A DNA stretch of 56,485 bases from positions 1-56,485 of IMG/VR virus record IMGVR_UViG_3300042876_000067; one strand, written 5' to 3'. The translations under genes were made by a program, and so were the position numbers. Below the pieces are notes generated by a model. It was not told the origin of the DNA and did no database searches. It was given only the letters and a program-made list of their open reading frames with translations. Origin of the DNA: a virus. This document shows, piece after piece, positions 1-56,485 of the stretch; position 1 is the first letter of the stretch; each line of letters starts with the position of its first letter.

Positions 1-436
1 AGATATTCAATGAATGAAGTAGTCCGATCAAACATGGTCGGTGAAGTCTCCAACGACGGTTTAGGTTCAAGAATGCCTTATCATAATGTTTCTTTTCTAA
101 TGTTTTCAATGGTCTGCGGAATCGTCCAGCTTGTTTTTTGACACCCATCTCACCGCAGTGCGCCCAGTAATCCATACCATCAATATCGTGATTCTCACTA
201 ATCAAGATTACTTTGTGTCTTGGTATGAGTAAGTTATCAATTTGTTGAACAATGTCAGGTTTAGCCTCAAATTCATCGCATACCAATAAGAAAAGATTCT
301 CGTCTGCGCATATCATTTGCACTACACTACTGGTAATATTCAAGTCGGTAGTGTACCAATAGTCATGGTCATTCCAATCTTGAAGTCTCCAATAAGGAGA
401 CTCTATCTCAAAATCATCTCGGTTAATTATACTCAT
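1..436 (-). CDS. Partial glycosyltransferase-like protein (N-terminal part; runs off the window)
   Basis: The reading frame opens with ATG at 436 on the minus strand and stays open to base 1, giving about 145 residues (start MSIINRDDFE); the C-terminal part lies outside the window. The ATG follows the gp55 stop codon (439-437) with no gap, so the two are probably co-transcribed and translationally coupled. Near the visible end is the motif FLNLNRRWRLHR followed by an LIGLL helix. The same N-(R/K)-x-x-x-HR pattern occurs in the proteins at 43567, 48635 and 49627 and in the middle of the fusion at 51491, so this is a dispersed fifth member of that family. Those relatives also carry an S/T-EK-T/S motif further on, which cannot be checked here. 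A glycosyltransferase role is inferred from that later motif and the sugar-gene neighbours of the relatives; no catalytic residue is proven. Confidence 0.75.
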   Translation of the reverse strand, partial: MSIINRDDFEIESPYWRLQDWNDHDYWYTTDLNITSSVVQMICADENLFLLVCDEFEAKPDIVQQIDNLLIPRHKVILISENHDIDGMDYWAHCGEMGVKKQAGRFRRPLKTLEKKHYDKAFLNLNRRWRLHRPCLIGLLHSLNI

Positions 437-1348
437 TTATTCCTCGTATACAGTGCTTCCGCCGGAACCCTGACGGCTCCAACTTGGGTTTAACCCATTC
501 ATTTCTAAAATGTCATCACGAATGTTTTGGCTACGTTTCTCCGTGTTCAATACACGACAGAAACTATTAGTAATAGCTGCGGTGTAATAAGCGAACGGGT
601 TAGCAGATTTTGCTTCGTTGAATCGCAAACCAACATAAGTCAGTTGTAAGATTGCTGAATTACGCATTTCATCGTTGTAAGTATACCCGCGCCAATTATA
701 TTTCATTGCGTATTTCTCGCACATCATGATATACATACGAGCTAACTTGTTAGTGATTTGACCATGATCCTTAGAGAACTCACCGGTTTCTAAGTCACCC
801 TTCCAATGACTCTTACCGATACAACGTGCAGTATTAGTTTCATCAAACTTGAAATGTTGGAATGGAGGGAAGTTGACCTTGACATGAACCATGTCGTCAA
901 CGTCAGCTTTAATAGGTGCAGCATCTTCTAGGTCAGCGAAAATCTCATCTGGATCAGGCTCGACAAACTCAAAGATATCTTTTGCAGTTTTCTTTTTAAC
1001 TGTTTTGCGAGGTTGTTTGGGAGCGACTGGAACATGATCCCAAGTCATAACTCTGAATACCAAGTCAGTGATAGGAATAGAAAGAGGATCAACTGAGTCT
1101 TTGACTCCGGCTTCTAAACTAAGCCTAGTCGCACGTGTTTCTCGTGCTTGTTGAATATTTTCAGGTTTGATTGCGTACTCAAGTGATGTTTCAATCGATT
1201 CTTGTGGCATATCTACGATAAAATCGTAGCGATGAAAATTTGGTTCAGCAAACGTACAGTATGTTGTTTTGCTTTCGTGAATCTCTTTTAAAATATCTTT
1301 GTTGTTTAAATAATTTACAGGCTTCTTCGGCGCGGGTAGTAGGGACAT
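437..1348 (-). CDS. 55: RNA polymerase sigma factor for late transcription (gp55 homologue)
   Basis: This 303-residue protein resembles T4 gp55, the phage sigma factor that directs host RNA polymerase to TATAAATA-type late promoters with the sliding clamp. Two stretches support this: the N-terminal VNYLNNKDILKEI (T4 has a very similar NYVNNKELL start) and the C-terminal third, where ITNKLARMYIMMCEKYAMKY, a GYTY segment and NPFAYYTAAITNSFCR follow the gp55 region-2-like order. The protein ends in TVYEE, reminiscent of the short acidic/hydrophobic clamp-binding tail of gp55, though this is only a resemblance. T4 gp55 has 185 residues; here about 120-150 extra residues, including a Lys-rich segment and an acidic stretch, sit between the two conserved parts. 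A GGAG ribosome site precedes the ATG. NATAAATA boxes elsewhere in the window agree with this assignment. Confidence 0.88.
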   Translation of the reverse strand: MSLLPAPKKPVNYLNNKDILKEIHESKTTYCTFAEPNFHRYDFIVDMPQESIETSLEYAIKPENIQQARETRATRLSLEAGVKDSVDPLSIPITDLVFRVMTWDHVPVAPKQPRKTVKKKTAKDIFEFVEPDPDEIFADLEDAAPIKADVDDMVHVKVNFPPFQHFKFDETNTARCIGKSHWKGDLETGEFSKDHGQITNKLARMYIMMCEKYAMKYNWRGYTYNDEMRNSAILQLTYVGLRFNEAKSANPFAYYTAAITNSFCRVLNTEKRSQNIRDDILEMNGLNPSWSRQGSGGSTVYEE

Positions 1349-1373
1349 AATTCTCCGTTATTGTGTTGATGCT

Positions 1374-1403
1374 AGTATAGCAGGAAACGTAGTAGGAAGT
1401 CTA
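1374..1403 (-). promoter_or_regulatory. Possible host sigma70-type promoter for gp55
   Basis: On the minus strand, TAGACT (1403-1398) and TATACT (1379-1374) are separated by 18 bases, giving a predicted start near 1367 and a leader of about 20 bases containing the GGAG ribosome site. The -10 match is good and the -35 match is partial. It would allow gp55 to be made before late transcription begins. Two small perfect inverted repeats lie here (arms 1390-1395/1401-1406 and TGCTA/TAGCA at about 1370-1382). Confidence 0.35.
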
Positions 1404-1437
1404 CTAGTTTTGGATAGAAAGGGTAAAAATGCACTAT

Positions 1438-1445
1438 TATTTATA
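1438..1445 (-). promoter_or_regulatory. Late promoter box TATAAATA (leftward)
   Basis: An exact match to the T4 late consensus TATAAATA reads leftward toward gp55, about 90 bases upstream of its ATG. If used, gp55 would sustain its own synthesis late in infection. It abuts the opposite-strand box at 1447-1454. Confidence 0.65.
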
Positions 1446-1446
1446 C

Positions 1447-1454
1447 GATAAATA
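1447..1454 (+). promoter_or_regulatory. Late promoter box GATAAATA (rightward)
   Basis: GATAAATA lies 22 bases upstream of the first baseplate gene, with AAGGA as ribosome site between. The same octamer precedes the genes at 9682, 31296/31445 and 32097, which supports it as this phage's preferred late box. Confidence 0.75.
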
Positions 1455-1476
1455 TAAGTAAGGATAACAACATATT

Positions 1477-3174
1477 ATGGCAGATAACGTACTAACAGCG
1501 GCTGAGTGGGGCCAAGTAATCGATAATTTAGACTCAGTTAAAAAGTCAGTGTTGACCCAATTGACTGGGGTCAGATCCAGTCTACAGGGTTACTCAGACC
1601 AACAACGAACATTGTCAGCACAACTTGCTGCCGCCGACCTTGCAGGTGATTCGGCATTGATGGCAGTTATTCAAAGTAGAATTGACGCAAACAACACTAG
1701 AATTCAAGGAGCCAACCTAGCTGCATCGAATTTAGTAAGAGACATTGCAGAAATCGATTCTGACTTAAATAATGCATTTTTACAACAATCAAGGGCAGAA
1801 GCCGGACCACCGCTCGATAACTCAGTAACTCAACCGGCTAGTAGCCAGCCTGGCGCCCCAACTGATGTAACACTCACCGATCAACCTGACACACTTACTA
1901 CCCGAGCAATTCAGACTGGTCAGAATCCATACATCACTGATGAGACTAGAGCAAACGCAGCAGCGTTTATCGCACAAAATTATCCAACACAGGATAGTAC
2001 TGTCTTTTATGACAATGACGGCATTATAGTAGACGAACAAATAGATAATAGCTCACCTGAATTTACTACTTTTTATGAAAATGACGACACTGCTAGTAAC
2101 GAGTTTTCTTATCCACAACTAACGCCCGATGAAGAAGCACTTGCAGCGTTGGGTGACGCAGAAGCCGGCTTTGGTGAGTCATCATATTTCTCTCCTCCTC
2201 CTGATGATAATGTTTACTATGAAAATAATGGTACATCATCAACTTCTACACCGTTCCCGCAACTGACACCTGATGAAATTGAGTTATCTGCACTGGGTGA
2301 TTCGCAAGCAGGATTGGGTGAGTTATCTTTCCCTTCAACCGGATCATTAGTTGGGTTAACTGGTGCAAAGCTGAATACTAATTCAAAAGCCACTCAACAA
2401 GATGTAGACAACTCGCAGCAAGAAAGAGACTGGAGAGTTGTGTTAAGTATTGCGCCTGGTGGAAAATATTTATATAACGCAGAAGGTGACCCTGGCATTC
2501 TCGCGCCGCTTCAAGCAACGAACGGTGTATTGTTCCCATACACTCCTCAAGTATCGGTTACCTACGCTGCTAACTATGACCCTACAGAGTTAGTTCATAG
2601 CAACTACAAAATTTATCAGTATAAAGGAAGTAGTGTAGATCAAATCAGTATCTCATGTGACTTCACTGCACAAGATACCTTTGAAGCAAATTACTTACTT
2701 GCGGTCATTCATTTCTTCCGTTCGGCCACTAAGATGTTCTATGGTAAAGATAAGAAACCAAACATCGGATCACCTCCTCCTCTATGTTATTTGAATGGTA
2801 TGGGTGCATTTCAATTCAACAATCATCCTTTAGTTATCACTAGCTTCAACTATAGCTTGCCTAATGATGTTGACTATATAAGAGCAACGAATACTACAAC
2901 AAACGCAGGAGTTAATAAATCTGCGGAGAACATTCCAAATAATACATACAACATATCAAAGTTAAGACTAGGACCACTGGGCAACACAGCAGTCAAGTGG
3001 AAAACTCCTGCAGGTTCTATTGAACCAACATATGTTCCTACGAAAATGCAAATACAAATATCAGCCGTTCCGGTAGTATCAAGAAATGATATCAGTAACA
3101 AATTCAGTCTAACTGAATATGCGACAGGTAAATTATTACGCGGAAATCAAAATTCAACTGGAGGTATCTGGTAA
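1477..3174 (+). CDS. Baseplate/tail-junction structural protein (position of gp48/gp54)
   Basis: The 565-residue protein starts the baseplate run and overlaps the gp53 gene by one base (TAATG). It has three parts. Residues 1-100 are helical and Gln/Ala/Ser-rich. Residues about 110-310 are acidic, Ser/Thr/Pro-rich and low in complexity, with two 35-residue imperfect repeats. Residues about 318-540 form a conserved-looking domain with LFPYTPQVSVTYAANYDP, FTAQDTFEANYLLAVIHF and a DVDYIRA segment. This C-terminal pattern resembles structural proteins of T4-like marine phages in the tube/baseplate-junction position, recalled from memory rather than searched. A role at the tail-tube to baseplate junction is therefore inferred. 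It could instead be a hub subunit. Confidence 0.6.
   Translation: MADNVLTAAEWGQVIDNLDSVKKSVLTQLTGVRSSLQGYSDQQRTLSAQLAAADLAGDSALMAVIQSRIDANNTRIQGANLAASNLVRDIAEIDSDLNNAFLQQSRAEAGPPLDNSVTQPASSQPGAPTDVTLTDQPDTLTTRAIQTGQNPYITDETRANAAAFIAQNYPTQDSTVFYDNDGIIVDEQIDNSSPEFTTFYENDDTASNEFSYPQLTPDEEALAALGDAEAGFGESSYFSPPPDDNVYYENNGTSSTSTPFPQLTPDEIELSALGDSQAGLGELSFPSTGSLVGLTGAKLNTNSKATQQDVDNSQQERDWRVVLSIAPGGKYLYNAEGDPGILAPLQATNGVLFPYTPQVSVTYAANYDPTELVHSNYKIYQYKGSSVDQISISCDFTAQDTFEANYLLAVIHFFRSATKMFYGKDKKPNIGSPPPLCYLNGMGAFQFNNHPLVITSFNYSLPNDVDYIRATNTTTNAGVNKSAENIPNNTYNISKLRLGPLGNTAVKWKTPAGSIEPTYVPTKMQIQISAVPVVSRNDISNKFSLTEYATGKLLRGNQNSTGGIW
2074..2322 (+). repeat. Two imperfect 35-codon repeats within the structural gene
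   Basis: Codons 200-234 (2074-2178) and 248-282 (2218-2322) encode similar segments: YEN, an acidic or Asn/Gly/Thr-Ser stretch, PQLTPDE, then ALGD-x-x-AG-x-GE. A YYE-x-DGT version recurs near the N-terminus of the protein at 3487. These look like linear motifs in disordered linkers of neighbouring baseplate proteins. Confidence 0.75.
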
Positions 3175-3485
3175 TGGCTTCAAATAGTTTATATCCATCA
3201 ACAAGTCCCTATAAAAATACAGGTATCGTCAACGGTAAATTTTTAGATGTGATGATAAATCGACCCATCCCAATGTTGGGCTCTGACAGATATTGGGAAA
3301 TCACAACAGTTTATGAATACAGACCTGATCTACTAGCATATGACTTATATGGTGATAGTAGATTATGGTGGGTGTTTGCCCAACGTAACCCAAACAGATT
3401 GAAAGACCCGTATTTTGATTTTGTTACGGGAGTTGGTATTTACCTACCAAAATCAGAGAACTTAACTCAATGGTTAGGACTATAA
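3174..3485 (+). CDS. 53: Baseplate wedge protein gp53-like (LysM-like fold)
   Basis: A 103-residue protein with the core of the T4 gp53 wedge subunit: an early RYWEITT segment, then YGDSRLWWVFAQRNPNRLKD, a DP-Y-FD loop and GVGIYLP near the end. This is the LysM-like part with which gp53 clamps the wedge in T4. T4 gp53 has 196 residues, so this is a short form without the C-terminal extension, as in many distant T4-like phages. It sits between two baseplate genes and overlaps the upstream stop codon by one base, which fits stoichiometric co-expression. Confidence 0.85.
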   Translation: MASNSLYPSTSPYKNTGIVNGKFLDVMINRPIPMLGSDRYWEITTVYEYRPDLLAYDLYGDSRLWWVFAQRNPNRLKDPYFDFVTGVGIYLPKSENLTQWLGL

Positions 3486-3486
3486 G

Positions 3487-5997
3487 ATGGCAACAACAGT
3501 AGATGAGTTTGGTAACGTCATAGAAGAAGCTACGGCAGCAGAACAAGTCGACCAACAAAACTATGAGTACATCAATAGCGGCGGTGCAGATGATGATATC
3601 GGTAATCAAAACACTGAAATAGCTAGTCCAACCACATACTATGAAAGTGATGGTACTCCATCGTCTAGTACTTCGCTTCCTTTAAATGCCGGAACTACCG
3701 TCGCTGGCAAAACATCTACTCCAGCAGCTTCTCCGTCCACTTCTAAACCAGGCAAGAGAACAAGAAATCCATTAGGTGACTTTGCAAGTTACACTTATCA
3801 ATTAACATTGTACATGATTACACCAGACGCATATGATGCCTTTGTTAAGTCAGGAAGAAGAAGAATAAATGCCATCAATGATGTTACTTCGAATAGTGCA
3901 GCCGCACAACCACAAGTACAATCAAATGGTGCGTTTATCGTAGCACAATCAGGAGGAGTACCTGAGGGTAGTATCAAACGCGCCCCTGGCTTTAACTATG
4001 ATTTTTACATTGATGATTTAAGAATGTCTACAGCAGTAGGAACAAAAGAAAACGGTACTTCTACTAACACGCAAGACATGACGTTCAACATCATAGAACC
4101 ATATGGATTTTCGTTCATCAGTAAATTAAGAAACGCAACGAATGTGCTACAACAAGCAAGCAAGTCAAAGAATTTTTCTAAGCTAAAAAATCCAACTCGT
4201 CAGTTCTTTATCTTGGGAGTTCGTTTTCAAGGTTATGATATAAACGGAGCCCCTATAACAGGTAAAGAAATGTATGCAGGTGATACCTTTAACCCTGCAG
4301 GTAACAGTGATGGTGTATTCGAACGATTTTGGGATATCAATATTCGTTCATTAAAATTTAAAATTGACGGTAAGGCTACAACGTACAATATTACTGCTGC
4401 GGCAATGTCACCTAACGTTGCATTTGGTACGAAGCGAGGTATTATTGATCGTGGTGCTAAAGTTGTTGCAGGTACAGTAGAAGAAGCACTTATAGGAAAC
4501 GACCCTGATAAAGGTGTCATTGGTATACTAACTAAATTAAATAACGACCAGAAAGAGTTAGAGAAAAACGGGTCTATATCTCCGGGTATGGCTACTACGT
4601 ATAACATTGAATGGCTAGGTGACGCTAAAGCTCAGATTGGAAACCAAACCATTGTTAGTAAAGCTGATTTAGATAAATCAAAATTGCCAATGGCAAAATC
4701 TAAGACTACAAAAGACTCTAACGATGCACTATCAGAAAAGGCAGTTCCAAACAGTACCAAGAGACAACTAACTTTCAGAAATGGTACTCCGATATTACAG
4801 GCCATTGGGTTAACGATAGCACAAAGTAGTTTCTTAGAAAAAGCGTTAAAGACTGTTTACACTACTGACATTGACCCGGAAGATGATTCAGAAGATGAAA
4901 TTGTAAATTCACAGACAAAAACTATCAAATGGTATAACATATCGTCACAAGTAATATGCAAGGGCTGGGATCCAAAGACAAGTGATTTTGCATATAACAT
5001 CACTTTCTTGATTCAACCATATGATACACCGGTAGTAGTGTCACCTGTTATTGGAAAGACTCCAAAATATTACGGGGCACATAAGCGTTATGAATACTGG
5101 TACTCTGGAAAAAACTCAGAAATTATTTCGTATGAACAAGTGATGGATAACACGTTTACTAACGTTGTTATCGCTCAGAATGATAAGAAGGGAAGTCAAG
5201 GATCTGGTGGAACAGCACAGATTCCAACTATACCCGGCAAGCAGACAAATCAAATCAAACAGGGTAGATTAGATAATGGTATGGGAGCACAGAACGAATT
5301 CTTGACAAGTTTGTTTGATCCTGGATCATGGGGCAAAGCTAAAATTGTAATTTTAGGTGACCCTGACTTTCTAATGACAGAATCTGCGGCAAGCTCAACT
5401 AATGAATCTTATGTTTATAATCAGTTTTATGGAACTGATGGATATACTATCAATCCAAATGGAGGTCAAGTCTTCATTGAAATTGATTTCAAGGAAGCAG
5501 TTGATTATAACAACTCTACTGGATTGATGACTATAAATGAAAGTATTCTAATGCAGCAATATCCTCCTTCAATTGCAGCGCAAGTCAAGGGAGTTAGTTA
5601 CATGTTAAATAAGGTGACTAGCACATTCAGTAAAGGTAAGTTCGTACAGGAATTAAACTGCACTATCAATACGTTTGATGGCATATCTGACGCTGAGGCA
5701 GCAGCGAACTCAGCAGCAAGAGAGGCTAGAGTTAGTAGCACATCACAATCACCTAATCAATCAGGCACTAGCACAAGCGCCAACACTGGATTTGTACAAG
5801 CTGATGATGCAACAGGAGTAGACGAAGCTATAGCGTATCAAGATGCACTAAACGAAGCAGATGCCGCAGATGCATTCTATAACGGATCCCCTGTTGGCGA
5901 GATAACATCACCGACAGGTACCGGAACTGAAGTTGTCAATGATGACGCTGTAAGTAGCGATTATCTAACGCAACTGGAAGAAAGTGGTAGAGAATAA
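3487..5997 (+). CDS. Large baseplate hub-type structural protein
   Basis: This 836-residue protein lies between gp53 and the gp5-like spike, where T4-like phages place hub proteins. The first 95 residues are Ser/Thr/Asn-rich and include a YYESDGT motif shared with the protein at 1477. After an NPLGDFASYTYQLTLYMI segment comes a long beta-rich body with Trp/Tyr-rich patches (FERFWDINIRSLKF; TIKWYNISSQVICKGWDP; KRYEYWYSGKN). Residues about 640-730 form a further domain ending in VQELNCTINTF, typical of beta-barrel hub domains. The last 100 residues are Ala/Asp/Ser-rich and probably disordered. It starts one base after the gp53 stop codon and ends two bases before the next start. No enzymatic motif was seen. 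A gp27-like hub role is inferred from position and layout. Confidence 0.6.
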   Translation: MATTVDEFGNVIEEATAAEQVDQQNYEYINSGGADDDIGNQNTEIASPTTYYESDGTPSSSTSLPLNAGTTVAGKTSTPAASPSTSKPGKRTRNPLGDFASYTYQLTLYMITPDAYDAFVKSGRRRINAINDVTSNSAAAQPQVQSNGAFIVAQSGGVPEGSIKRAPGFNYDFYIDDLRMSTAVGTKENGTSTNTQDMTFNIIEPYGFSFISKLRNATNVLQQASKSKNFSKLKNPTRQFFILGVRFQGYDINGAPITGKEMYAGDTFNPAGNSDGVFERFWDINIRSLKFKIDGKATTYNITAAAMSPNVAFGTKRGIIDRGAKVVAGTVEEALIGNDPDKGVIGILTKLNNDQKELEKNGSISPGMATTYNIEWLGDAKAQIGNQTIVSKADLDKSKLPMAKSKTTKDSNDALSEKAVPNSTKRQLTFRNGTPILQAIGLTIAQSSFLEKALKTVYTTDIDPEDDSEDEIVNSQTKTIKWYNISSQVICKGWDPKTSDFAYNITFLIQPYDTPVVVSPVIGKTPKYYGAHKRYEYWYSGKNSEIISYEQVMDNTFTNVVIAQNDKKGSQGSGGTAQIPTIPGKQTNQIKQGRLDNGMGAQNEFLTSLFDPGSWGKAKIVILGDPDFLMTESAASSTNESYVYNQFYGTDGYTINPNGGQVFIEIDFKEAVDYNNSTGLMTINESILMQQYPPSIAAQVKGVSYMLNKVTSTFSKGKFVQELNCTINTFDGISDAEAAANSAAREARVSSTSQSPNQSGTSTSANTGFVQADDATGVDEAIAYQDALNEADAADAFYNGSPVGEITSPTGTGTEVVNDDAVSSDYLTQLEESGRE

Positions 5998-5999
5998 TT

Positions 6000-8900
6000 A
6001 TGCAAGACAATTTTAAAGCAAAAGGTCAAATTAAGGCTAGCAAACCAGACGCAGGCGGTGGCGCCGTACGATCTGAACCAGTACTTGCTATTGTCAAAGA
6101 CAACGTTGATCCAACTCGTAGTGGTAGACTACAGGTATACTTAGGTGATTTTGGATCTGAAGATTCAAATGATAGCTCTACGTGGGTTACTGTTAGCTTT
6201 ATGACACCTTTTTATGGTCTGACTGCTGCCACCGGATCATCTACGGGGTATGGCAGTTATCTACAGAATCCTAGTAGTTATGGCATGTGGTTTAGTCCAC
6301 CGGATATTGGTAGCAAAGTTATCTGTATCTTTATCAACGGTGACCCTAATTACGGCTATTGGATTGGGTGTGCCCCATCTCCTGAAGCACTTCATATGGT
6401 TCCTGCTATTGGTGCAAGCAGTAACGTGATATTAAACGAAGGCGAAGCTAGTAGTTACGGCGGCTCACCTGTGTTACCTGTTAGCAACATGAATACTAAC
6501 AATGGATCACTAGCTAACAGCGATTCATTCTTAGCAGCGGCTAAACCTGTACATAGCTATGTTGCATCTATCTATAATCAACAGGGATTATTAAGAGACC
6601 CAATTAGAGGTCCTATATCAAGTAGTGCCCAACGAGAAAGTCCATCGAGAGTTGGTTGGGGAGTTAGTTCTCCGGGTCGTCCTATCTATAGCGGAGGGTA
6701 TGATGATAGCACTGTTGCTGATAGTTTAAGTTCTGCTTCACCGGAAAAATTGACGGTCATTGGTCGTCGCGGTGGACATAGTATTGTGTTAGATGACGGT
6801 GATTTGATTGGCAAAGATCAACTAATAAGAATCAGAACAGCATTGGGTCATCAGATTATGATGAGTGATGATGGTCAATGTTTGAACATCATGCATAGCA
6901 ATGGCCAGTCTTGGATTGAGTTAGGTAAAGAAGGTACAATCGATATGTACGCTACTAACTCAGTAAACATCAGAACTCAAGGTGATCTAAACTTACACGC
7001 TGATAATAACATCAATATCAATGCGATGAAAGATTTAAATATTGCGGCTGACAATATCAACGTTTCAAGTAAAACTGACACAAAATTCAGAATTGGTGGC
7101 ACGTTCAACAACTATACATTGGGATCATATACAATTAAAGTTAAAGGATCAATGAGTCTTGCTGCTGCAGGGGATTCTGCATTGATAGCTGACGGTGATG
7201 CATATATCAATGGTAGTAAAGTAAACTTAAATTCAGGAGCCACATCACTGATTCCAGCAGAAGTTGATCCAATGACAACTATTGCGCACACTGATACATT
7301 ATTCGATGCTACTGTAGGCTTTGCTCCTGCTCCTGGTAAATTAATGAGTATCGTCAGTAGAGCACCGGCACATGCTCCTTGGGCTAATTGGGGTCAAGGT
7401 GTGGATGTTAAAGTTGATTTGGCCGCTGATAGTTCTCTTCCTAGTGATCCTAGTGCTAGCGTTGCTGCCGCAAATAATTCAGTACCATCTGAACCTGAAA
7501 GCCCAGTAACAGTTGCTACGTCATCAACCGCACCAAACGTTGGCTCAGTCAGTGACGCATTAGACAGTAACACAACCGGTGCAATGATTGCAGCTACTGC
7601 TAGAGATGCTGCTACAGGCCCTGCAGCATCAGCAGTATTGGCAGGCGCAGGTATAGTAGATACTTCTGATGGAAAAGTTGCAGCAATTGGTGCAATGGCA
7701 ATGTCCCCTGCGCAATTAGAGTCTGCAAATATTATAAAGCCAGGATCAGCTAGTTTGGTAGAAAATGCAATCAAATCAGGAGCATCGATTGAGAAAGCGT
7801 TGCCGCCTAACTTGTTTACTGGAACAAACGGAGTAACAAACTTACCATCGTTTGTGAAAAATCCAACAGCACAAGCTGCTGCACAAGTAACTAATATGAA
7901 AAAATCACAGACTGCATTGACTAATGCAGGAGTGATTACCGGCAAAGAAGCACCAAATCAGATTGCAGGTTTAGTAACGGCAGGCGCGACCGCAGGTATA
8001 TCAGCAACTATTAATTTTGTAAAGACTGTTGGTAATAATCTTGCTGGTAGCGCAGTATCTGCGGTTACCGGTGCAGGTACCGCAGTCACAAAGGCAATGT
8101 CTTCTGGAAACTTTGCTGCAAACTTATCAGGAAACATAACAAGTGGTCTTGGATCATTGGGTGCTGCATTAAGTAGTGCAGGGGACAGCTTACTCAAGTC
8201 TGCAAAGGGTATCGTAGGTGGAGCGTTTGCTTCTATTACAGCTGCCTTCAAGCCATTCAAGTCAGGTGTTCCTCAAGATTTGACTGCTATCGCAGCTAAG
8301 AATGCTGCAGGTTCACAAGCATCTTCGGGTGGAGGACTACTCAGTGCAGTTTCTGGTGCTGTTGGATCTGTTACCGGTGCAGTAAGTAAACTAGCTTCTT
8401 CTGTTAATTTAAACTTATCAGGAATTCCTGGAGGACAGCAAACAATATCGTCTGTAGTTAATAATACTCCTGGCTCACCAAACAATGTTCCAGGATTGAG
8501 CGCAGTAACTGCTGTAGCTAAGAACGCCTTCAGTGCTGTAACAAATGGAATTTCAGGCACAATAAGCTCACTGGGTAAAACAGTCGCAGGCATCACTAGC
8601 AAATTACCAGGCGGGACGGGAATTGCGAATAGCATATTAGGAGCATCTAATAAACTTGCAGGGGATGTTTCGGGAACTTTAGGAAAACTTAAGGATACTT
8701 CTCTTACATCATTAGCATCTACTGGGTTGCCGGCGGATGCGGCTGCACAACTAGCAGCCTCAATCAGTGCTCTGGGTTCAGGTGGTGCAGCACCCGTCAA
8801 ACTCCCGACAGTCGCAGTTAACACTACTGACAGATCAAGTATAAGTGGTCAATTGTCTAAAGTATTAGGTAATCCAAAGATTCCGTCACCAAACTTTAGT

Positions 8901-9167
8901 GGAACATTGAAAGTAAAATCACCAAGTGTACAAGCCGAAGAAAAGGCAGCTTTGCTAAATCAAGAAATTGAAGCAGCATCTAGTAGTATTGCACAGGCTA
9001 CACTAGACGCAGAGACTGCAAACAATGAATATCAGAATGCATTGAACTCTTTACCACAGGGTGATCCTGAACTTGCTAATTTGAAAAGAGCAGTTGATGT
9101 TGCAGAAATTGCTGTTACCGCTGCAACGACCAAACTTGATGAGCTACTATCACAACAAAGTGCATAA
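6000..9167 (+). CDS. 5: Baseplate central spike, gp5/VgrG-like
   Basis: The N-terminal 130 residues contain an OB-fold signature (EPVLAIVKDNVDPTRSGRLQ, then WVTVSFMTPFYG and a YWIGCAP strand) as in gp5/VgrG spike proteins. Residues about 250-420 (from RRGGHSIVLDDGD through IDMYATNSVNIRTQGDLN to YINGSKVNLNSG) show the alternating Asn/Asp/Ile beta-strand pattern of a trimeric beta-helix needle. Unlike T4 gp5, no lysozyme domain is visible between these parts. The rest, roughly residues 430-980, is Ala/Gly/Ser/Thr-rich and low in complexity, and the last 70 residues are predicted coiled coil (repeated A-x-x-E and L-x-x-A patterns). With 1055 residues it is nearly twice T4 gp5 (575). The low-complexity tail is the odd feature and its role is unknown. 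Confidence 0.75.
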   Translation: MQDNFKAKGQIKASKPDAGGGAVRSEPVLAIVKDNVDPTRSGRLQVYLGDFGSEDSNDSSTWVTVSFMTPFYGLTAATGSSTGYGSYLQNPSSYGMWFSPPDIGSKVICIFINGDPNYGYWIGCAPSPEALHMVPAIGASSNVILNEGEASSYGGSPVLPVSNMNTNNGSLANSDSFLAAAKPVHSYVASIYNQQGLLRDPIRGPISSSAQRESPSRVGWGVSSPGRPIYSGGYDDSTVADSLSSASPEKLTVIGRRGGHSIVLDDGDLIGKDQLIRIRTALGHQIMMSDDGQCLNIMHSNGQSWIELGKEGTIDMYATNSVNIRTQGDLNLHADNNININAMKDLNIAADNINVSSKTDTKFRIGGTFNNYTLGSYTIKVKGSMSLAAAGDSALIADGDAYINGSKVNLNSGATSLIPAEVDPMTTIAHTDTLFDATVGFAPAPGKLMSIVSRAPAHAPWANWGQGVDVKVDLAADSSLPSDPSASVAAANNSVPSEPESPVTVATSSTAPNVGSVSDALDSNTTGAMIAATARDAATGPAASAVLAGAGIVDTSDGKVAAIGAMAMSPAQLESANIIKPGSASLVENAIKSGASIEKALPPNLFTGTNGVTNLPSFVKNPTAQAAAQVTNMKKSQTALTNAGVITGKEAPNQIAGLVTAGATAGISATINFVKTVGNNLAGSAVSAVTGAGTAVTKAMSSGNFAANLSGNITSGLGSLGAALSSAGDSLLKSAKGIVGGAFASITAAFKPFKSGVPQDLTAIAAKNAAGSQASSGGGLLSAVSGAVGSVTGAVSKLASSVNLNLSGIPGGQQTISSVVNNTPGSPNNVPGLSAVTAVAKNAFSAVTNGISGTISSLGKTVAGITSKLPGGTGIANSILGASNKLAGDVSGTLGKLKDTSLTSLASTGLPADAAAQLAASISALGSGGAAPVKLPTVAVNTTDRSSISGQLSKVLGNPKIPSPNFSGTLKVKSPSVQAEEKAALLNQEIEAASSSIAQATLDAETANNEYQNALNSLPQGDPELANLKRAVDVAEIAVTAATTKLDELLSQQSA

Positions 9168-9170
9168 ATA
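9163..9170 (+). promoter_or_regulatory. Candidate late promoter box CATAAATA
   Basis: CATAAATA overlaps the stop codon of the spike gene, 15 bases upstream of the gp25 ATG, with AGAGGAT as ribosome site in between. Because it includes a TAA stop codon, chance occurrence is possible. Confidence 0.5.
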
Positions 9171-9185
9171 TTCAGAGGATTAAAA

Positions 9186-9635
9186 ATGCCAACATATATC
9201 GGATTCAGTACTATCAACGCTAATAAACCTAGATCAACTAACTTATCTGCCGGAGCTGACGGCGGTACTGGTGGCATTTTAAAACCAATAGTCTATGGTA
9301 AAAAGTTTCAAACAGTTGACGAACAATTGGTTATTCAAGACTTTATCAATGCGTTAAACATTCAGCAAGGGCAAAAAGTTGGACAACCTGGGTATGGCAC
9401 ATCACTGTGGTCTTTTGTGTTCGAACCCAACACATTGGATGTTCAGTTTCAGTTAGAAAACGAGATACGCAGGATCGCTAGTTTAGACCCTAGAATGATA
9501 TTAAACACAGTGAAGGCGTATCCTCAGGATAACGGAATTTTGCTTGAAGTAGAGATAGCAGTCACGCCCTTCAATGACGCAACTACATTGAATGTTTTCT
9601 TTGATAACGCAACGAATCGAGCAATAGCCCAGTAA
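9186..9635 (+). CDS. 25: Baseplate wedge protein gp25
   Basis: A 149-residue protein of the GPW/gp25 family, the sheath-initiating part of the wedge in T4 phages and related contractile machines. It shows KPIVYGKKFQTVDEQLVIQD, then PGYGTSLWSFVFEPNT, the family-typical EIRRIASLDPRM segment and a C-terminal ILLEVEIAV strand. The usual length is about 120-140 residues. It lies directly before gp6, as in many T4-like and P2-like phages, where gp25 contacts the gp6 core. A late box overlaps the end of the preceding gene. Confidence 0.9.
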   Translation: MPTYIGFSTINANKPRSTNLSAGADGGTGGILKPIVYGKKFQTVDEQLVIQDFINALNIQQGQKVGQPGYGTSLWSFVFEPNTLDVQFQLENEIRRIASLDPRMILNTVKAYPQDNGILLEVEIAVTPFNDATTLNVFFDNATNRAIAQ

Positions 9636-9656
9636 AAAACCGTGTTTTCCAAGTAT

Positions 9657-9664
9657 GATAAATA
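9657..9664 (+). promoter_or_regulatory. Late promoter box GATAAATA
   Basis: GATAAATACTT lies in the 46-base gap between gp25 and gp6, ending 17 bases before the gp6 ATG. It is outside coding sequence and so is a firmer candidate than boxes overlapping stop codons. Confidence 0.75.
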
Positions 9665-9681
9665 CTTAAAAGAGAACACTT

Positions 9682-12600
9682 ATGGCTACAAGTTCAAGAC
9701 AATCATCATTATTCGGGGTAAACGACTGGAAGGCAATATATCAAACCTTCAGCCAAGCCGACTTTAAAAGTTACGACTATGAAACTCTGCGTAAGAGTTT
9801 CATCGATTATCTGCGTATCTACTATCCGGAAACGTATAATGACTATATTGAGTCGTCTGAATTTATTGCCTTACTTGACGTTATTGCGTTCATGGGGCAA
9901 GGTCTTGCGTTCCGTAATGACTTAAACGCACGAGAAAACTTCATCGACACCGCAGAGCGTAGAGATTCAGTTGTCAAGTTAGCAAACTTAGTAAGCTATA
10001 CACCTAAGCGTAACTTAGCAGGACAAGGGTACCTTAAAGTTACTAGTATTCAAACGACTCAAAACTTAACTGACCTTAATGGCTTTAATTTAGGCAATGT
10101 TCCTATTTTGTGGAACGATCCTGCTAACCCAAATTGGAAAGAGCAGTTTAACACAATTATAAACGCAACATTAATCAACACTCAGAAAGTGGGTCGTCCG
10201 GGTAACTCTGCTCAGTTGTTAGGAATCGCAACTGACGAATACACAATGTCAATTCCACCTAACACTTTACCCATCGTTCCTTTTAGTTCAAGCGTCAACG
10301 GAACTAATATGAACTTTGAATTGTGCAGCGTAACTAGTGTTGGTACTGATTATATCTATGAGATTCCTCCCGCACCTAGCAACAAATTTAATATGTTGTA
10401 TCGTAATGACAAGCTAGGTTACGGTAGCCCTAATACTGGTTTCTTCTTCTACTTCAAGCAAGGCCAAACTCAGACATTCGATTTTACCTTGCAACAGCAA
10501 ATTGCTAACCAAGTAGTTGATATTGATATCCAAGGTGTTAACAACACTGACACTTGGTTGTATCAAACTAATACCAACAATGGTAGCCCATTGTTATGGA
10601 AACAAGTTGAAAACGTGTATGCTGACGCATATCTGCAAACTGAAACAAGTGCAAAGCGTATCTTCTCAGTAAGTTCTCGTTTCAATGACCAAGTCAGTTA
10701 TGTGTTTGGAGATGGTGTTTTCAGTGAGATCCCTGTTGGTTCTTATAGAGCATATGTTCGTTCTGGTAACGCACTAACATATACTATTGATCCTACAGAA
10801 ATGCAGGGATTGAATATATCTTTCAGCTATATCAGCCGTTTAGGTCGTCAAGAAACATTGACAATTGGTTTGTCATTACAAACGCCTGTGTCAAATGCAC
10901 AAGCACGTGAGACTTTGGCAAACATCAAACAACGTGCCCCATCACGTTACTATACACAGAATCGTATGGTCAACGGAGAAGATTATAATAACTTCCCGTA
11001 CACCCTGTATAGTTCTATCATCAAGTCAAAAGCTATCAACCGTTCAAGCGTTGGTGTCTCTAAGAACTTAGATTTACTTGATCCTACAGGAAAATATTCA
11101 AGTACTAACTGCATTGGTACTGATGGTGCGTTGTATCAAGATTCATCTGATGGTAGTATACTCTTAACTATTAACAATCAATCTGATATCATTACCTTTT
11201 TGACAGGTACTTTAGCCAGTGCATTGTCTAGTAATATAAAACCTAGAGCAACACAATACTATACGCAATATTATCCTCGTTACGAAATCAATACTGCATC
11301 AGGAGACGGTACTGTCTACTGGCAAAGTTCTACAGTTGACAATAATAGTCAAACTGGATATTTCTATACATTGAACGGTAGTGTTAAAACTGCGGTAGCA
11401 TTAGGGACGTACTCTACTCATAACGTGAAATATATCACAAAAGGTGCTATGGTTAAATTCATTGCTCCTGCTGGCTATTACTTTGACAACAATAACAGAT
11501 TAGTTGCTGGTATTGCATCCCCTTCAGATAAAACTTTTATTTGGACATCAATACTAAATGTCATAGGTGACGGATACAACAACGGAGACGGTCAGTTCAG
11601 TAACGGAACGGGTCCAGTGACTATCAACGGATATGTCCCTGCAGGTGCATTGATAGATACACTCAATCCAAGCGTATTACCGGCGTTTAGTAACTCATTA
11701 CCACAAACAGTATTGAACGAATGTTTGATTCGCATGGAACTAAATCAAAGTTTTAGTTTGATTTTTGATAACTCATTGACAATTGCACAAGATCGATGGA
11801 GTGTTAGCACTTACAACGATCCTAACTATTTTGTTAACTTCCAAAGTACCGGGTATAATCGTTATGTCATAACATATCGTTCGCTTGCTTACTTCTTTGG
11901 AAGTGTATCAGACACCCGCTTTACCTATGAAACTGGTAAGCTAGTTTATGATCCTTTTACCGGAAAAGTTCTTCAAGATTACATTGATGTATTGCCAACT
12001 AATACACAGCCTAACAGTACATACCCGTTTGGAATTGGAATAAAATCAAACGTTATTGGTCAAACAGTACAGAGCGATGGATACATCGATGATTATACTG
12101 TTGAAGTTTCTAGTATCGATATTAATGACAGAACATTGATAACTAACCCAGATTTCTTCCAGCAAGTTACTGGGTTCAATGCCTCATCATCAAACATTGG
12201 TATATACGTATTCTTCCAGTTGATCCAAGATGCGGTCAACTTGTCACGCTACCAAATTATCCCGTCAACTGATGTAATATATCAGTACCCAACTCAAGCT
12301 CAAATTGAGATTGCTAAGTATGAGTACCCTGAGGGACAATTATTCTATGCATACAGCGAGAACAAGTTCTATATTAGCGTACAGGATGATACTATCAATA
12401 CTCCGTATTTCAATTTGATTGTACAGACACAATATATGATGATGACCGGTCGTCAAGGATTGCAATTTCAATATCGTCACAATAGTAACAACACAACCCG
12501 TATCGATCCCGCTACGACAAACATCATTGACTTGTATGTTGTGACGCAATCATATTATACTCAATATCAGAATTGGATTCAAGACACTACTAATACTATT

Positions 12601-13074
12601 CCTGAACCAAATCGTCCTACGATCAATGAATTGAATCAAGAATACAGTAAGATTAATGATTACAAAATGATTAGTGATAGCACCGTATTGAATAGCGTGG
12701 TATTCAAGCCATTGTTTGGTGCTAAAGCAGCACCTCAATTGCGTGGTACTATCAAAGTAATCAAGAATCAAAATACTAACGCAAGCGATAGTGAAATACG
12801 TAGCGCCGTTCTAACGTCTATGAATAATTATTTCGCTATTAACAACTGGAACTTTGGCGACACTTTCTATTTCTCTGAGTTATCTGCATTCCTACACTCA
12901 GAAGTAGGTGAGTTGATTAGCTCAGCCGTATTAGTTCCTAACGATCCAACGATGAAGTTTGGTGATCTTTATGAAATCAAATCTACACCGTATGAAATTT
13001 TTGTAAATGCGGCAACTGCAAATGACGTAGTAGTCATCTCTGCGTTGACTCCTGCAGAACTACAAATTGCGTAA
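9682..13074 (+). CDS. 6: Baseplate wedge protein gp6 (enlarged)
   Basis: The start NDWKAIYQTFSQADFKSYDY, followed by LRKSFIDYLRIYYPETYNDY, FIALLDVIAFMGQGLAFRND and ENFIDTAERRDSVVKLANL, is the conserved N-terminus of gp6 in T4-like phages. gp6 dimers form the inner iris of the baseplate. The C-terminal part (around FKPLFGAKAAPQLRGTIKV, then NYFAINNWNFGDTFYFSEL) matches the J-like core that closes the ring. The protein has 1130 residues against 660 in T4; the extra length is mainly a beta-rich, Asn/Thr/Tyr-rich middle section between about residues 400 and 950. It stands after gp25 with its own late box. Confidence 0.88.
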   Translation: MATSSRQSSLFGVNDWKAIYQTFSQADFKSYDYETLRKSFIDYLRIYYPETYNDYIESSEFIALLDVIAFMGQGLAFRNDLNARENFIDTAERRDSVVKLANLVSYTPKRNLAGQGYLKVTSIQTTQNLTDLNGFNLGNVPILWNDPANPNWKEQFNTIINATLINTQKVGRPGNSAQLLGIATDEYTMSIPPNTLPIVPFSSSVNGTNMNFELCSVTSVGTDYIYEIPPAPSNKFNMLYRNDKLGYGSPNTGFFFYFKQGQTQTFDFTLQQQIANQVVDIDIQGVNNTDTWLYQTNTNNGSPLLWKQVENVYADAYLQTETSAKRIFSVSSRFNDQVSYVFGDGVFSEIPVGSYRAYVRSGNALTYTIDPTEMQGLNISFSYISRLGRQETLTIGLSLQTPVSNAQARETLANIKQRAPSRYYTQNRMVNGEDYNNFPYTLYSSIIKSKAINRSSVGVSKNLDLLDPTGKYSSTNCIGTDGALYQDSSDGSILLTINNQSDIITFLTGTLASALSSNIKPRATQYYTQYYPRYEINTASGDGTVYWQSSTVDNNSQTGYFYTLNGSVKTAVALGTYSTHNVKYITKGAMVKFIAPAGYYFDNNNRLVAGIASPSDKTFIWTSILNVIGDGYNNGDGQFSNGTGPVTINGYVPAGALIDTLNPSVLPAFSNSLPQTVLNECLIRMELNQSFSLIFDNSLTIAQDRWSVSTYNDPNYFVNFQSTGYNRYVITYRSLAYFFGSVSDTRFTYETGKLVYDPFTGKVLQDYIDVLPTNTQPNSTYPFGIGIKSNVIGQTVQSDGYIDDYTVEVSSIDINDRTLITNPDFFQQVTGFNASSSNIGIYVFFQLIQDAVNLSRYQIIPSTDVIYQYPTQAQIEIAKYEYPEGQLFYAYSENKFYISVQDDTINTPYFNLIVQTQYMMMTGRQGLQFQYRHNSNNTTRIDPATTNIIDLYVVTQSYYTQYQNWIQDTTNTIPEPNRPTINELNQEYSKINDYKMISDSTVLNSVVFKPLFGAKAAPQLRGTIKVIKNQNTNASDSEIRSAVLTSMNNYFAINNWNFGDTFYFSELSAFLHSEVGELISSAVLVPNDPTMKFGDLYEIKSTPYEIFVNAATANDVVVISALTPAELQIA

Positions 13075-13106
13075 TGATAAGTACTATATAACCTAGAGAT
13101 GTAATA

Positions 13107-16100
13107 ATGGCAACAAGAATTAGAACGCTAAACTTTCTTCCTGAAATTTTCAAAACAGTAACCAACAGTCAGTTTTTACAGGCTACGTTGGATCAAGTGG
13201 TCGCTCAACCGAACACGAAACGTATTGAGGGATATGTTGGAAGTAAATTTGGGTATGGTATCAACGCTAAGAACTACTATGTGACTGAACCCACAAAGAC
13301 AAGAACTGATTATCAATTAGATCCTGGCGTCGTCTTTACCAAAGCAAATCAAACAACCGCAAACGACTTCATTAGTTACCCTGGTATTATTGACGGATTG
13401 AAGGTAGAAGGTGGTTTAACTACTGATAATAATCGTCTGTTCAACAGTCAGTTCTATTCATGGGATTCCTTCACTGACTTAGATAAAATCATTAACTTTA
13501 ATCAGTATTACTGGTTGCCACAGGGACCAGAGCGTGTCACTATTTCTACTGAAACTATTTTTAGTGGTTCGAGCTATCTAGTAACTGATGCAGTTAACGG
13601 ATACAATATTGCTGTGGATGGCCAAGCAGGTAGCACTAACCCTACGTTGACTCTATTGCGTGGTGGTACTTACACATTTACAGTCAATCAAATAAGTCAG
13701 TTTTGGATTCAAGGTGCACCGGGTGTTACTGGATATAGCCCAACACAACCTAACTTACAAACACGTGATGTATTAGGTGTAATCAACAACGGTGCTTCAA
13801 GTGGAGTAGTTACATTTACTGTTCCTAATAAGAACGCACAAGATGAATACAATTTTCCCGGCAATAACGAAGTTGACGTAGTTTCTACTACACCATATAG
13901 TCAAATTAACGGTCAACTGTTGAGTCAGGTGGGCAACATTGACGGTATCACTTCTTTAGAGGGATTGACTGTCATGTTTTATAATACAGGTGCAGTTGAC
14001 CCGTTAGAGACTTCGAACTTCTATGTAATAACATATACCGGAAGTTCAATCGATCCTACACTAACATTAGTTCCTAGTGGAGGAATTCCTACTAGTGAAA
14101 AAATTACTGCTCGTTACGGTACTGAATGGATTAGTCGCAACTTTTATAGAAACGTTACCGGAACAGTAAGCATCATTCCTTTCTTGAGTGCAGCTTTAGA
14201 CACGCTATATTACCAAGACGGTACCACTGCAAACAAAGTAGGTGTCATTAAGATTGTTGATAGTAACACTACTAACACACTTAATATTGAAACTGAAATT
14301 TTAGGTAGAAAACAATATACCTCTTCAACTGGCGTGGTCTTCACAAACGGTCTTAAGGTTGTATTCTCAGGGGCAATTTACCCAGATAGTTTCAAAAACG
14401 TTCCTTTCTATGTTGAGGGAGTAGGTACAGCTATCCAATTGGTTCGTGAGTCTGATTTGATCGCACCAGAACCATTCACGTTTGGATCATATATCCCATA
14501 TGATACTACCCCTTATGACGTTGAAAATTATGATAGCACCTTGTATGTTCCAGTAACTCCGGACTATATCACCATTGCAAGAAATTCAATGGACATGAAT
14601 GCATGGTCACGTAGTAACCGTTGGTTCCACATTGATGTTATTAATGCAACTGCCCAGTACAACGGAAACCCTTCAATAGTAACTAAGTATGCCACTGCTG
14701 AGAATAAGGCTAAGCGTCCAATTATTGAGTTCTATCCTAACCTACGATTATTCGATTCGGGTGTTATCGGCAAAGCTCCAGTAGACTTTGTTGATTTTAG
14801 AACTACGGACGCCTTCACTCAAGTTGCTGGCCAAGAAAACTATTATCCCGATGTTACATCGTACACAGGCTATAACAGTATCATTGCAGCCGTTACCGGA
14901 GCTACCAGTACTACAATTACTGTCAATGCAAGTGATGTTATCGGACCTATTGCAGTAGGACAATATGTAGCTGACTCTACAAATGTGTTACCAACCAATA
15001 CTACAATCACTTCTATCACTGGAACTGATGTATTAACTATCACTGTATCTTGGAGTGGCACAAAAAATGTTTCAGGCACAACAACCTCATCTATTATCAC
15101 AACTGATACAACTACTGATAACTATGCGCTGTTTAATGGTGCTAGAATCATCTTTGCTGCCGACCAAGACGCTAACGTTAGAAACAAAATTTATGTAAGT
15201 GGTTTCTCATCAATCGACGGCGGAACTCCTATCATAACATTGACTGAAGCCGCAGATGGTTTTATCTTAAATGACGACCAAACAGTTGCCTTTAGAGGAT
15301 ACAACAATCAAGGTAAAGACTTCCGATTCAATGATACAAATTGGCAATTGACTCAACAAAAAACTACAGTCAATCAGCCACCTTTGTTTGATATCTTTGA
15401 TTCTAATGGTATTAGTTTAGGTGACAAGGCCTATTATGTTGGTACTTCTTTTGTAGGCTCAACATTGTTTGGATATGGTATTGGAACAGGAATTGACGAT
15501 CCAATTTTAGGATTCCCCATCAGATATTCAAGCGTTGACAACGTAGGAGACATTAGCTTCGATGTCACCTTAAACTCAGACCTTTTCAACTACGTATCAG
15601 GAACAACTCCAATAACAGAGAATGTTAACATTGGTTATGTTTATAACTATACTGCACGAGACAGTTTTGTTCGTCAACTAGGTTGGCAAACAGCAGTATC
15701 ACCTAGTGTACAATATCAAATTTTTGAATTCAATTACAACGTTGGGACCACCGACGCTACGTTTACTTGTGATATTCCTTTAGTCTCTGCTGAGTATACT
15801 AAGTGGCCAAGAATTCAAGTTTTTGTCAATAATGATTATCAAACATCTTCTGAGTTTACATATGTTGCTGAAAGTACTTCGACTACTGTTACTTTGAATA
15901 CCGCACCAGCAGTTGATACTGTTATTCAAATTCTATTGTTGAGCGATCAAACTAGTTCAAATGCATACTACCAGATTCCTATCAACTTGAACAATAACCC
16001 ATTGAATCAGGAAGTAACTACAGTTAACGTAGGTGATATTCGTGGACAATATCAAAGCATGTTCTTTAATAACCCAGACACTGTAGGAACAGTGTTTGGA

Positions 16101-19100
16101 TCAAACAACTTCAGAGATTTAGGTAATTTAGTTCCTTACGGAAATAGAATTATTCAAAACAGTGCTTCTTTAGTTGCACCAGGTGCATTCTTGCGCAAGC
16201 AGGATCACAATCTGTTCAACTCTTTGATGTATAACAGTAAACAATACATCAATTTCAAAACATTGTTAGTAGATACAGTAAACAGTACCGACTACTCAGT
16301 GTATATGTCTCCTGCAGAGATGCTAGATGATGCTATGGATCAAATCACAGCAGCACATTCAGATGACCAGCCATTCTTCTGGTCTGATATGTTGCCATCT
16401 AAATCTGCATACATTTCAAATTCATATAGTTTTGCCAACTCATTGGATGTATCTATCTATCCGTTGAGTAGAATTTATGACTATACTACCGCTAATTATT
16501 ACGGTGTGCTAGTTTATCTTACACGCAACAACAAAGTTACTCAGTTAATCAGAAATACTGATTATGTAGTTAGTACTGACAGTCCTTCATTGACAGTCTC
16601 TACTGACTTGTTACCCGGCGACTTGATTACGATTAAAGAATATAATCAAACATACGGTTCGTATGTACCTAACACACCGACTAAGTTAGGATTGTATCCT
16701 GCATCTATCCCACAGGTTATTCAAGATATCAACTATCAACAACCTACATATTTTATAGTAGGACACGATGGATCATATAATAAGTTGTTTGGACAGTACA
16801 ATACTACAACTAATTCATTGGTTGATTTTAGAGATCAGGTCTTGTTGGAGTACGAAACACGTGTATACAACAACTTGAAGTTAAGCAACGTAATTCCCGT
16901 ACAAGAGTATGAGGTTCTACCAGGCTTCTTCCGTGATACTGATTATACCTACAATGAAATATTAGAAATTTATTCTAGTTCATTCTTGAATTGGGTAGGT
17001 CAAAATCGTGTTGACTACAAAACACAGTACTACCAAAGAACTAACGAGTACACATTCAACTATCGAAATAGTGGAAATAAAATTGACAAGGCACCTATAG
17101 ACCAAGGTTACTGGAGAGGAATGTACTTGTATTTCTATGATACAAGTACTCCCAACACATCACCATGGGAAATGTTAGGCTTCAAAAATCAACCGTCTTG
17201 GTGGACTGCCCGTTACGGTGCAGCACCATACACAAGTGATAACTTGGTTCTATGGGAAGATTTGGCGCAAGGTATCAATTGGAACAACGGTGATCCAATT
17301 GTAATCGAACAAGCAATCCGTCCTCAACTGTTAGACATTCTTCCAGTTGACACTGAAGGTAACTTAGTACCTCCTCTATCATCAATTGTTGGTAATTACA
17401 ACGACTACTTGTTCCAGTCTGACTGGAAAGTGGGAGATGTTGGTCCAACTGAATTCTCATATCGTAGAAGCAGTTCATATCCGTTCGACTTGATGCGTAT
17501 ACTTGCTTTGACTAAGCCAGCTGAGTTTTTCAACTTGGCAATTGACGTTGACAACTACAAGTATAATACTGAATTTAACCAATACTTGGTTAACAATCGT
17601 AGCCACTTAGTTTTAAGTGATGTTCAAATATACGGTAGTGGTACTGCAAAGACCAGCTATATCAACTGGATTGTTGATTATGAAAAACAAGTTGGCGTTG
17701 ACGCAACAACTAATATCGCAGATTTGCTAACAAACATTGATGTTCGTTTGGTCTACCGTGTCGCTGGCTTCAGTGATAAGAACCTTCTAAAGTTCTATGT
17801 TGAAAAATCATCAGCAAACAGTAACAATAGCTCTTTGTTGATTCCTGATGAAAGCTACGGTGTTTTGTTATATGACAACCAACCGTTCGACAGAATCATT
17901 TACAGCGGAGTAATTATTCAGGTCACTAAGAATGGTTATGCTGTATATGGAAACAGTCAAACTGAAGCATATTTCAAAACATTGATTCCAAAAGTAAATG
18001 GTAATACTGATGTTATTACGATTGACAAAGAAACAGTTAGTATTCCAAAAGACTACACTGATAAAATTGCGTTAGTTCCATATGGAACAGAGTTTTTCTC
18101 TATCACTGATGTGTCGCAATTCTTAGATGGGTACGGTAAATATCTAGAACAACAAGGTTGTGTTTTTGCACAGGTAGAAAATGGTATTCCAGTAACATGG
18201 AGTCAAATGATCGCTGAATTTCTATACTGGGTTCAGATTGGATGGGAAGTTGGATCGATTGCGAACATCAACCCTGCAGCGACCGAGTTGTCAATCAACA
18301 AAGACAGCTACATTGTGCAACCATTGACAATGAGACAGCAAAATTTTGTCTTGAATCAAAACTTGTATCCTATTCCATCAGAGAATCTTTCAGTCGTTCG
18401 TGAAGGCACTGCATTCACTGTTGTTCCATTAAGTGAAGGTGATACTGTTGCTTACGGACAATTCAACGTCAGTAATTTTGAACATGGTATTGTTTTTGAT
18501 AACGTAACATTATTCAACGACACTATCTATAATCTAGTCACTGGTCTTCGCCAGATTCGTATTACAGTAAGAGGTGCCAAATCGGCTGAGTGGAACGGTA
18601 CAGTTGATGCTCAAGGCTTCATCTTGAACCAAGATAACATTGTTGAGTGGTCTACTGAAACAAAATACACTCAAGGTGCGATTGTCAAATATAAAAACAA
18701 ATATTGGACTGCTACTACGATTATCCAAGCAAAACAATTGTTTGATGAGCGTGAGTGGAAAGAAACTAATTACAATGAAATTCAAAAAGGATTGTTGCCT
18801 AATAGCTCAACACGTTCTTATGAATCTACCATATACTATGATGTAAACAAAGCAAACCTAGAGAACGATGCTGACCAATTGAGTTTTAGTTTAATTGGAT
18901 ATCGACCTCGTGATTACATGGCTCTTGCAGACCTGACAGACATTACACAGGTCAACGTCTATAAGAACATGATTAGAGAAAAAGGAACTTTGACTGCTGC
19001 TAAGGCGTTCAAGGGAGCAAACTTGGTTCAAGGTGGTATCGACTATGATATCTATGAAAATTGGGCTATCTTGTCAGGTGAGTTTGGTGGCATCCTAAAT

Positions 19101-22100
19101 AACAATTTTGTTGATATCAAATTGAACGAGACACAGTTGACAGGTAATCCTTCGACTGTTGGGTTGACCAATGGTAACTATGATATCCCCGGAGTTCAGC
19201 AAGAAGTTCCTTTGTACTCAGTTTACAATTATGGTAGACAGATCAAGAACCCTGAGGTGCTGGCCACTCTTCCACCTGCAACACCTAACGTATTGTTTCC
19301 AGATGCAGGCTATGTCAATCTAAATGACGTAAAGATGTCTGCATATTATTATGCAAACTTACCTACAGCTAAAGACAACAGCAACAACGTTGTACCACTA
19401 TCAGAGTTATATGTGAGAGATTACGTATGGCTAGCTGATTATTTAGGCACATGGCAAACATTCACTCCAACATCATTGGGACAAGTTGTATATGCAAAAA
19501 ATAATCTAAACGGCACAGTAACAGTAACTTTTGCTTCTGCTCACAATCTATCTCAATATCAAGCATTCGCTATTGTGAATTTTGATGCACGTGTTGACAA
19601 TTACTATATTGTATCAAGTGTAGTAGATCCATATAAAGTGATTATCACATTGAACTTGAACCCTCAAGTTTCAACAATAACCGGCTATGGTGTTGGATTT
19701 AAATTCCAATCTCAACGTGTCAATACTCCTTCGGATATCAGCACCTTACCACTGTTAGACAGCGAATTCATTAAGAACAAAGTCTGGGTCGATACCAACA
19801 ACGATGGTTCATGGGCTGTTTATCGCAAGAGTTTAAATTACGGTTTCGATTACAATACTACTAAAGATGGTTCAGTTTCATTTGGTAGTTCAGTTGCATA
19901 CACTAATAAAGTTGGTGGATTAATCGGTGATGCCGGGGCAGGTGCAGTATATCGCTATTCATATAATCCATTGATGAAAGAATATGAGTTGTATCAAACC
20001 CTAACTAAAGGTGCTTCGTTCGGTACAACTATCGCATATAGCGATAATTCATTCATTATTAGTGAACCAACAAGCGGAACACCTAAGGTGTATGTTTACG
20101 AACTAGAGCAAACTACTTTAGTTGACAGATTGAATCTAATTCAAGAAATACCAGCAGAAGATAGTTCTACTAAATGGGGAACTGCCTTATCTATTTCCGG
20201 TGACAAGAATTGGTTGTATATATCTGCGGCTGATTTGAATAAAGTTTATGTATACCGCAAGTCATCTATTACAGGTTTATATGAGCTTTCAACTAGCCTC
20301 ACTGTATCTGGCTTAACTTCGGGTGACAACTTCGGTGCATCTATTACTACAGATTACTTCGGTGATACTGTAGTTGTTGGCGCACCACAACAAGATTATA
20401 GCACTATCTCTAACTGGGGTTATGCATATATGTTCGAAAGAACAGTGCAAAACTTTGAAGCACAATATACTAGTCAAATCTACACACCGCAATCATTTGG
20501 GTTGTCATGGACGCCATCGAACACTGCATCTAAGACTGCATCAAGCATTACAAGTAATGCAATAACATTGAATAATGTTACTAATTTAGTTGGCGGCGCC
20601 AACGGAACTGCAATTACTTTCACTGGTACAGTATTTGGTGGCGTATCATTAAACAGAGTATATTATGTCAAGACTGTTGTTGGTTCAACTATTACGTTGT
20701 CATTGACACGCAATGGATCAACTTTAAACCTAACAAATAGCTCAGGTACAATGACTGTAAATGCACAGACAAGTCCACTATATGTTAGCGTCAATGGCAC
20801 ATTGCTAGATGATTCTGCTTATGCAGCGATTGGTAGTACTTTAACTGTTTATTCTGGATTAAACGCAGGTGACATTATTAACGTTAGTGGTAACAACTTT
20901 GTTAAGTCACAAGTGTTGACTTCACCATCAGCCCCTAGAATCGGTGTGCAGTTTGGTACGAGCATGGATTCTACTACATACACAAGTGAAGTCATTATTG
21001 GCGCGCCGTTTGAATTATCTAGCAGCAACCATGAAGGTGCCGTATATCGATTTACAAATGGCGGTAACAAGTACGGTGTAATTATTGGTACTTCTGACTG
21101 TAACGTAACTACTACTCGCACGATTCTATTAAACGGATACGCTGTTAGTATTCCTACAGGGAATGCAAGTGTTGCGGCTGCTGCAATCAATTCAGCACGT
21201 ATCACAAACGTACAAGCAGCAGCCATTGCAGGTAAGTTGATTATTCAACTAATCGACATTAACTTAGCTACACCAAATGACAAACTAAGTATCACTGTTT
21301 TAGATTCTGCTACCCCAGCAGAATTGGGAATCAACATCCTAACATTGACACAGACAGTAGAATGCCCACATGCAGACGGTGCAACTCAATTTGGATACAA
21401 CGTTCGTTTCAACGAATCTGAATCTTTCGTTGCTTCAGCTCCTAGCGGAACACGCTATTCTGGTACTACGTTTGATTTCTCGGATGATGAATCTGACAAT
21501 GATACTGTATTTGACAACAATGCAACCCAATGGGTTGATACTATTGCAAACGTTGGTGCAGTCTACATGTTTGATTACCTAGCCAACTACAATGAGAGTT
21601 TACTAAACCCAGGTAAGTTTGTTTATGCACAGAGTACAAATGCTAACACTGATGTTAACGGTGCTCAACCAATGTACGGGCACGCCATCGACTTCAACAA
21701 CTCATTCGTAATGATTGGTACTCCTAACTTTGTTTCTGGTACTACTAAAGGACAAGTAATATTTTACTCAAATCCATCTGGCGTACAGGATTGGTCAGTG
21801 TATCGAAGCTCATCGGCAGTAGTTGATACGTCTAAAATTCAAAACGTACAGTTGTACAGTGCATCAACTAATTCAACACTAGTTAATCTAGACTACATGG
21901 ACCCTCTACAGGGTAAGTTGCTAGGTGTCGTCAGAGAAAACATTGATGTTGTCTCTAACATTGATCCTGCATCATATAATACTACAGGAACTCTACCATC
22001 AGATTCTATCTGGGGAGCAGAAAAAGTTGGTGAAATATGGTTTGATACTAGCAGATCACGTTTCATTAACTACCATCAAAATGATGTAGTCTATAACAGT

Positions 22101-25100
22101 AAGTACTGGGGTACATTGTTCCCTGGTAGTGACGTAGCAGTTTACAGTTGGATTAGTAGTAATGTAGTTCCATCAGCATACCAAGGTCCAGGAACTCCAT
22201 ATGACATTACTTCATACACAACTGAATATATAACTAACTCAACTGGTGGCTTGTCTCCGGTGTACTTCTTCTGGGTACGTAATACTAACATTATCTTCAC
22301 TAAGACAGGAAAAACTTTAGCGGATAGTATCATCGAACAGTATATTTCTAATCCGATCTCATCTGGTATTAGTTATTTTGCTCCATTACTACCAAACGTT
22401 TTTGGATTGTACAATTCAGGTGAATATGTCAATTACACTGACACTGTTCTTCACATTGGATATGGTAACGGATCTTCACAAGATGTACCTCATAGTTTGT
22501 ACAGTTTGATTCGTGCAAATTATGCAGATGATTTCTTGCCAGGCTTGCCTGCTTCAAACTCAGCAAACACTGAGCCTGAATCATTGTACGCCAAGTTACT
22601 AGATAGTTTATCTGGCACAAACATTGCAGGCTCAGTTATTCCTGATCCATACTTACCTAAACCAGTACAGTATGGAGTGTTGACAAGACCACGACAGAGC
22701 TTCTTCGTGAATCGTTTAACTGCGTTGAAAAACTATTTGCAATATGCAAATGAAGTTATTCTTCAATATCCATTCATTGAGTCATACAATTCAACCTTTG
22801 TTTACAAGGTAGGTGAAATTAATCCATCTACAGTTAACAACCCAAATTGGTTAGGTTCACCTCTACCGTTCTTTGATGTAAACGCATATTGGGATGTAGT
22901 TAACTGGTGGGCGCCTGGATACAATGACAATACCAAGTCAGCAGTGCAGGTTTCTATCTATGCAGACTTAGCTGCACTAAATGTTCCTACAGGAACTATT
23001 GCAACAGTTTTAGCAAACGGTGATGGCTTCGCAGAGACTTATATCTTGTTGTCAACAGGTGAATGGAATAGAATTGGTTTAACTAATGGTACTATTCAGT
23101 TTAAGAGTTCATTGTGGGATTATCAAACAGCACGTTTTGGTTTCGGCGATAATTTCTTCGATACCACCCCATACGACACTTACCCAAGTGAAGAAACTCG
23201 TTATATCGTTAGAGCAATCAACGAAGAATTACCTAACAACTTAGACTTGTTTAGAAATAAAGCGTTGATTCTATTGTTTGAATACATTCAGTCAGAAACT
23301 ATTGAATCACAGAACTATCTACCTTGGTTGAACAAGACATCATTCGTTGATGTTGCCCACACTATTCGTGAGTTAAAACCAATCGAAGTATTCCAATCAG
23401 ACAATCAAGATTTCTTGTCAGGTTATTTAAACGAAGTCAAGCCATATCATGTGGTTATTAAAGAGTTCTTGTACAAATACACCGGAACCGATGTATATGA
23501 GGGTGACATTACTGATTTTGACTTGCCTGCAAAGTACAACTCTACTTATGAAAAATTCATCACACCTGAGTTAGTGTATACAAACCCTAGCGCAGATAAT
23601 CAATACTTGCCGTCAGATCCAATCTGGCAGACAAGCGAGTACAATCAATGGTATCAAAACTATGGTGTCAGTATCACTGGTGTTGATAACTATAGCATAA
23701 CAACTTTAGCATCATATGTAGCGTTGAACTCAACTGCAATGGCAGTAGACAACGCATATGGTTTCCCTATTAACGGCATAATTACAATCGGTGAAGAACA
23801 AATTGGCTATGCTAATGTTGATAGATCGTTAAACGTTCTTAGTGGATTAACTCGTGGTCTTAACGGTACAGCTATTGTACAACATCTTCCTGGAGAAGAA
23901 ATTACCATCAATCTACCTGCAGTGTTATTGCTAAACGGTGGCCGAGCATACACAGAACCTCCTAAGGTTACTGCTTATATTGATACTTCAATTTACCCTG
24001 AACCAACTCGCCCTGCTGTGCTTAAGGCTGTAATGAATTTAGACAGTGTGTTGAGTGTTACAGTAGAGGATCCTGGTCAAGGATATGCAGTATTACCAAA
24101 GATTATTATTGATCCAGCTACTACGGTTACATTCGATAGCAGTAAAGTAAGCACAACATCAAATACAATTGAATTGTTTGCTCCTACGCTACAGACTGGT
24201 GATTTAGTAACATACGCGGTTGGTGCAGATACCACTGCAGTAGGTGGATTGGAAAACGGACAACGATACTATATTAATGTCCTTGAAACTAACCCTGCTG
24301 TTATTATCGCATTGTATTCTAATTACGCAAACGCTCTGTTGGATCGCCAAAGAATTACACTGTTCACAACAGGAACAGGTGCAAACCAAACGTTGAACTT
24401 AGGTGCGTTTGCGTCATGCATCTCAAGCGCAGCACCTATCAGAGAAAATCAAATCAAAATGAAATTTGATAGAACTAGCTACCAAAGTCAGGTTAGTGAT
24501 TGGCTAAGCGGTGAGTACTATAGCTCTTTCTACGCAGGTAACTATGATAATAGCAGTCGAATTTCTAGCTCAAGCATATCGTTAGAAAGTTCAGCTCCTC
24601 CGGTTGACAATATCTTAGCAAGTGCAATGGGAGCAGTATTCGAAATTCAAAATATCAGCAATAGCGAAACTTTATCTTGGTCTTCTCAAGAACGTTCAGT
24701 TATTAATACTAACGTGACTGGTACTAATGAAATTAAAGTATATCCTACTAACTGGCAGTCATTGTCAGTTGCAGATATTAATCTACTAGACACTACATTA
24801 GGTTTCTATGTTGGTATGCCGGTAAAGTTCATTGGGGCAGTAAGCGGCGGCCTAGTTGGCGGTCAAACTTACTACGTTAAGACAGTTAATAGCAAGACTT
24901 CATTTACGGTCTCAGCTACCATTTCAAATGGTGTTCCTGGAGCAGTTCAAACACTAACAACATCGACTATCGGTGCCGCTGGATTAATTTGCTACACCGG
25001 TGAGTTGAATAACGTTGCTGTAGTGACAATTGATTACCCAGGAATTACTACGGCAACCGCAACAACCCAAGGAAATAATGCGGTAACTATTCCGTTAAAC

Positions 25101-28100
25101 ACTAGTGGTACAGGTGGTACTCGTGGATTCTATACAGGCTTGTCTGTGTATTTTACAGGCAATGTCTTTGGTGGAATTGTCGAGAATGAGCATTACTATG
25201 TAACATCCGTAATTGATTTACAAAACTTCACTATATCCAAGATTGAACAACCAACTAAGTTTACAGTGAGCGAAACTGATAGTTCTGGTATTGTTACTTG
25301 CAATACAACTGTATCATTGGCAGTAAACGATCCTGTGATTTTTAGTAATATTAATCCTGCAACCGGTTCTACCAACATTGTTGCCGGAACTAGATATTAT
25401 GTTCAAAGCATCTTGTCTGGTAACACAATCAAGATATCAGCATATCTAAACGGTGGTGTTTTTAATCCAGGTACTTGTACTTTTGCTTCTTCAAATGAAA
25501 TGTTAGCAACAAGTCAACGAGACACTGTTAACTTGACAACTGCTACAGGTGAGATGACATTGAACGTCAGTTTACCAGTATCACCTGGACAAGTCAATGG
25601 TCAACAAATGACATTCTACGGTACATCCGGCGAGTATGTTGGAGTTACTGGTACTAGTGGTAACTATCTAACACGCACTATTGATGCAACAACAAATGTA
25701 ATTGCTATAGATAGTGAAAGCGGCGGTACTTCTGGTTTCTATTTAAATATGCCGGTAGTGTTTGATACTGCTATTGGTGGTTTGAGTGCAGCTACAACAT
25801 ATTATGTAACTGAATATACCGGACGTGTTATTAGTTCTACTGAATCTGTTCCTGGTATTCAACTTGAGATTACAGGAACTACTAGTGTTGGAAATTATTT
25901 AGTATGCGCAGATACTAGTGGAATATACGTTGGCATGCCAATCGTATTTTCTGGTATCTCGTTAGGTACTTTGGAATTAGACAACGAGTATTATGTACAC
26001 TCTATTAATAGTTCTACGCAATTCACAGTTGCGTACACCCCATCTAGTCTAACTCCTGTAACTGTTACTACAACATCAGGTAGTATGATTGCTGAAGGTT
26101 CACCGTACATTACTGTTTCTGCTACACCAAGTGGTGCAGACGTTTCAGTATCTTATGAGTTGGGTCCAGTGACAATGACACAAACCCCTACAGATACAAC
26201 TACAGTATTCGATGTTAGTTACATGATTGGTGGTTACTCTGTAATCATTGTTGACGGTGGTTCAGGATACGCAGTCGATAATACAATTGTTATCTTGGGT
26301 GAGTATTTAGGTGGTGTTACTGGAGTTAACGATTTAACTATGACTGTCAACTCTATTGATAGTAATGGAGTAATCACTAACGTTATTCGTGCTGGTACTC
26401 CAGCAGGCCCAGTGAATCAGTACTATCTCAAGGTTATTTCTAACAACCAAGTTGAAGTTTATGAAAATAACTTGTTAACGATACCTGTTTCAGGAATCAC
26501 ATTAGCCCAGACATATACAGGCGTTACTTCAACATTAGTTACTGATAGTAACTTGACTACAGATACATTGACTATTGCAGATAGCACAGGCTTTGCGTTA
26601 TACGATCCAATCGTATTCACTGGTACAGTTGCCGGCGGACTGACTCTTGGTCAGACTTACTATATTGTTGGCATTACTACTACGGTGTCTCCAGAAGCAA
26701 CTATTCAAGTTGCAACTTCTCCTACTGGTTCTGCGATTAACATTACTGCAAATGATGTTACTTGTACTGTTGCTAAACAAGGTGATTATGCATTCTTACC
26801 AGAACCGTTCTACTTCAACAGAAGTGTAGTCAAGTACAATAATCGAGTATATCAATGCTTGATTAGCAACAACGACACTGACTTTATTTTTGGTAAATGG
26901 GAACTGTTAGATAGTGGCAGTAGCAAATTAAACGCATTGGATAGAATCGTAGGTTACTATCAACCTACGATCAACATGCCTGGTTTAGACTTGACACAAT
27001 TAGTTGAAGGAATCACTTATCCAAACAGTACTTATTTAGGTAATGCGTTTGCTCCGGATGCACAGTTCCCGATCGATACTATTTTACAAGATCAACCTTT
27101 CTATCCAGCAGAAGTTGATATCAAATCAGTAATTTGGGACGGCACAACATATGTTGCTGCTGCCAATGCACCAACATATTCAGCAGTATTATTAAGTGCT
27201 TCGGCAACTCTATGGAATATTGATAGAATAGCTAATCAACCTATCAACCCTACTGATATTATTACTGTTGGTATCGGTGATGATACCAAATATATAATGA
27301 CAACTACAAACGCATCTACACCGTTGCTACTAAGTGAAGACGGCGCTAGTTGGGTTTGGATAAGTTCTGGTGCCGAATATACTCCATATGATGCAATCCC
27401 GTTTGATGATATTGGATTCGATCTTTCTGCTTTGAAAACGGATGCAGTTTCATTAAACAGTGTAGCATACTATAATGGGGTTGCTGTTGCGGTTGGACAA
27501 AATATTGTCGCAAGTACAGACTTCTTCTTCTGGCCTGAAGTATACGATTTGAGTATTGCATACGGCAATCTGCCTCAAGTATTGAATGGAGTAACTTCTG
27601 TTTCAATTCCAAATTACAACGGCTTTGTTGCAGTGGGCGCAGGACAACGAGTAGTAGGATCAAATACAATTGATACTAACTTGATTGTCACTAGCACAGA
27701 CGGTTTAAATTGGGTTCCTCAGTTTGATGTACTAACTTCATATGCACTAAATGCAGTTACTAGTAACACTGACAAGATTATTATCGTCGGTGATAACTCT
27801 GTACGATTTGTGAGTGTAAACGGAAGCAACTGGAATAATATAAGTGCTGCTGGGACTGGCAATCCTAACTTAAACGATGTAATTTATGCCCAAGGCAAAT
27901 TCGTTGTTGTTGGTGACAACGGAACTATACAATCATCAGTCAACGGTGATGTTTGGACTACTTATACTAGTGGTACTACTGAGAACTTGAATTCAATCAC
28001 ATACAACGCAGACCTAGGTGAGTTCGTGGTCGTAGGTGAAAATAATATCACGTTATCTAGCCCTGATCTATCTACATGGACTATATCTACATTGTTCGTG

Positions 28101-31100
28101 ACAGAACCAACAGTGTATAACGTTCAAGGTGATGCATTTACTGCAGGTTATGGTCCAGAAGAAATGGTGCCGGGTGTTGTTTCAGATACATTGACTATGA
28201 CGGTTGCGACACGTCCAGGTACTGACTGGGCTGCTACTAAATATGCACACGTTGGATACAACGTTGTTTCTACTGAACTTGTAGTAGAGAATACTGTACA
28301 AAAAATCTTCTCATGGGCTAACACAGTGGAAACGCCATCACAGCTAGCAGTATTTGGTATTAGTGCGACTACTGGTCTAAGTGTATCCTTATACAAAAAT
28401 ACTGATTATACTATCGACTGGATAGCACAGACAATTACTATGAATTCTACTCCGTATTCTTTGGGGTATAATAAGATTCGTGTTGATGTTTATGAAACTG
28501 GTAACGGGGATCAATTAGTAAAAGCCAACACTAGTACAGATCCTATCAGAGATAACTCATCTACAGGGTTCAGTGAAATTTATGTAAACTGTGATTACTC
28601 TGCGCCAATCTTCAGTGGCTCGGGTGTTGTTCGTCCTGGTTCAGAACCTATCGAAGTTATCGCTACCCGAACAGAAGCGGGACCGGATTCTATTACAGTG
28701 ACTAACATAGGTAAATTCATATTGAACAGCCCTATCAAGTTCTACGGTGGAGTGTTTGGTGGAGTTCAAGAAGATGTTACTTACTATGTCAAAACTATTA
28801 GCTTGGTTACTGGTAAGATTACTATCTCGGACACATTTAACGTCGGCACCGGCACTGCAGGTCCAACATTCCAATTGTCTGATGCTACTGGAATAATGAC
28901 AGTTATTATTCAAGTTGGTATTGGTCAACCTTGGTCAACTCCAATAACATTCTACAATGGAAATCAGTTGACATTTGGTAGTGCGTTAAACATAACTCGC
29001 ACTAACAGTGTAAGAGATACTGTGACTTGTAACTCAACCAACGGATTAGTGGTAGGAAGCCAGCTAGTATTCAGTAATACTATGTTTGGCAACATCATCG
29101 AACCAATGAAGAAATACTACCTAAAGTCTATCTATGATGGTAATGAGTTTACTATTTCTGAAACTCTTGGTGGTGCTACTGTACAGTTAGATGACGCAAC
29201 AGGCGGTGCTATGGTAGTGGTTAATGACTATGCATTTGGGGTAGTTGAGGATTCTATTACAGCAAAGATAATCTTTGCTGGTGTTAATGATCCAAATAAT
29301 CCTGGATACGTCATGCCATATAATCAATCAACTGATTACTTGACATATACATTGTTTGGTGAAACTGTTCCTGAACAGTATGGTTACACATTACCTGAGG
29401 TAAACTTGTTCACCGGTACTGGATCACAGACTGTATTTGCGTTCACCAACTATGTTGGATTGACTAACAGAACAAGCAGTATTGTTGAAATCAACGGTAT
29501 TCGTCAAACTAGTTCTACATACACTATTAGTGCAGGTACAAACACTATTACGTTTACTAGTGCTCCTGCGCTAAATGCTAAAATTGTAGTTACAACATAC
29601 AATAGAACTGAACGTCAGTACTTTAACACTCAGTATGGCTTAACTGGAAACATTGTTGCTTCGATTGTAAACGTAAGCAATGCGTTAAGCACACCTATCG
29701 CTACTTCTACAGTTACTGCAACAGACGGTACAACTGAGTATATTACATGCGGTAGTACTACTGGATTCATTGTTGGGCAACCAATTGAATTCAAGGGAAC
29801 TAGCTTTGGTAGTGTTGCTACTGATGGTACTGTTTACTTTGTTCGTGCAATTATTAGTTCGACACAATTCACGATTCAGGATCAATCTGGTACAATTATT
29901 AACTTGACAACTGGTTCAGGATTAATGGTTGCATACGTAGGTGGACAACCGGCTGTACGAGTTACTACATCAGCAGCTAACGGATTTGTAACTGGTGATA
30001 TTGTGATGATAGATGGTACTCAGGGTTCTGTGCAGTTGAACAACTCAGTGTACTATGTTCATAAAATCACTACTACTCAATTTGATTTGTATGCAAGCGC
30101 ATATAACTCAGCGAACGGAGCAACAAATACTCCAATTACTGAAATATCATCATACATCTCAGGTGGTTATGCATGGAAGTGGGGAACTTATATCTTAGCA
30201 GCCGCAACTGCGACAGCAACCTCATCAGTAACCAATGCAATAACTTGTTCAGATGCAACTCAATTGATTCACAATACACCTGTAATCTTTACTAAACAAG
30301 GTTATTCTGAAGGAGCCTCGCTATTTGGTGGGCTTATTGCAGGTACAGTGTACTATGTAAATTCAATTGTAGACGGTACAAACTTTACATTATCAACAGA
30401 ACCGGATGGTGAAACGTTGGCATTGACTACTGGAAGTGGTTCTATTAATGTGACTCAGTGGGAGCAAAATAACGTAGATCGTCTATGGGTAACTATTAAC
30501 GGATATCGTGTACCTTCAAGTGCATTGCGTTTGAACCCTGACAACTATCTAAGTATTCTAGTACCTATTAGTAGCAGCGATGAAGTAATCATTACAAGTA
30601 TGATGCCTTCGGCAACTCCAAATGAAATGGTCTATCAGTTAAATGTAAGTACTACTGGCAACGGTGAAGTATACCGAGCTAATGCCGAGAATAGAACTTG
30701 GTTGACTCAACCATTGTACAATACTCAGGATCAAATTCATGTCAATGACGCTAAGAGACTGGTAAATACATACGAGCAGACCGTTGCTATCCCTGTAGGA
30801 TATAATCCAGCAACTGAACCGTTAATTATTGGTGTCCCGTTAGATAAGAACTTGATTATCCAAGTCAATCTATTCAATGCTACTACTGGAACAGAAGTAC
30901 CATCTATTTCTTATCGATTAGCACTAGTTGACGCTGCCCCAGTAGTAATCTACACTGGTTCAGGCCAAGTAGGGAATAACCTAGTACTGACAGTAATTTA
31001 TGGTAACATGATTTACTTGAACGGGGAATATATCAGATTTGGTAAAGCAGATTTGACATTGAACGTTCTATCTGAACTACAACGTGGACAGTTGGGCACA

Positions 31101-31280
31101 GGTGAACAGTCGTCAATTCCTAAATATGCTGAGGTATTTGGACTATTATCTAGTAACAGAATGACAGATGTTGAGTACGAGACAGTATGGAATTCAACTG
31201 TTTACAATTCAACGCTAGGAGATCCGTTACAGATCAGTGATACTAGTGCTGCAATTTTCTTAAATGGCGGTAGTAACTAA
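13107..31280 (+). CDS. Giant 6057-residue baseplate/tail structural protein (gp7 position)
   Basis: One uninterrupted frame of 18,174 bases follows gp6, where T4 has gp7. The N-terminus (LNFLPEIFKTVTNSQFLQAT, TRTDYQLDPGVVF, FNQYYWLPQGPE) resembles long structural proteins of T4-like marine phages. Residues about 175-255 look like a small cupredoxin-type beta domain. A unique Trp/Tyr-rich region runs to about residue 2200. Residues about 2248-2895 form FG-GAP-like propeller blades (FGTTIAYSDNSFIISEP; FGDTVVVGAP), and residues about 4674-4995 a second BNR/YCF48-like propeller (GKFVVVGDNGTI). About a dozen copies of a domain with a GTxFGGL-x-x-G-x-TYYV core flank the second propeller. A TRG-x-x-GT turret-like motif occurs near residue 3590 and again near the C-terminus (GEYIRFG, QRGQLGTGEQ). 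No enzyme motif was seen. A gp7-like wedge expanded by receptor-binding domains is inferred. Confidence 0.75.
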   Translation: MATRIRTLNFLPEIFKTVTNSQFLQATLDQVVAQPNTKRIEGYVGSKFGYGINAKNYYVTEPTKTRTDYQLDPGVVFTKANQTTANDFISYPGIIDGLKVEGGLTTDNNRLFNSQFYSWDSFTDLDKIINFNQYYWLPQGPERVTISTETIFSGSSYLVTDAVNGYNIAVDGQAGSTNPTLTLLRGGTYTFTVNQISQFWIQGAPGVTGYSPTQPNLQTRDVLGVINNGASSGVVTFTVPNKNAQDEYNFPGNNEVDVVSTTPYSQINGQLLSQVGNIDGITSLEGLTVMFYNTGAVDPLETSNFYVITYTGSSIDPTLTLVPSGGIPTSEKITARYGTEWISRNFYRNVTGTVSIIPFLSAALDTLYYQDGTTANKVGVIKIVDSNTTNTLNIETEILGRKQYTSSTGVVFTNGLKVVFSGAIYPDSFKNVPFYVEGVGTAIQLVRESDLIAPEPFTFGSYIPYDTTPYDVENYDSTLYVPVTPDYITIARNSMDMNAWSRSNRWFHIDVINATAQYNGNPSIVTKYATAENKAKRPIIEFYPNLRLFDSGVIGKAPVDFVDFRTTDAFTQVAGQENYYPDVTSYTGYNSIIAAVTGATSTTITVNASDVIGPIAVGQYVADSTNVLPTNTTITSITGTDVLTITVSWSGTKNVSGTTTSSIITTDTTTDNYALFNGARIIFAADQDANVRNKIYVSGFSSIDGGTPIITLTEAADGFILNDDQTVAFRGYNNQGKDFRFNDTNWQLTQQKTTVNQPPLFDIFDSNGISLGDKAYYVGTSFVGSTLFGYGIGTGIDDPILGFPIRYSSVDNVGDISFDVTLNSDLFNYVSGTTPITENVNIGYVYNYTARDSFVRQLGWQTAVSPSVQYQIFEFNYNVGTTDATFTCDIPLVSAEYTKWPRIQVFVNNDYQTSSEFTYVAESTSTTVTLNTAPAVDTVIQILLLSDQTSSNAYYQIPINLNNNPLNQEVTTVNVGDIRGQYQSMFFNNPDTVGTVFGSNNFRDLGNLVPYGNRIIQNSASLVAPGAFLRKQDHNLFNSLMYNSKQYINFKTLLVDTVNSTDYSVYMSPAEMLDDAMDQITAAHSDDQPFFWSDMLPSKSAYISNSYSFANSLDVSIYPLSRIYDYTTANYYGVLVYLTRNNKVTQLIRNTDYVVSTDSPSLTVSTDLLPGDLITIKEYNQTYGSYVPNTPTKLGLYPASIPQVIQDINYQQPTYFIVGHDGSYNKLFGQYNTTTNSLVDFRDQVLLEYETRVYNNLKLSNVIPVQEYEVLPGFFRDTDYTYNEILEIYSSSFLNWVGQNRVDYKTQYYQRTNEYTFNYRNSGNKIDKAPIDQGYWRGMYLYFYDTSTPNTSPWEMLGFKNQPSWWTARYGAAPYTSDNLVLWEDLAQGINWNNGDPIVIEQAIRPQLLDILPVDTEGNLVPPLSSIVGNYNDYLFQSDWKVGDVGPTEFSYRRSSSYPFDLMRILALTKPAEFFNLAIDVDNYKYNTEFNQYLVNNRSHLVLSDVQIYGSGTAKTSYINWIVDYEKQVGVDATTNIADLLTNIDVRLVYRVAGFSDKNLLKFYVEKSSANSNNSSLLIPDESYGVLLYDNQPFDRIIYSGVIIQVTKNGYAVYGNSQTEAYFKTLIPKVNGNTDVITIDKETVSIPKDYTDKIALVPYGTEFFSITDVSQFLDGYGKYLEQQGCVFAQVENGIPVTWSQMIAEFLYWVQIGWEVGSIANINPAATELSINKDSYIVQPLTMRQQNFVLNQNLYPIPSENLSVVREGTAFTVVPLSEGDTVAYGQFNVSNFEHGIVFDNVTLFNDTIYNLVTGLRQIRITVRGAKSAEWNGTVDAQGFILNQDNIVEWSTETKYTQGAIVKYKNKYWTATTIIQAKQLFDEREWKETNYNEIQKGLLPNSSTRSYESTIYYDVNKANLENDADQLSFSLIGYRPRDYMALADLTDITQVNVYKNMIREKGTLTAAKAFKGANLVQGGIDYDIYENWAILSGEFGGILNNNFVDIKLNETQLTGNPSTVGLTNGNYDIPGVQQEVPLYSVYNYGRQIKNPEVLATLPPATPNVLFPDAGYVNLNDVKMSAYYYANLPTAKDNSNNVVPLSELYVRDYVWLADYLGTWQTFTPTSLGQVVYAKNNLNGTVTVTFASAHNLSQYQAFAIVNFDARVDNYYIVSSVVDPYKVIITLNLNPQVSTITGYGVGFKFQSQRVNTPSDISTLPLLDSEFIKNKVWVDTNNDGSWAVYRKSLNYGFDYNTTKDGSVSFGSSVAYTNKVGGLIGDAGAGAVYRYSYNPLMKEYELYQTLTKGASFGTTIAYSDNSFIISEPTSGTPKVYVYELEQTTLVDRLNLIQEIPAEDSSTKWGTALSISGDKNWLYISAADLNKVYVYRKSSITGLYELSTSLTVSGLTSGDNFGASITTDYFGDTVVVGAPQQDYSTISNWGYAYMFERTVQNFEAQYTSQIYTPQSFGLSWTPSNTASKTASSITSNAITLNNVTNLVGGANGTAITFTGTVFGGVSLNRVYYVKTVVGSTITLSLTRNGSTLNLTNSSGTMTVNAQTSPLYVSVNGTLLDDSAYAAIGSTLTVYSGLNAGDIINVSGNNFVKSQVLTSPSAPRIGVQFGTSMDSTTYTSEVIIGAPFELSSSNHEGAVYRFTNGGNKYGVIIGTSDCNVTTTRTILLNGYAVSIPTGNASVAAAAINSARITNVQAAAIAGKLIIQLIDINLATPNDKLSITVLDSATPAELGINILTLTQTVECPHADGATQFGYNVRFNESESFVASAPSGTRYSGTTFDFSDDESDNDTVFDNNATQWVDTIANVGAVYMFDYLANYNESLLNPGKFVYAQSTNANTDVNGAQPMYGHAIDFNNSFVMIGTPNFVSGTTKGQVIFYSNPSGVQDWSVYRSSSAVVDTSKIQNVQLYSASTNSTLVNLDYMDPLQGKLLGVVRENIDVVSNIDPASYNTTGTLPSDSIWGAEKVGEIWFDTSRSRFINYHQNDVVYNSKYWGTLFPGSDVAVYSWISSNVVPSAYQGPGTPYDITSYTTEYITNSTGGLSPVYFFWVRNTNIIFTKTGKTLADSIIEQYISNPISSGISYFAPLLPNVFGLYNSGEYVNYTDTVLHIGYGNGSSQDVPHSLYSLIRANYADDFLPGLPASNSANTEPESLYAKLLDSLSGTNIAGSVIPDPYLPKPVQYGVLTRPRQSFFVNRLTALKNYLQYANEVILQYPFIESYNSTFVYKVGEINPSTVNNPNWLGSPLPFFDVNAYWDVVNWWAPGYNDNTKSAVQVSIYADLAALNVPTGTIATVLANGDGFAETYILLSTGEWNRIGLTNGTIQFKSSLWDYQTARFGFGDNFFDTTPYDTYPSEETRYIVRAINEELPNNLDLFRNKALILLFEYIQSETIESQNYLPWLNKTSFVDVAHTIRELKPIEVFQSDNQDFLSGYLNEVKPYHVVIKEFLYKYTGTDVYEGDITDFDLPAKYNSTYEKFITPELVYTNPSADNQYLPSDPIWQTSEYNQWYQNYGVSITGVDNYSITTLASYVALNSTAMAVDNAYGFPINGIITIGEEQIGYANVDRSLNVLSGLTRGLNGTAIVQHLPGEEITINLPAVLLLNGGRAYTEPPKVTAYIDTSIYPEPTRPAVLKAVMNLDSVLSVTVEDPGQGYAVLPKIIIDPATTVTFDSSKVSTTSNTIELFAPTLQTGDLVTYAVGADTTAVGGLENGQRYYINVLETNPAVIIALYSNYANALLDRQRITLFTTGTGANQTLNLGAFASCISSAAPIRENQIKMKFDRTSYQSQVSDWLSGEYYSSFYAGNYDNSSRISSSSISLESSAPPVDNILASAMGAVFEIQNISNSETLSWSSQERSVINTNVTGTNEIKVYPTNWQSLSVADINLLDTTLGFYVGMPVKFIGAVSGGLVGGQTYYVKTVNSKTSFTVSATISNGVPGAVQTLTTSTIGAAGLICYTGELNNVAVVTIDYPGITTATATTQGNNAVTIPLNTSGTGGTRGFYTGLSVYFTGNVFGGIVENEHYYVTSVIDLQNFTISKIEQPTKFTVSETDSSGIVTCNTTVSLAVNDPVIFSNINPATGSTNIVAGTRYYVQSILSGNTIKISAYLNGGVFNPGTCTFASSNEMLATSQRDTVNLTTATGEMTLNVSLPVSPGQVNGQQMTFYGTSGEYVGVTGTSGNYLTRTIDATTNVIAIDSESGGTSGFYLNMPVVFDTAIGGLSAATTYYVTEYTGRVISSTESVPGIQLEITGTTSVGNYLVCADTSGIYVGMPIVFSGISLGTLELDNEYYVHSINSSTQFTVAYTPSSLTPVTVTTTSGSMIAEGSPYITVSATPSGADVSVSYELGPVTMTQTPTDTTTVFDVSYMIGGYSVIIVDGGSGYAVDNTIVILGEYLGGVTGVNDLTMTVNSIDSNGVITNVIRAGTPAGPVNQYYLKVISNNQVEVYENNLLTIPVSGITLAQTYTGVTSTLVTDSNLTTDTLTIADSTGFALYDPIVFTGTVAGGLTLGQTYYIVGITTTVSPEATIQVATSPTGSAINITANDVTCTVAKQGDYAFLPEPFYFNRSVVKYNNRVYQCLISNNDTDFIFGKWELLDSGSSKLNALDRIVGYYQPTINMPGLDLTQLVEGITYPNSTYLGNAFAPDAQFPIDTILQDQPFYPAEVDIKSVIWDGTTYVAAANAPTYSAVLLSASATLWNIDRIANQPINPTDIITVGIGDDTKYIMTTTNASTPLLLSEDGASWVWISSGAEYTPYDAIPFDDIGFDLSALKTDAVSLNSVAYYNGVAVAVGQNIVASTDFFFWPEVYDLSIAYGNLPQVLNGVTSVSIPNYNGFVAVGAGQRVVGSNTIDTNLIVTSTDGLNWVPQFDVLTSYALNAVTSNTDKIIIVGDNSVRFVSVNGSNWNNISAAGTGNPNLNDVIYAQGKFVVVGDNGTIQSSVNGDVWTTYTSGTTENLNSITYNADLGEFVVVGENNITLSSPDLSTWTISTLFVTEPTVYNVQGDAFTAGYGPEEMVPGVVSDTLTMTVATRPGTDWAATKYAHVGYNVVSTELVVENTVQKIFSWANTVETPSQLAVFGISATTGLSVSLYKNTDYTIDWIAQTITMNSTPYSLGYNKIRVDVYETGNGDQLVKANTSTDPIRDNSSTGFSEIYVNCDYSAPIFSGSGVVRPGSEPIEVIATRTEAGPDSITVTNIGKFILNSPIKFYGGVFGGVQEDVTYYVKTISLVTGKITISDTFNVGTGTAGPTFQLSDATGIMTVIIQVGIGQPWSTPITFYNGNQLTFGSALNITRTNSVRDTVTCNSTNGLVVGSQLVFSNTMFGNIIEPMKKYYLKSIYDGNEFTISETLGGATVQLDDATGGAMVVVNDYAFGVVEDSITAKIIFAGVNDPNNPGYVMPYNQSTDYLTYTLFGETVPEQYGYTLPEVNLFTGTGSQTVFAFTNYVGLTNRTSSIVEINGIRQTSSTYTISAGTNTITFTSAPALNAKIVVTTYNRTERQYFNTQYGLTGNIVASIVNVSNALSTPIATSTVTATDGTTEYITCGSTTGFIVGQPIEFKGTSFGSVATDGTVYFVRAIISSTQFTIQDQSGTIINLTTGSGLMVAYVGGQPAVRVTTSAANGFVTGDIVMIDGTQGSVQLNNSVYYVHKITTTQFDLYASAYNSANGATNTPITEISSYISGGYAWKWGTYILAAATATATSSVTNAITCSDATQLIHNTPVIFTKQGYSEGASLFGGLIAGTVYYVNSIVDGTNFTLSTEPDGETLALTTGSGSINVTQWEQNNVDRLWVTINGYRVPSSALRLNPDNYLSILVPISSSDEVIITSMMPSATPNEMVYQLNVSTTGNGEVYRANAENRTWLTQPLYNTQDQIHVNDAKRLVNTYEQTVAIPVGYNPATEPLIIGVPLDKNLIIQVNLFNATTGTEVPSISYRLALVDAAPVVIYTGSGQVGNNLVLTVIYGNMIYLNGEYIRFGKADLTLNVLSELQRGQLGTGEQSSIPKYAEVFGLLSSNRMTDVEYETVWNSTVYNSTLGDPLQISDTSAAIFLNGGSN
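19850..21790 (+). other. FG-GAP-like beta-propeller region inside the giant protein
   Basis: Repeated blades with FG-S-V/I-A/S, an S/G-D/N turn and V-V-V/I-G-A/S-P recur here: SFGSSVAY, FGTTIAYSDN, FGASITTDYFGD with VVVGAP, and FGTSMDS with VIIGAP. One copy of the TYYV-type domain (about 20530-20765) is inserted between blades. Such propellers commonly bind glycans or proteins; the function here is not shown. Confidence 0.6.
24712..26778 (+). repeat. Tandem array of TYYV-type domains, first block
   Basis: At least six diverged copies of an 75-95 residue domain follow one another. Each has a short strand near a Thr/Val-rich start, a GFYVGMPV-x-F segment, a GG-L/I-x-x-G/N turn, TYYV or RYYV, then S-x-T-x-FT/KI and a terminal G-x-M-x-V strand. 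Examples are VGGQTYYVKTV, VENEHYYVTSV, VAGTRYYVQSI and ELDNEYYVHSI. Copies differ strongly in DNA, so this is an old protein-level repeat. Confidence 0.75.
27126..28090 (+). other. BNR/YCF48-like beta-propeller region inside the giant protein
   Basis: About six blades carry the pattern 'V/I-x-x-G-x-x-x-x-I-x-x-S-x-D/N-G-x-x-W' seen in BNR/sialidase-like and YCF48-like propellers: LIVTSTDGLNWVPQ, VRFVSVNGSNWNNI, TIQSSVNGDVWTTY and ITLSSPDLSTWTIS, each preceded by an AVG or VVGDN turn. The catalytic residues of a sialidase were not recognised, so a binding role is more likely. Confidence 0.6.
28661..30453 (+). repeat. TYYV-type domain array, second block
   Basis: Further copies of the domain seen at 24712 follow the second propeller: GVQEDVTYYVKTI, MKKYYLKSI, DGTVYFVRAI, NNSVYYVHKI and AGTVYYVNSI. 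They alternate with a short fibre-type domain (SIVEINGIRQTSSTYTI) at about 29400-29600. Together with the first block and isolated copies there are about 12-13 in the protein. Confidence 0.72.
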
Positions 31281-31282
31281 AA

Positions 31283-31290
31283 GATAAATA
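31283..31290 (+). promoter_or_regulatory. Late promoter box GATAAATA
   Basis: GATAAATA stands just after the stop codon of the giant gene. With usual T4 late spacing, transcription would begin close to the ATG of the 49-codon gene at 31296, making that gene nearly leaderless; the transcript would carry the 31445 gene normally. Confidence 0.68.
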
Positions 31291-31295
31291 AATGT

Positions 31296-31445
31296 ATGAA
31301 TAATACGGAAGATAAATCAGTAAAATCGAAGCAAGAATCGGAGAAGAAGCCCAACGAAACAGGGGGCTTCTACTTCTCTTCCCACTTGAAGATTACAGAT
31401 CCCAATACCAAAGAAGTACTGGTTCAGAAACGAGGCGATAACTAA
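31296..31445 (+). CDS. 49-residue protein resembling the N-terminus of the next gene product
   Basis: ATG at 31296 opens a 49-codon frame that ends in TAA at 31443-31445 and overlaps the next ATG by one base (TAATG). The first half is hydrophilic and Lys/Glu/Ser-rich. The second half, GGFYFSSHLKITDPNTKEVL, matches the start of the neighbouring protein: LKITDPNTKEVLVQK against LKIHDPNTGEVLVDK, 12 of 15 identical, while most synonymous codon positions differ. That pattern indicates selection on the peptide rather than recent duplication. There is no clear ribosome site because the late box sits 5 bases upstream. It may be a stand-alone attachment peptide or an N-terminal anchor module; the function is unknown. 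Confidence 0.65.
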   Translation: MNNTEDKSVKSKQESEKKPNETGGFYFSSHLKITDPNTKEVLVQKRGDN

Positions 31446-32065
31446 TGTCAGGCATACAATTAACATACAAAATTGAAGGTTTTCTTAAAATCCACGACCC
31501 CAACACAGGGGAAGTTCTAGTAGACAAAAAGAACGCCATCAACTACGAAAACATGTCTGAAGCAATCGCAGATACACTAAGCAGCCGCGGATTTGGTGAA
31601 ATATACCAAATGGCTTTTGGCAACGGTGGAGCATCAGTTGATAGTACTGGGGTTATCACGTATTTGCCTCCTAATACTACAGGACAAAACGCAGCACTAT
31701 ATAATCAAACATACGCTAAGATCGTTGATGATACTAGTGTTTTTAACCTAGACCCTACTCGTAACAAAATGACAGTTTCTCACACAGTAGGTAAAGTTTA
31801 TACTGACATCTTAGTTCAGTGTCTGTTAGATTACGGCGAGCCCGCAGGACAATCAGCATTTGATAATAGTACACAGACTGACTCTAACTATGTGTTTGAT
31901 GAATTAGGATTATTGGCAAATTACGGAACAGACAATAACGGATCTGTTATCACTCGATTGTTGACCCATGTGATCTTTCACCCGGTTCAAAAATCACTGA
32001 ATAGACAGATTCAAATAGATTACACAGTTAGAATTCAGAGCTTGACTAACTTAGTGACAATTTAA
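31445..32065 (+). CDS. Virion structural protein, probably baseplate or fibre-attachment
   Basis: The 206-residue protein starts with YKIEGFLKIHDPNTGEVLVD and NYENMSEAIADTLS, then FGNGGASVDSTGVITYLPP, and closes with DELGLLANYG, RLLTHVIFHPVQKSLNRQ and IQIDYTVRIQ. The same arrangement is familiar from small structural proteins of T4-like and other myoviruses located between baseplate and fibre genes, though no T4 counterpart can be named with confidence (gp8 occupies a similar place but is longer, 334 residues). The beta-rich composition and absence of enzyme motifs agree with a structural role. It overlaps the preceding mini-gene by one base. Confidence 0.6.
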   Translation: MSGIQLTYKIEGFLKIHDPNTGEVLVDKKNAINYENMSEAIADTLSSRGFGEIYQMAFGNGGASVDSTGVITYLPPNTTGQNAALYNQTYAKIVDDTSVFNLDPTRNKMTVSHTVGKVYTDILVQCLLDYGEPAGQSAFDNSTQTDSNYVFDELGLLANYGTDNNGSVITRLLTHVIFHPVQKSLNRQIQIDYTVRIQSLTNLVTI

Positions 32066-32073
32066 GATAAATA
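32066..32073 (+). promoter_or_regulatory. Late promoter box GATAAATA
   Basis: GATAAATA begins directly after the upstream stop codon and ends 23 bases before the fibre-gene ATG, with CGGAGAGA as ribosome site in between. Position and spacing match the box at 1447. Confidence 0.72.
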
Positions 32074-32096
32074 AGACAATATCGGAGAGATTTGGA

Positions 32097-33302
32097 ATGG
32101 CATATACAATTGTAAAAAGTGATGGTACAGTACTAACAACCATCGCTGACGGTACTATCAATACGACTAGTACTACCCTAGGATTACCGGGAAGAAACTA
32201 CGCAGGTTACGGACAAAGTTTAGACACGAACTTCGTACACATGTTGGAAAACTTCGCTGACGGAAATGTCCCTTCTAACCCAATCCGTGGTCAGTTGTGG
32301 TATGATACTAATAATAGTATCTTGAAAGTCTGTCCAGTTGACGGTGCTACTGCAAGTAATTGGCTTGCTTTGACTTCTACTAGCTCAGGTGGTACTACGA
32401 CATTCGGTGCAGTAACTGTTACAGGTAACGTATCTTCAAACAATCTTTCTGCGGTCAACGGAGTCACAGCAGACACCGTCTCAACTCGATTAATCACAGT
32501 AACTGCTAACGCAACAATCGCAAACGCTGATATTACATCTGCCAACATCGGTACATTGAACACTACGCTGATTACAACTGGTGCCCCTGCTACCCCTGGT
32601 AACATTGTTGGTTCTTGGACAGTCAACGGTGCGGCTTCAGGTAATGCGTTTATTGTCACTGGTGGTAACTTGTTCATTACCGGTGCTGGTTTAGGTATTC
32701 GTACAGATGGTTACTACTATGCTAACGGTGCAGCTTTTAACCCATCAGGTACATACAACAACGGTAACGTATTTGATTATCTAACAGGTGCAAACGCAGT
32801 TACACAATTTACTGGTAACATTGCTCCTGCTAGAATCACAACGTCTAATATTGCAGGTGGAGGAACCGTTAGTGGTATTTGGACATTGGGTGCCGGAGCA
32901 CGTTGGCAAGCAACATACGCTGACTTAGCAGAACGTTATGAAGCTGACAAAGCGTATGAAGTAGGCACAGTTGTCGAAATCGGTGGCGACAAAGAAGTTA
33001 CCGCAGTCAAAGAAGACGCTAGTACTGAAGTATTTGGTGTAGTTTCTGACTCATACGCTTACTTGATGAACGAAGGTGCAGGTGACAGTTCTACTCACCC
33101 TGCAATCGCATTGATCGGTCGAGTTAAAGTAAAGGTAACTGGTCCTGTAACTAAAGGTCAACGCTTAGTTTCTGCTGGAAATGGTGTCGCACGTGGCGCA
33201 GCAGCAGGTGAAGCAAATGCATTTAACGTAGTAGGTCGTTCGTTGGTAAATAAAACAACTGATGACGTTGCTACAATCGAAGCTACCGTAATCATCAGAT
33301 AA
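32097..33302 (+). CDS. Tail fibre protein with C-terminal ADLAERY-type domain
   Basis: A 401-residue fibre-like protein. Residues 1-90 hold NYAGYGQSLDTNFVHMLENF and PSNPIRGQLWYDTNN, a start typical of short fibre proteins in T4-like marine phages. Residues about 95-260 are a Thr/Ala/Asn/Gly-rich shaft (repeated T-x-N-V/A/I). From residue 275 comes ADLAERYEADKAYEVGTVVE, followed by EVFGVVSDSYAYLMNEGAG and a VTKGQRLVSAGNGVARG stretch. This C-terminal domain is widespread at the ends of phage fibres; related ends include autoproteolytic ones, but cleavage is not established here. It has its own late box. Confidence 0.7.
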   Translation: MAYTIVKSDGTVLTTIADGTINTTSTTLGLPGRNYAGYGQSLDTNFVHMLENFADGNVPSNPIRGQLWYDTNNSILKVCPVDGATASNWLALTSTSSGGTTTFGAVTVTGNVSSNNLSAVNGVTADTVSTRLITVTANATIANADITSANIGTLNTTLITTGAPATPGNIVGSWTVNGAASGNAFIVTGGNLFITGAGLGIRTDGYYYANGAAFNPSGTYNNGNVFDYLTGANAVTQFTGNIAPARITTSNIAGGGTVSGIWTLGAGARWQATYADLAERYEADKAYEVGTVVEIGGDKEVTAVKEDASTEVFGVVSDSYAYLMNEGAGDSSTHPAIALIGRVKVKVTGPVTKGQRLVSAGNGVARGAAAGEANAFNVVGRSLVNKTTDDVATIEATVIIR

Positions 33303-33314
33303 TAAGGAAATACA

Positions 33315-34268
33315 ATGAGTTACGCACAATACGGTACAGTTCAAGCAACAGACTTCAACACATTAGCAGGGGGTAACCCTACTACTACTTCCGGTACACT
33401 AAACGCAGTTTGGGCTACTGGTGGTAGTACAGCAGGCTACGGTCAAACTGCACTAGCAAACGTTGCTGCAGGTAACACTGTGGCAGCAGTTGGTCAATGG
33501 GCAACTTTGGTTGCAAATACTGCATCAGCAGCAACACATCAGGGTACCACTATCACTGCTGTTACAACACCTACTGCTGGTGGTACGATTACATATTTGT
33601 CTGCTATTCCTACAAACTTAACAACTGTATATAACAGTCGCTTGAACGCAGCCACTCAAGGTTCTACAACAGCAAACACAGCAACATACGCAAGTACATG
33701 GTCATCTGCGATCACTTTCACACACACTGTAACTTTTGCGTCAGGTGACGCTGCTAGATATTTTTTCAACGCCGGTGGGCAATTGAAAATAACATGTGCT
33801 CACCCTACAGGTACTGGTATTAACTTGTTACTGAATAATTTAGCAAGTAATATTGGTACAGTTGTCATGTCTGCACCTACATCAGGTTCAGTTACTATTG
33901 CAGGTACGTCATACAACGGAATTACTAGAATCGGTGGCGGCGGTAACGCACCTACTATCAGTTCAGGTTCTGGTTACTATGCGATGACTATATCGAACGC
34001 AACTGTGTTTACGCAGACTGCTTCAACTGGCCCTGCAGGTTACTTGGGGACTAACATTGCGGTTGTAGCAAAGAGCAACGGCACACAGGGTTCAAACGCT
34101 GATACTGGATCAGTAATTACCATCTATACAATTTGGGATGAAATTCCTAACGGTCTAGTTGCAAGTACAGGTTCAGCCACAACAGTGACTGTACAAGCAC
34201 CCGAAACTACAAACATTGCCAACTCTTGGGGCTCAATCTCTGTTACTGGAACAGTAACAGGCTCATAA
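33315..34268 (+). CDS. Second fibre-like structural protein
   Basis: The 317-residue protein is Thr/Gly/Ala/Ser-rich throughout and begins MSYAQYGTVQATDFNTLAGG, with NAVWATGGSTAGYGQTAL soon after. This resembles structural proteins following fibres in T4-like marine phages. The middle includes SGDAARYFFNAGGQLKITCA, a phage beta-domain segment, and the C-terminal 100 residues end in short beta strands (TIYTIWDEIPNG; SISVTGTVTGS). It starts 12 bases after the first fibre gene behind a TAAGGAA ribosome site and is probably co-transcribed with it. Whether it is a separate fibre tip, a joint or an adhesin is not decided by the sequence. Confidence 0.6.
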   Translation: MSYAQYGTVQATDFNTLAGGNPTTTSGTLNAVWATGGSTAGYGQTALANVAAGNTVAAVGQWATLVANTASAATHQGTTITAVTTPTAGGTITYLSAIPTNLTTVYNSRLNAATQGSTTANTATYASTWSSAITFTHTVTFASGDAARYFFNAGGQLKITCAHPTGTGINLLLNNLASNIGTVVMSAPTSGSVTIAGTSYNGITRIGGGGNAPTISSGSGYYAMTISNATVFTQTASTGPAGYLGTNIAVVAKSNGTQGSNADTGSVITIYTIWDEIPNGLVASTGSATTVTVQAPETTNIANSWGSISVTGTVTGS

Positions 34269-34292
34269 TTTTTATTGTTGCTTTGTATTCAT

Positions 34293-34313
34293 TCTAAATA
34301 CTCTTAGGAGTAT
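34293..34313 (+). promoter_or_regulatory. Late-like box and hairpin enclosing the ribosome site
   Basis: TCTAAATA (34293-34300) is a weak late-type box. It overlaps a perfect inverted repeat, ATACTC (34298-34303) and GAGTAT (34308-34313) with loop TTAG. The AGGAG ribosome site (34306-34310) for the gene at 34316 lies across the loop and right arm. Transcripts reading through from the fibre genes would fold the site; transcripts starting just downstream of the box might partly free it. Confidence 0.4.
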
Positions 34314-34315
34314 AC

Positions 34316-34621
34316 ATGGATACAAAGCAACTAATAAGTGAAGCCAAGGCCCGCTTCAATCATAACTCGGCCAAAGCCTATCTAAAAGACAAATACAGCA
34401 GCAAATTACTTGTTGCTGACCAAGGGGGACTTTGGAAGGCATCACCCGAACTATTGGGATTTCTAGCATCTAGTACAGATGACATAGTAGTCCTAATCGA
34501 CACGTTCGAAAATCCCGTACTAGTTAACCGAATTGCACTACATGATGTGTTGTACAAGACGTACAACGACACTATGCAACTATGGTTCAGTGAATGGAAA
34601 GAACTAGAAGGTAAAAGATGA
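34316..34621 (+). CDS. Small conserved phage-type protein, unknown function
   Basis: A 101-residue soluble protein (MDTKQLISEAKARFNHNSAK) with a helical, charged N-terminus, a central GGLWKASPELLGFLASS segment and a strand VVLIDTFENPVLVNR, closing with WFSEWKELEGKR. Proteins of this type, with LWKA and a later ID-x-F-x-NPV-x-VNR, occur in T4-like phages near fibre or glycosyltransferase genes, but no function is known to me. It opens the long overlapping block: its TGA stop shares bases with the next ATG (ATGA). No cysteine, signal peptide or membrane segment is present. A chaperone or accessory role for fibres would be a guess. Confidence 0.6.
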   Translation: MDTKQLISEAKARFNHNSAKAYLKDKYSSKLLVADQGGLWKASPELLGFLASSTDDIVVLIDTFENPVLVNRIALHDVLYKTYNDTMQLWFSEWKELEGKR

Positions 34622-35421
34622 GTAGAGGCGCATTACTATTTGCGTTTAACTCTCCCAAGTACAACTATTACGAAATGGCTGTAGCCACAGCTAAACGCAT
34701 CAATCACTTTTTAAGATTACCTGTAACGATTGTGTCAGATGAATCATCTATTCCAAACAAAGTAACATACGATTTTGACAAGACTATTGTTGTCGAAGCT
34801 GACAAGTCAAATGTAAGAGACTACAACATTTGGATCAACAAAGGTAGATATCAAGCGTATGAACTTAGTCCGTATGATGAAACACTATTACTCGATACTG
34901 ACTATATGGTTAATGGTGATACTCTACTCAAGACTTTTGACCTTCCTACTGACTTTGCATGTCACGACACAACTAGTTTTTTGATGCACCCCGGTGTAGC
35001 ACAAGAAGTATTGAGCGTGTATAGCTACAAGACATTGTGGGCTACTGTCGTAATGTTTAGAAAAACACAAAGAGCAAAACAAATTTTTGAATGCTTAGAG
35101 ATGGTACAAAAGAACTACGATCACTATGCAAACATTCATAGCTTTATTGGTGGAGTCTATCGTAATGACTATGCACTAACACTAGCACTTAGAATTACTA
35201 ATGGACATGCTGATAGACCAGAAGACATTATCCCATGGAACTTAGTTCACGTGGGTAAGAACACATCAGTCTATAACAATAATGACGAAGAACTAAACAC
35301 TGAATATACAGTGATGTTTGACAACTGGCAACGTGGAAAGATTCGCAAAGAATATACAACTATCAAAGATACTGACTTTCACGTTATGAACAAAGATAAC
35401 TTTATGGAGCTAATAGCATGA
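34618..35421 (+). CDS. Glycosyltransferase, GT-A fold with DTD motif
   Basis: This 267-residue protein has the order of a small nucleotide-sugar glycosyltransferase: an N-terminal strand (GALLFAFNSPKYNYYEMA), a loop ending in LPVTIVSDE, a KGRYQAYELSPYDETLLLDT segment and the metal-binding triad D93-T94-D95. The C-terminal half contains FIGGVYRNDYALTLALRI and IIPWNLVHVGK, like acceptor-side helices of GT8-type enzymes. Gene starts overlap by four bases on both sides, so it is coupled to its neighbours. The next gene is a diverged relative sharing the EASPYD/ELSPYD feature before the acidic triad. Donor and acceptor cannot be read from the sequence; virion fibre or host glycan are possible targets. 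Confidence 0.72.
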   Translation: MSRGALLFAFNSPKYNYYEMAVATAKRINHFLRLPVTIVSDESSIPNKVTYDFDKTIVVEADKSNVRDYNIWINKGRYQAYELSPYDETLLLDTDYMVNGDTLLKTFDLPTDFACHDTTSFLMHPGVAQEVLSVYSYKTLWATVVMFRKTQRAKQIFECLEMVQKNYDHYANIHSFIGGVYRNDYALTLALRITNGHADRPEDIIPWNLVHVGKNTSVYNNNDEELNTEYTVMFDNWQRGKIRKEYTTIKDTDFHVMNKDNFMELIA

Positions 35422-36191
35422 CTAAGGGCTTTGTAATTATGGCACAAGGTGGCGACTATGTTAAGTGCGCCCAAACATTAGAGCGTAGCATTAAGAATGT
35501 TATGCCCAACGCGAATGTAACTATCATCACGACGGAGATGTTACCCCATAGTGACCAAGCTCCTGATACTGATTGGAAGTTACAGAATGACTGGCAAGTT
35601 TACGAAGCAAGTCCTTACGATCTAACTATCAAACTAGAGGCTGACATGTATATTCCTCGTAGCATTGAGCACTGGTGGGATGTGTTAGAGAGTAGGGACT
35701 TGGTCGTATCTAGTACGATACGAAACTTCAAAGGAGAAATCTCTGATATCAAAGCATACAGAGGATTCATCTACGACAACAATCTACCCGATACTTATAA
35801 CAGTATCACATATTTTAAGAAGTCTGAAACGGCTGAAAAGTTCTATGGTATTGTGCGTGATGTATTTGAGAATTGGGATGAGTATAAAGCTATCTTAAAA
35901 TGTAGCCCTCAAGAACGTGCTACAACTGATTGGGCGTATAGTATTGCAAGCCACATTGTGGGAGTAGAGAATTCGCTACTACCTGCGTTTGATGAAATGG
36001 GAATGACACATATGAAGCAATGGATTAACGGTCTCCCTACAGAAGATTGGACAGATACACTAGTATATGAAATATCACCAACAGTTGTAAGAGTAAATAC
36101 GTATCCGCAGCAGTATCCTTTTCACTATCATATCAAGAACTTTTGTGATAAAATTAACGAGAGCAACAAATGGACGAACAAGAACAAATAA
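35418..36191 (+). CDS. Second GT-A-type glycosyltransferase (EAD variant)
   Basis: The 257-residue product is a relative of the preceding enzyme: KGFVIMAQGGDYVKCAQTLE at the N-terminus, ANVTIITTEML, then EASPYDLTIKLEADMYIPRS. The metal-binding triad is E74-A75-D76 instead of D-x-D, which may reduce or change metal use; other GT-A enzymes tolerate such variants. A C-terminal NTYPQQYPFHYHIKNF stretch supplies histidines that could complete metal or substrate binding. The pair probably arose by tandem duplication. Its start overlaps the upstream gene by four bases and its end overlaps the next gene by 22 bases. The activity is inferred from fold signature, not proven. Confidence 0.65.
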   Translation: MTKGFVIMAQGGDYVKCAQTLERSIKNVMPNANVTIITTEMLPHSDQAPDTDWKLQNDWQVYEASPYDLTIKLEADMYIPRSIEHWWDVLESRDLVVSSTIRNFKGEISDIKAYRGFIYDNNLPDTYNSITYFKKSETAEKFYGIVRDVFENWDEYKAILKCSPQERATTDWAYSIASHIVGVENSLLPAFDEMGMTHMKQWINGLPTEDWTDTLVYEISPTVVRVNTYPQQYPFHYHIKNFCDKINESNKWTNKNK

Positions 36192-36514
36192 TCGTTTGGG
36201 AAGCGCCCAAGATCATACCTCCTGAATTCAGATTGTATTATGATGAAAATGGTAAGGTCGTCACATATACTTGTGAAAAATTTGAGGGTAACTATATTGT
36301 TATTGATGCATTGACTTTTGCGCAGGCTAGACCTGATGTAAGAGTTATCGATGGTAAGTTATCTACTGTTGCTCCTAGTATGGTTGTCTCTAAGTTAATG
36401 CCACATGATAGTGAAGGCACTTTATGTAGTGAGTACGATATCAGCATTATCCCAAGCAAGCCATACAACGTAAAGACACAATATTGGAAACTAAACACAT
36501 ATGAACTCAGATGA
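36170..36514 (+). CDS. Small phage protein of unknown function
   Basis: A 114-residue acidic protein beginning MDEQEQIIVWEAPKIIPPEF and containing RLYYDENGKVVTYTCEKFEG and ALTFAQARPDVRVIDGKLS. The frame overlaps the upstream gene by 22 bases and the next by 14, and no alternative frame fits, so it is a real, densely packed gene. The pattern 'RLYYDE-G-V-TYT-E-GNYI-ID', then 'ARPD-RVIDGK', is a type I associate with short proteins next to phage glycosyltransferases, without known role. It has two cysteines and no signal peptide. Because radical SAM genes follow, a peptide-substrate role could be considered, but the ordered sequence argues against a precursor. Confidence 0.6.
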   Translation: MDEQEQIIVWEAPKIIPPEFRLYYDENGKVVTYTCEKFEGNYIVIDALTFAQARPDVRVIDGKLSTVAPSMVVSKLMPHDSEGTLCSEYDISIIPSKPYNVKTQYWKLNTYELR

Positions 36515-37457
36515 TATCGTAGACGTAGCAGATTTAGACTGCATCTACCTAAGCTATGATGAACCACAAAAAGAAGAATTTTGGCTCAAGATTAAGAACA
36601 TGGTACCTTGGGCCAAACGTGTTGACGGTGTTAAGGGTTCTGACGCGGCTCATAAGGCTGCCGGGGAAGCAAGCGACACTGAACGATTTATTTTAATTGA
36701 CGGTGACAACATGCCCGAAGAATCATTCTTCGACATGCAACTTGACTTTCGTGATAAAGACCCTATCTACAAGAAAGCACAGTTTCGCTGGAAGGCTATC
36801 AACAATATCAACGGACTACGTTATGGTAACGGTGGTATGAGTAGCTGGACAAAAGAATATGTTGCGAACATGAAGACACATGAGAATCAGAAAGACGGTG
36901 ACATTGCACGTATCGCTGACTTCTGTATGGACAGCAAAGACAACATTTACTGGGCAATGTATGATTGCTACTCGACAACATATCCCAACATGACACCGTT
37001 TCAAGCATGGCGTGCTGGCTTCCGTGAAGGTGTTAAGATGTGTCTAGTGGGTGGAGCAAAGCCTACTGTAGAAGAATTCAAAGTCAACGTAGCAAGTCGT
37101 AACCTAAACAACTTGACTATCTGGCATAACGTGGGTGCAGATGTAGAGAACGGCATGTGGGCTATCTATGGTGCTCGTATGGGAACATACTACACCTTGT
37201 TGATAGATACATGGGACCACCGTGATGTTCAATGGTTCGATAACTATCTTCAGATGTGGGACACCGTTAAAGACTTGGATCCAATCAGCGATGGTGAAGG
37301 TATTGGTCAGCACTTGAAAGACAAGCTAGGCTTGCCAATCTGCACTCTAAGTCCAGATCAATCTAAGTTCTTCAAGCGTCACTATAACGCAGACAAACAC
37401 AATCTAGGCCCTCTTGTAACCGAGATGGATGTGATTCGTAAAATTGAGGGCTGGTAA
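36501..37457 (+). CDS. Phage glycosyltransferase-like protein with DGD motif
   Basis: This 318-residue protein starts with VDVADLDCIYLSYDEPQKEE, then VPWAKRVDGVKGSDAAHKAA and FILIDGDNMPEESFF. The metal-binding triad is D67-G68-D69. The sequence 'YLSYDEP...W..K....WAKRV.GVKGSD.AHK.A....TERF...DGDN' marks a GT-A-like family common in T4-like marine phages. Later segments (YGNGGMSSWTKEYVANM, AFRGAGFREG-like helices, NGMWAIYGARMGTYY) fit the acceptor half. It overlaps the upstream gene by 14 bases and shares one base with the first radical SAM gene. The sugar donor is unknown. Confidence 0.72.
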   Translation: MNSDDIVDVADLDCIYLSYDEPQKEEFWLKIKNMVPWAKRVDGVKGSDAAHKAAGEASDTERFILIDGDNMPEESFFDMQLDFRDKDPIYKKAQFRWKAINNINGLRYGNGGMSSWTKEYVANMKTHENQKDGDIARIADFCMDSKDNIYWAMYDCYSTTYPNMTPFQAWRAGFREGVKMCLVGGAKPTVEEFKVNVASRNLNNLTIWHNVGADVENGMWAIYGARMGTYYTLLIDTWDHRDVQWFDNYLQMWDTVKDLDPISDGEGIGQHLKDKLGLPICTLSPDQSKFFKRHYNADKHNLGPLVTEMDVIRKIEGW

Positions 37458-38848
37458 TGTCTACAGAACAAGAACGCATTAAGCGTACAATCCCTATCAT
37501 GAATGCAGTTAGCCCAACATTTTGTTTGGCTAAGTGGCATCACGTTACTATGTATTTGCAATCAGGTGAGACACACAGTTGCTATCACCCTGCACCTCAC
37601 AAGATTCCATTGAGTGAGTTGGCTGATAACCCATCAGCACTGCACAATACACAGTTTAAAAAAGACGAACGCAAGCAAATGCTTGAAGGCGAGAAGCCTG
37701 TCGGGTGTCAGTATTGCTGGAATATCGAAGCAATGGGCCCTGACTACATTAGCGATAGACACATTCGCAATGCTAGTATTTTTACGGAGGAACGTTATGA
37801 GCAAACCGCTAAAGGTGCTTGGAATCAAAACATCAACCCTGAGTATCTGGAGATCAACTTCGGGAACGAGTGTAATTTTAAGTGCGGATATTGTCACCCC
37901 AAATATAGTACACGTTTTTTTAATGAAATCAAAGAACATGGCCCAGTAACAACTGTTACGAATCACCGTTGCGATATTGACTGGATGACATTGTATCAAC
38001 GTGAAGAAGAAAACCCATACGTTGATGCATTTTGGAAATGGTGGCCTGAACTACGCAAGACATTGAACATCATGCGAGTTACTGGTGGTGAACCCACTAT
38101 GCACACTAGTACATGGAAATTGTTGAAAGAGATTAACGATGATCCTATGCCCTGGTTAGAGCTTAACATCAATAGTAACTTGGGCACAAAGACTGCATTA
38201 GTTGAGAAACTAGCAACATCGGTCAAGCAATTATGTGACGACAAAAAGATTCGTGCATTCAAGCTATTCACTAGTTTAGATACATGGGGTCCAAAAGCAG
38301 AATATATCCGTACTGGTCTTGACTTAGAGTTGTGGGAAAAGAACTTCCATACCTATCTACAGAACACAAACAGTCCTATCACGTTTATGATTACGTTCAA
38401 CATCTTTAGTGTAACTACGTTCAAAGACTTCTTGGCTAAGTTCTTAGAATGGCGTAAGCAGTATGGATGGTATGAAGATGAAAAGCAACACCGTGTTCGC
38501 TTTGATACTCCTTATCTGCGTGATCCTATACAATATGATATGAACATTCTTCCTAAAGAAGAATTCATGCCCTATATGCATGAAGCGTTAGCTTTTATGG
38601 AAGCAAACGTTGACGATACCAAAGCCGAAGCATTCTCTACTATTGAGTATGAGAAGTTCAAACGTGTCGTTGATTACATGGGTGAAACAGTTTATCCGGA
38701 AGCAAAACTCATTGAAGGTCGTAGAGATTTCTACAACTGGTTCAATGAACTAGACGAGCGCCGCGACACTGATATGCTTGCTGTGTTTCCAGAGTACTTG
38801 GGTTTCTATCGTCTATGTCAGGAAGTTAATAGATTGAATCCTAAATGA
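37457..38848 (+). CDS. Radical SAM protein with N-terminal cysteine-rich (twitch-like) module, copy 1
   Basis: The 463-residue protein has a radical SAM cluster motif CNFKCGYC with cysteines C139, C143 and C146, which binds a 4Fe-4S cluster and S-adenosylmethionine to generate the 5'-deoxyadenosyl radical. The SAM-contacting motif appears as RVTGGEP. Before the core, residues 20-100 include SCYHP and CQYCWNIEAMG, a cysteine-rich module like the auxiliary-cluster region of its three neighbours. It is the most diverged of the four: it keeps HHVTMYLQSGETHSC where the others have FC-x-x-PW. The C-terminal part is Trp/Tyr-rich (FLEWRKQYGWYEDEKQ). It shares one base with the upstream glycosyltransferase gene and four with the next gene. 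The substrate is not known. Confidence 0.8.
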   Translation: MSTEQERIKRTIPIMNAVSPTFCLAKWHHVTMYLQSGETHSCYHPAPHKIPLSELADNPSALHNTQFKKDERKQMLEGEKPVGCQYCWNIEAMGPDYISDRHIRNASIFTEERYEQTAKGAWNQNINPEYLEINFGNECNFKCGYCHPKYSTRFFNEIKEHGPVTTVTNHRCDIDWMTLYQREEENPYVDAFWKWWPELRKTLNIMRVTGGEPTMHTSTWKLLKEINDDPMPWLELNINSNLGTKTALVEKLATSVKQLCDDKKIRAFKLFTSLDTWGPKAEYIRTGLDLELWEKNFHTYLQNTNSPITFMITFNIFSVTTFKDFLAKFLEWRKQYGWYEDEKQHRVRFDTPYLRDPIQYDMNILPKEEFMPYMHEALAFMEANVDDTKAEAFSTIEYEKFKRVVDYMGETVYPEAKLIEGRRDFYNWFNELDERRDTDMLAVFPEYLGFYRLCQEVNRLNPK

Positions 38849-40089
38849 GCAAGCACTTAACTGATAACAAAGCATTTTGTATTTCCCCTTGGATTCACAT
38901 TCATACAAGTCCAAGTGGGGTAGCTGCGCCTTGCTGCATTGCAAACTCATGCGGTAGTGAAAAGGGTGTAGGAAATGCACATACTCAGTCACTCACTGAA
39001 ATTGTCAACAGTCCTAAGATGAATGAGCTTAGAAAAGACATGCTTGCTGGCATCAAGAATCCAGAATGTTCTAAGTGTCACGACCATGAAGACTCTGGCA
39101 TTCGTAGTTCCAGACTAATGCTTAACCAAGAGTTTGCAAAGTATGCGGACGAGGCACTTGCAGACACAAATGATGACGGCACACTGAACAACTTTAAGAT
39201 GCGTTACTTTGATATTCGCTTTAGCAATATCTGTAACCAAAAATGTCGCACATGCGGTCCCGGCTTTAGTACGTTGTGGGAACAGGAAGAAGCAAAGCGA
39301 TTCCCGATCTTTGACTTAGTTCCAAAGCGTAATGACGAATTCTTAAATGACGTTGTTGGGCAGATTGAGAACATGTCCAGCGCATATTTTGCAGGTGGCG
39401 AACCATTGATTACTGAGGAACATTACATTCTATTAGAAGAAATGATCCGTCAGGGTAAGACAGATATCAAGCTACGATACAATACGAACATGAGTAATAT
39501 CAAGTTCAAAGACAAAGATATTTTGGATCTATGGAAGCACTTTGATACTAAGGTTGAAGTCTACGCAAGTATCGATCACTATGGTGAACGTGCCGAATAC
39601 ATTCGTCATGGGTGCGACTGGGGGAAAATCGAAGAAAACTTCTTAGCAGTTAAGAAGACTCCATACATTAACATTCAGATTAATACTGTACTGAGTGTGT
39701 TTAACTATTTGACACTACAGGAATTTTATACGTACTTGTTGGATAAAGGTCTTTACAGTCGTAAAGATTTAGTGTATACTCTATACAACATGTCAACTCC
39801 AGTGGAACTAGCAGCACACATTTTACCTATGCATTTAAAAGAGATCGGTAAAGTCAAGATGGATGAGACCGTGAAGATGTTCAAAACTAAGGGCTTTAAG
39901 AAAGAAGCAATTTCTCAATTAGAAAATGCTAACCCTTGGGTATTCTCACAAGACACTTGGCATGAGCATAAGTTTGATTTTATCAAAGAAGTTCAACTTA
40001 GAGACAAGTTGAGAAGCGAAGACTTCTCTGTAGTATTCCCGGAACTAAGAACAATGTTAGATCCACGTAAAGCAAGATTCCCTGCATGA
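38845..40089 (+). CDS. Radical SAM protein with N-terminal twitch-like module, copy 2
   Basis: In this 414-residue enzyme the N-terminal module reads FCISPWIHIHTSP, APCCIANSCG and PECSKCHDHEDSG, a 'C...CC...C..C' layout that suits an auxiliary iron-sulfur cluster. The radical SAM cysteines are C130, C134 and C137 in CNQKCRTC, preceded by YFDIRFSNI and followed by GPGFSTLWEQE. The SAM motif is YFAGGEP. Later LRYNTNMSNIKFKDKDILDL and SIDHYGERAEYIRHGCDWG are near-copies of the next protein, showing a relatively close tandem duplication. The proteins end with the SEDFSVVFPEL segment common to all. Start and stop overlap the neighbours by four bases. Likely carries out one step of a multi-step modification. 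Confidence 0.82.
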   Translation: MSKHLTDNKAFCISPWIHIHTSPSGVAAPCCIANSCGSEKGVGNAHTQSLTEIVNSPKMNELRKDMLAGIKNPECSKCHDHEDSGIRSSRLMLNQEFAKYADEALADTNDDGTLNNFKMRYFDIRFSNICNQKCRTCGPGFSTLWEQEEAKRFPIFDLVPKRNDEFLNDVVGQIENMSSAYFAGGEPLITEEHYILLEEMIRQGKTDIKLRYNTNMSNIKFKDKDILDLWKHFDTKVEVYASIDHYGERAEYIRHGCDWGKIEENFLAVKKTPYINIQINTVLSVFNYLTLQEFYTYLLDKGLYSRKDLVYTLYNMSTPVELAAHILPMHLKEIGKVKMDETVKMFKTKGFKKEAISQLENANPWVFSQDTWHEHKFDFIKEVQLRDKLRSEDFSVVFPELRTMLDPRKARFPA

Positions 40090-41333
40090 AAACAATTCCA
40101 ATTATTAATAAAGACCACTTACTAAACGATAGTAAGACATTCTGCATGTTCCCGTGGATGCACTTGAACGTCACTCCTAAAGGTGACATCTATCCGTGCT
40201 GTAGTAACAACTATACAGAACCCTACGCTAATACAAAGAACACAACTCTTAAAGAGGCTTTCAACAATGACCATATGAAGCAATTGCGTTTGGACATGTT
40301 AGCTGATAAGCCTAGCAAGATTTGTGACTTCTGTTATAAGCATGAAGAAGCAGGACCCCATTCGTTCCGTAACTATAGTAAAGAACAGTTCGCCAAACAC
40401 TTTGATGATATCGTTCCTACAACACTAGAAGATGGCACAGTCCCTGACTTCAAGATGCACTATTTTGATATTCGTTTCAGTAACATTTGTAACTTCAAGT
40501 GCAGAACATGTGGATCAGAATTCAGTAGCCAATGGGGTGCAGAGATGCGAGCCAATCACGATCCCAAGCACCCAATTGTCATTCATGCTGACGACAACAA
40601 GGGCGAACTATTGAAAGAAGTACTAGAACATATCGAGCATATTGACCTAGCTTACTTTGCAGGTGGCGAGCCTACATTGACCGAAGAGCATTACATTATG
40701 CTTGAGGAAATGATTCGCAAAGGTCGTACTGACATTACACTCAGATACAATACAAACGCTAGTAACATCAAGTTTAAAGACTACGATTTATTAGACATGT
40801 GGAAACACTTTAAGAAGATTGAGCTAAGTTGCTCAGTGGATCACTATGGTGAACGTGCTGAATGGCTACGCTCAGGAACAGATTGGGGAGTCGTTGAATC
40901 TAATCTATTGCGCTTCCGTAACTTAGACTATGTTTCGTTTCAGATGAACACCGTGTTCAGTATCTTTAACTATAGCACAATCGGTGAGTTCTATCAGTAT
41001 TTGAAAGACAAAGGAATCATTCGTAGAGAAGATTGGTATCATAGTCTCTATCTTGCAGTTCACCCTAGCTATTATAGTGCTAAGTCATTGCCCAAAGAGC
41101 TAAAGATAGAAGCAGCAGAGAAGGCACTTGCATGGGCTAAGAGTAACGAGGGTGACGGTACAAGTCTATCACGATTGGTTACTGATGCCGTAAACTTTGC
41201 AAGTGACAGTCATACTTGGGCCGAGAATAAGCCAATCTTCTTGCAACACACTGCTAGTATTGATAGAATCAGAGATGAAAGTTTCTGGAAAACTTTTCCC
41301 GAATTAAATAAATTGAAAGACGCAACAGAATAA
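40086..41333 (+). CDS. Radical SAM protein with N-terminal twitch-like module, copy 3
   Basis: The 415-residue product is the closest relative of copy 2. Auxiliary cysteines lie in FCMFPWMHLNVTP, YPCCSNN and KICDFCYKHEEAG; the radical SAM cysteines are C135, C139 and C142 in CNFKCRTC, preceded by MHYFDIRFSNI; and the SAM motif is YFAGGEP. Conservation between copies 2 and 3 covers the core (TEEHYIMLEEMIRKGRTDI; LRYNTNASNIKFKD; SVDHYGERAEWLR) but drops in the C-terminal 130 residues, where substrate binding probably differs. The gene starts inside the previous stop (ATGA) and its stop shares one base with the following ATG. Confidence 0.82.
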   Translation: MKTIPIINKDHLLNDSKTFCMFPWMHLNVTPKGDIYPCCSNNYTEPYANTKNTTLKEAFNNDHMKQLRLDMLADKPSKICDFCYKHEEAGPHSFRNYSKEQFAKHFDDIVPTTLEDGTVPDFKMHYFDIRFSNICNFKCRTCGSEFSSQWGAEMRANHDPKHPIVIHADDNKGELLKEVLEHIEHIDLAYFAGGEPTLTEEHYIMLEEMIRKGRTDITLRYNTNASNIKFKDYDLLDMWKHFKKIELSCSVDHYGERAEWLRSGTDWGVVESNLLRFRNLDYVSFQMNTVFSIFNYSTIGEFYQYLKDKGIIRREDWYHSLYLAVHPSYYSAKSLPKELKIEAAEKALAWAKSNEGDGTSLSRLVTDAVNFASDSHTWAENKPIFLQHTASIDRIRDESFWKTFPELNKLKDATE

Positions 41334-42604
41334 TGCAAGATCCAATTGTAGTAGAGAATTTAGTAAAGCATGGAAAACACTTTTGTGTTTTGCCATGGGT
41401 ACACTTTCATTCATGGCCTGATGGCCGTGTGATGCCATGCTGTATTGCTGACAGCAACATGCCTGTTGCTGAAATCAAGAAGGATGAATCTATCATCCAG
41501 ATGATGAACAGCGAAGACTATAAGCGTATGCGTAGCGCAATGCTTAACGATGAGCCAGTAGAAGCATGTAAACGTTGCTATGACTTAGAGTTGATGGGCA
41601 CATGGACAATGCGCCAAAGTCATAACAAGCGCAGAGGCTTAGAGTATGTCAAAGAAATTGCAGAGACAACTAAAGACAACGGTGAGATTACAGACTTCAA
41701 GATGAAGTACATGGACTTGCGATTCAGCAATATGTGTAACATGAAATGTCGCTCATGCGGCCCTGGCTGCTCTAGTCTATGGGCTCAAGAGTTTGTTGAC
41801 AGAATGGGCGTAGACGAGTACGAAAAGTATTTCAAGACACGCAAGATTGTTATCAATCAAGCAGAAGAAATGAGCTTTATGAACAAATTAAAGCCATACT
41901 TGAAAGACGTATTGGAAGTATACTTCGCAGGTGGCGAGATCATTATCACACCTGAACACTATGAATGCTTAGACTATTGGATTGAGAACGGATTGAATGA
42001 GCAAGTTGAATTGACTTATACAACTAATCTAAGTTCACTCAAGTACAAAGACAAAGACTTGATCGGGTATTGGAAGAAGTTCCCCCAGCTTAAAATCTGG
42101 GCTAGCTTAGATGCTATGGGAGACACTGCGGAGGTAATTCGTAAGGGTACTGATTGGGAACGTATCGTGAAGAACATGAAAGCTATTAAAGAACAAGTGC
42201 CCCACGCTCAGTTTCAAATCACCCCTACGATTAGTATCTGGAACGTATTTCACTTCCCTGACTTCTTTGACTATATGGTTGAAGAAGGGTTTATTGATAC
42301 TAAGTCAAGCCCACGTTTCAACTTAGCAACTAACCCATGGTATGCAAACATCATGATTCTTCCTGTATCTGTCAAGCGTAGACTAGCAGAATTGTATCGT
42401 GTATATCAGAACAAGTACAAAGACAACCAAGATATCTACAACGGGTTCAAGATGATTATCTACAATTTAACTGTAGGTGACGAGAACAAAGGTGGTATCC
42501 TAGAATTCAAGAAATTCAATGATGAATTAGACGAGTTCCGTGACGAGAAGTTTGAGGACATTTGTCCAGAAATTAAAGAGGTATATGAATGGGCAAAAAG
42601 CTAA
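41333..42604 (+). CDS. Radical SAM protein with N-terminal twitch-like module, copy 4 (GGEI variant)
   Basis: The 423-residue enzyme follows the layout of copies 2 and 3: FCVLPWVHFHSWPDG, MPCCIADSN and ACKRCYDLELMG form the auxiliary module, and C135, C139 and C142 in CNMKCRSC form the core cluster. The SAM-contacting motif is YFAGGEI, with the usual proline replaced by isoleucine. The later TTNLSSLKYKDKDLIGYW and SLDAMGDTAEVIRKGTDW regions show the common origin. It is more distant from copies 2 and 3 than they are from each other. It overlaps the upstream gene by one base and the next by 16. The substrate is unknown; the neighbours suggest a sugar or sugar-linked carrier. Confidence 0.8.
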   Translation: MQDPIVVENLVKHGKHFCVLPWVHFHSWPDGRVMPCCIADSNMPVAEIKKDESIIQMMNSEDYKRMRSAMLNDEPVEACKRCYDLELMGTWTMRQSHNKRRGLEYVKEIAETTKDNGEITDFKMKYMDLRFSNMCNMKCRSCGPGCSSLWAQEFVDRMGVDEYEKYFKTRKIVINQAEEMSFMNKLKPYLKDVLEVYFAGGEIIITPEHYECLDYWIENGLNEQVELTYTTNLSSLKYKDKDLIGYWKKFPQLKIWASLDAMGDTAEVIRKGTDWERIVKNMKAIKEQVPHAQFQITPTISIWNVFHFPDFFDYMVEEGFIDTKSSPRFNLATNPWYANIMILPVSVKRRLAELYRVYQNKYKDNQDIYNGFKMIIYNLTVGDENKGGILEFKKFNDELDEFRDEKFEDICPEIKEVYEWAKS

Positions 42605-43557
42605 TAGCGATTGAGGCTCCCCAGCCCTATCTAGCGGTTACTTGGCAAGTTAACAACTACTGTAACTTCAAGTGTAGCTACTGTAATCCGGGCAACTGGG
42701 GAGGAACTGACCTCAACAATGATAACCTAGACGTTTATATTAATAATCTAGAAACGATTATCAACAAGTACAAAGCTGCCGGGTACAAGAACTTTAAGTT
42801 CTTCTTCAGTGGCGGTGAGCCAACAGCATGGAAGAACTTTATCCCAATCTGCGAATGGCTCTACGAGAAACTACCTCGCGCTACTCTAGCAGTTAATACT
42901 AATTTGAGTCGTCCTCTTGCTTGGTGGCAAAAGCACTATCATCTATTTGATGATGTGGTCGCAAGCTATCACGTAGAGTTCAGTGACAAGAAACGCTATG
43001 AAGAAAACAGTATCTTCCTATGCGATAAAGTCAACTATCTTTCTACTAAGATGCTAATGCACGAAGAAAGATTCTGGGAAGTCGTAGAGTATGGTAACTA
43101 TCTAAAGACAGTTATGCCCAATTACTTTGTTGAGTGGACTCCATTGTTCGATGAAATGTCAGTCAACGCTGGTCCTTGGCAGTATAAAGACCCTGCTAAA
43201 GAAGCATGGTTACGTGAGCATACTACTGAAATTCAGCAGACAAAGCGTAAGCCCATGAAGCGTACAACGTTGACTGTTAGTTATAACAAGTATGATGACG
43301 ATAGCACTGAGGTTTGCAACAGTAATGAAGTTATTGTTGCTGGTAACAACTTCTTTAGTGGTTGGAACTGTAACGTAGGTGATGCTATCTTTATCAACCC
43401 TGTAGGTGAGATGAGTCTAGCAAGCTGTGGCATGGGTGGGTATGTAGGGCATATCTTAACTGATATTAATCGGGTAGGACCCAAGCAAATTATGTGCGAA
43501 AAAGAGCACTGTCATTGCGGCACAGATATTATCATACCCAAGTTCTTAGAGCAATAA
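42589..43557 (+). CDS. Stand-alone radical SAM protein with C-terminal cysteine cluster
   Basis: This 322-residue protein lacks the N-terminal module and starts almost directly with the core: VTWQVNNYCNFKCSYCNPG, cysteines C25, C29 and C32, then FFFSGGEPTAWKNF. The C-terminal 70 residues carry WNCNVGDAIFINPVG, SLASCGMGGYVG and CEKEHCHCGTDIII, a cysteine-rich twitch/SPASM-like arrangement that would bind an auxiliary cluster. The arrangement is thus opposite to copies 1-4, so it is a different subfamily placed in the same cluster. Its start overlaps the upstream gene by 16 bases, and its stop codon is inside the AATAAATA box that precedes the next gene. It may act on a peptide or glycan; no substrate motif can be read. 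Confidence 0.8.
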   Translation: MGKKLIAIEAPQPYLAVTWQVNNYCNFKCSYCNPGNWGGTDLNNDNLDVYINNLETIINKYKAAGYKNFKFFFSGGEPTAWKNFIPICEWLYEKLPRATLAVNTNLSRPLAWWQKHYHLFDDVVASYHVEFSDKKRYEENSIFLCDKVNYLSTKMLMHEERFWEVVEYGNYLKTVMPNYFVEWTPLFDEMSVNAGPWQYKDPAKEAWLREHTTEIQQTKRKPMKRTTLTVSYNKYDDDSTEVCNSNEVIVAGNNFFSGWNCNVGDAIFINPVGEMSLASCGMGGYVGHILTDINRVGPKQIMCEKEHCHCGTDIIIPKFLEQ

Positions 43558-43560
43558 ATA
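43553..43560 (+). promoter_or_regulatory. Candidate internal late promoter box AATAAATA
   Basis: AATAAATA covers the stop codon of the radical SAM gene and ends only 6 bases before the next ATG, so transcription from it would start at or near the start codon. Chance occurrence around a TAA stop is possible. Confidence 0.38.
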
Positions 43561-43566
43561 GAATTT

Positions 43567-44880
43567 ATGTCAGATAAAATTAAAATTTGTTATAGCTGGA
43601 TAGGGCCGAAGGGCCCTATCCTAAATACTGAACTACCAAACTTACTAAGTTTTGCAGCAGTTGCGCAAGGTACAACTACTGATAGTAGAATGTTTTGGTG
43701 TGACAGTGTTTGGAATGAAATCTTCTGTAATCGTCCTGGTTACGAACTGTATCATATATCAATGCTAGAAGATAAAGATGTATTCATCTATCCTTATGCA
43801 TTAATGTGGCGCATCCCGTTGGGTAATTACTATCTGTATAACTCTGGTATACTAGAATTCTCACATACACCTGAGCACGTAATTCATCAAGTAAGAAGCA
43901 ACGGTGGTTATTTCTTAATTGACCTAAGTGCTGAGGCATTTGTTCAGGAACAACAGCTTGGGTTGATGCATTCTTACTTTGGATTCTATGGTATTCCATT
44001 GAGCAAAATCATCTATGTTACTGGGTGTATGAATGCAAATGATCTATATGAGATTTACTGTGCCAAGCACAATATCACTGACCCAAGAGACAAAATGCAT
44101 CTTATCTCTTATCCTACAAGTCAGAATGGTATTGCTAGAAATCTAACGTTGAGACCCATACCACCTGAACCAAATTACGATACTGAGGTAGTTCCTGAAA
44201 AATTATTTTTGTCTTGGAATCGCAGATATCGTAGTCACAGAATTTCATTAGTCTTGGGTTTAGAGAAAGAAGGACTAGTCGATAGATCGTATATCAGCTT
44301 GGGAAAGAACGACCCAGAGAACACATCATTCAAGTTCGAAGATGTTGTATCCCCTGAAAAGCGTAGATTCTTGGGTGTTACTGATGAAACAATGCAAAGT
44401 TTAATGAATAAACTACCGTTAGTATTAGACGGAGAAACAAACATTCATCAGATGTGCGGAGACTTTGACGGTGCCGCAAGAAACTTCTATCAGAATAGTT
44501 TAGTTAGCTTAGTTACTGAGACTAATTATGACTTAAATGAAGTCACGTTGACAGAGAAATCATTTAAGCCATTAAAAGAAAAGCATCCGTTTATTATTTT
44601 AGGCGTTAAAGGAACACTTAAATCTCTACGAGAGTTAGGCTTTCAAACGTTTAGTGAATTTTGGCCAGAAGACTATGATGAAATCGATGACCCTAACATT
44701 AGAATGCGCAGGACAATCGAGATTCTACGTGAGATTGGTCGCTGGGACAACGAGAAAATCTTAGACTTTAGACGCAGAGTTAAACCTATACTAGAGCATA
44801 ACTTTAAAATGGTTAAAGTCAAATCAAGTGATGTGGTTGCGGAAAAGATTAAGAACATCATTAGGAGCAAACACCCGTGA
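43567..44880 (+). CDS. Glycosyltransferase-like protein of the N-(R/K)-x-x-x-HR family
   Basis: The 437-residue protein contains two signatures that recur in this window: LFLSWNRRYRSHRISLVLGL at about residue 213, followed by KEGLVDRSYISLG, and TLTEKSFKPLKEKHPFIILG at about residue 330, followed by SLRELGFQTF and a DYDEIDDP stretch. The second looks like the donor-binding end of GT-B glycosyltransferases such as GT10 fucosyltransferases (EK-x-x-x-P/A-L, then PF/VVLG), so a glycosyltransferase is the best guess; no family name is certain. The N-terminal 200 residues are unique to this copy. A perfect 10-bp hairpin lies in codons 11-19. The end overlaps the GTG start of the epimerase by four bases. 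Confidence 0.6.
   Translation: MSDKIKICYSWIGPKGPILNTELPNLLSFAAVAQGTTTDSRMFWCDSVWNEIFCNRPGYELYHISMLEDKDVFIYPYALMWRIPLGNYYLYNSGILEFSHTPEHVIHQVRSNGGYFLIDLSAEAFVQEQQLGLMHSYFGFYGIPLSKIIYVTGCMNANDLYEIYCAKHNITDPRDKMHLISYPTSQNGIARNLTLRPIPPEPNYDTEVVPEKLFLSWNRRYRSHRISLVLGLEKEGLVDRSYISLGKNDPENTSFKFEDVVSPEKRRFLGVTDETMQSLMNKLPLVLDGETNIHQMCGDFDGAARNFYQNSLVSLVTETNYDLNEVTLTEKSFKPLKEKHPFIILGVKGTLKSLRELGFQTFSEFWPEDYDEIDDPNIRMRRTIEILREIGRWDNEKILDFRRRVKPILEHNFKMVKVKSSDVVAEKIKNIIRSKHP
43598..43621 (+). other. Perfect 10-bp GC-rich hairpin in the 5' coding region
   Basis: Arms 43598-43607 (GGATAGGGCC) and 43612-43621 (GGCCCTATCC) are exact reverse complements around loop GAAG, 31 bases after the ATG of the gene at 43567. 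No U-tract follows, so it is not a standard terminator. It is the strongest inverted repeat noticed in coding sequence here. Confidence 0.85.
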
Positions 44881-45854
44881 AAAATATCGTAGTATGCGGA
44901 GCTGGTGGGTTCATTGGGACCCACCTAGTCGAGAAACTGAAAGAACAAGGTAATTACGTTGTGGGTGTTGACCTGCATTATCCACTGTACGGTGAGTCAA
45001 GTGCTGATGAGTTTATCATCGCTGATTTACGTGTGCATAGTAACGTTGACCATGTACTTAGTGCAGACACCGACGAAGTATATCAATTAGCAGCAGACAT
45101 GGGCGGAGCCGGCTATATCTTTACAGGTGAACACGATGCTGATATCATGCACAACAGTGCAACTATCAACTTGAACGTATTAGATGTTATGAAGAAGAAA
45201 GGCATTAAGAAAGTCTTTTATTCTAGCAGTGCATGTATGTACCCAAGTCATAATCAAGAGGATCCTCTCAACCCGTTAATGGCTGAAGACAGTGCATACC
45301 CTGCGAACCCAGACAGTGAATATGGATGGGAAAAACTATTCAGTGAACGACTATATCTTACATACGCACGTAACTATAACATTGACGTTAGAGTAGCACG
45401 ATTCCACAACATCTTTGGCCCTCGTGGATCATGGAACAATGGTAAAGAGAAAGCCCCAGCAGCACTATGTCGCAAAGTAGCGTTGTGTGAAGACAAAGGA
45501 ACTGTAGAGATATGGGGTCCGGGTAATCAAACACGTAGCTTCTTATTCATTGACGAGTGCATTGAAGGTATTCAACGTATCATGGAAAGCGATTGTACTA
45601 TCCCCGTCAACCTTGGAAGTACACGTATGATATCAATTAACAATCTAGTATGGTTAATTGCTAAATTAAACAACAAGAATGTATCAATTAAAAACATTCC
45701 GGGACCCGTAGGCGTTATGGGTCGCACAAGTGACAACAAATTAATCAAAGAAATGATTAATTGGGTACCTGACGAAGATTTAGAGAGTGGTTTAATTAAG
45801 ACTTACAACTGGATCAGTGAACAAATCGCTAAGGGCGAGAAAGACGTAGAATGA
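44877..45854 (+). CDS. GDP-mannose 3,5-epimerase homologue (short-chain dehydrogenase family)
   Basis: The 325-residue protein has a Rossmann start (VVCGAGGFIGTHLVE), C120 in SSSACMYP, catalytic Y149 and K153 in SEYGWEK, then RFHNIFGPRGSW and K192 in KEKAPAALCRK, and WGPGNQTRSFLFIDECIEG. The Cys in SSACxYP and the Lys in EKAPAA correspond to the acid/base pair that lets GDP-mannose 3,5-epimerase invert C3 and C5 to give GDP-L-galactose (or the gulose form). The MGGAGYIF loop is also typical. Length is close to bacterial and plant enzymes (about 320-380). The start is GTG, overlapping the upstream stop (GTGA). In phages this supplies an unusual activated sugar to the glycosyltransferases nearby. 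A related NDP-sugar epimerase is the main alternative. Confidence 0.82.
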   Translation: MKNIVVCGAGGFIGTHLVEKLKEQGNYVVGVDLHYPLYGESSADEFIIADLRVHSNVDHVLSADTDEVYQLAADMGGAGYIFTGEHDADIMHNSATINLNVLDVMKKKGIKKVFYSSSACMYPSHNQEDPLNPLMAEDSAYPANPDSEYGWEKLFSERLYLTYARNYNIDVRVARFHNIFGPRGSWNNGKEKAPAALCRKVALCEDKGTVEIWGPGNQTRSFLFIDECIEGIQRIMESDCTIPVNLGSTRMISINNLVWLIAKLNNKNVSIKNIPGPVGVMGRTSDNKLIKEMINWVPDEDLESGLIKTYNWISEQIAKGEKDVE

Positions 45855-46720
45855 CAAAGAAGTATATTATCGGATTAGGATGCAGCTGGACACAAGGCGA
45901 AGGTGGTTATCCAGATCAAGTATGGAAAGATCACGGTGGCCGTGTACAAGTTCGCGGTCGTGATGACTATTATCTACGTCATATTGAGCATGAGAACAGT
46001 TGGGTCAATGTATTGTGCAGAGACTATTTCCCCGATCATACTCCAATCAACTTAGGCGCTCGTGGTATCGGAAACAGAGCCGCAGTTAATCAACTTCATT
46101 TCTGTGATAGAGTAGACTTTGACAACAGCGAAGGTATCATCGTTCTAATGTTGAGTGGCTTTGAACGCTATGACTTCTTTCATCAGAACCCTAAGCATAA
46201 TAACGGTCAAGACGATGGTTACAGCACGGGTGAGTTCGTACATTATAAGTGGCGTACAGCATGGCCTTTCCCCGGTGAAGATCCTATCTGGACAACATAT
46301 GGTAAAGAACTATGGAGTGAACAGTTTGTTGCTTCTAGTCAAATGATGGCCTTACTTGACTTGCAAAACTTCTGTAAGGCACATAACTATAAACTAGTCG
46401 TGGCCAACGGATTTAATCAAAGTCCAGGTGGTGTAGAGCGTTATCTAAAAGAATATTCAGGATACTTAAAAGATAAGTTTAAATGGGACGAGCATTATAT
46501 TCACAAGACTACTGATTATGGTGCTATGATTCAGAAACTAATCTGGCTCGACGGACTAATTAAACCCGAAGACTGGGGTGCATATCATAACTTCTATCAC
46601 AAGATGGATTATCCAGCTAAATATCTTACTAACTGCGAAGGGGCACACCCTACACTTGAAGGTTACAAAGTAATCGGAGAAGAGTTAGCAAAGTTTATTA
46701 AGTTGCGTGGATATGCCTAA
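45851..46720 (+). CDS. SGNH/GDSL-like hydrolase or acyltransferase, copy 1
   Basis: This 289-residue protein begins YIIGLGCSWTQGEGGYPD, a block-I variant (G-C-S-W/F-T) of the SGNH family, with S12 as probable nucleophile. NLGARGIGNRAAV gives the block-II glycine, and block V is EGAHPTLEGY with H266 as catalytic histidine. The expected acidic residue just before His is less clear (CEGAH rather than DxxH). The middle has aromatic-rich segments (YDFFHQNPKHN, EFVHYKWRTAWPFPGEDPIW). Related phage proteins with GCSxT occur next to sugar genes and may deacetylate or acylate sugars. It overlaps the epimerase gene by four bases and the following radical SAM gene by at least eight. Confidence 0.65.
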   Translation: MTKKYIIGLGCSWTQGEGGYPDQVWKDHGGRVQVRGRDDYYLRHIEHENSWVNVLCRDYFPDHTPINLGARGIGNRAAVNQLHFCDRVDFDNSEGIIVLMLSGFERYDFFHQNPKHNNGQDDGYSTGEFVHYKWRTAWPFPGEDPIWTTYGKELWSEQFVASSQMMALLDLQNFCKAHNYKLVVANGFNQSPGGVERYLKEYSGYLKDKFKWDEHYIHKTTDYGAMIQKLIWLDGLIKPEDWGAYHNFYHKMDYPAKYLTNCEGAHPTLEGYKVIGEELAKFIKLRGYA

Positions 46721-48638
46721 AAAAATAGTTAGTTTCGTTAATCCAAATTTTCAGCAGGGACCGAAGGAGTTTAATGCATATTATCTCCCGTATAGCCCTG
46801 CTGTCCTATGGAGTTATGCTTCACAGTTTCAACACATCAGTGATAACTATGAGCTAGGAGAATTTGTTTGGAGACGAGACAAAATCGAAGATGTTGTTGA
46901 GTTACTAAAAGACCACGATGTTGTTGGTTTCAGTACCTATATCTGGAATCGAAGCTATAACACAGTTCTTGCACGTGAGTTAAAGAAAGCTAATCCTAAT
47001 ATCTTAATCTTAGGTGGCGGCCCCGAATACCCTATCGAAAAGCCTGATCTATTCAGAAAGCATCCTAACGTTGATATCTGTGCTAAACTTGAAGGTGAAA
47101 TTAGTTTCAAGCGTATTCTAGAAGAATTTATGGGTGATAAGAACTATAAAAGTATCCCTGGACTTATTATTAATGACAACGGAAAGAAACTAGACACAGG
47201 TGATGCAGAACGTATAGGTGAATTAGACGTTATTCCCAGCCCCTATTTGACTGGCGTGTTCGATAAACTGATTGCTAAACATCCCGAGATTACTTGGAAC
47301 GCTACACTAGAAAGTAATAGAGGATGCCCCTATGCATGTACATTTTGCGACTGGGGAAGTCTCACATATAATAAAGTAAAGACCTTTGCATTAGAAAGAG
47401 TTTATGCTGAATTAGAATGGGTCGGAAAGAATAAATGCGACTTTGTTAGTTTAACTGACGCCAATTTCGGTATATATGCTGAACGTGATAGCTTAATTGC
47501 AGATAAACTTATCAGTGTACAGAAAGAATATGGCAACCCTAAGGCATATACTATCAGTTGGGCAAAGAATCAAAAGAAAGAAGTTGTTGATATCGTTCGT
47601 AAATTGATTTACGAAGGTGGCAGTAAGATCGGTTTAAACCTTTCTGTGCAGACAATGGACGATAATGTACTAGAGATTATCAAAAGAAAGAACCTAGATA
47701 CTAACAAGATCGAAGAAGTCTTTGAAATGTGTGAAGAACACAATATCCCACTGTATACTGAATTGATTCTAGGACTTCCGGGCGAGACATTAGAAACCTG
47801 GAAGCAAAACTTCTATAAACTATATCGTGCAGGTAATCACACGGGTATTACTATCTATCAGGCTCAGTTATTGGAAAATGCTGAGATGAACCTACTACAA
47901 AGAAAACTCTATAAACTAGAGGGTAGAACCGTATACGATTATCTCGTGGGTACATACAATGAGCATGAGTTACAAGAAGGTGTTGAAGTAATTGTTTCAA
48001 CCAAAGACTTACCTGTAGAGAAAATGGTTGAAGCGCAATTATTCAGTTGGTTCATGAATACGTTTCACATTAACGGAATGACTAACTTTATCAGTCGCTA
48101 TCTATACAAGAAGGGTATTCCCTATGAGACATTCTACGAGAATCTTTTAGTACATATTAGACAAGACGAATGGTTCAGTAAAGAGAACGACCGTATCAAA
48201 GATCATTATCAACGCTGGACAGAGATTGGTAGAATCGATCATGAACCTATTCAGGGTATGGAGATTCACGGTTGGAATCTAGTTCACAGTACAATGATTA
48301 ACTTGCACAGTGACGGTAAACATGAGCATGTATTCAGAGTAATTGAAGACTTTATGCGAAAGAACTATAGTGATATTGATCCAGAGATAATGGAAGAACT
48401 ATTAACTATTCAACGCAGTTTCGTTGTGGACCATGCTAAGATCAGTGAGTATCCAAGAACATTAAACTTTAAGCACGATATTATTGGATATATTCAGCAT
48501 GATAATGATTTAAATAGTCCTAGCACATATCTATTTGACTTCCCAGAAGATAAAGATATGAGCCTACAAAGATTCTGTGAACAGATTTTCTTTGCTAGAC
48601 GCAGAAACTTTGGTAAAGCGTGGGTTAGCAAACAATGA
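46713..48638 (+). CDS. B12-binding-type radical SAM protein, copy 1
   Basis: Starting at the ATG at 46713 (a GTG at 46707 would add two residues), the 641-residue protein has an N-terminal cobalamin-binding-like Rossmann part (KDHDVVGFSTYIWN, NPNILILGGGPEYP, CAKLEGEISFKRILEE) and a radical SAM core with C205, C209 and C212 in CPYACTFC, followed by DWGSLTYNKVKTF. Further core strands are FVSLTDANFGIYAERD and LYTELILGLPGETLETW, typical of the BchE/MiaB-like B12 radical SAM group. The C-terminal 200 residues, with QRWTEIGRIDHEPI, are an extra domain without known match. Such enzymes often methylate unactivated carbons or rearrange carbon skeletons; the substrate here is unknown. It overlaps both neighbours. 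Confidence 0.8.
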   Translation: MPKKIVSFVNPNFQQGPKEFNAYYLPYSPAVLWSYASQFQHISDNYELGEFVWRRDKIEDVVELLKDHDVVGFSTYIWNRSYNTVLARELKKANPNILILGGGPEYPIEKPDLFRKHPNVDICAKLEGEISFKRILEEFMGDKNYKSIPGLIINDNGKKLDTGDAERIGELDVIPSPYLTGVFDKLIAKHPEITWNATLESNRGCPYACTFCDWGSLTYNKVKTFALERVYAELEWVGKNKCDFVSLTDANFGIYAERDSLIADKLISVQKEYGNPKAYTISWAKNQKKEVVDIVRKLIYEGGSKIGLNLSVQTMDDNVLEIIKRKNLDTNKIEEVFEMCEEHNIPLYTELILGLPGETLETWKQNFYKLYRAGNHTGITIYQAQLLENAEMNLLQRKLYKLEGRTVYDYLVGTYNEHELQEGVEVIVSTKDLPVEKMVEAQLFSWFMNTFHINGMTNFISRYLYKKGIPYETFYENLLVHIRQDEWFSKENDRIKDHYQRWTEIGRIDHEPIQGMEIHGWNLVHSTMINLHSDGKHEHVFRVIEDFMRKNYSDIDPEIMEELLTIQRSFVVDHAKISEYPRTLNFKHDIIGYIQHDNDLNSPSTYLFDFPEDKDMSLQRFCEQIFFARRRNFGKAWVSKQ

Positions 48639-49639
48639 AAGATACATTAACATATGATCCAGTAGACGGATACGATGTTACTCAGATCGTTAATGACATA
48701 GCAAAGTATAAAGCTAAACGAGTAATTATATTCAATGAGTTAGAGTGGGAGCAACGTCATTTCCCTAAACATTTCTATGACTTATTGAAAGAGTTTAAAA
48801 TTGAATTTACTATGATTCATGGTAGTTTCCCTGATAAAGTCTATAATGATTACTGTGATTCAATGGGATTAGAATATAGTCAGATAGAGTTCTGGCCTAC
48901 ATTCTGGATAAGCTGGACTGAAATGTGTCTACGTTCTAATTTCCCGTATAAAGAATACACACCTACAACTGAACACAAATACCCCTTCATAAGTTTAAAC
49001 AACAAAGGGCATGTTCACCGTTGTGCGTTAATAGATAATCTAGCACGACATAACCTAATAGACAAAGGTGTAGTCACGTATCACAACTTTGTCACTAATC
49101 ATGGTTACCCCTTCAAGTATTATGACGGTAGAATCAGAACCATTGACGATGATTTTGCTACTAGATTAGATTCATTTCTATTGCCAGAACAGTTCCATCA
49201 ATCGTTCCTACATGTAGTAGGTGAAGCTACCACAACAGTCAATATTATCAGTGAGAAAACACTAATCCCTATCTTCTTAAAGAAGCCTTTTATATCATTA
49301 GGTAAAGAAGGGTTTAACCAGTGTTTAACTGACTTAGGATTTGAGTTATACACAGAGTTATTCGACTATAGTTTTGACAGAATAACAGACATGGAAACAC
49401 GTGCTAGTATGGTTGCAGACAATGTAAACAGTATCGTGGGTAAAGACTATAATCAATTATATGAGTTAATTAAGCCTAAATTGATACACAATTACAATCG
49501 TGCCCAAGAGATTATACACGATATAAACTATATTCATCCACTCGCTGTTGAACGTGTAAACTATGTTGGGCTTGAAGGGTATAAGCCAATGCACAGTGAC
49601 GGCAGATATATTAACTTAGTCAATCAATGCTTAAAGTAA
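48635..49639 (+). CDS. Glycosyltransferase-like protein of the N-(R/K)-x-x-x-HR family, second complete copy
   Basis: The 334-residue protein has PFISLNNKGHVHRCALIDNL at about residue 115 with ARHNLIDKGVVTYHNF, and IISEKTLIPIFLKKPFISLG at about residue 204 with CLTDLGFELY and a DYSFD segment. The same order is found in 43567, 49627 and the middle of 51491. Here the first motif is NNKG-x-x-HR. The 100-residue N-terminus is alpha/beta (YKAKRVIIFNELEWEQ). Because it is adjacent to the next copy and overlaps it by 13 bases, the two probably arose by duplication, though they are now strongly diverged. A glycosyltransferase activity is inferred from the EK-T...P-I/L...PF-I-x-LG pattern only. Confidence 0.58.
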   Translation: MKDTLTYDPVDGYDVTQIVNDIAKYKAKRVIIFNELEWEQRHFPKHFYDLLKEFKIEFTMIHGSFPDKVYNDYCDSMGLEYSQIEFWPTFWISWTEMCLRSNFPYKEYTPTTEHKYPFISLNNKGHVHRCALIDNLARHNLIDKGVVTYHNFVTNHGYPFKYYDGRIRTIDDDFATRLDSFLLPEQFHQSFLHVVGEATTTVNIISEKTLIPIFLKKPFISLGKEGFNQCLTDLGFELYTELFDYSFDRITDMETRASMVADNVNSIVGKDYNQLYELIKPKLIHNYNRAQEIIHDINYIHPLAVERVNYVGLEGYKPMHSDGRYINLVNQCLK

Positions 49640-50703
49640 CACAACGCTGGACCCTAAACTTCCCTGAATTTGTCAAGGATATTGAAGATAATCCTTCGGT
49701 TGTATCACATATTCTACTAGACTTTCTGCAAGAGATATTGTATACCTGGCCTACTGAAACTGTAGCGTATGAGAGGTTATTAGATATCGCATACGAACAC
49801 AATATCCCTGTCACAATTGTTACTCCGTATCCAAAGACTATGCCTCCTTTACTTGACTTTAATGAGCCTAAGTACAAGCGTATTAACATGATATACATGC
49901 CAGAGTTCTGGTTCACTCGTACATATAATATGTGGACATTAAGCCAGGGCAATATGGACATGAATCTTGCTAAGAATGTAGATATGCGAGACATGAACTT
50001 TGGAGAGAATAACAATAATTTCAATTATCTTTATATCTGTACAAACAACATAGCCAAGCGTCATCGTTGCTTAGTAATGGATCTATTGGCTAAACACAAT
50101 CTAATTGATCGTGGTGCAATATCCTGGAGAGACATTATTCACGCATTTGACGAAGACCGTCATCTATATCCAGACTTACTAGACAGTCAACGGGGCAATT
50201 ATCCATATCAATATTGGACTCCTAAACGAATGTTCTTGGACTATGATCTAAGTTACTTTCATCAAGAAACAGTTCCAGAACAGTTTAAAGAATCCTTTAT
50301 GCAGTTAGTTACAGAGAGTGATGACGAGATTGTTTTCTTTAGCGAAAAGACCGCGACTCCGATACTATTAAACAAAATCTTCTTAGTGGCCGGTTCTCAG
50401 TATCATCACAGAGAATTAAACAGTATGGGCTTTGTAAACTATGACGAGATTTTTGATTATAGTTTTGACACAGAACCTGATAATCATAATAGATATGAAA
50501 AGATTATTGAGAATGTTAAACGTCTTTCTGTCTTATCCCGTGAAGAATTAGCTGAGTTATACAAGAAACTATGGCCAAAGATTGTACATAACAAACGTGT
50601 GGCAATGGGTTATGTCAATAATCTTCCAAAAGAAGTGTTACCGTTCTTAGATATACTGAAAAATGAAACTGAGTATACGGGCCCACTAAATATGTTTCTA
50701 TGA
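49627..50703 (+). CDS. Glycosyltransferase-like protein of the N-(R/K)-x-x-x-HR family, third complete copy
   Basis: The 358-residue product has YLYICTNNIAKRHRCLVMDL at about residue 132 followed by LAKHNLIDRGAISWRDI, and VFFSEKTATPILLNKIFLVA at about residue 236, then ELNSMGF and a YSFDTEPDNHNRY stretch. The spacing between the two motifs, about 100 residues, is like the copy at 48635. The N-terminus again has an alpha/beta half (HNIPVTIVTPYPKTMPP). It starts inside the upstream gene (13-base overlap) and ends sharing four bases with the SGNH gene. The repeated presence of the family in one transcription unit suggests enzymes that add successive sugar units, which remains to be shown. Confidence 0.58.
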   Translation: MLKVTQRWTLNFPEFVKDIEDNPSVVSHILLDFLQEILYTWPTETVAYERLLDIAYEHNIPVTIVTPYPKTMPPLLDFNEPKYKRINMIYMPEFWFTRTYNMWTLSQGNMDMNLAKNVDMRDMNFGENNNNFNYLYICTNNIAKRHRCLVMDLLAKHNLIDRGAISWRDIIHAFDEDRHLYPDLLDSQRGNYPYQYWTPKRMFLDYDLSYFHQETVPEQFKESFMQLVTESDDEIVFFSEKTATPILLNKIFLVAGSQYHHRELNSMGFVNYDEIFDYSFDTEPDNHNRYEKIIENVKRLSVLSREELAELYKKLWPKIVHNKRVAMGYVNNLPKEVLPFLDILKNETEYTGPLNMFL

Positions 50704-51479
50704 ACTTTGAATGGTCAAAATATAAAAGAGTCTTCACGTTTGGTTGCAGCTTTACTAGTTACTACTGGCCAACTTGGGCAGACGTAATCTTTCAAGAAAC
50801 TCCTCAAGCAGAACTATACAATTTTGCACGTGCCGGAGCAGGTAATCTAATGATTACTTCACGTATTGCAGAAACTAATCAACGATATAAATTCAACGAA
50901 GATGACTTGGTATTAGTCATGTTCACAACTCCTACAAGAGAAGACAGATGGTTAACTAACGGTGGTTGGCTAACATTGGGTAATATCTATAATCAGGATA
51001 GATATAGTGACGAATGGGTCAGAGAGTTTGCTGATGAACGTGGGTATTTAATTAGAGATCACGCTCTTGTGGATATGTCAATCACGTATCTAAATAGTCT
51101 TCCATGTACAAGTTACTGTATGGCTAGCTCACCTTTCGTAATCGATGCCGAAAGCAATATTTTTGACAAAGCTAATCCTCACGAAGATGTCCAAGAACTA
51201 TATAAAGACAGCATGAAACGACTTCCAAAGTCATTATATGAGTTTGATTACGCTAAAGAATATAAGTCAGATCATATTAAATTTGGAGACGGGCATCCAT
51301 CGACTATGATGTATTATCAATATCTAAAGAATATTGGATTTAATCTATCTGATAAGACATACGAATTTGCAAAAGACTCTACAGAAAAACTGTTTAAGAT
51401 AACAGATAGACATGATTGTTTTAAAGTATTTCCAGAATGCGATGAAAGAGTCTCGGTAATGTACAAAACACTGTATTAA
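50700..51479 (+). CDS. SGNH-like hydrolase or acyltransferase, copy 2
   Basis: The 259-residue protein shows RVFTFGCSFTSYYWPTW with S17 as probable nucleophile, ARAGAGNLMITSRI as block II/III, and D197-G198-H199 in FGDGHPSTMMYYQYL as the catalytic Asp/His block. The GCSFT version is common in phage and cyanobacterial SGNH proteins, and the triad here is more complete than in copy 1. The middle is aromatic-rich (TNGGWLTLGNIYNQDR). The C-terminal extension after residue 215 contains DRHDCFKVFPECDERV, absent from copy 1. Removing or adding an acyl group on a sugar fits the setting. It overlaps the upstream gene by four bases and is followed by an 11-base gap. Confidence 0.68.
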   Translation: MNFEWSKYKRVFTFGCSFTSYYWPTWADVIFQETPQAELYNFARAGAGNLMITSRIAETNQRYKFNEDDLVLVMFTTPTREDRWLTNGGWLTLGNIYNQDRYSDEWVREFADERGYLIRDHALVDMSITYLNSLPCTSYCMASSPFVIDAESNIFDKANPHEDVQELYKDSMKRLPKSLYEFDYAKEYKSDHIKFGDGHPSTMMYYQYLKNIGFNLSDKTYEFAKDSTEKLFKITDRHDCFKVFPECDERVSVMYKTLY

Positions 51480-51490
51480 GAAAGAAACGA

Positions 51491-54400
51491 ATGAAAAAAG
51501 TAGCAATGATTGGCGTGGGTAAATTAGGCCAAGACTGTGCAGAAGTAATGTTTGACGCAGGACATGACGTTGTTGGTTATGACGTTGTAGAACGTAACCC
51601 AGCTTTTCCAATGCGTAGTACGATTGAAGAAGCCGTTAAAGACAGAGACTTGATCTTTATCGCAGCACCAACACCCCATGATCCTATTTACGGTGGCGAG
51701 ACTCCAACTAGCCATCTACCTAACAAAGACTTTGATTATACTATCGTTACAGACATTCTTAACGAAGTCAATAAACATGTCACAAAGAGTCAATTAGTTG
51801 TCCTCATCAGTACCGTTCTGCCAGGAACAGTTCGCAACATCCTAGAGCCGTGTATCACTAACGCACGGTTCATTTATAACCCTTACTTAATTGCAATGGG
51901 TACAGTAAAATGGGACATGGTTAATCCAGAAATGGTTATAATCGGTACAGACGACGGTAGCACTACTGGTGACGCTAGTGAACTAATTGACTTCTACAAC
52001 GGTTTCATGCAGAATAATCCACGCTATGAAATCGGAACATGGGACGAAGCCGAATCAATTAAGATATTCTACAATACATTTATCAGTACCAAGCTAGCAT
52101 TAGTCAATATGATTCAAGACGTTGCAGAACGTAACGGCAATATCAATGTAGACGTAGTAACAAACGCATTGAAGCACAGTACCTATCGCATTATGGGCCC
52201 TGCATACATGACTGCCGGGCTCGGAGATGCAGGTGCATGTCACCCTAGAGATAACATTGCATTACGCTATCTAGCAGATAGACTAGACTTAGGATATGAC
52301 TTGTTTGATAGTATTATGACCGCACGTGAGAAACAAGCAGAACTAATGGCACTTAAATGTTTGAAGAACGGCAAGAACATTACTATAATTGGTAAAGCAT
52401 ACAAGCCAGCAGTTCCATACTTAAACGGCTCTGCAAGCATGTTAGTTGGATACTATATCGAAAAGCACGGTGGTCAAGTTCATTACTATGATCCTAACAC
52501 AGGAGACAATGATCTAAGACGCAACTGGACTCATGTATATCTAATTGGTTATTGGGAACAATGGGTCGAAGAAATTAAATTCGACAATCACATTGTTGTT
52601 ATTGACCCGTGGCGCAAGATTACAGATAAGCAGCATACAGGGGAGATCATTCATTACGGTGATACTCGTAAAAGAGAGACTAGATATGTCACGCCACCTG
52701 AATCAATTAGTATAATGCAGTACCAATTATACAATATTTGGCCGTCATTACAACAATATGCCAGTCAGACTCATCTGGTCTATGCTGGAATTGAAATGTC
52801 AACCTCATTCATTAAGCGCCCAACAGAAGATATTATCAACGAAATTCTACATGCAAGTAGATTCGAGGGTAAAAAGAAGTTTTTATTCTGGACTGTCGAA
52901 GAAGGATTCTTGAGTCACATTGTTAGTAAGATTCAACGAATCGCTGATGTTATTGGGCATGAGATTGGTCCCGACAACTTATTCTATCTAACCAGCAGTG
53001 TGGATGGTGTAGAAGCATATCAACGAGAACGTAAAACACATGAATGGCATCATAATATCAACGTATTAGCGTGTCACGGACTCGAATTTAAAGCAGCTAA
53101 GATGGCTATTAAGGACTTCGATAGTCTTCCAGAATACGATCCAACAGTTAAGAAAAACAAACTATTTGTATGCTTTAATAAAGTAGACCGTGAGCATCGT
53201 TTGAAATTATTAGAACGTATGATGGGTAACGGTTTAATTGACAAGGGTTACTATTCATTTGAAGGCACTGACGGCTTACAAGATCGTATTAATGGAATGA
53301 TTCCCGATGAGTTTCCAAATATCATTCTTAACAAAGACAAATTACCACTAAGATTAAACATAAACGAGAACCGTGTTAATCCTGTTGACATTATTAGTGA
53401 TGATATCAAGTACCATCGTGATAGTCATTTCAGTATTGTTACGGAAACAATCTTCTATAAAGATTATCGTACAGTGAAATACAACGCTGGACAATATGCT
53501 GACAGCATGTTTATTACAGAAAAGACTTATCGTTGTATGATCTTGGAACATCCATTTATTGCATTAGCTCGACCAGGATTACTAAAAGAGTTAAAGAATA
53601 GTGGCTACAAGACATTTAGTCCATATATCAATGAAGCATACGATGATATTGAAAACGATCAAGACCGTTTTAACTTTGTAGTCAATGAGATTGAAAGACT
53701 ATGTAATCAGACGGATGAAGAATGGGCTGAGTGGGAGCGTAATATATTAGCTATCGTCAAACACAATAGTCAACATGTCAAAACACGTGACTATAGCCCT
53801 ACAGATATTACACCTTTCTTTAGTGATTTAGCAAAAGACAGTAATTGCAAGCCCATCTATTTGTCACAAGAGAAACCTGACTATATGACATTAATGGACA
53901 CTAATGTAGATAGAGATTGGACACCGCAAACAATCGAACTTAGCGGAGGAATCAAAGTCACGTTCCCTACACATTTAGATGGCGGTGGTAGAGAAATGGT
54001 TTCAGATTTAGTTACTGCAATCTGTGCTTCTGGTAAGAGCTATTATAACAGAGCATTTGAATGGTGTGCAGGATTTGGTGTGTTGGGATATGAATTACTA
54101 GGTCTGCATCTAACTAAGTCTCTAGTGTTTAGTGATTATTATGACATTGCCATCAGACATTGTGTTGATACTGCAAACAGTAACGGTTTAAGTAGTAAGG
54201 TTACCGGTTATGTTACTCCATGTATTGGCAATATACCTGAACACGAAAAATGGGATTTGGTTGTATCCAATCCTCCTCACAGTGAAGAAGCTAGTGGATT
54301 CTTTGACCATATGCGAAACGATCCAGAACGCAGTCATCAGTTTATTGAAAACAGTGCAAGATTAGTTGTAGACGAGAATTGGGGAATACACAAAGAGTTC

Positions 54401-54574
54401 TATGCTAATATCAGAAAACATTTATCTGACGATGCTGACCTTTATATCATTGAATCTGTTCAGGATGTGCGATATGAAGCATTTATCGAAGAAGCAGGAT
54501 TGTATATTGTGAACAAATACCCAATAAAGTTTTTGCCCAAAGGTGCAATTTATCACTTAAAGGTCAAACAGTAA
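51491..54574 (+). CDS. Three-domain fusion: nucleotide-sugar dehydrogenase, glycosyltransferase-like, methyltransferase
   Basis: The 1027-residue protein joins three domains. Residues 1-400 resemble UDP-glucose/GDP-mannose 6-dehydrogenases: G8-V-G-K-L-G13 NAD-binding loop, STVLPGT at about 107, EAESIKIFYNTFISTKLAL, catalytic-type C250 in GACHPRDNIAL, and GKAYKPAVPYLNGS; these oxidise the sugar C6 to an acid. Residues about 405-780 repeat the local family: LFVCFNKVDREHRLKLLE at about 557 and MFITEKTYRCMILEHPFIAL at about 673. Residues about 820-1027 form a class I methyltransferase with FEWCAGFGVLGYELL at about 857 and SNPPH at about 926, like N/O-methyltransferases with NPP(Y/F). Length is about 2.5 times a typical dehydrogenase. 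No frameshift or internal start was seen. It may form and transfer a methylated uronic acid, which is inference. Confidence 0.8.
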   Translation: MKKVAMIGVGKLGQDCAEVMFDAGHDVVGYDVVERNPAFPMRSTIEEAVKDRDLIFIAAPTPHDPIYGGETPTSHLPNKDFDYTIVTDILNEVNKHVTKSQLVVLISTVLPGTVRNILEPCITNARFIYNPYLIAMGTVKWDMVNPEMVIIGTDDGSTTGDASELIDFYNGFMQNNPRYEIGTWDEAESIKIFYNTFISTKLALVNMIQDVAERNGNINVDVVTNALKHSTYRIMGPAYMTAGLGDAGACHPRDNIALRYLADRLDLGYDLFDSIMTAREKQAELMALKCLKNGKNITIIGKAYKPAVPYLNGSASMLVGYYIEKHGGQVHYYDPNTGDNDLRRNWTHVYLIGYWEQWVEEIKFDNHIVVIDPWRKITDKQHTGEIIHYGDTRKRETRYVTPPESISIMQYQLYNIWPSLQQYASQTHLVYAGIEMSTSFIKRPTEDIINEILHASRFEGKKKFLFWTVEEGFLSHIVSKIQRIADVIGHEIGPDNLFYLTSSVDGVEAYQRERKTHEWHHNINVLACHGLEFKAAKMAIKDFDSLPEYDPTVKKNKLFVCFNKVDREHRLKLLERMMGNGLIDKGYYSFEGTDGLQDRINGMIPDEFPNIILNKDKLPLRLNINENRVNPVDIISDDIKYHRDSHFSIVTETIFYKDYRTVKYNAGQYADSMFITEKTYRCMILEHPFIALARPGLLKELKNSGYKTFSPYINEAYDDIENDQDRFNFVVNEIERLCNQTDEEWAEWERNILAIVKHNSQHVKTRDYSPTDITPFFSDLAKDSNCKPIYLSQEKPDYMTLMDTNVDRDWTPQTIELSGGIKVTFPTHLDGGGREMVSDLVTAICASGKSYYNRAFEWCAGFGVLGYELLGLHLTKSLVFSDYYDIAIRHCVDTANSNGLSSKVTGYVTPCIGNIPEHEKWDLVVSNPPHSEEASGFFDHMRNDPERSHQFIENSARLVVDENWGIHKEFYANIRKHLSDDADLYIIESVQDVRYEAFIEEAGLYIVNKYPIKFLPKGAIYHLKVKQ

Positions 54575-54580
54575 TTCTAT

Positions 54581-54638
54581 ACGGTTGTCTCCTTGACTTA
54601 AATAGTGTATACTAGTAAGAGTTATAGGAGACAATTGT
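54581..54638 (+). promoter_or_regulatory. 13-bp hairpin enclosing a promoter and hiding a ribosome site
   Basis: Arms 54581-54593 and 54626-54638 pair over 13 positions (two G-U), with nine central exact pairs (TTGTCTCCT/AGGAGACAA). The right arm holds the AGGAG ribosome site, and the TTG start codon follows at once. Readthrough RNA would hide the site, while RNA from the internal promoter (about 54620) lacks the left arm. T4 genes e, soc and 49 use this logic. Confidence 0.65.
54585..54613 (+). promoter_or_regulatory. Sigma70-type promoter TTGTCT-N17-TATACT
   Basis: A -35 box TTGTCT (54585-54590) and a -10 box TATACT (54608-54613) are 17 bases apart in the gap between 54574 and 54639, giving a start near 54620. 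A late-like CTTAAATA (54597-54604) overlaps it and could serve instead late in infection. Confidence 0.6.
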
Positions 54639-56485
54639 TTGGATTTCAATCTAAAATCTTTAGCCGCTAAAAAAGTCGAGCCAAAAGAAAAACCCACAGA
54701 AGATATCGCTGATGCACGCCATCGTTCAATGATGGAAGCTATCGCACCATATGCGAAAAAGACTGTCCAAAAGAACTTAACGCCTGTATACGTAGACTAC
54801 AAGACACGTAAGACTAAGCTAGCATTAGTTCTATGTCCTGAATGGTCACCCCATATGCCTCCATTTAGTCTAGCAAGGCTGAGTGGCATCGCTAAGAGTG
54901 CAGGATATGAAACAACAATCATGGACTTGAACGTTAAGGCATACAATGCTCACCGTGATGACTGGCAACCCAATAAGAAACTTCCCTTTAGACTATGGGA
55001 TCCTAGTGCATCATGGCACTGGCTCGGAGACACATATCTAAACGACATTCACCCCGTACTCGAACCTATTCTTACTCAAGCTATTGACGAGCTTGTAGAA
55101 CTACAGCCTGATGTTGTTGGCTTTAGTGTCTATTACATTAGCGAAGAACCCACTAAGTGGATGTGTCGTGAACTAAAGCGTAGAATGCCCAACGTTAAGA
55201 TCGCTGTTGGTGGTCCTAACGTACACAAATCATGGTTCAAGATCGAAGACTATTATGATTATGTTGTAGTGGGTGAAGGTGAACAGAACCTATTAGTTCT
55301 ATTAGACGATGTAGAGCAAGGTAATGTGCGTAACACCCCGTTAGTTCTTACACAGCCCGAAGATCAACGTATCAACATCAATGGCTTGCCAATGCCAGAC
55401 TATGAATCTATTGACTTCAATCTATACGAATTGCCTAACGGCGTTAATAGTGAAATCAGTCGTGGTTGCACAGCTAAGTGTACATTCTGTGAAGAAACAC
55501 ACTTCTGGAAGTACCGTCAGCGTCAGAGCGTTGACTTAATTGACGAGATTGAATGGCTTTATTACAACAAAGGCACAAACATTGTTTGGTTTATTGACAG
55601 TTTAATTAACGGTAATCCAAATGAATTACGTGCATTTGCTCTAGCATTAAAGAATAAAAACCTAGACGTTAAGTGGACAGGCTATGCACGTTGTGATGGC
55701 CGTATGAATTTAGAGTATTTGCAAGACTTAAAAGACGGTGGCGCAATTATGTTTAATTTTGGCGTAGAGTCAGGGAGTCAAAAAGTCCTAGACGATATGG
55801 CTAAGGGTGTTACTATTCAAGAGATGGAGCAGAACTTTATTGACTGCAAGAAGGTTGGTATCTATGCTGCAACTAACTGGATCGTAGGCTTCCCCACTGA
55901 AGACTATCAAGACTATGCAGACACAATGACGTTCTTGTGGCGTATGCGTAATAACAATATCAATAACGCTGGCTTAGGCGTAGGATATGGCATGGGTCCA
56001 GAGACTATTGTAGGACAGAATCCACACAAGTTTAACATCAGTTGGCACAAGTACATGGGTCATTGGATCCGTAATGACTTTACGTTCGGTGGCACACATT
56101 TGTTAATGCGAGTAAAGACTTGGCATATGTTTGCTGACTTCTTGCGTGGTGTAACAGAAGTTCCAATCAGTTATCCTCATCGTTCGTCATTAGAGAAAAG
56201 TCACTATAAGATTAAATTAAATAATCCTAAGGTACAGAATGAAATTAAGTACGAGAAATTTGACTACAATATCATTCCACCAGTTGATGTTAATAACAAT
56301 CCCTTCGCTAACAGTCTAGTCAACGAGATATGGCCCTTCTTGCGTATGCTTTGGAAGTGTCGTGGAGGTTATGAAGCTGAGATTCATTTCAACCCTGAGA
56401 TTGATTTAAAAGAATTCGGTAGTCAATTTGGCCCGGGTATGTTTAATGCAGTGTATAAGTTTACGATTAGTGACGAAGGTCAATG
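54639..56485 (+). CDS. B12-binding-type radical SAM protein, copy 2 (C-terminus outside window)
   Basis: The frame begins with TTG at 54639 (protein MDFNLKSLAAKK), eight bases after AGGAG, and is open to the window end (about 615 residues). The first ATG is some 30 codons later without a ribosome site, so TTG is preferred. The N-terminal 200 residues are cobalamin-binding-like (PPFSLARLSGIAKSAGYE, PDVVGFSVYYISEEPT, KIAVGGPNVHK, YVVVGEGEQNLLVLL). The core cysteines are C277, C281 and C284 in CTAKCTFC, followed by ETHFWKYRQRQS, IVWFIDSLINGNPNEL and ATNWIVGFPTEDY. It differs clearly from copy 1 at 46713. Its own promoter and hairpin separate it from the upstream block. Substrate unknown. Confidence 0.8.
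   Translation, partial: MDFNLKSLAAKKVEPKEKPTEDIADARHRSMMEAIAPYAKKTVQKNLTPVYVDYKTRKTKLALVLCPEWSPHMPPFSLARLSGIAKSAGYETTIMDLNVKAYNAHRDDWQPNKKLPFRLWDPSASWHWLGDTYLNDIHPVLEPILTQAIDELVELQPDVVGFSVYYISEEPTKWMCRELKRRMPNVKIAVGGPNVHKSWFKIEDYYDYVVVGEGEQNLLVLLDDVEQGNVRNTPLVLTQPEDQRININGLPMPDYESIDFNLYELPNGVNSEISRGCTAKCTFCEETHFWKYRQRQSVDLIDEIEWLYYNKGTNIVWFIDSLINGNPNELRAFALALKNKNLDVKWTGYARCDGRMNLEYLQDLKDGGAIMFNFGVESGSQKVLDDMAKGVTIQEMEQNFIDCKKVGIYAATNWIVGFPTEDYQDYADTMTFLWRMRNNNINNAGLGVGYGMGPETIVGQNPHKFNISWHKYMGHWIRNDFTFGGTHLLMRVKTWHMFADFLRGVTEVPISYPHRSSLEKSHYKIKLNNPKVQNEIKYEKFDYNIIPPVDVNNNPFANSLVNEIWPFLRMLWKCRGGYEAEIHFNPEIDLKEFGSQFGPGMFNAVYKFTISDEGQ

Follow-up and report, generated by a model that had tools for sequence, protein, structure and literature searches.

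A phage protein that joins dehydrogenase, GT-B-like and methyltransferase domains in a single chain

Three enzyme-like domains (oxidising, predicted sugar-transferring and methyl-transferring) are joined in one chain of a phage protein. The protein is encoded in the IMG/VR virus record IMGVR_UViG_3300042876_000067, whose 56,485 bases are referred to here as the window. Within the literature and databases searched, the triple fusion is new as an architecture; its component domains are of familiar kinds. The fused protein most likely makes an oxidised, further modified sugar and attaches it to a host or virion glycan, the substrates and the order of the steps being predicted ones. The scheme as a whole is given a probability of about 60%: one protein with several enzyme domains, belonging to a phage cassette for glycan modification and based on a divergent subfamily of nucleotide-sugar dehydrogenases, would perform three steps.

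The subject is of interest for several reasons. Fused pathway enzymes tie steps together, and the types of fusion suggest which cassette genes of unknown function act on one product. A confident structural model has become available for a large protein family which has no name and no Pfam match and occurs in several copies per phage. The most interesting part is the set of residues missing from the dehydrogenase, which had been overlooked in the initial annotation.

Layout of the fused protein

The initial annotation had described a single frame of 1027 codons, and this was borne out: the open reading frame occupies positions 51491-54574 on the plus strand and runs from ATG to stop (1027 aa) with no internal stop. 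The full-length AlphaFold model reached a pLDDT of 89.1 and a pTM of 0.72. In a scan for internal starts with a simple Shine-Dalgarno motif, a single in-frame ATG with a Shine-Dalgarno-like match was found at aa 436. As it falls inside the middle domain, nothing points to separate products. The middle domain is connected to the methyltransferase by a linker (53828..53920, plus strand, about aa 780-810).

It had been proposed that one polypeptide would oxidise, transfer and methylate a sugar. For the presence of three enzyme-like domains there is support from the sequence, from the predicted structure and from the relatives, in which they are conserved; the sugar chemistry is plausible only from the gene context. 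The structure prediction suggested as a check of the parts gave a full-length model which matches human UGDH, and a GT-B-like middle domain with weak matches in the PDB. As for the statement that such a fusion is not known in characterised proteins, no report of the triple fusion was found in the literature searched, but a two-domain form had already been deposited (BFVD, 788 aa). This entry, A0A6J5TB28 from an uncultured member of the Caudovirales, is annotated as a UDP-glucose/GDP-mannose dehydrogenase. Its length and annotation fit the dehydrogenase and middle domains, and the likeness rests on these two features and on the fold match of the middle domain. It is too short to include the methyltransferase.

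The dehydrogenase domain

The first domain (51491..52681, plus strand, aa 1-397) is nucleotide-sugar dehydrogenase-like and belongs to a subfamily marked by the motif NPYLIAMG. It passes the gathering scores of both PF03721 (5e-16; 59.2 against 27 bits) and PF00984 (1e-15; 57.6 against 25.4 bits) and matches phrog_9148 with an E-value of 4e-97. Foldseek of the full-length model retrieved human UGDH at 1.5e-20 and thereby the UGDH fold. The C-terminal Pfam domain (PF03720) stays below its gathering score (19.5 against 30 bits), and the cut-off of NCBIfam TIGR03026 is not reached (151.7 against 189.8 bits). The domain is thus outside the curated NCBIfam subfamily. Within phrog_9148, annotated as 'UDP-glucose dehydrogenase', the marine phages Bellamy and HTVC008M have members of the same subfamily, with 52-62% identity and a common NPYLIA motif. 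Their proteins are free-standing, in contrast to the fused window protein, and have a NadE-like gene upstream; in Bellamy, a Synechococcus phage with a cultured host, a glycosyltransferase gene also lies downstream.

The fold and the catalytic Cys, Asp, Lys and Asn are shared with the UDP-glucose 6-/GDP-mannose 6-dehydrogenase family (TIGR03026; PF03721, PF00984 and PF03720). Apart from its two extra fused domains, the window protein differs from this family in that Tyr10 is replaced by Lys, Glu141 by Tyr and Glu145 by Met, and Arg327 is lost. The residues were checked in 69 aligned homologues at the positions described as fully or nearly invariant across 229 members of the family, in the numbering of S. 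pyogenes (PMC4794789). The claimed cysteine C250 was found in the sequence GACHPRD together with D254 (52238..52252, plus strand); they correspond to the nucleophile Cys260 and the base Asp264 and are retained in 68 of the 68 non-gap rows. K191 and N195 (52061..52075, plus strand), the equivalents of the catalytic Lys204 and Asn208, are retained in 69/69. Indeed, all relatives keep the GxGxxG glycines, Thr83, Ser117, Thr118, Pro140, Glu201, Lys204, Asn208, Asn219, Gly258, Cys260, Asp264 and Lys320. The Gly257 position is Gly or Ala.

Other positions have changed throughout the subfamily. The Tyr10 position, located by a phmmer alignment to 4a7p, is K11 (51521..51523, plus strand) and is Lys in 69/69 homologues. 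Y132 and M136 (51884..51898, plus strand) stand at Glu141 and Glu145 (human Glu161 and Glu165), again as Tyr and Met in 69/69; NPYLIAMG aligns ungapped to NPEFLREG/NPEFLAEG. The lost Arg327 is an NAD-binding residue. The assertion that each part keeps its main motifs therefore fails for Tyr10, Glu141 and Glu145, while it is right for the Cys, Lys, Asn and Asp and for the NPPH motif of the methyltransferase. Cellular contigs with the subfamily have NPYLIAMG or NPYLIAQG. Four phage enzymes of the usual type served as controls (LIS04, SP-15, Kuja, Yong-DA): all have Glu141, and at the Tyr10 position two of them (Kuja, Yong-DA) have Tyr and the other two (LIS04, SP-15) Phe. An intermediate state is seen in a group of cyanophages (S-SSM7, S-SCSM2R, P-TIM68), which keeps Glu141, has Arg at the Tyr10 position and lacks Arg327. 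Group-specific residues for the choice of nucleotide give mixed signs; for instance, the GDP-mannose-specific His217 (PMC4794789) corresponds to Ile198.

Of the replaced residues, Tyr10 and Glu141 have been linked to the resolution of the covalent intermediate (PMC4794789; PMC3184952). Among the 229 aligned family members, Glu141 is invariant and Tyr10 is 98% conserved, and Tyr10 has been credited with hydrolysing the Cys thioester at the end of the reaction (PMC4794789). In crystals of the human Glu161Gln enzyme, a thiohemiacetal was trapped (PMC3184952; PDB 3khu title). A first oxidation with covalent catalysis by the cysteine is plausible for the window domain, judging from its retained residues. 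Since residues of the final steps are lost, the product is uncertain and may be a uronic acid, an aldehyde or another compound.

The chances are about even that the domain is a normal four-electron dehydrogenase which makes a uronic acid and in which the roles of Tyr10 and Glu141 have passed to other residues (e.g., K11 or Y132). The invariant equivalents of Cys, Asp, Lys, Asn, Thr118, Ser117 and Lys320, the fold match to human UGDH and the intermediate state of the cyanophage group point in this direction, and so does the NadE-like ligase encoded near the dehydrogenase gene in several phages, which would fit amidation of a uronate. The invariance of Glu141 in the family and the trapped human mutant enzyme argue against it. 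The NadE-like gene directly precedes the dehydrogenase gene in HTVC008M, S-SSM7, S-SCSM2R and P-TIM68 and lies two genes upstream in Bellamy; in the other loci examined, it was absent from the three genes on either side of the dehydrogenase. This neighbour in Kyanoviridae-type phages would fit either amidation of a uronic acid or NAD supply.

Uronate formation is compatible with the three-step scheme and departs only from a second, unlikely account, in which the dehydrogenase has been reprogrammed. The cysteine chemistry would then be kept, and a C6-aldehyde would be delivered or the acyl group passed to another nucleophile (e.g., an amine, giving a uronamide) before transfer and methylation by the fused domains. 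This account is based on the loss of the residues that carry the intermediate to the free acid. If it is true that the subfamily makes a product other than a uronate, this would be a new outcome for a textbook four-electron dehydrogenase.

The middle domain

The middle domain (52697..53827, plus strand, about aa 403-779) has a GT-B fold predicted by AlphaFold and Foldseek. The AlphaFold model, made with 63 sequences, is confident (pLDDT 92.3, pTM 0.90). No match was obtained in Pfam and none by sequence in the PDB, hence no glycosyltransferase family could be assigned by sequence. In a Foldseek search of the PDB, the best match was a UDP-GlcNAc 2-epimerase (6.7e-4), followed by trehalose-6-phosphate synthases, VldE, TarM and other GT-B proteins. 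The middle domain is predicted to share two Rossmann-like halves with these GT-B glycosyltransferases and 2-epimerases (MnaA 5enz, trehalose-6-phosphate synthase 5tvg, VldE, TarM), which it matches with TM scores of 0.3-0.4 and about 8-13% identity and without a match at the sequence level. Receptor structures (6me4 and similar) also appeared among the PDB results; these are constructs carrying a glycogen-synthase fusion partner. In BFVD, the matches comprised the 788-aa phage 'dehydrogenase', many unnamed phage proteins, giant-virus glycosyltransferases and a fucosyltransferase C-terminal protein, the named viral glycosyltransferases at 1e-4 or weaker.

The confident model and the fold matches to GT-B proteins, 2-epimerases and viral glycosyltransferases make it likely that the middle domain is a GT-B-like nucleotide-sugar enzyme. 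As it has no sequence relative in Pfam or the PDB, the term 'glycosyltransferase-like' used for this part is supported for the fold only. A visual parallel was seen to the GT10 fucosyltransferases (PF00852), with K-F-x-C-F...R and F-S-I-x-x-E-T...T-E-K in the middle domain compared to F-C-C-F...R and F-x-I-A-x-E-N...T-E-K in GT10. PF00852 was not found in the genomes of the loci, where the controls gave no signal either, and a phylum sample was used in their place. In hhalign, the alignment to GT10 (E 0.035) was no better than the control (0.052).

The middle domain had also been assigned to a local family with the motif N-(R/K)-x-x-x-HR. Paralogues do occur in the window, all on the plus strand, at 43567..44880 (1.2e-18), 49627..50703 (1.9e-7) and, more distantly, 48635..49639 (7.1e-4). 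The spacing given for the motif does not hold here, where four residues separate the two halves (N563 K564 V D R E H569 R570; 53177..53200, plus strand). R570 is invariant in the 63 sequences. So are E652 and K678 of the motifs E652-T653 and E677-K678 (53444..53524, plus strand), in which T653 and E677 are conserved in at least 90%.

The methyltransferase domain

The last domain (53921..54571, plus strand, aa 811-1027) is a class I methyltransferase, as had been proposed, and is of the MTS type. It scores above the cut-off of PF05175 (24.9 against 23 bits) and matches phrog_35227 at 3e-18. PDB entry 9l4q, a 'Methyltransferase small domain-containing protein', is matched at 8e-23 over nearly the whole domain, with DGGG (aa 830-833), EWCxG, NPPH (aa 927-930) and WxIHxxFY in common. 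The 9l4q and phrog_35227 proteins are free-standing, in contrast to the fused window domain. No paper on the function of 9l4q was found in the literature searched. Both the glycine-rich motif I (EWCAGFGVLG) and motif IV (NPPH, of the form (N/D)PP(Y/F/H/W)) are present, the latter in 37 of 46 distinct homologues.

NPPH-type motif IV is mainly found in amino- and amide-methylating enzymes. Such an amino-type motif would not favour O-methylation of a sugar hydroxyl. Moreover, the acceptor need not be a sugar, because most relatives of the domain are free-standing and one of them, in P-SSM2, sits among replication genes, between gp41 and mazG. That the domain modifies a nucleic acid or a protein instead is rather unlikely. 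Besides the motif and the P-SSM2 homologue, a weak match to PrmC (1e-4) is in favour of such an acceptor. On the other hand, the methyltransferase has been fused in three different ways to the sugar-gene cassette, and 16 of the 46 homologues, free-standing ones, are found near a cassette gene family represented in the window by a 259-aa protein.

Recurrence, selection and fusion history

IMG/VR was scanned with two queries, the complete protein and an alignment covering the methyltransferase part. Single-sequence searches with the methyltransferase or the middle domain yielded nothing useful; the alignment query succeeded for the methyltransferase. The search for this domain order across phages, which the initial annotation had recommended, revealed the same three-domain frame in five further IMG/VR contigs, with 57-60% identity to the window protein: L108 (1039 aa), L109 and L112 (1045 aa), L110 (1053 aa) and L111, equal to L001 (1054 aa). 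Among these five, dN/dS was 0.05-0.08 for the dehydrogenase and middle part and 0.07-0.09 for the methyltransferase where dS was unsaturated. Purifying selection thus acts on each of the three domains. Evolution is faster in the linker that precedes the methyltransferase (0.13-0.29) than in the domains (0.05-0.09).

A sequencing or assembly artefact which joined separate genes was also considered, since the dehydrogenase is a separate gene in close relatives (L007, L011, L086). With the same frame in five further contigs and purifying selection in all domains, this is ruled out as a general explanation and is highly improbable.

Compared with L108, the window protein is 88% identical in the dehydrogenase, 44% in the middle part and 40% in the methyltransferase. 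The oxidising step is therefore conserved, and the other two parts are diversifying.

Several other arrangements of the same parts were found. The dehydrogenase and the middle domain are fused in L002-L006 and L010. In L012 and L099-L106, the dehydrogenase is fused to the methyltransferase and the middle part is missing. A dehydrogenase gene directly followed by a fusion of the middle domain and the methyltransferase occurs in L007, L011 and L086-L088, and separate adjacent genes in L008, L016, L021, L045 and others. Partial fusions exist for every adjacent pair of the three domains. Unfused genes mostly abut or overlap; in the fused forms, a short connector follows the conserved HYG(D/N)TR with which the dehydrogenase ends. 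In a tree of 39 dehydrogenase domains, the six triple fusions form one group with moderate support (84/76). The six architectures need 11 changes on this tree, compared to 23.8 in shuffles.

The adjacent, often overlapping genes have undergone serial fusion and fission, and the triple fusion is one of the resulting forms. Co-expression at a fixed ratio would therefore be its minimal benefit. Given the partial fusions and the separate genes, the domains do not need to be linked. It is possible, though the less probable case, that the fusion has no functional logic and arose by chance loss of stop codons between neighbours, with the domains working independently. An architecture which changed at least 11 times on the tree and linkers which are short or unconserved would be expected in this case. 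Against it, the order dehydrogenase, middle domain, methyltransferase and B12 radical SAM gene is kept, and the triple fusions still form one group although their contigs have diverged.

Gene neighbourhood and proposed function

The gene downstream of the fusion encodes a B12-binding radical SAM protein (54639..56483, plus strand; PF04055 1e-19, PF02310 7e-12) and runs off the window. Such a gene lies downstream of all six triple fusions and of most partial fusions. Upstream is the gene of the 259-aa protein (50700..51479, plus strand), a recurrent neighbour which has no Pfam match and is SGNH-like by its GCSFT motif only. Its homologues lie beside the dehydrogenase in many loci; upstream of the dehydrogenase, related loci have either this gene or paralogues of the middle domain. 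The same cluster contains a GDP-mannose 3,5-epimerase-like gene (44877..45854, plus strand; PDB 2c59 3.2e-89) and several radical SAM genes, including a KedN5-like B12 enzyme. A NodU-like carbamoyltransferase is found among the neighbours in relatives.

In the proposed three-step scheme, the NAD-dependent dehydrogenase would oxidise C6 of a nucleotide-bound sugar via a covalent cysteine adduct, as suggested by the fold and the retained Cys250, Asp254, Lys191 and Asn195. The GT-B domain, going by its fold, may then glycosylate an acceptor with a nucleotide-sugar as donor, plausibly the one oxidised in the first step. The class I amino-type methyltransferase would methylate the product, the acceptor or its partner. 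The cassette probably serves to decorate a glycan, whether on the host surface or on the virion. The weak PDB fold match of the middle domain, the GT10 comparison, the residues lost from the dehydrogenase and the mostly free-standing methyltransferases speak against this scheme, as do the NCBIfam score and the existence of partial fusions and separate genes.

PADLOC gave weak or generic matches only. At its left end, the record has genes for a T4-type late sigma factor, a baseplate hub/lysozyme and a gp25-like protein.

Other genes of the cluster and its relatives

The product of window positions 44877-45854 resembles GDP-mannose 3,5-epimerase (3.2e-89 to the solved epimerase 2c59), and judging by this similarity the cassette is probably supplied by a GDP-sugar. 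Radical_SAM matches were found with Pfam in seven genes of the cluster (window 37457-48638 and 54639-56483), which start at 37457, 38845, 40086, 41333, 42589, 46707 and 54639; the scores for 37457, 41333 and 42589 lie slightly under the Pfam cut-off. Three tandem genes of this set carry SPASM domains. Gene 40086 is a twitch-domain radical SAM gene of NF033640 (2e-112), while genes 46707 and 54639 additionally encode B12-binding domains, the former being KedN5-like (1.7e-74).

Two genes (45851-46720 and 50700-51479) contain GCSxT motifs and look SGNH-like, but neither had a family match above the cut-off; the match of gene 45851 to DUF6071 is weak. Immediately ahead of the cassette lies a single frame of 6057 aa (13107-31280). 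Its first and last 2000 aa, the parts searched, gave almost no Pfam match, and it probably encodes a giant protein that belongs to the virion or acts as an adhesin.

Among the phages compared, a NadE-like 'NAD synthetase' gene is located one or two genes upstream of the dehydrogenase gene in cyanophages and one pelagiphage (loci L175, L176, L192, L193 and L195). The two genes may form an oxidation-amidation pair. A more distant dehydrogenase relative, 32% identical, is encoded by the 642-kb phage LR756502 (L188). It has Phe at the position of Tyr132 (NPFFIAMG), and the glutamate loss thus extends past the close subfamily. In P-SSM2, a homologue of the fusion protein's methyltransferase domain (L177:7992-8636) is found amid replication genes (gp41, mazG, purH), a setting that is not a sugar cassette.
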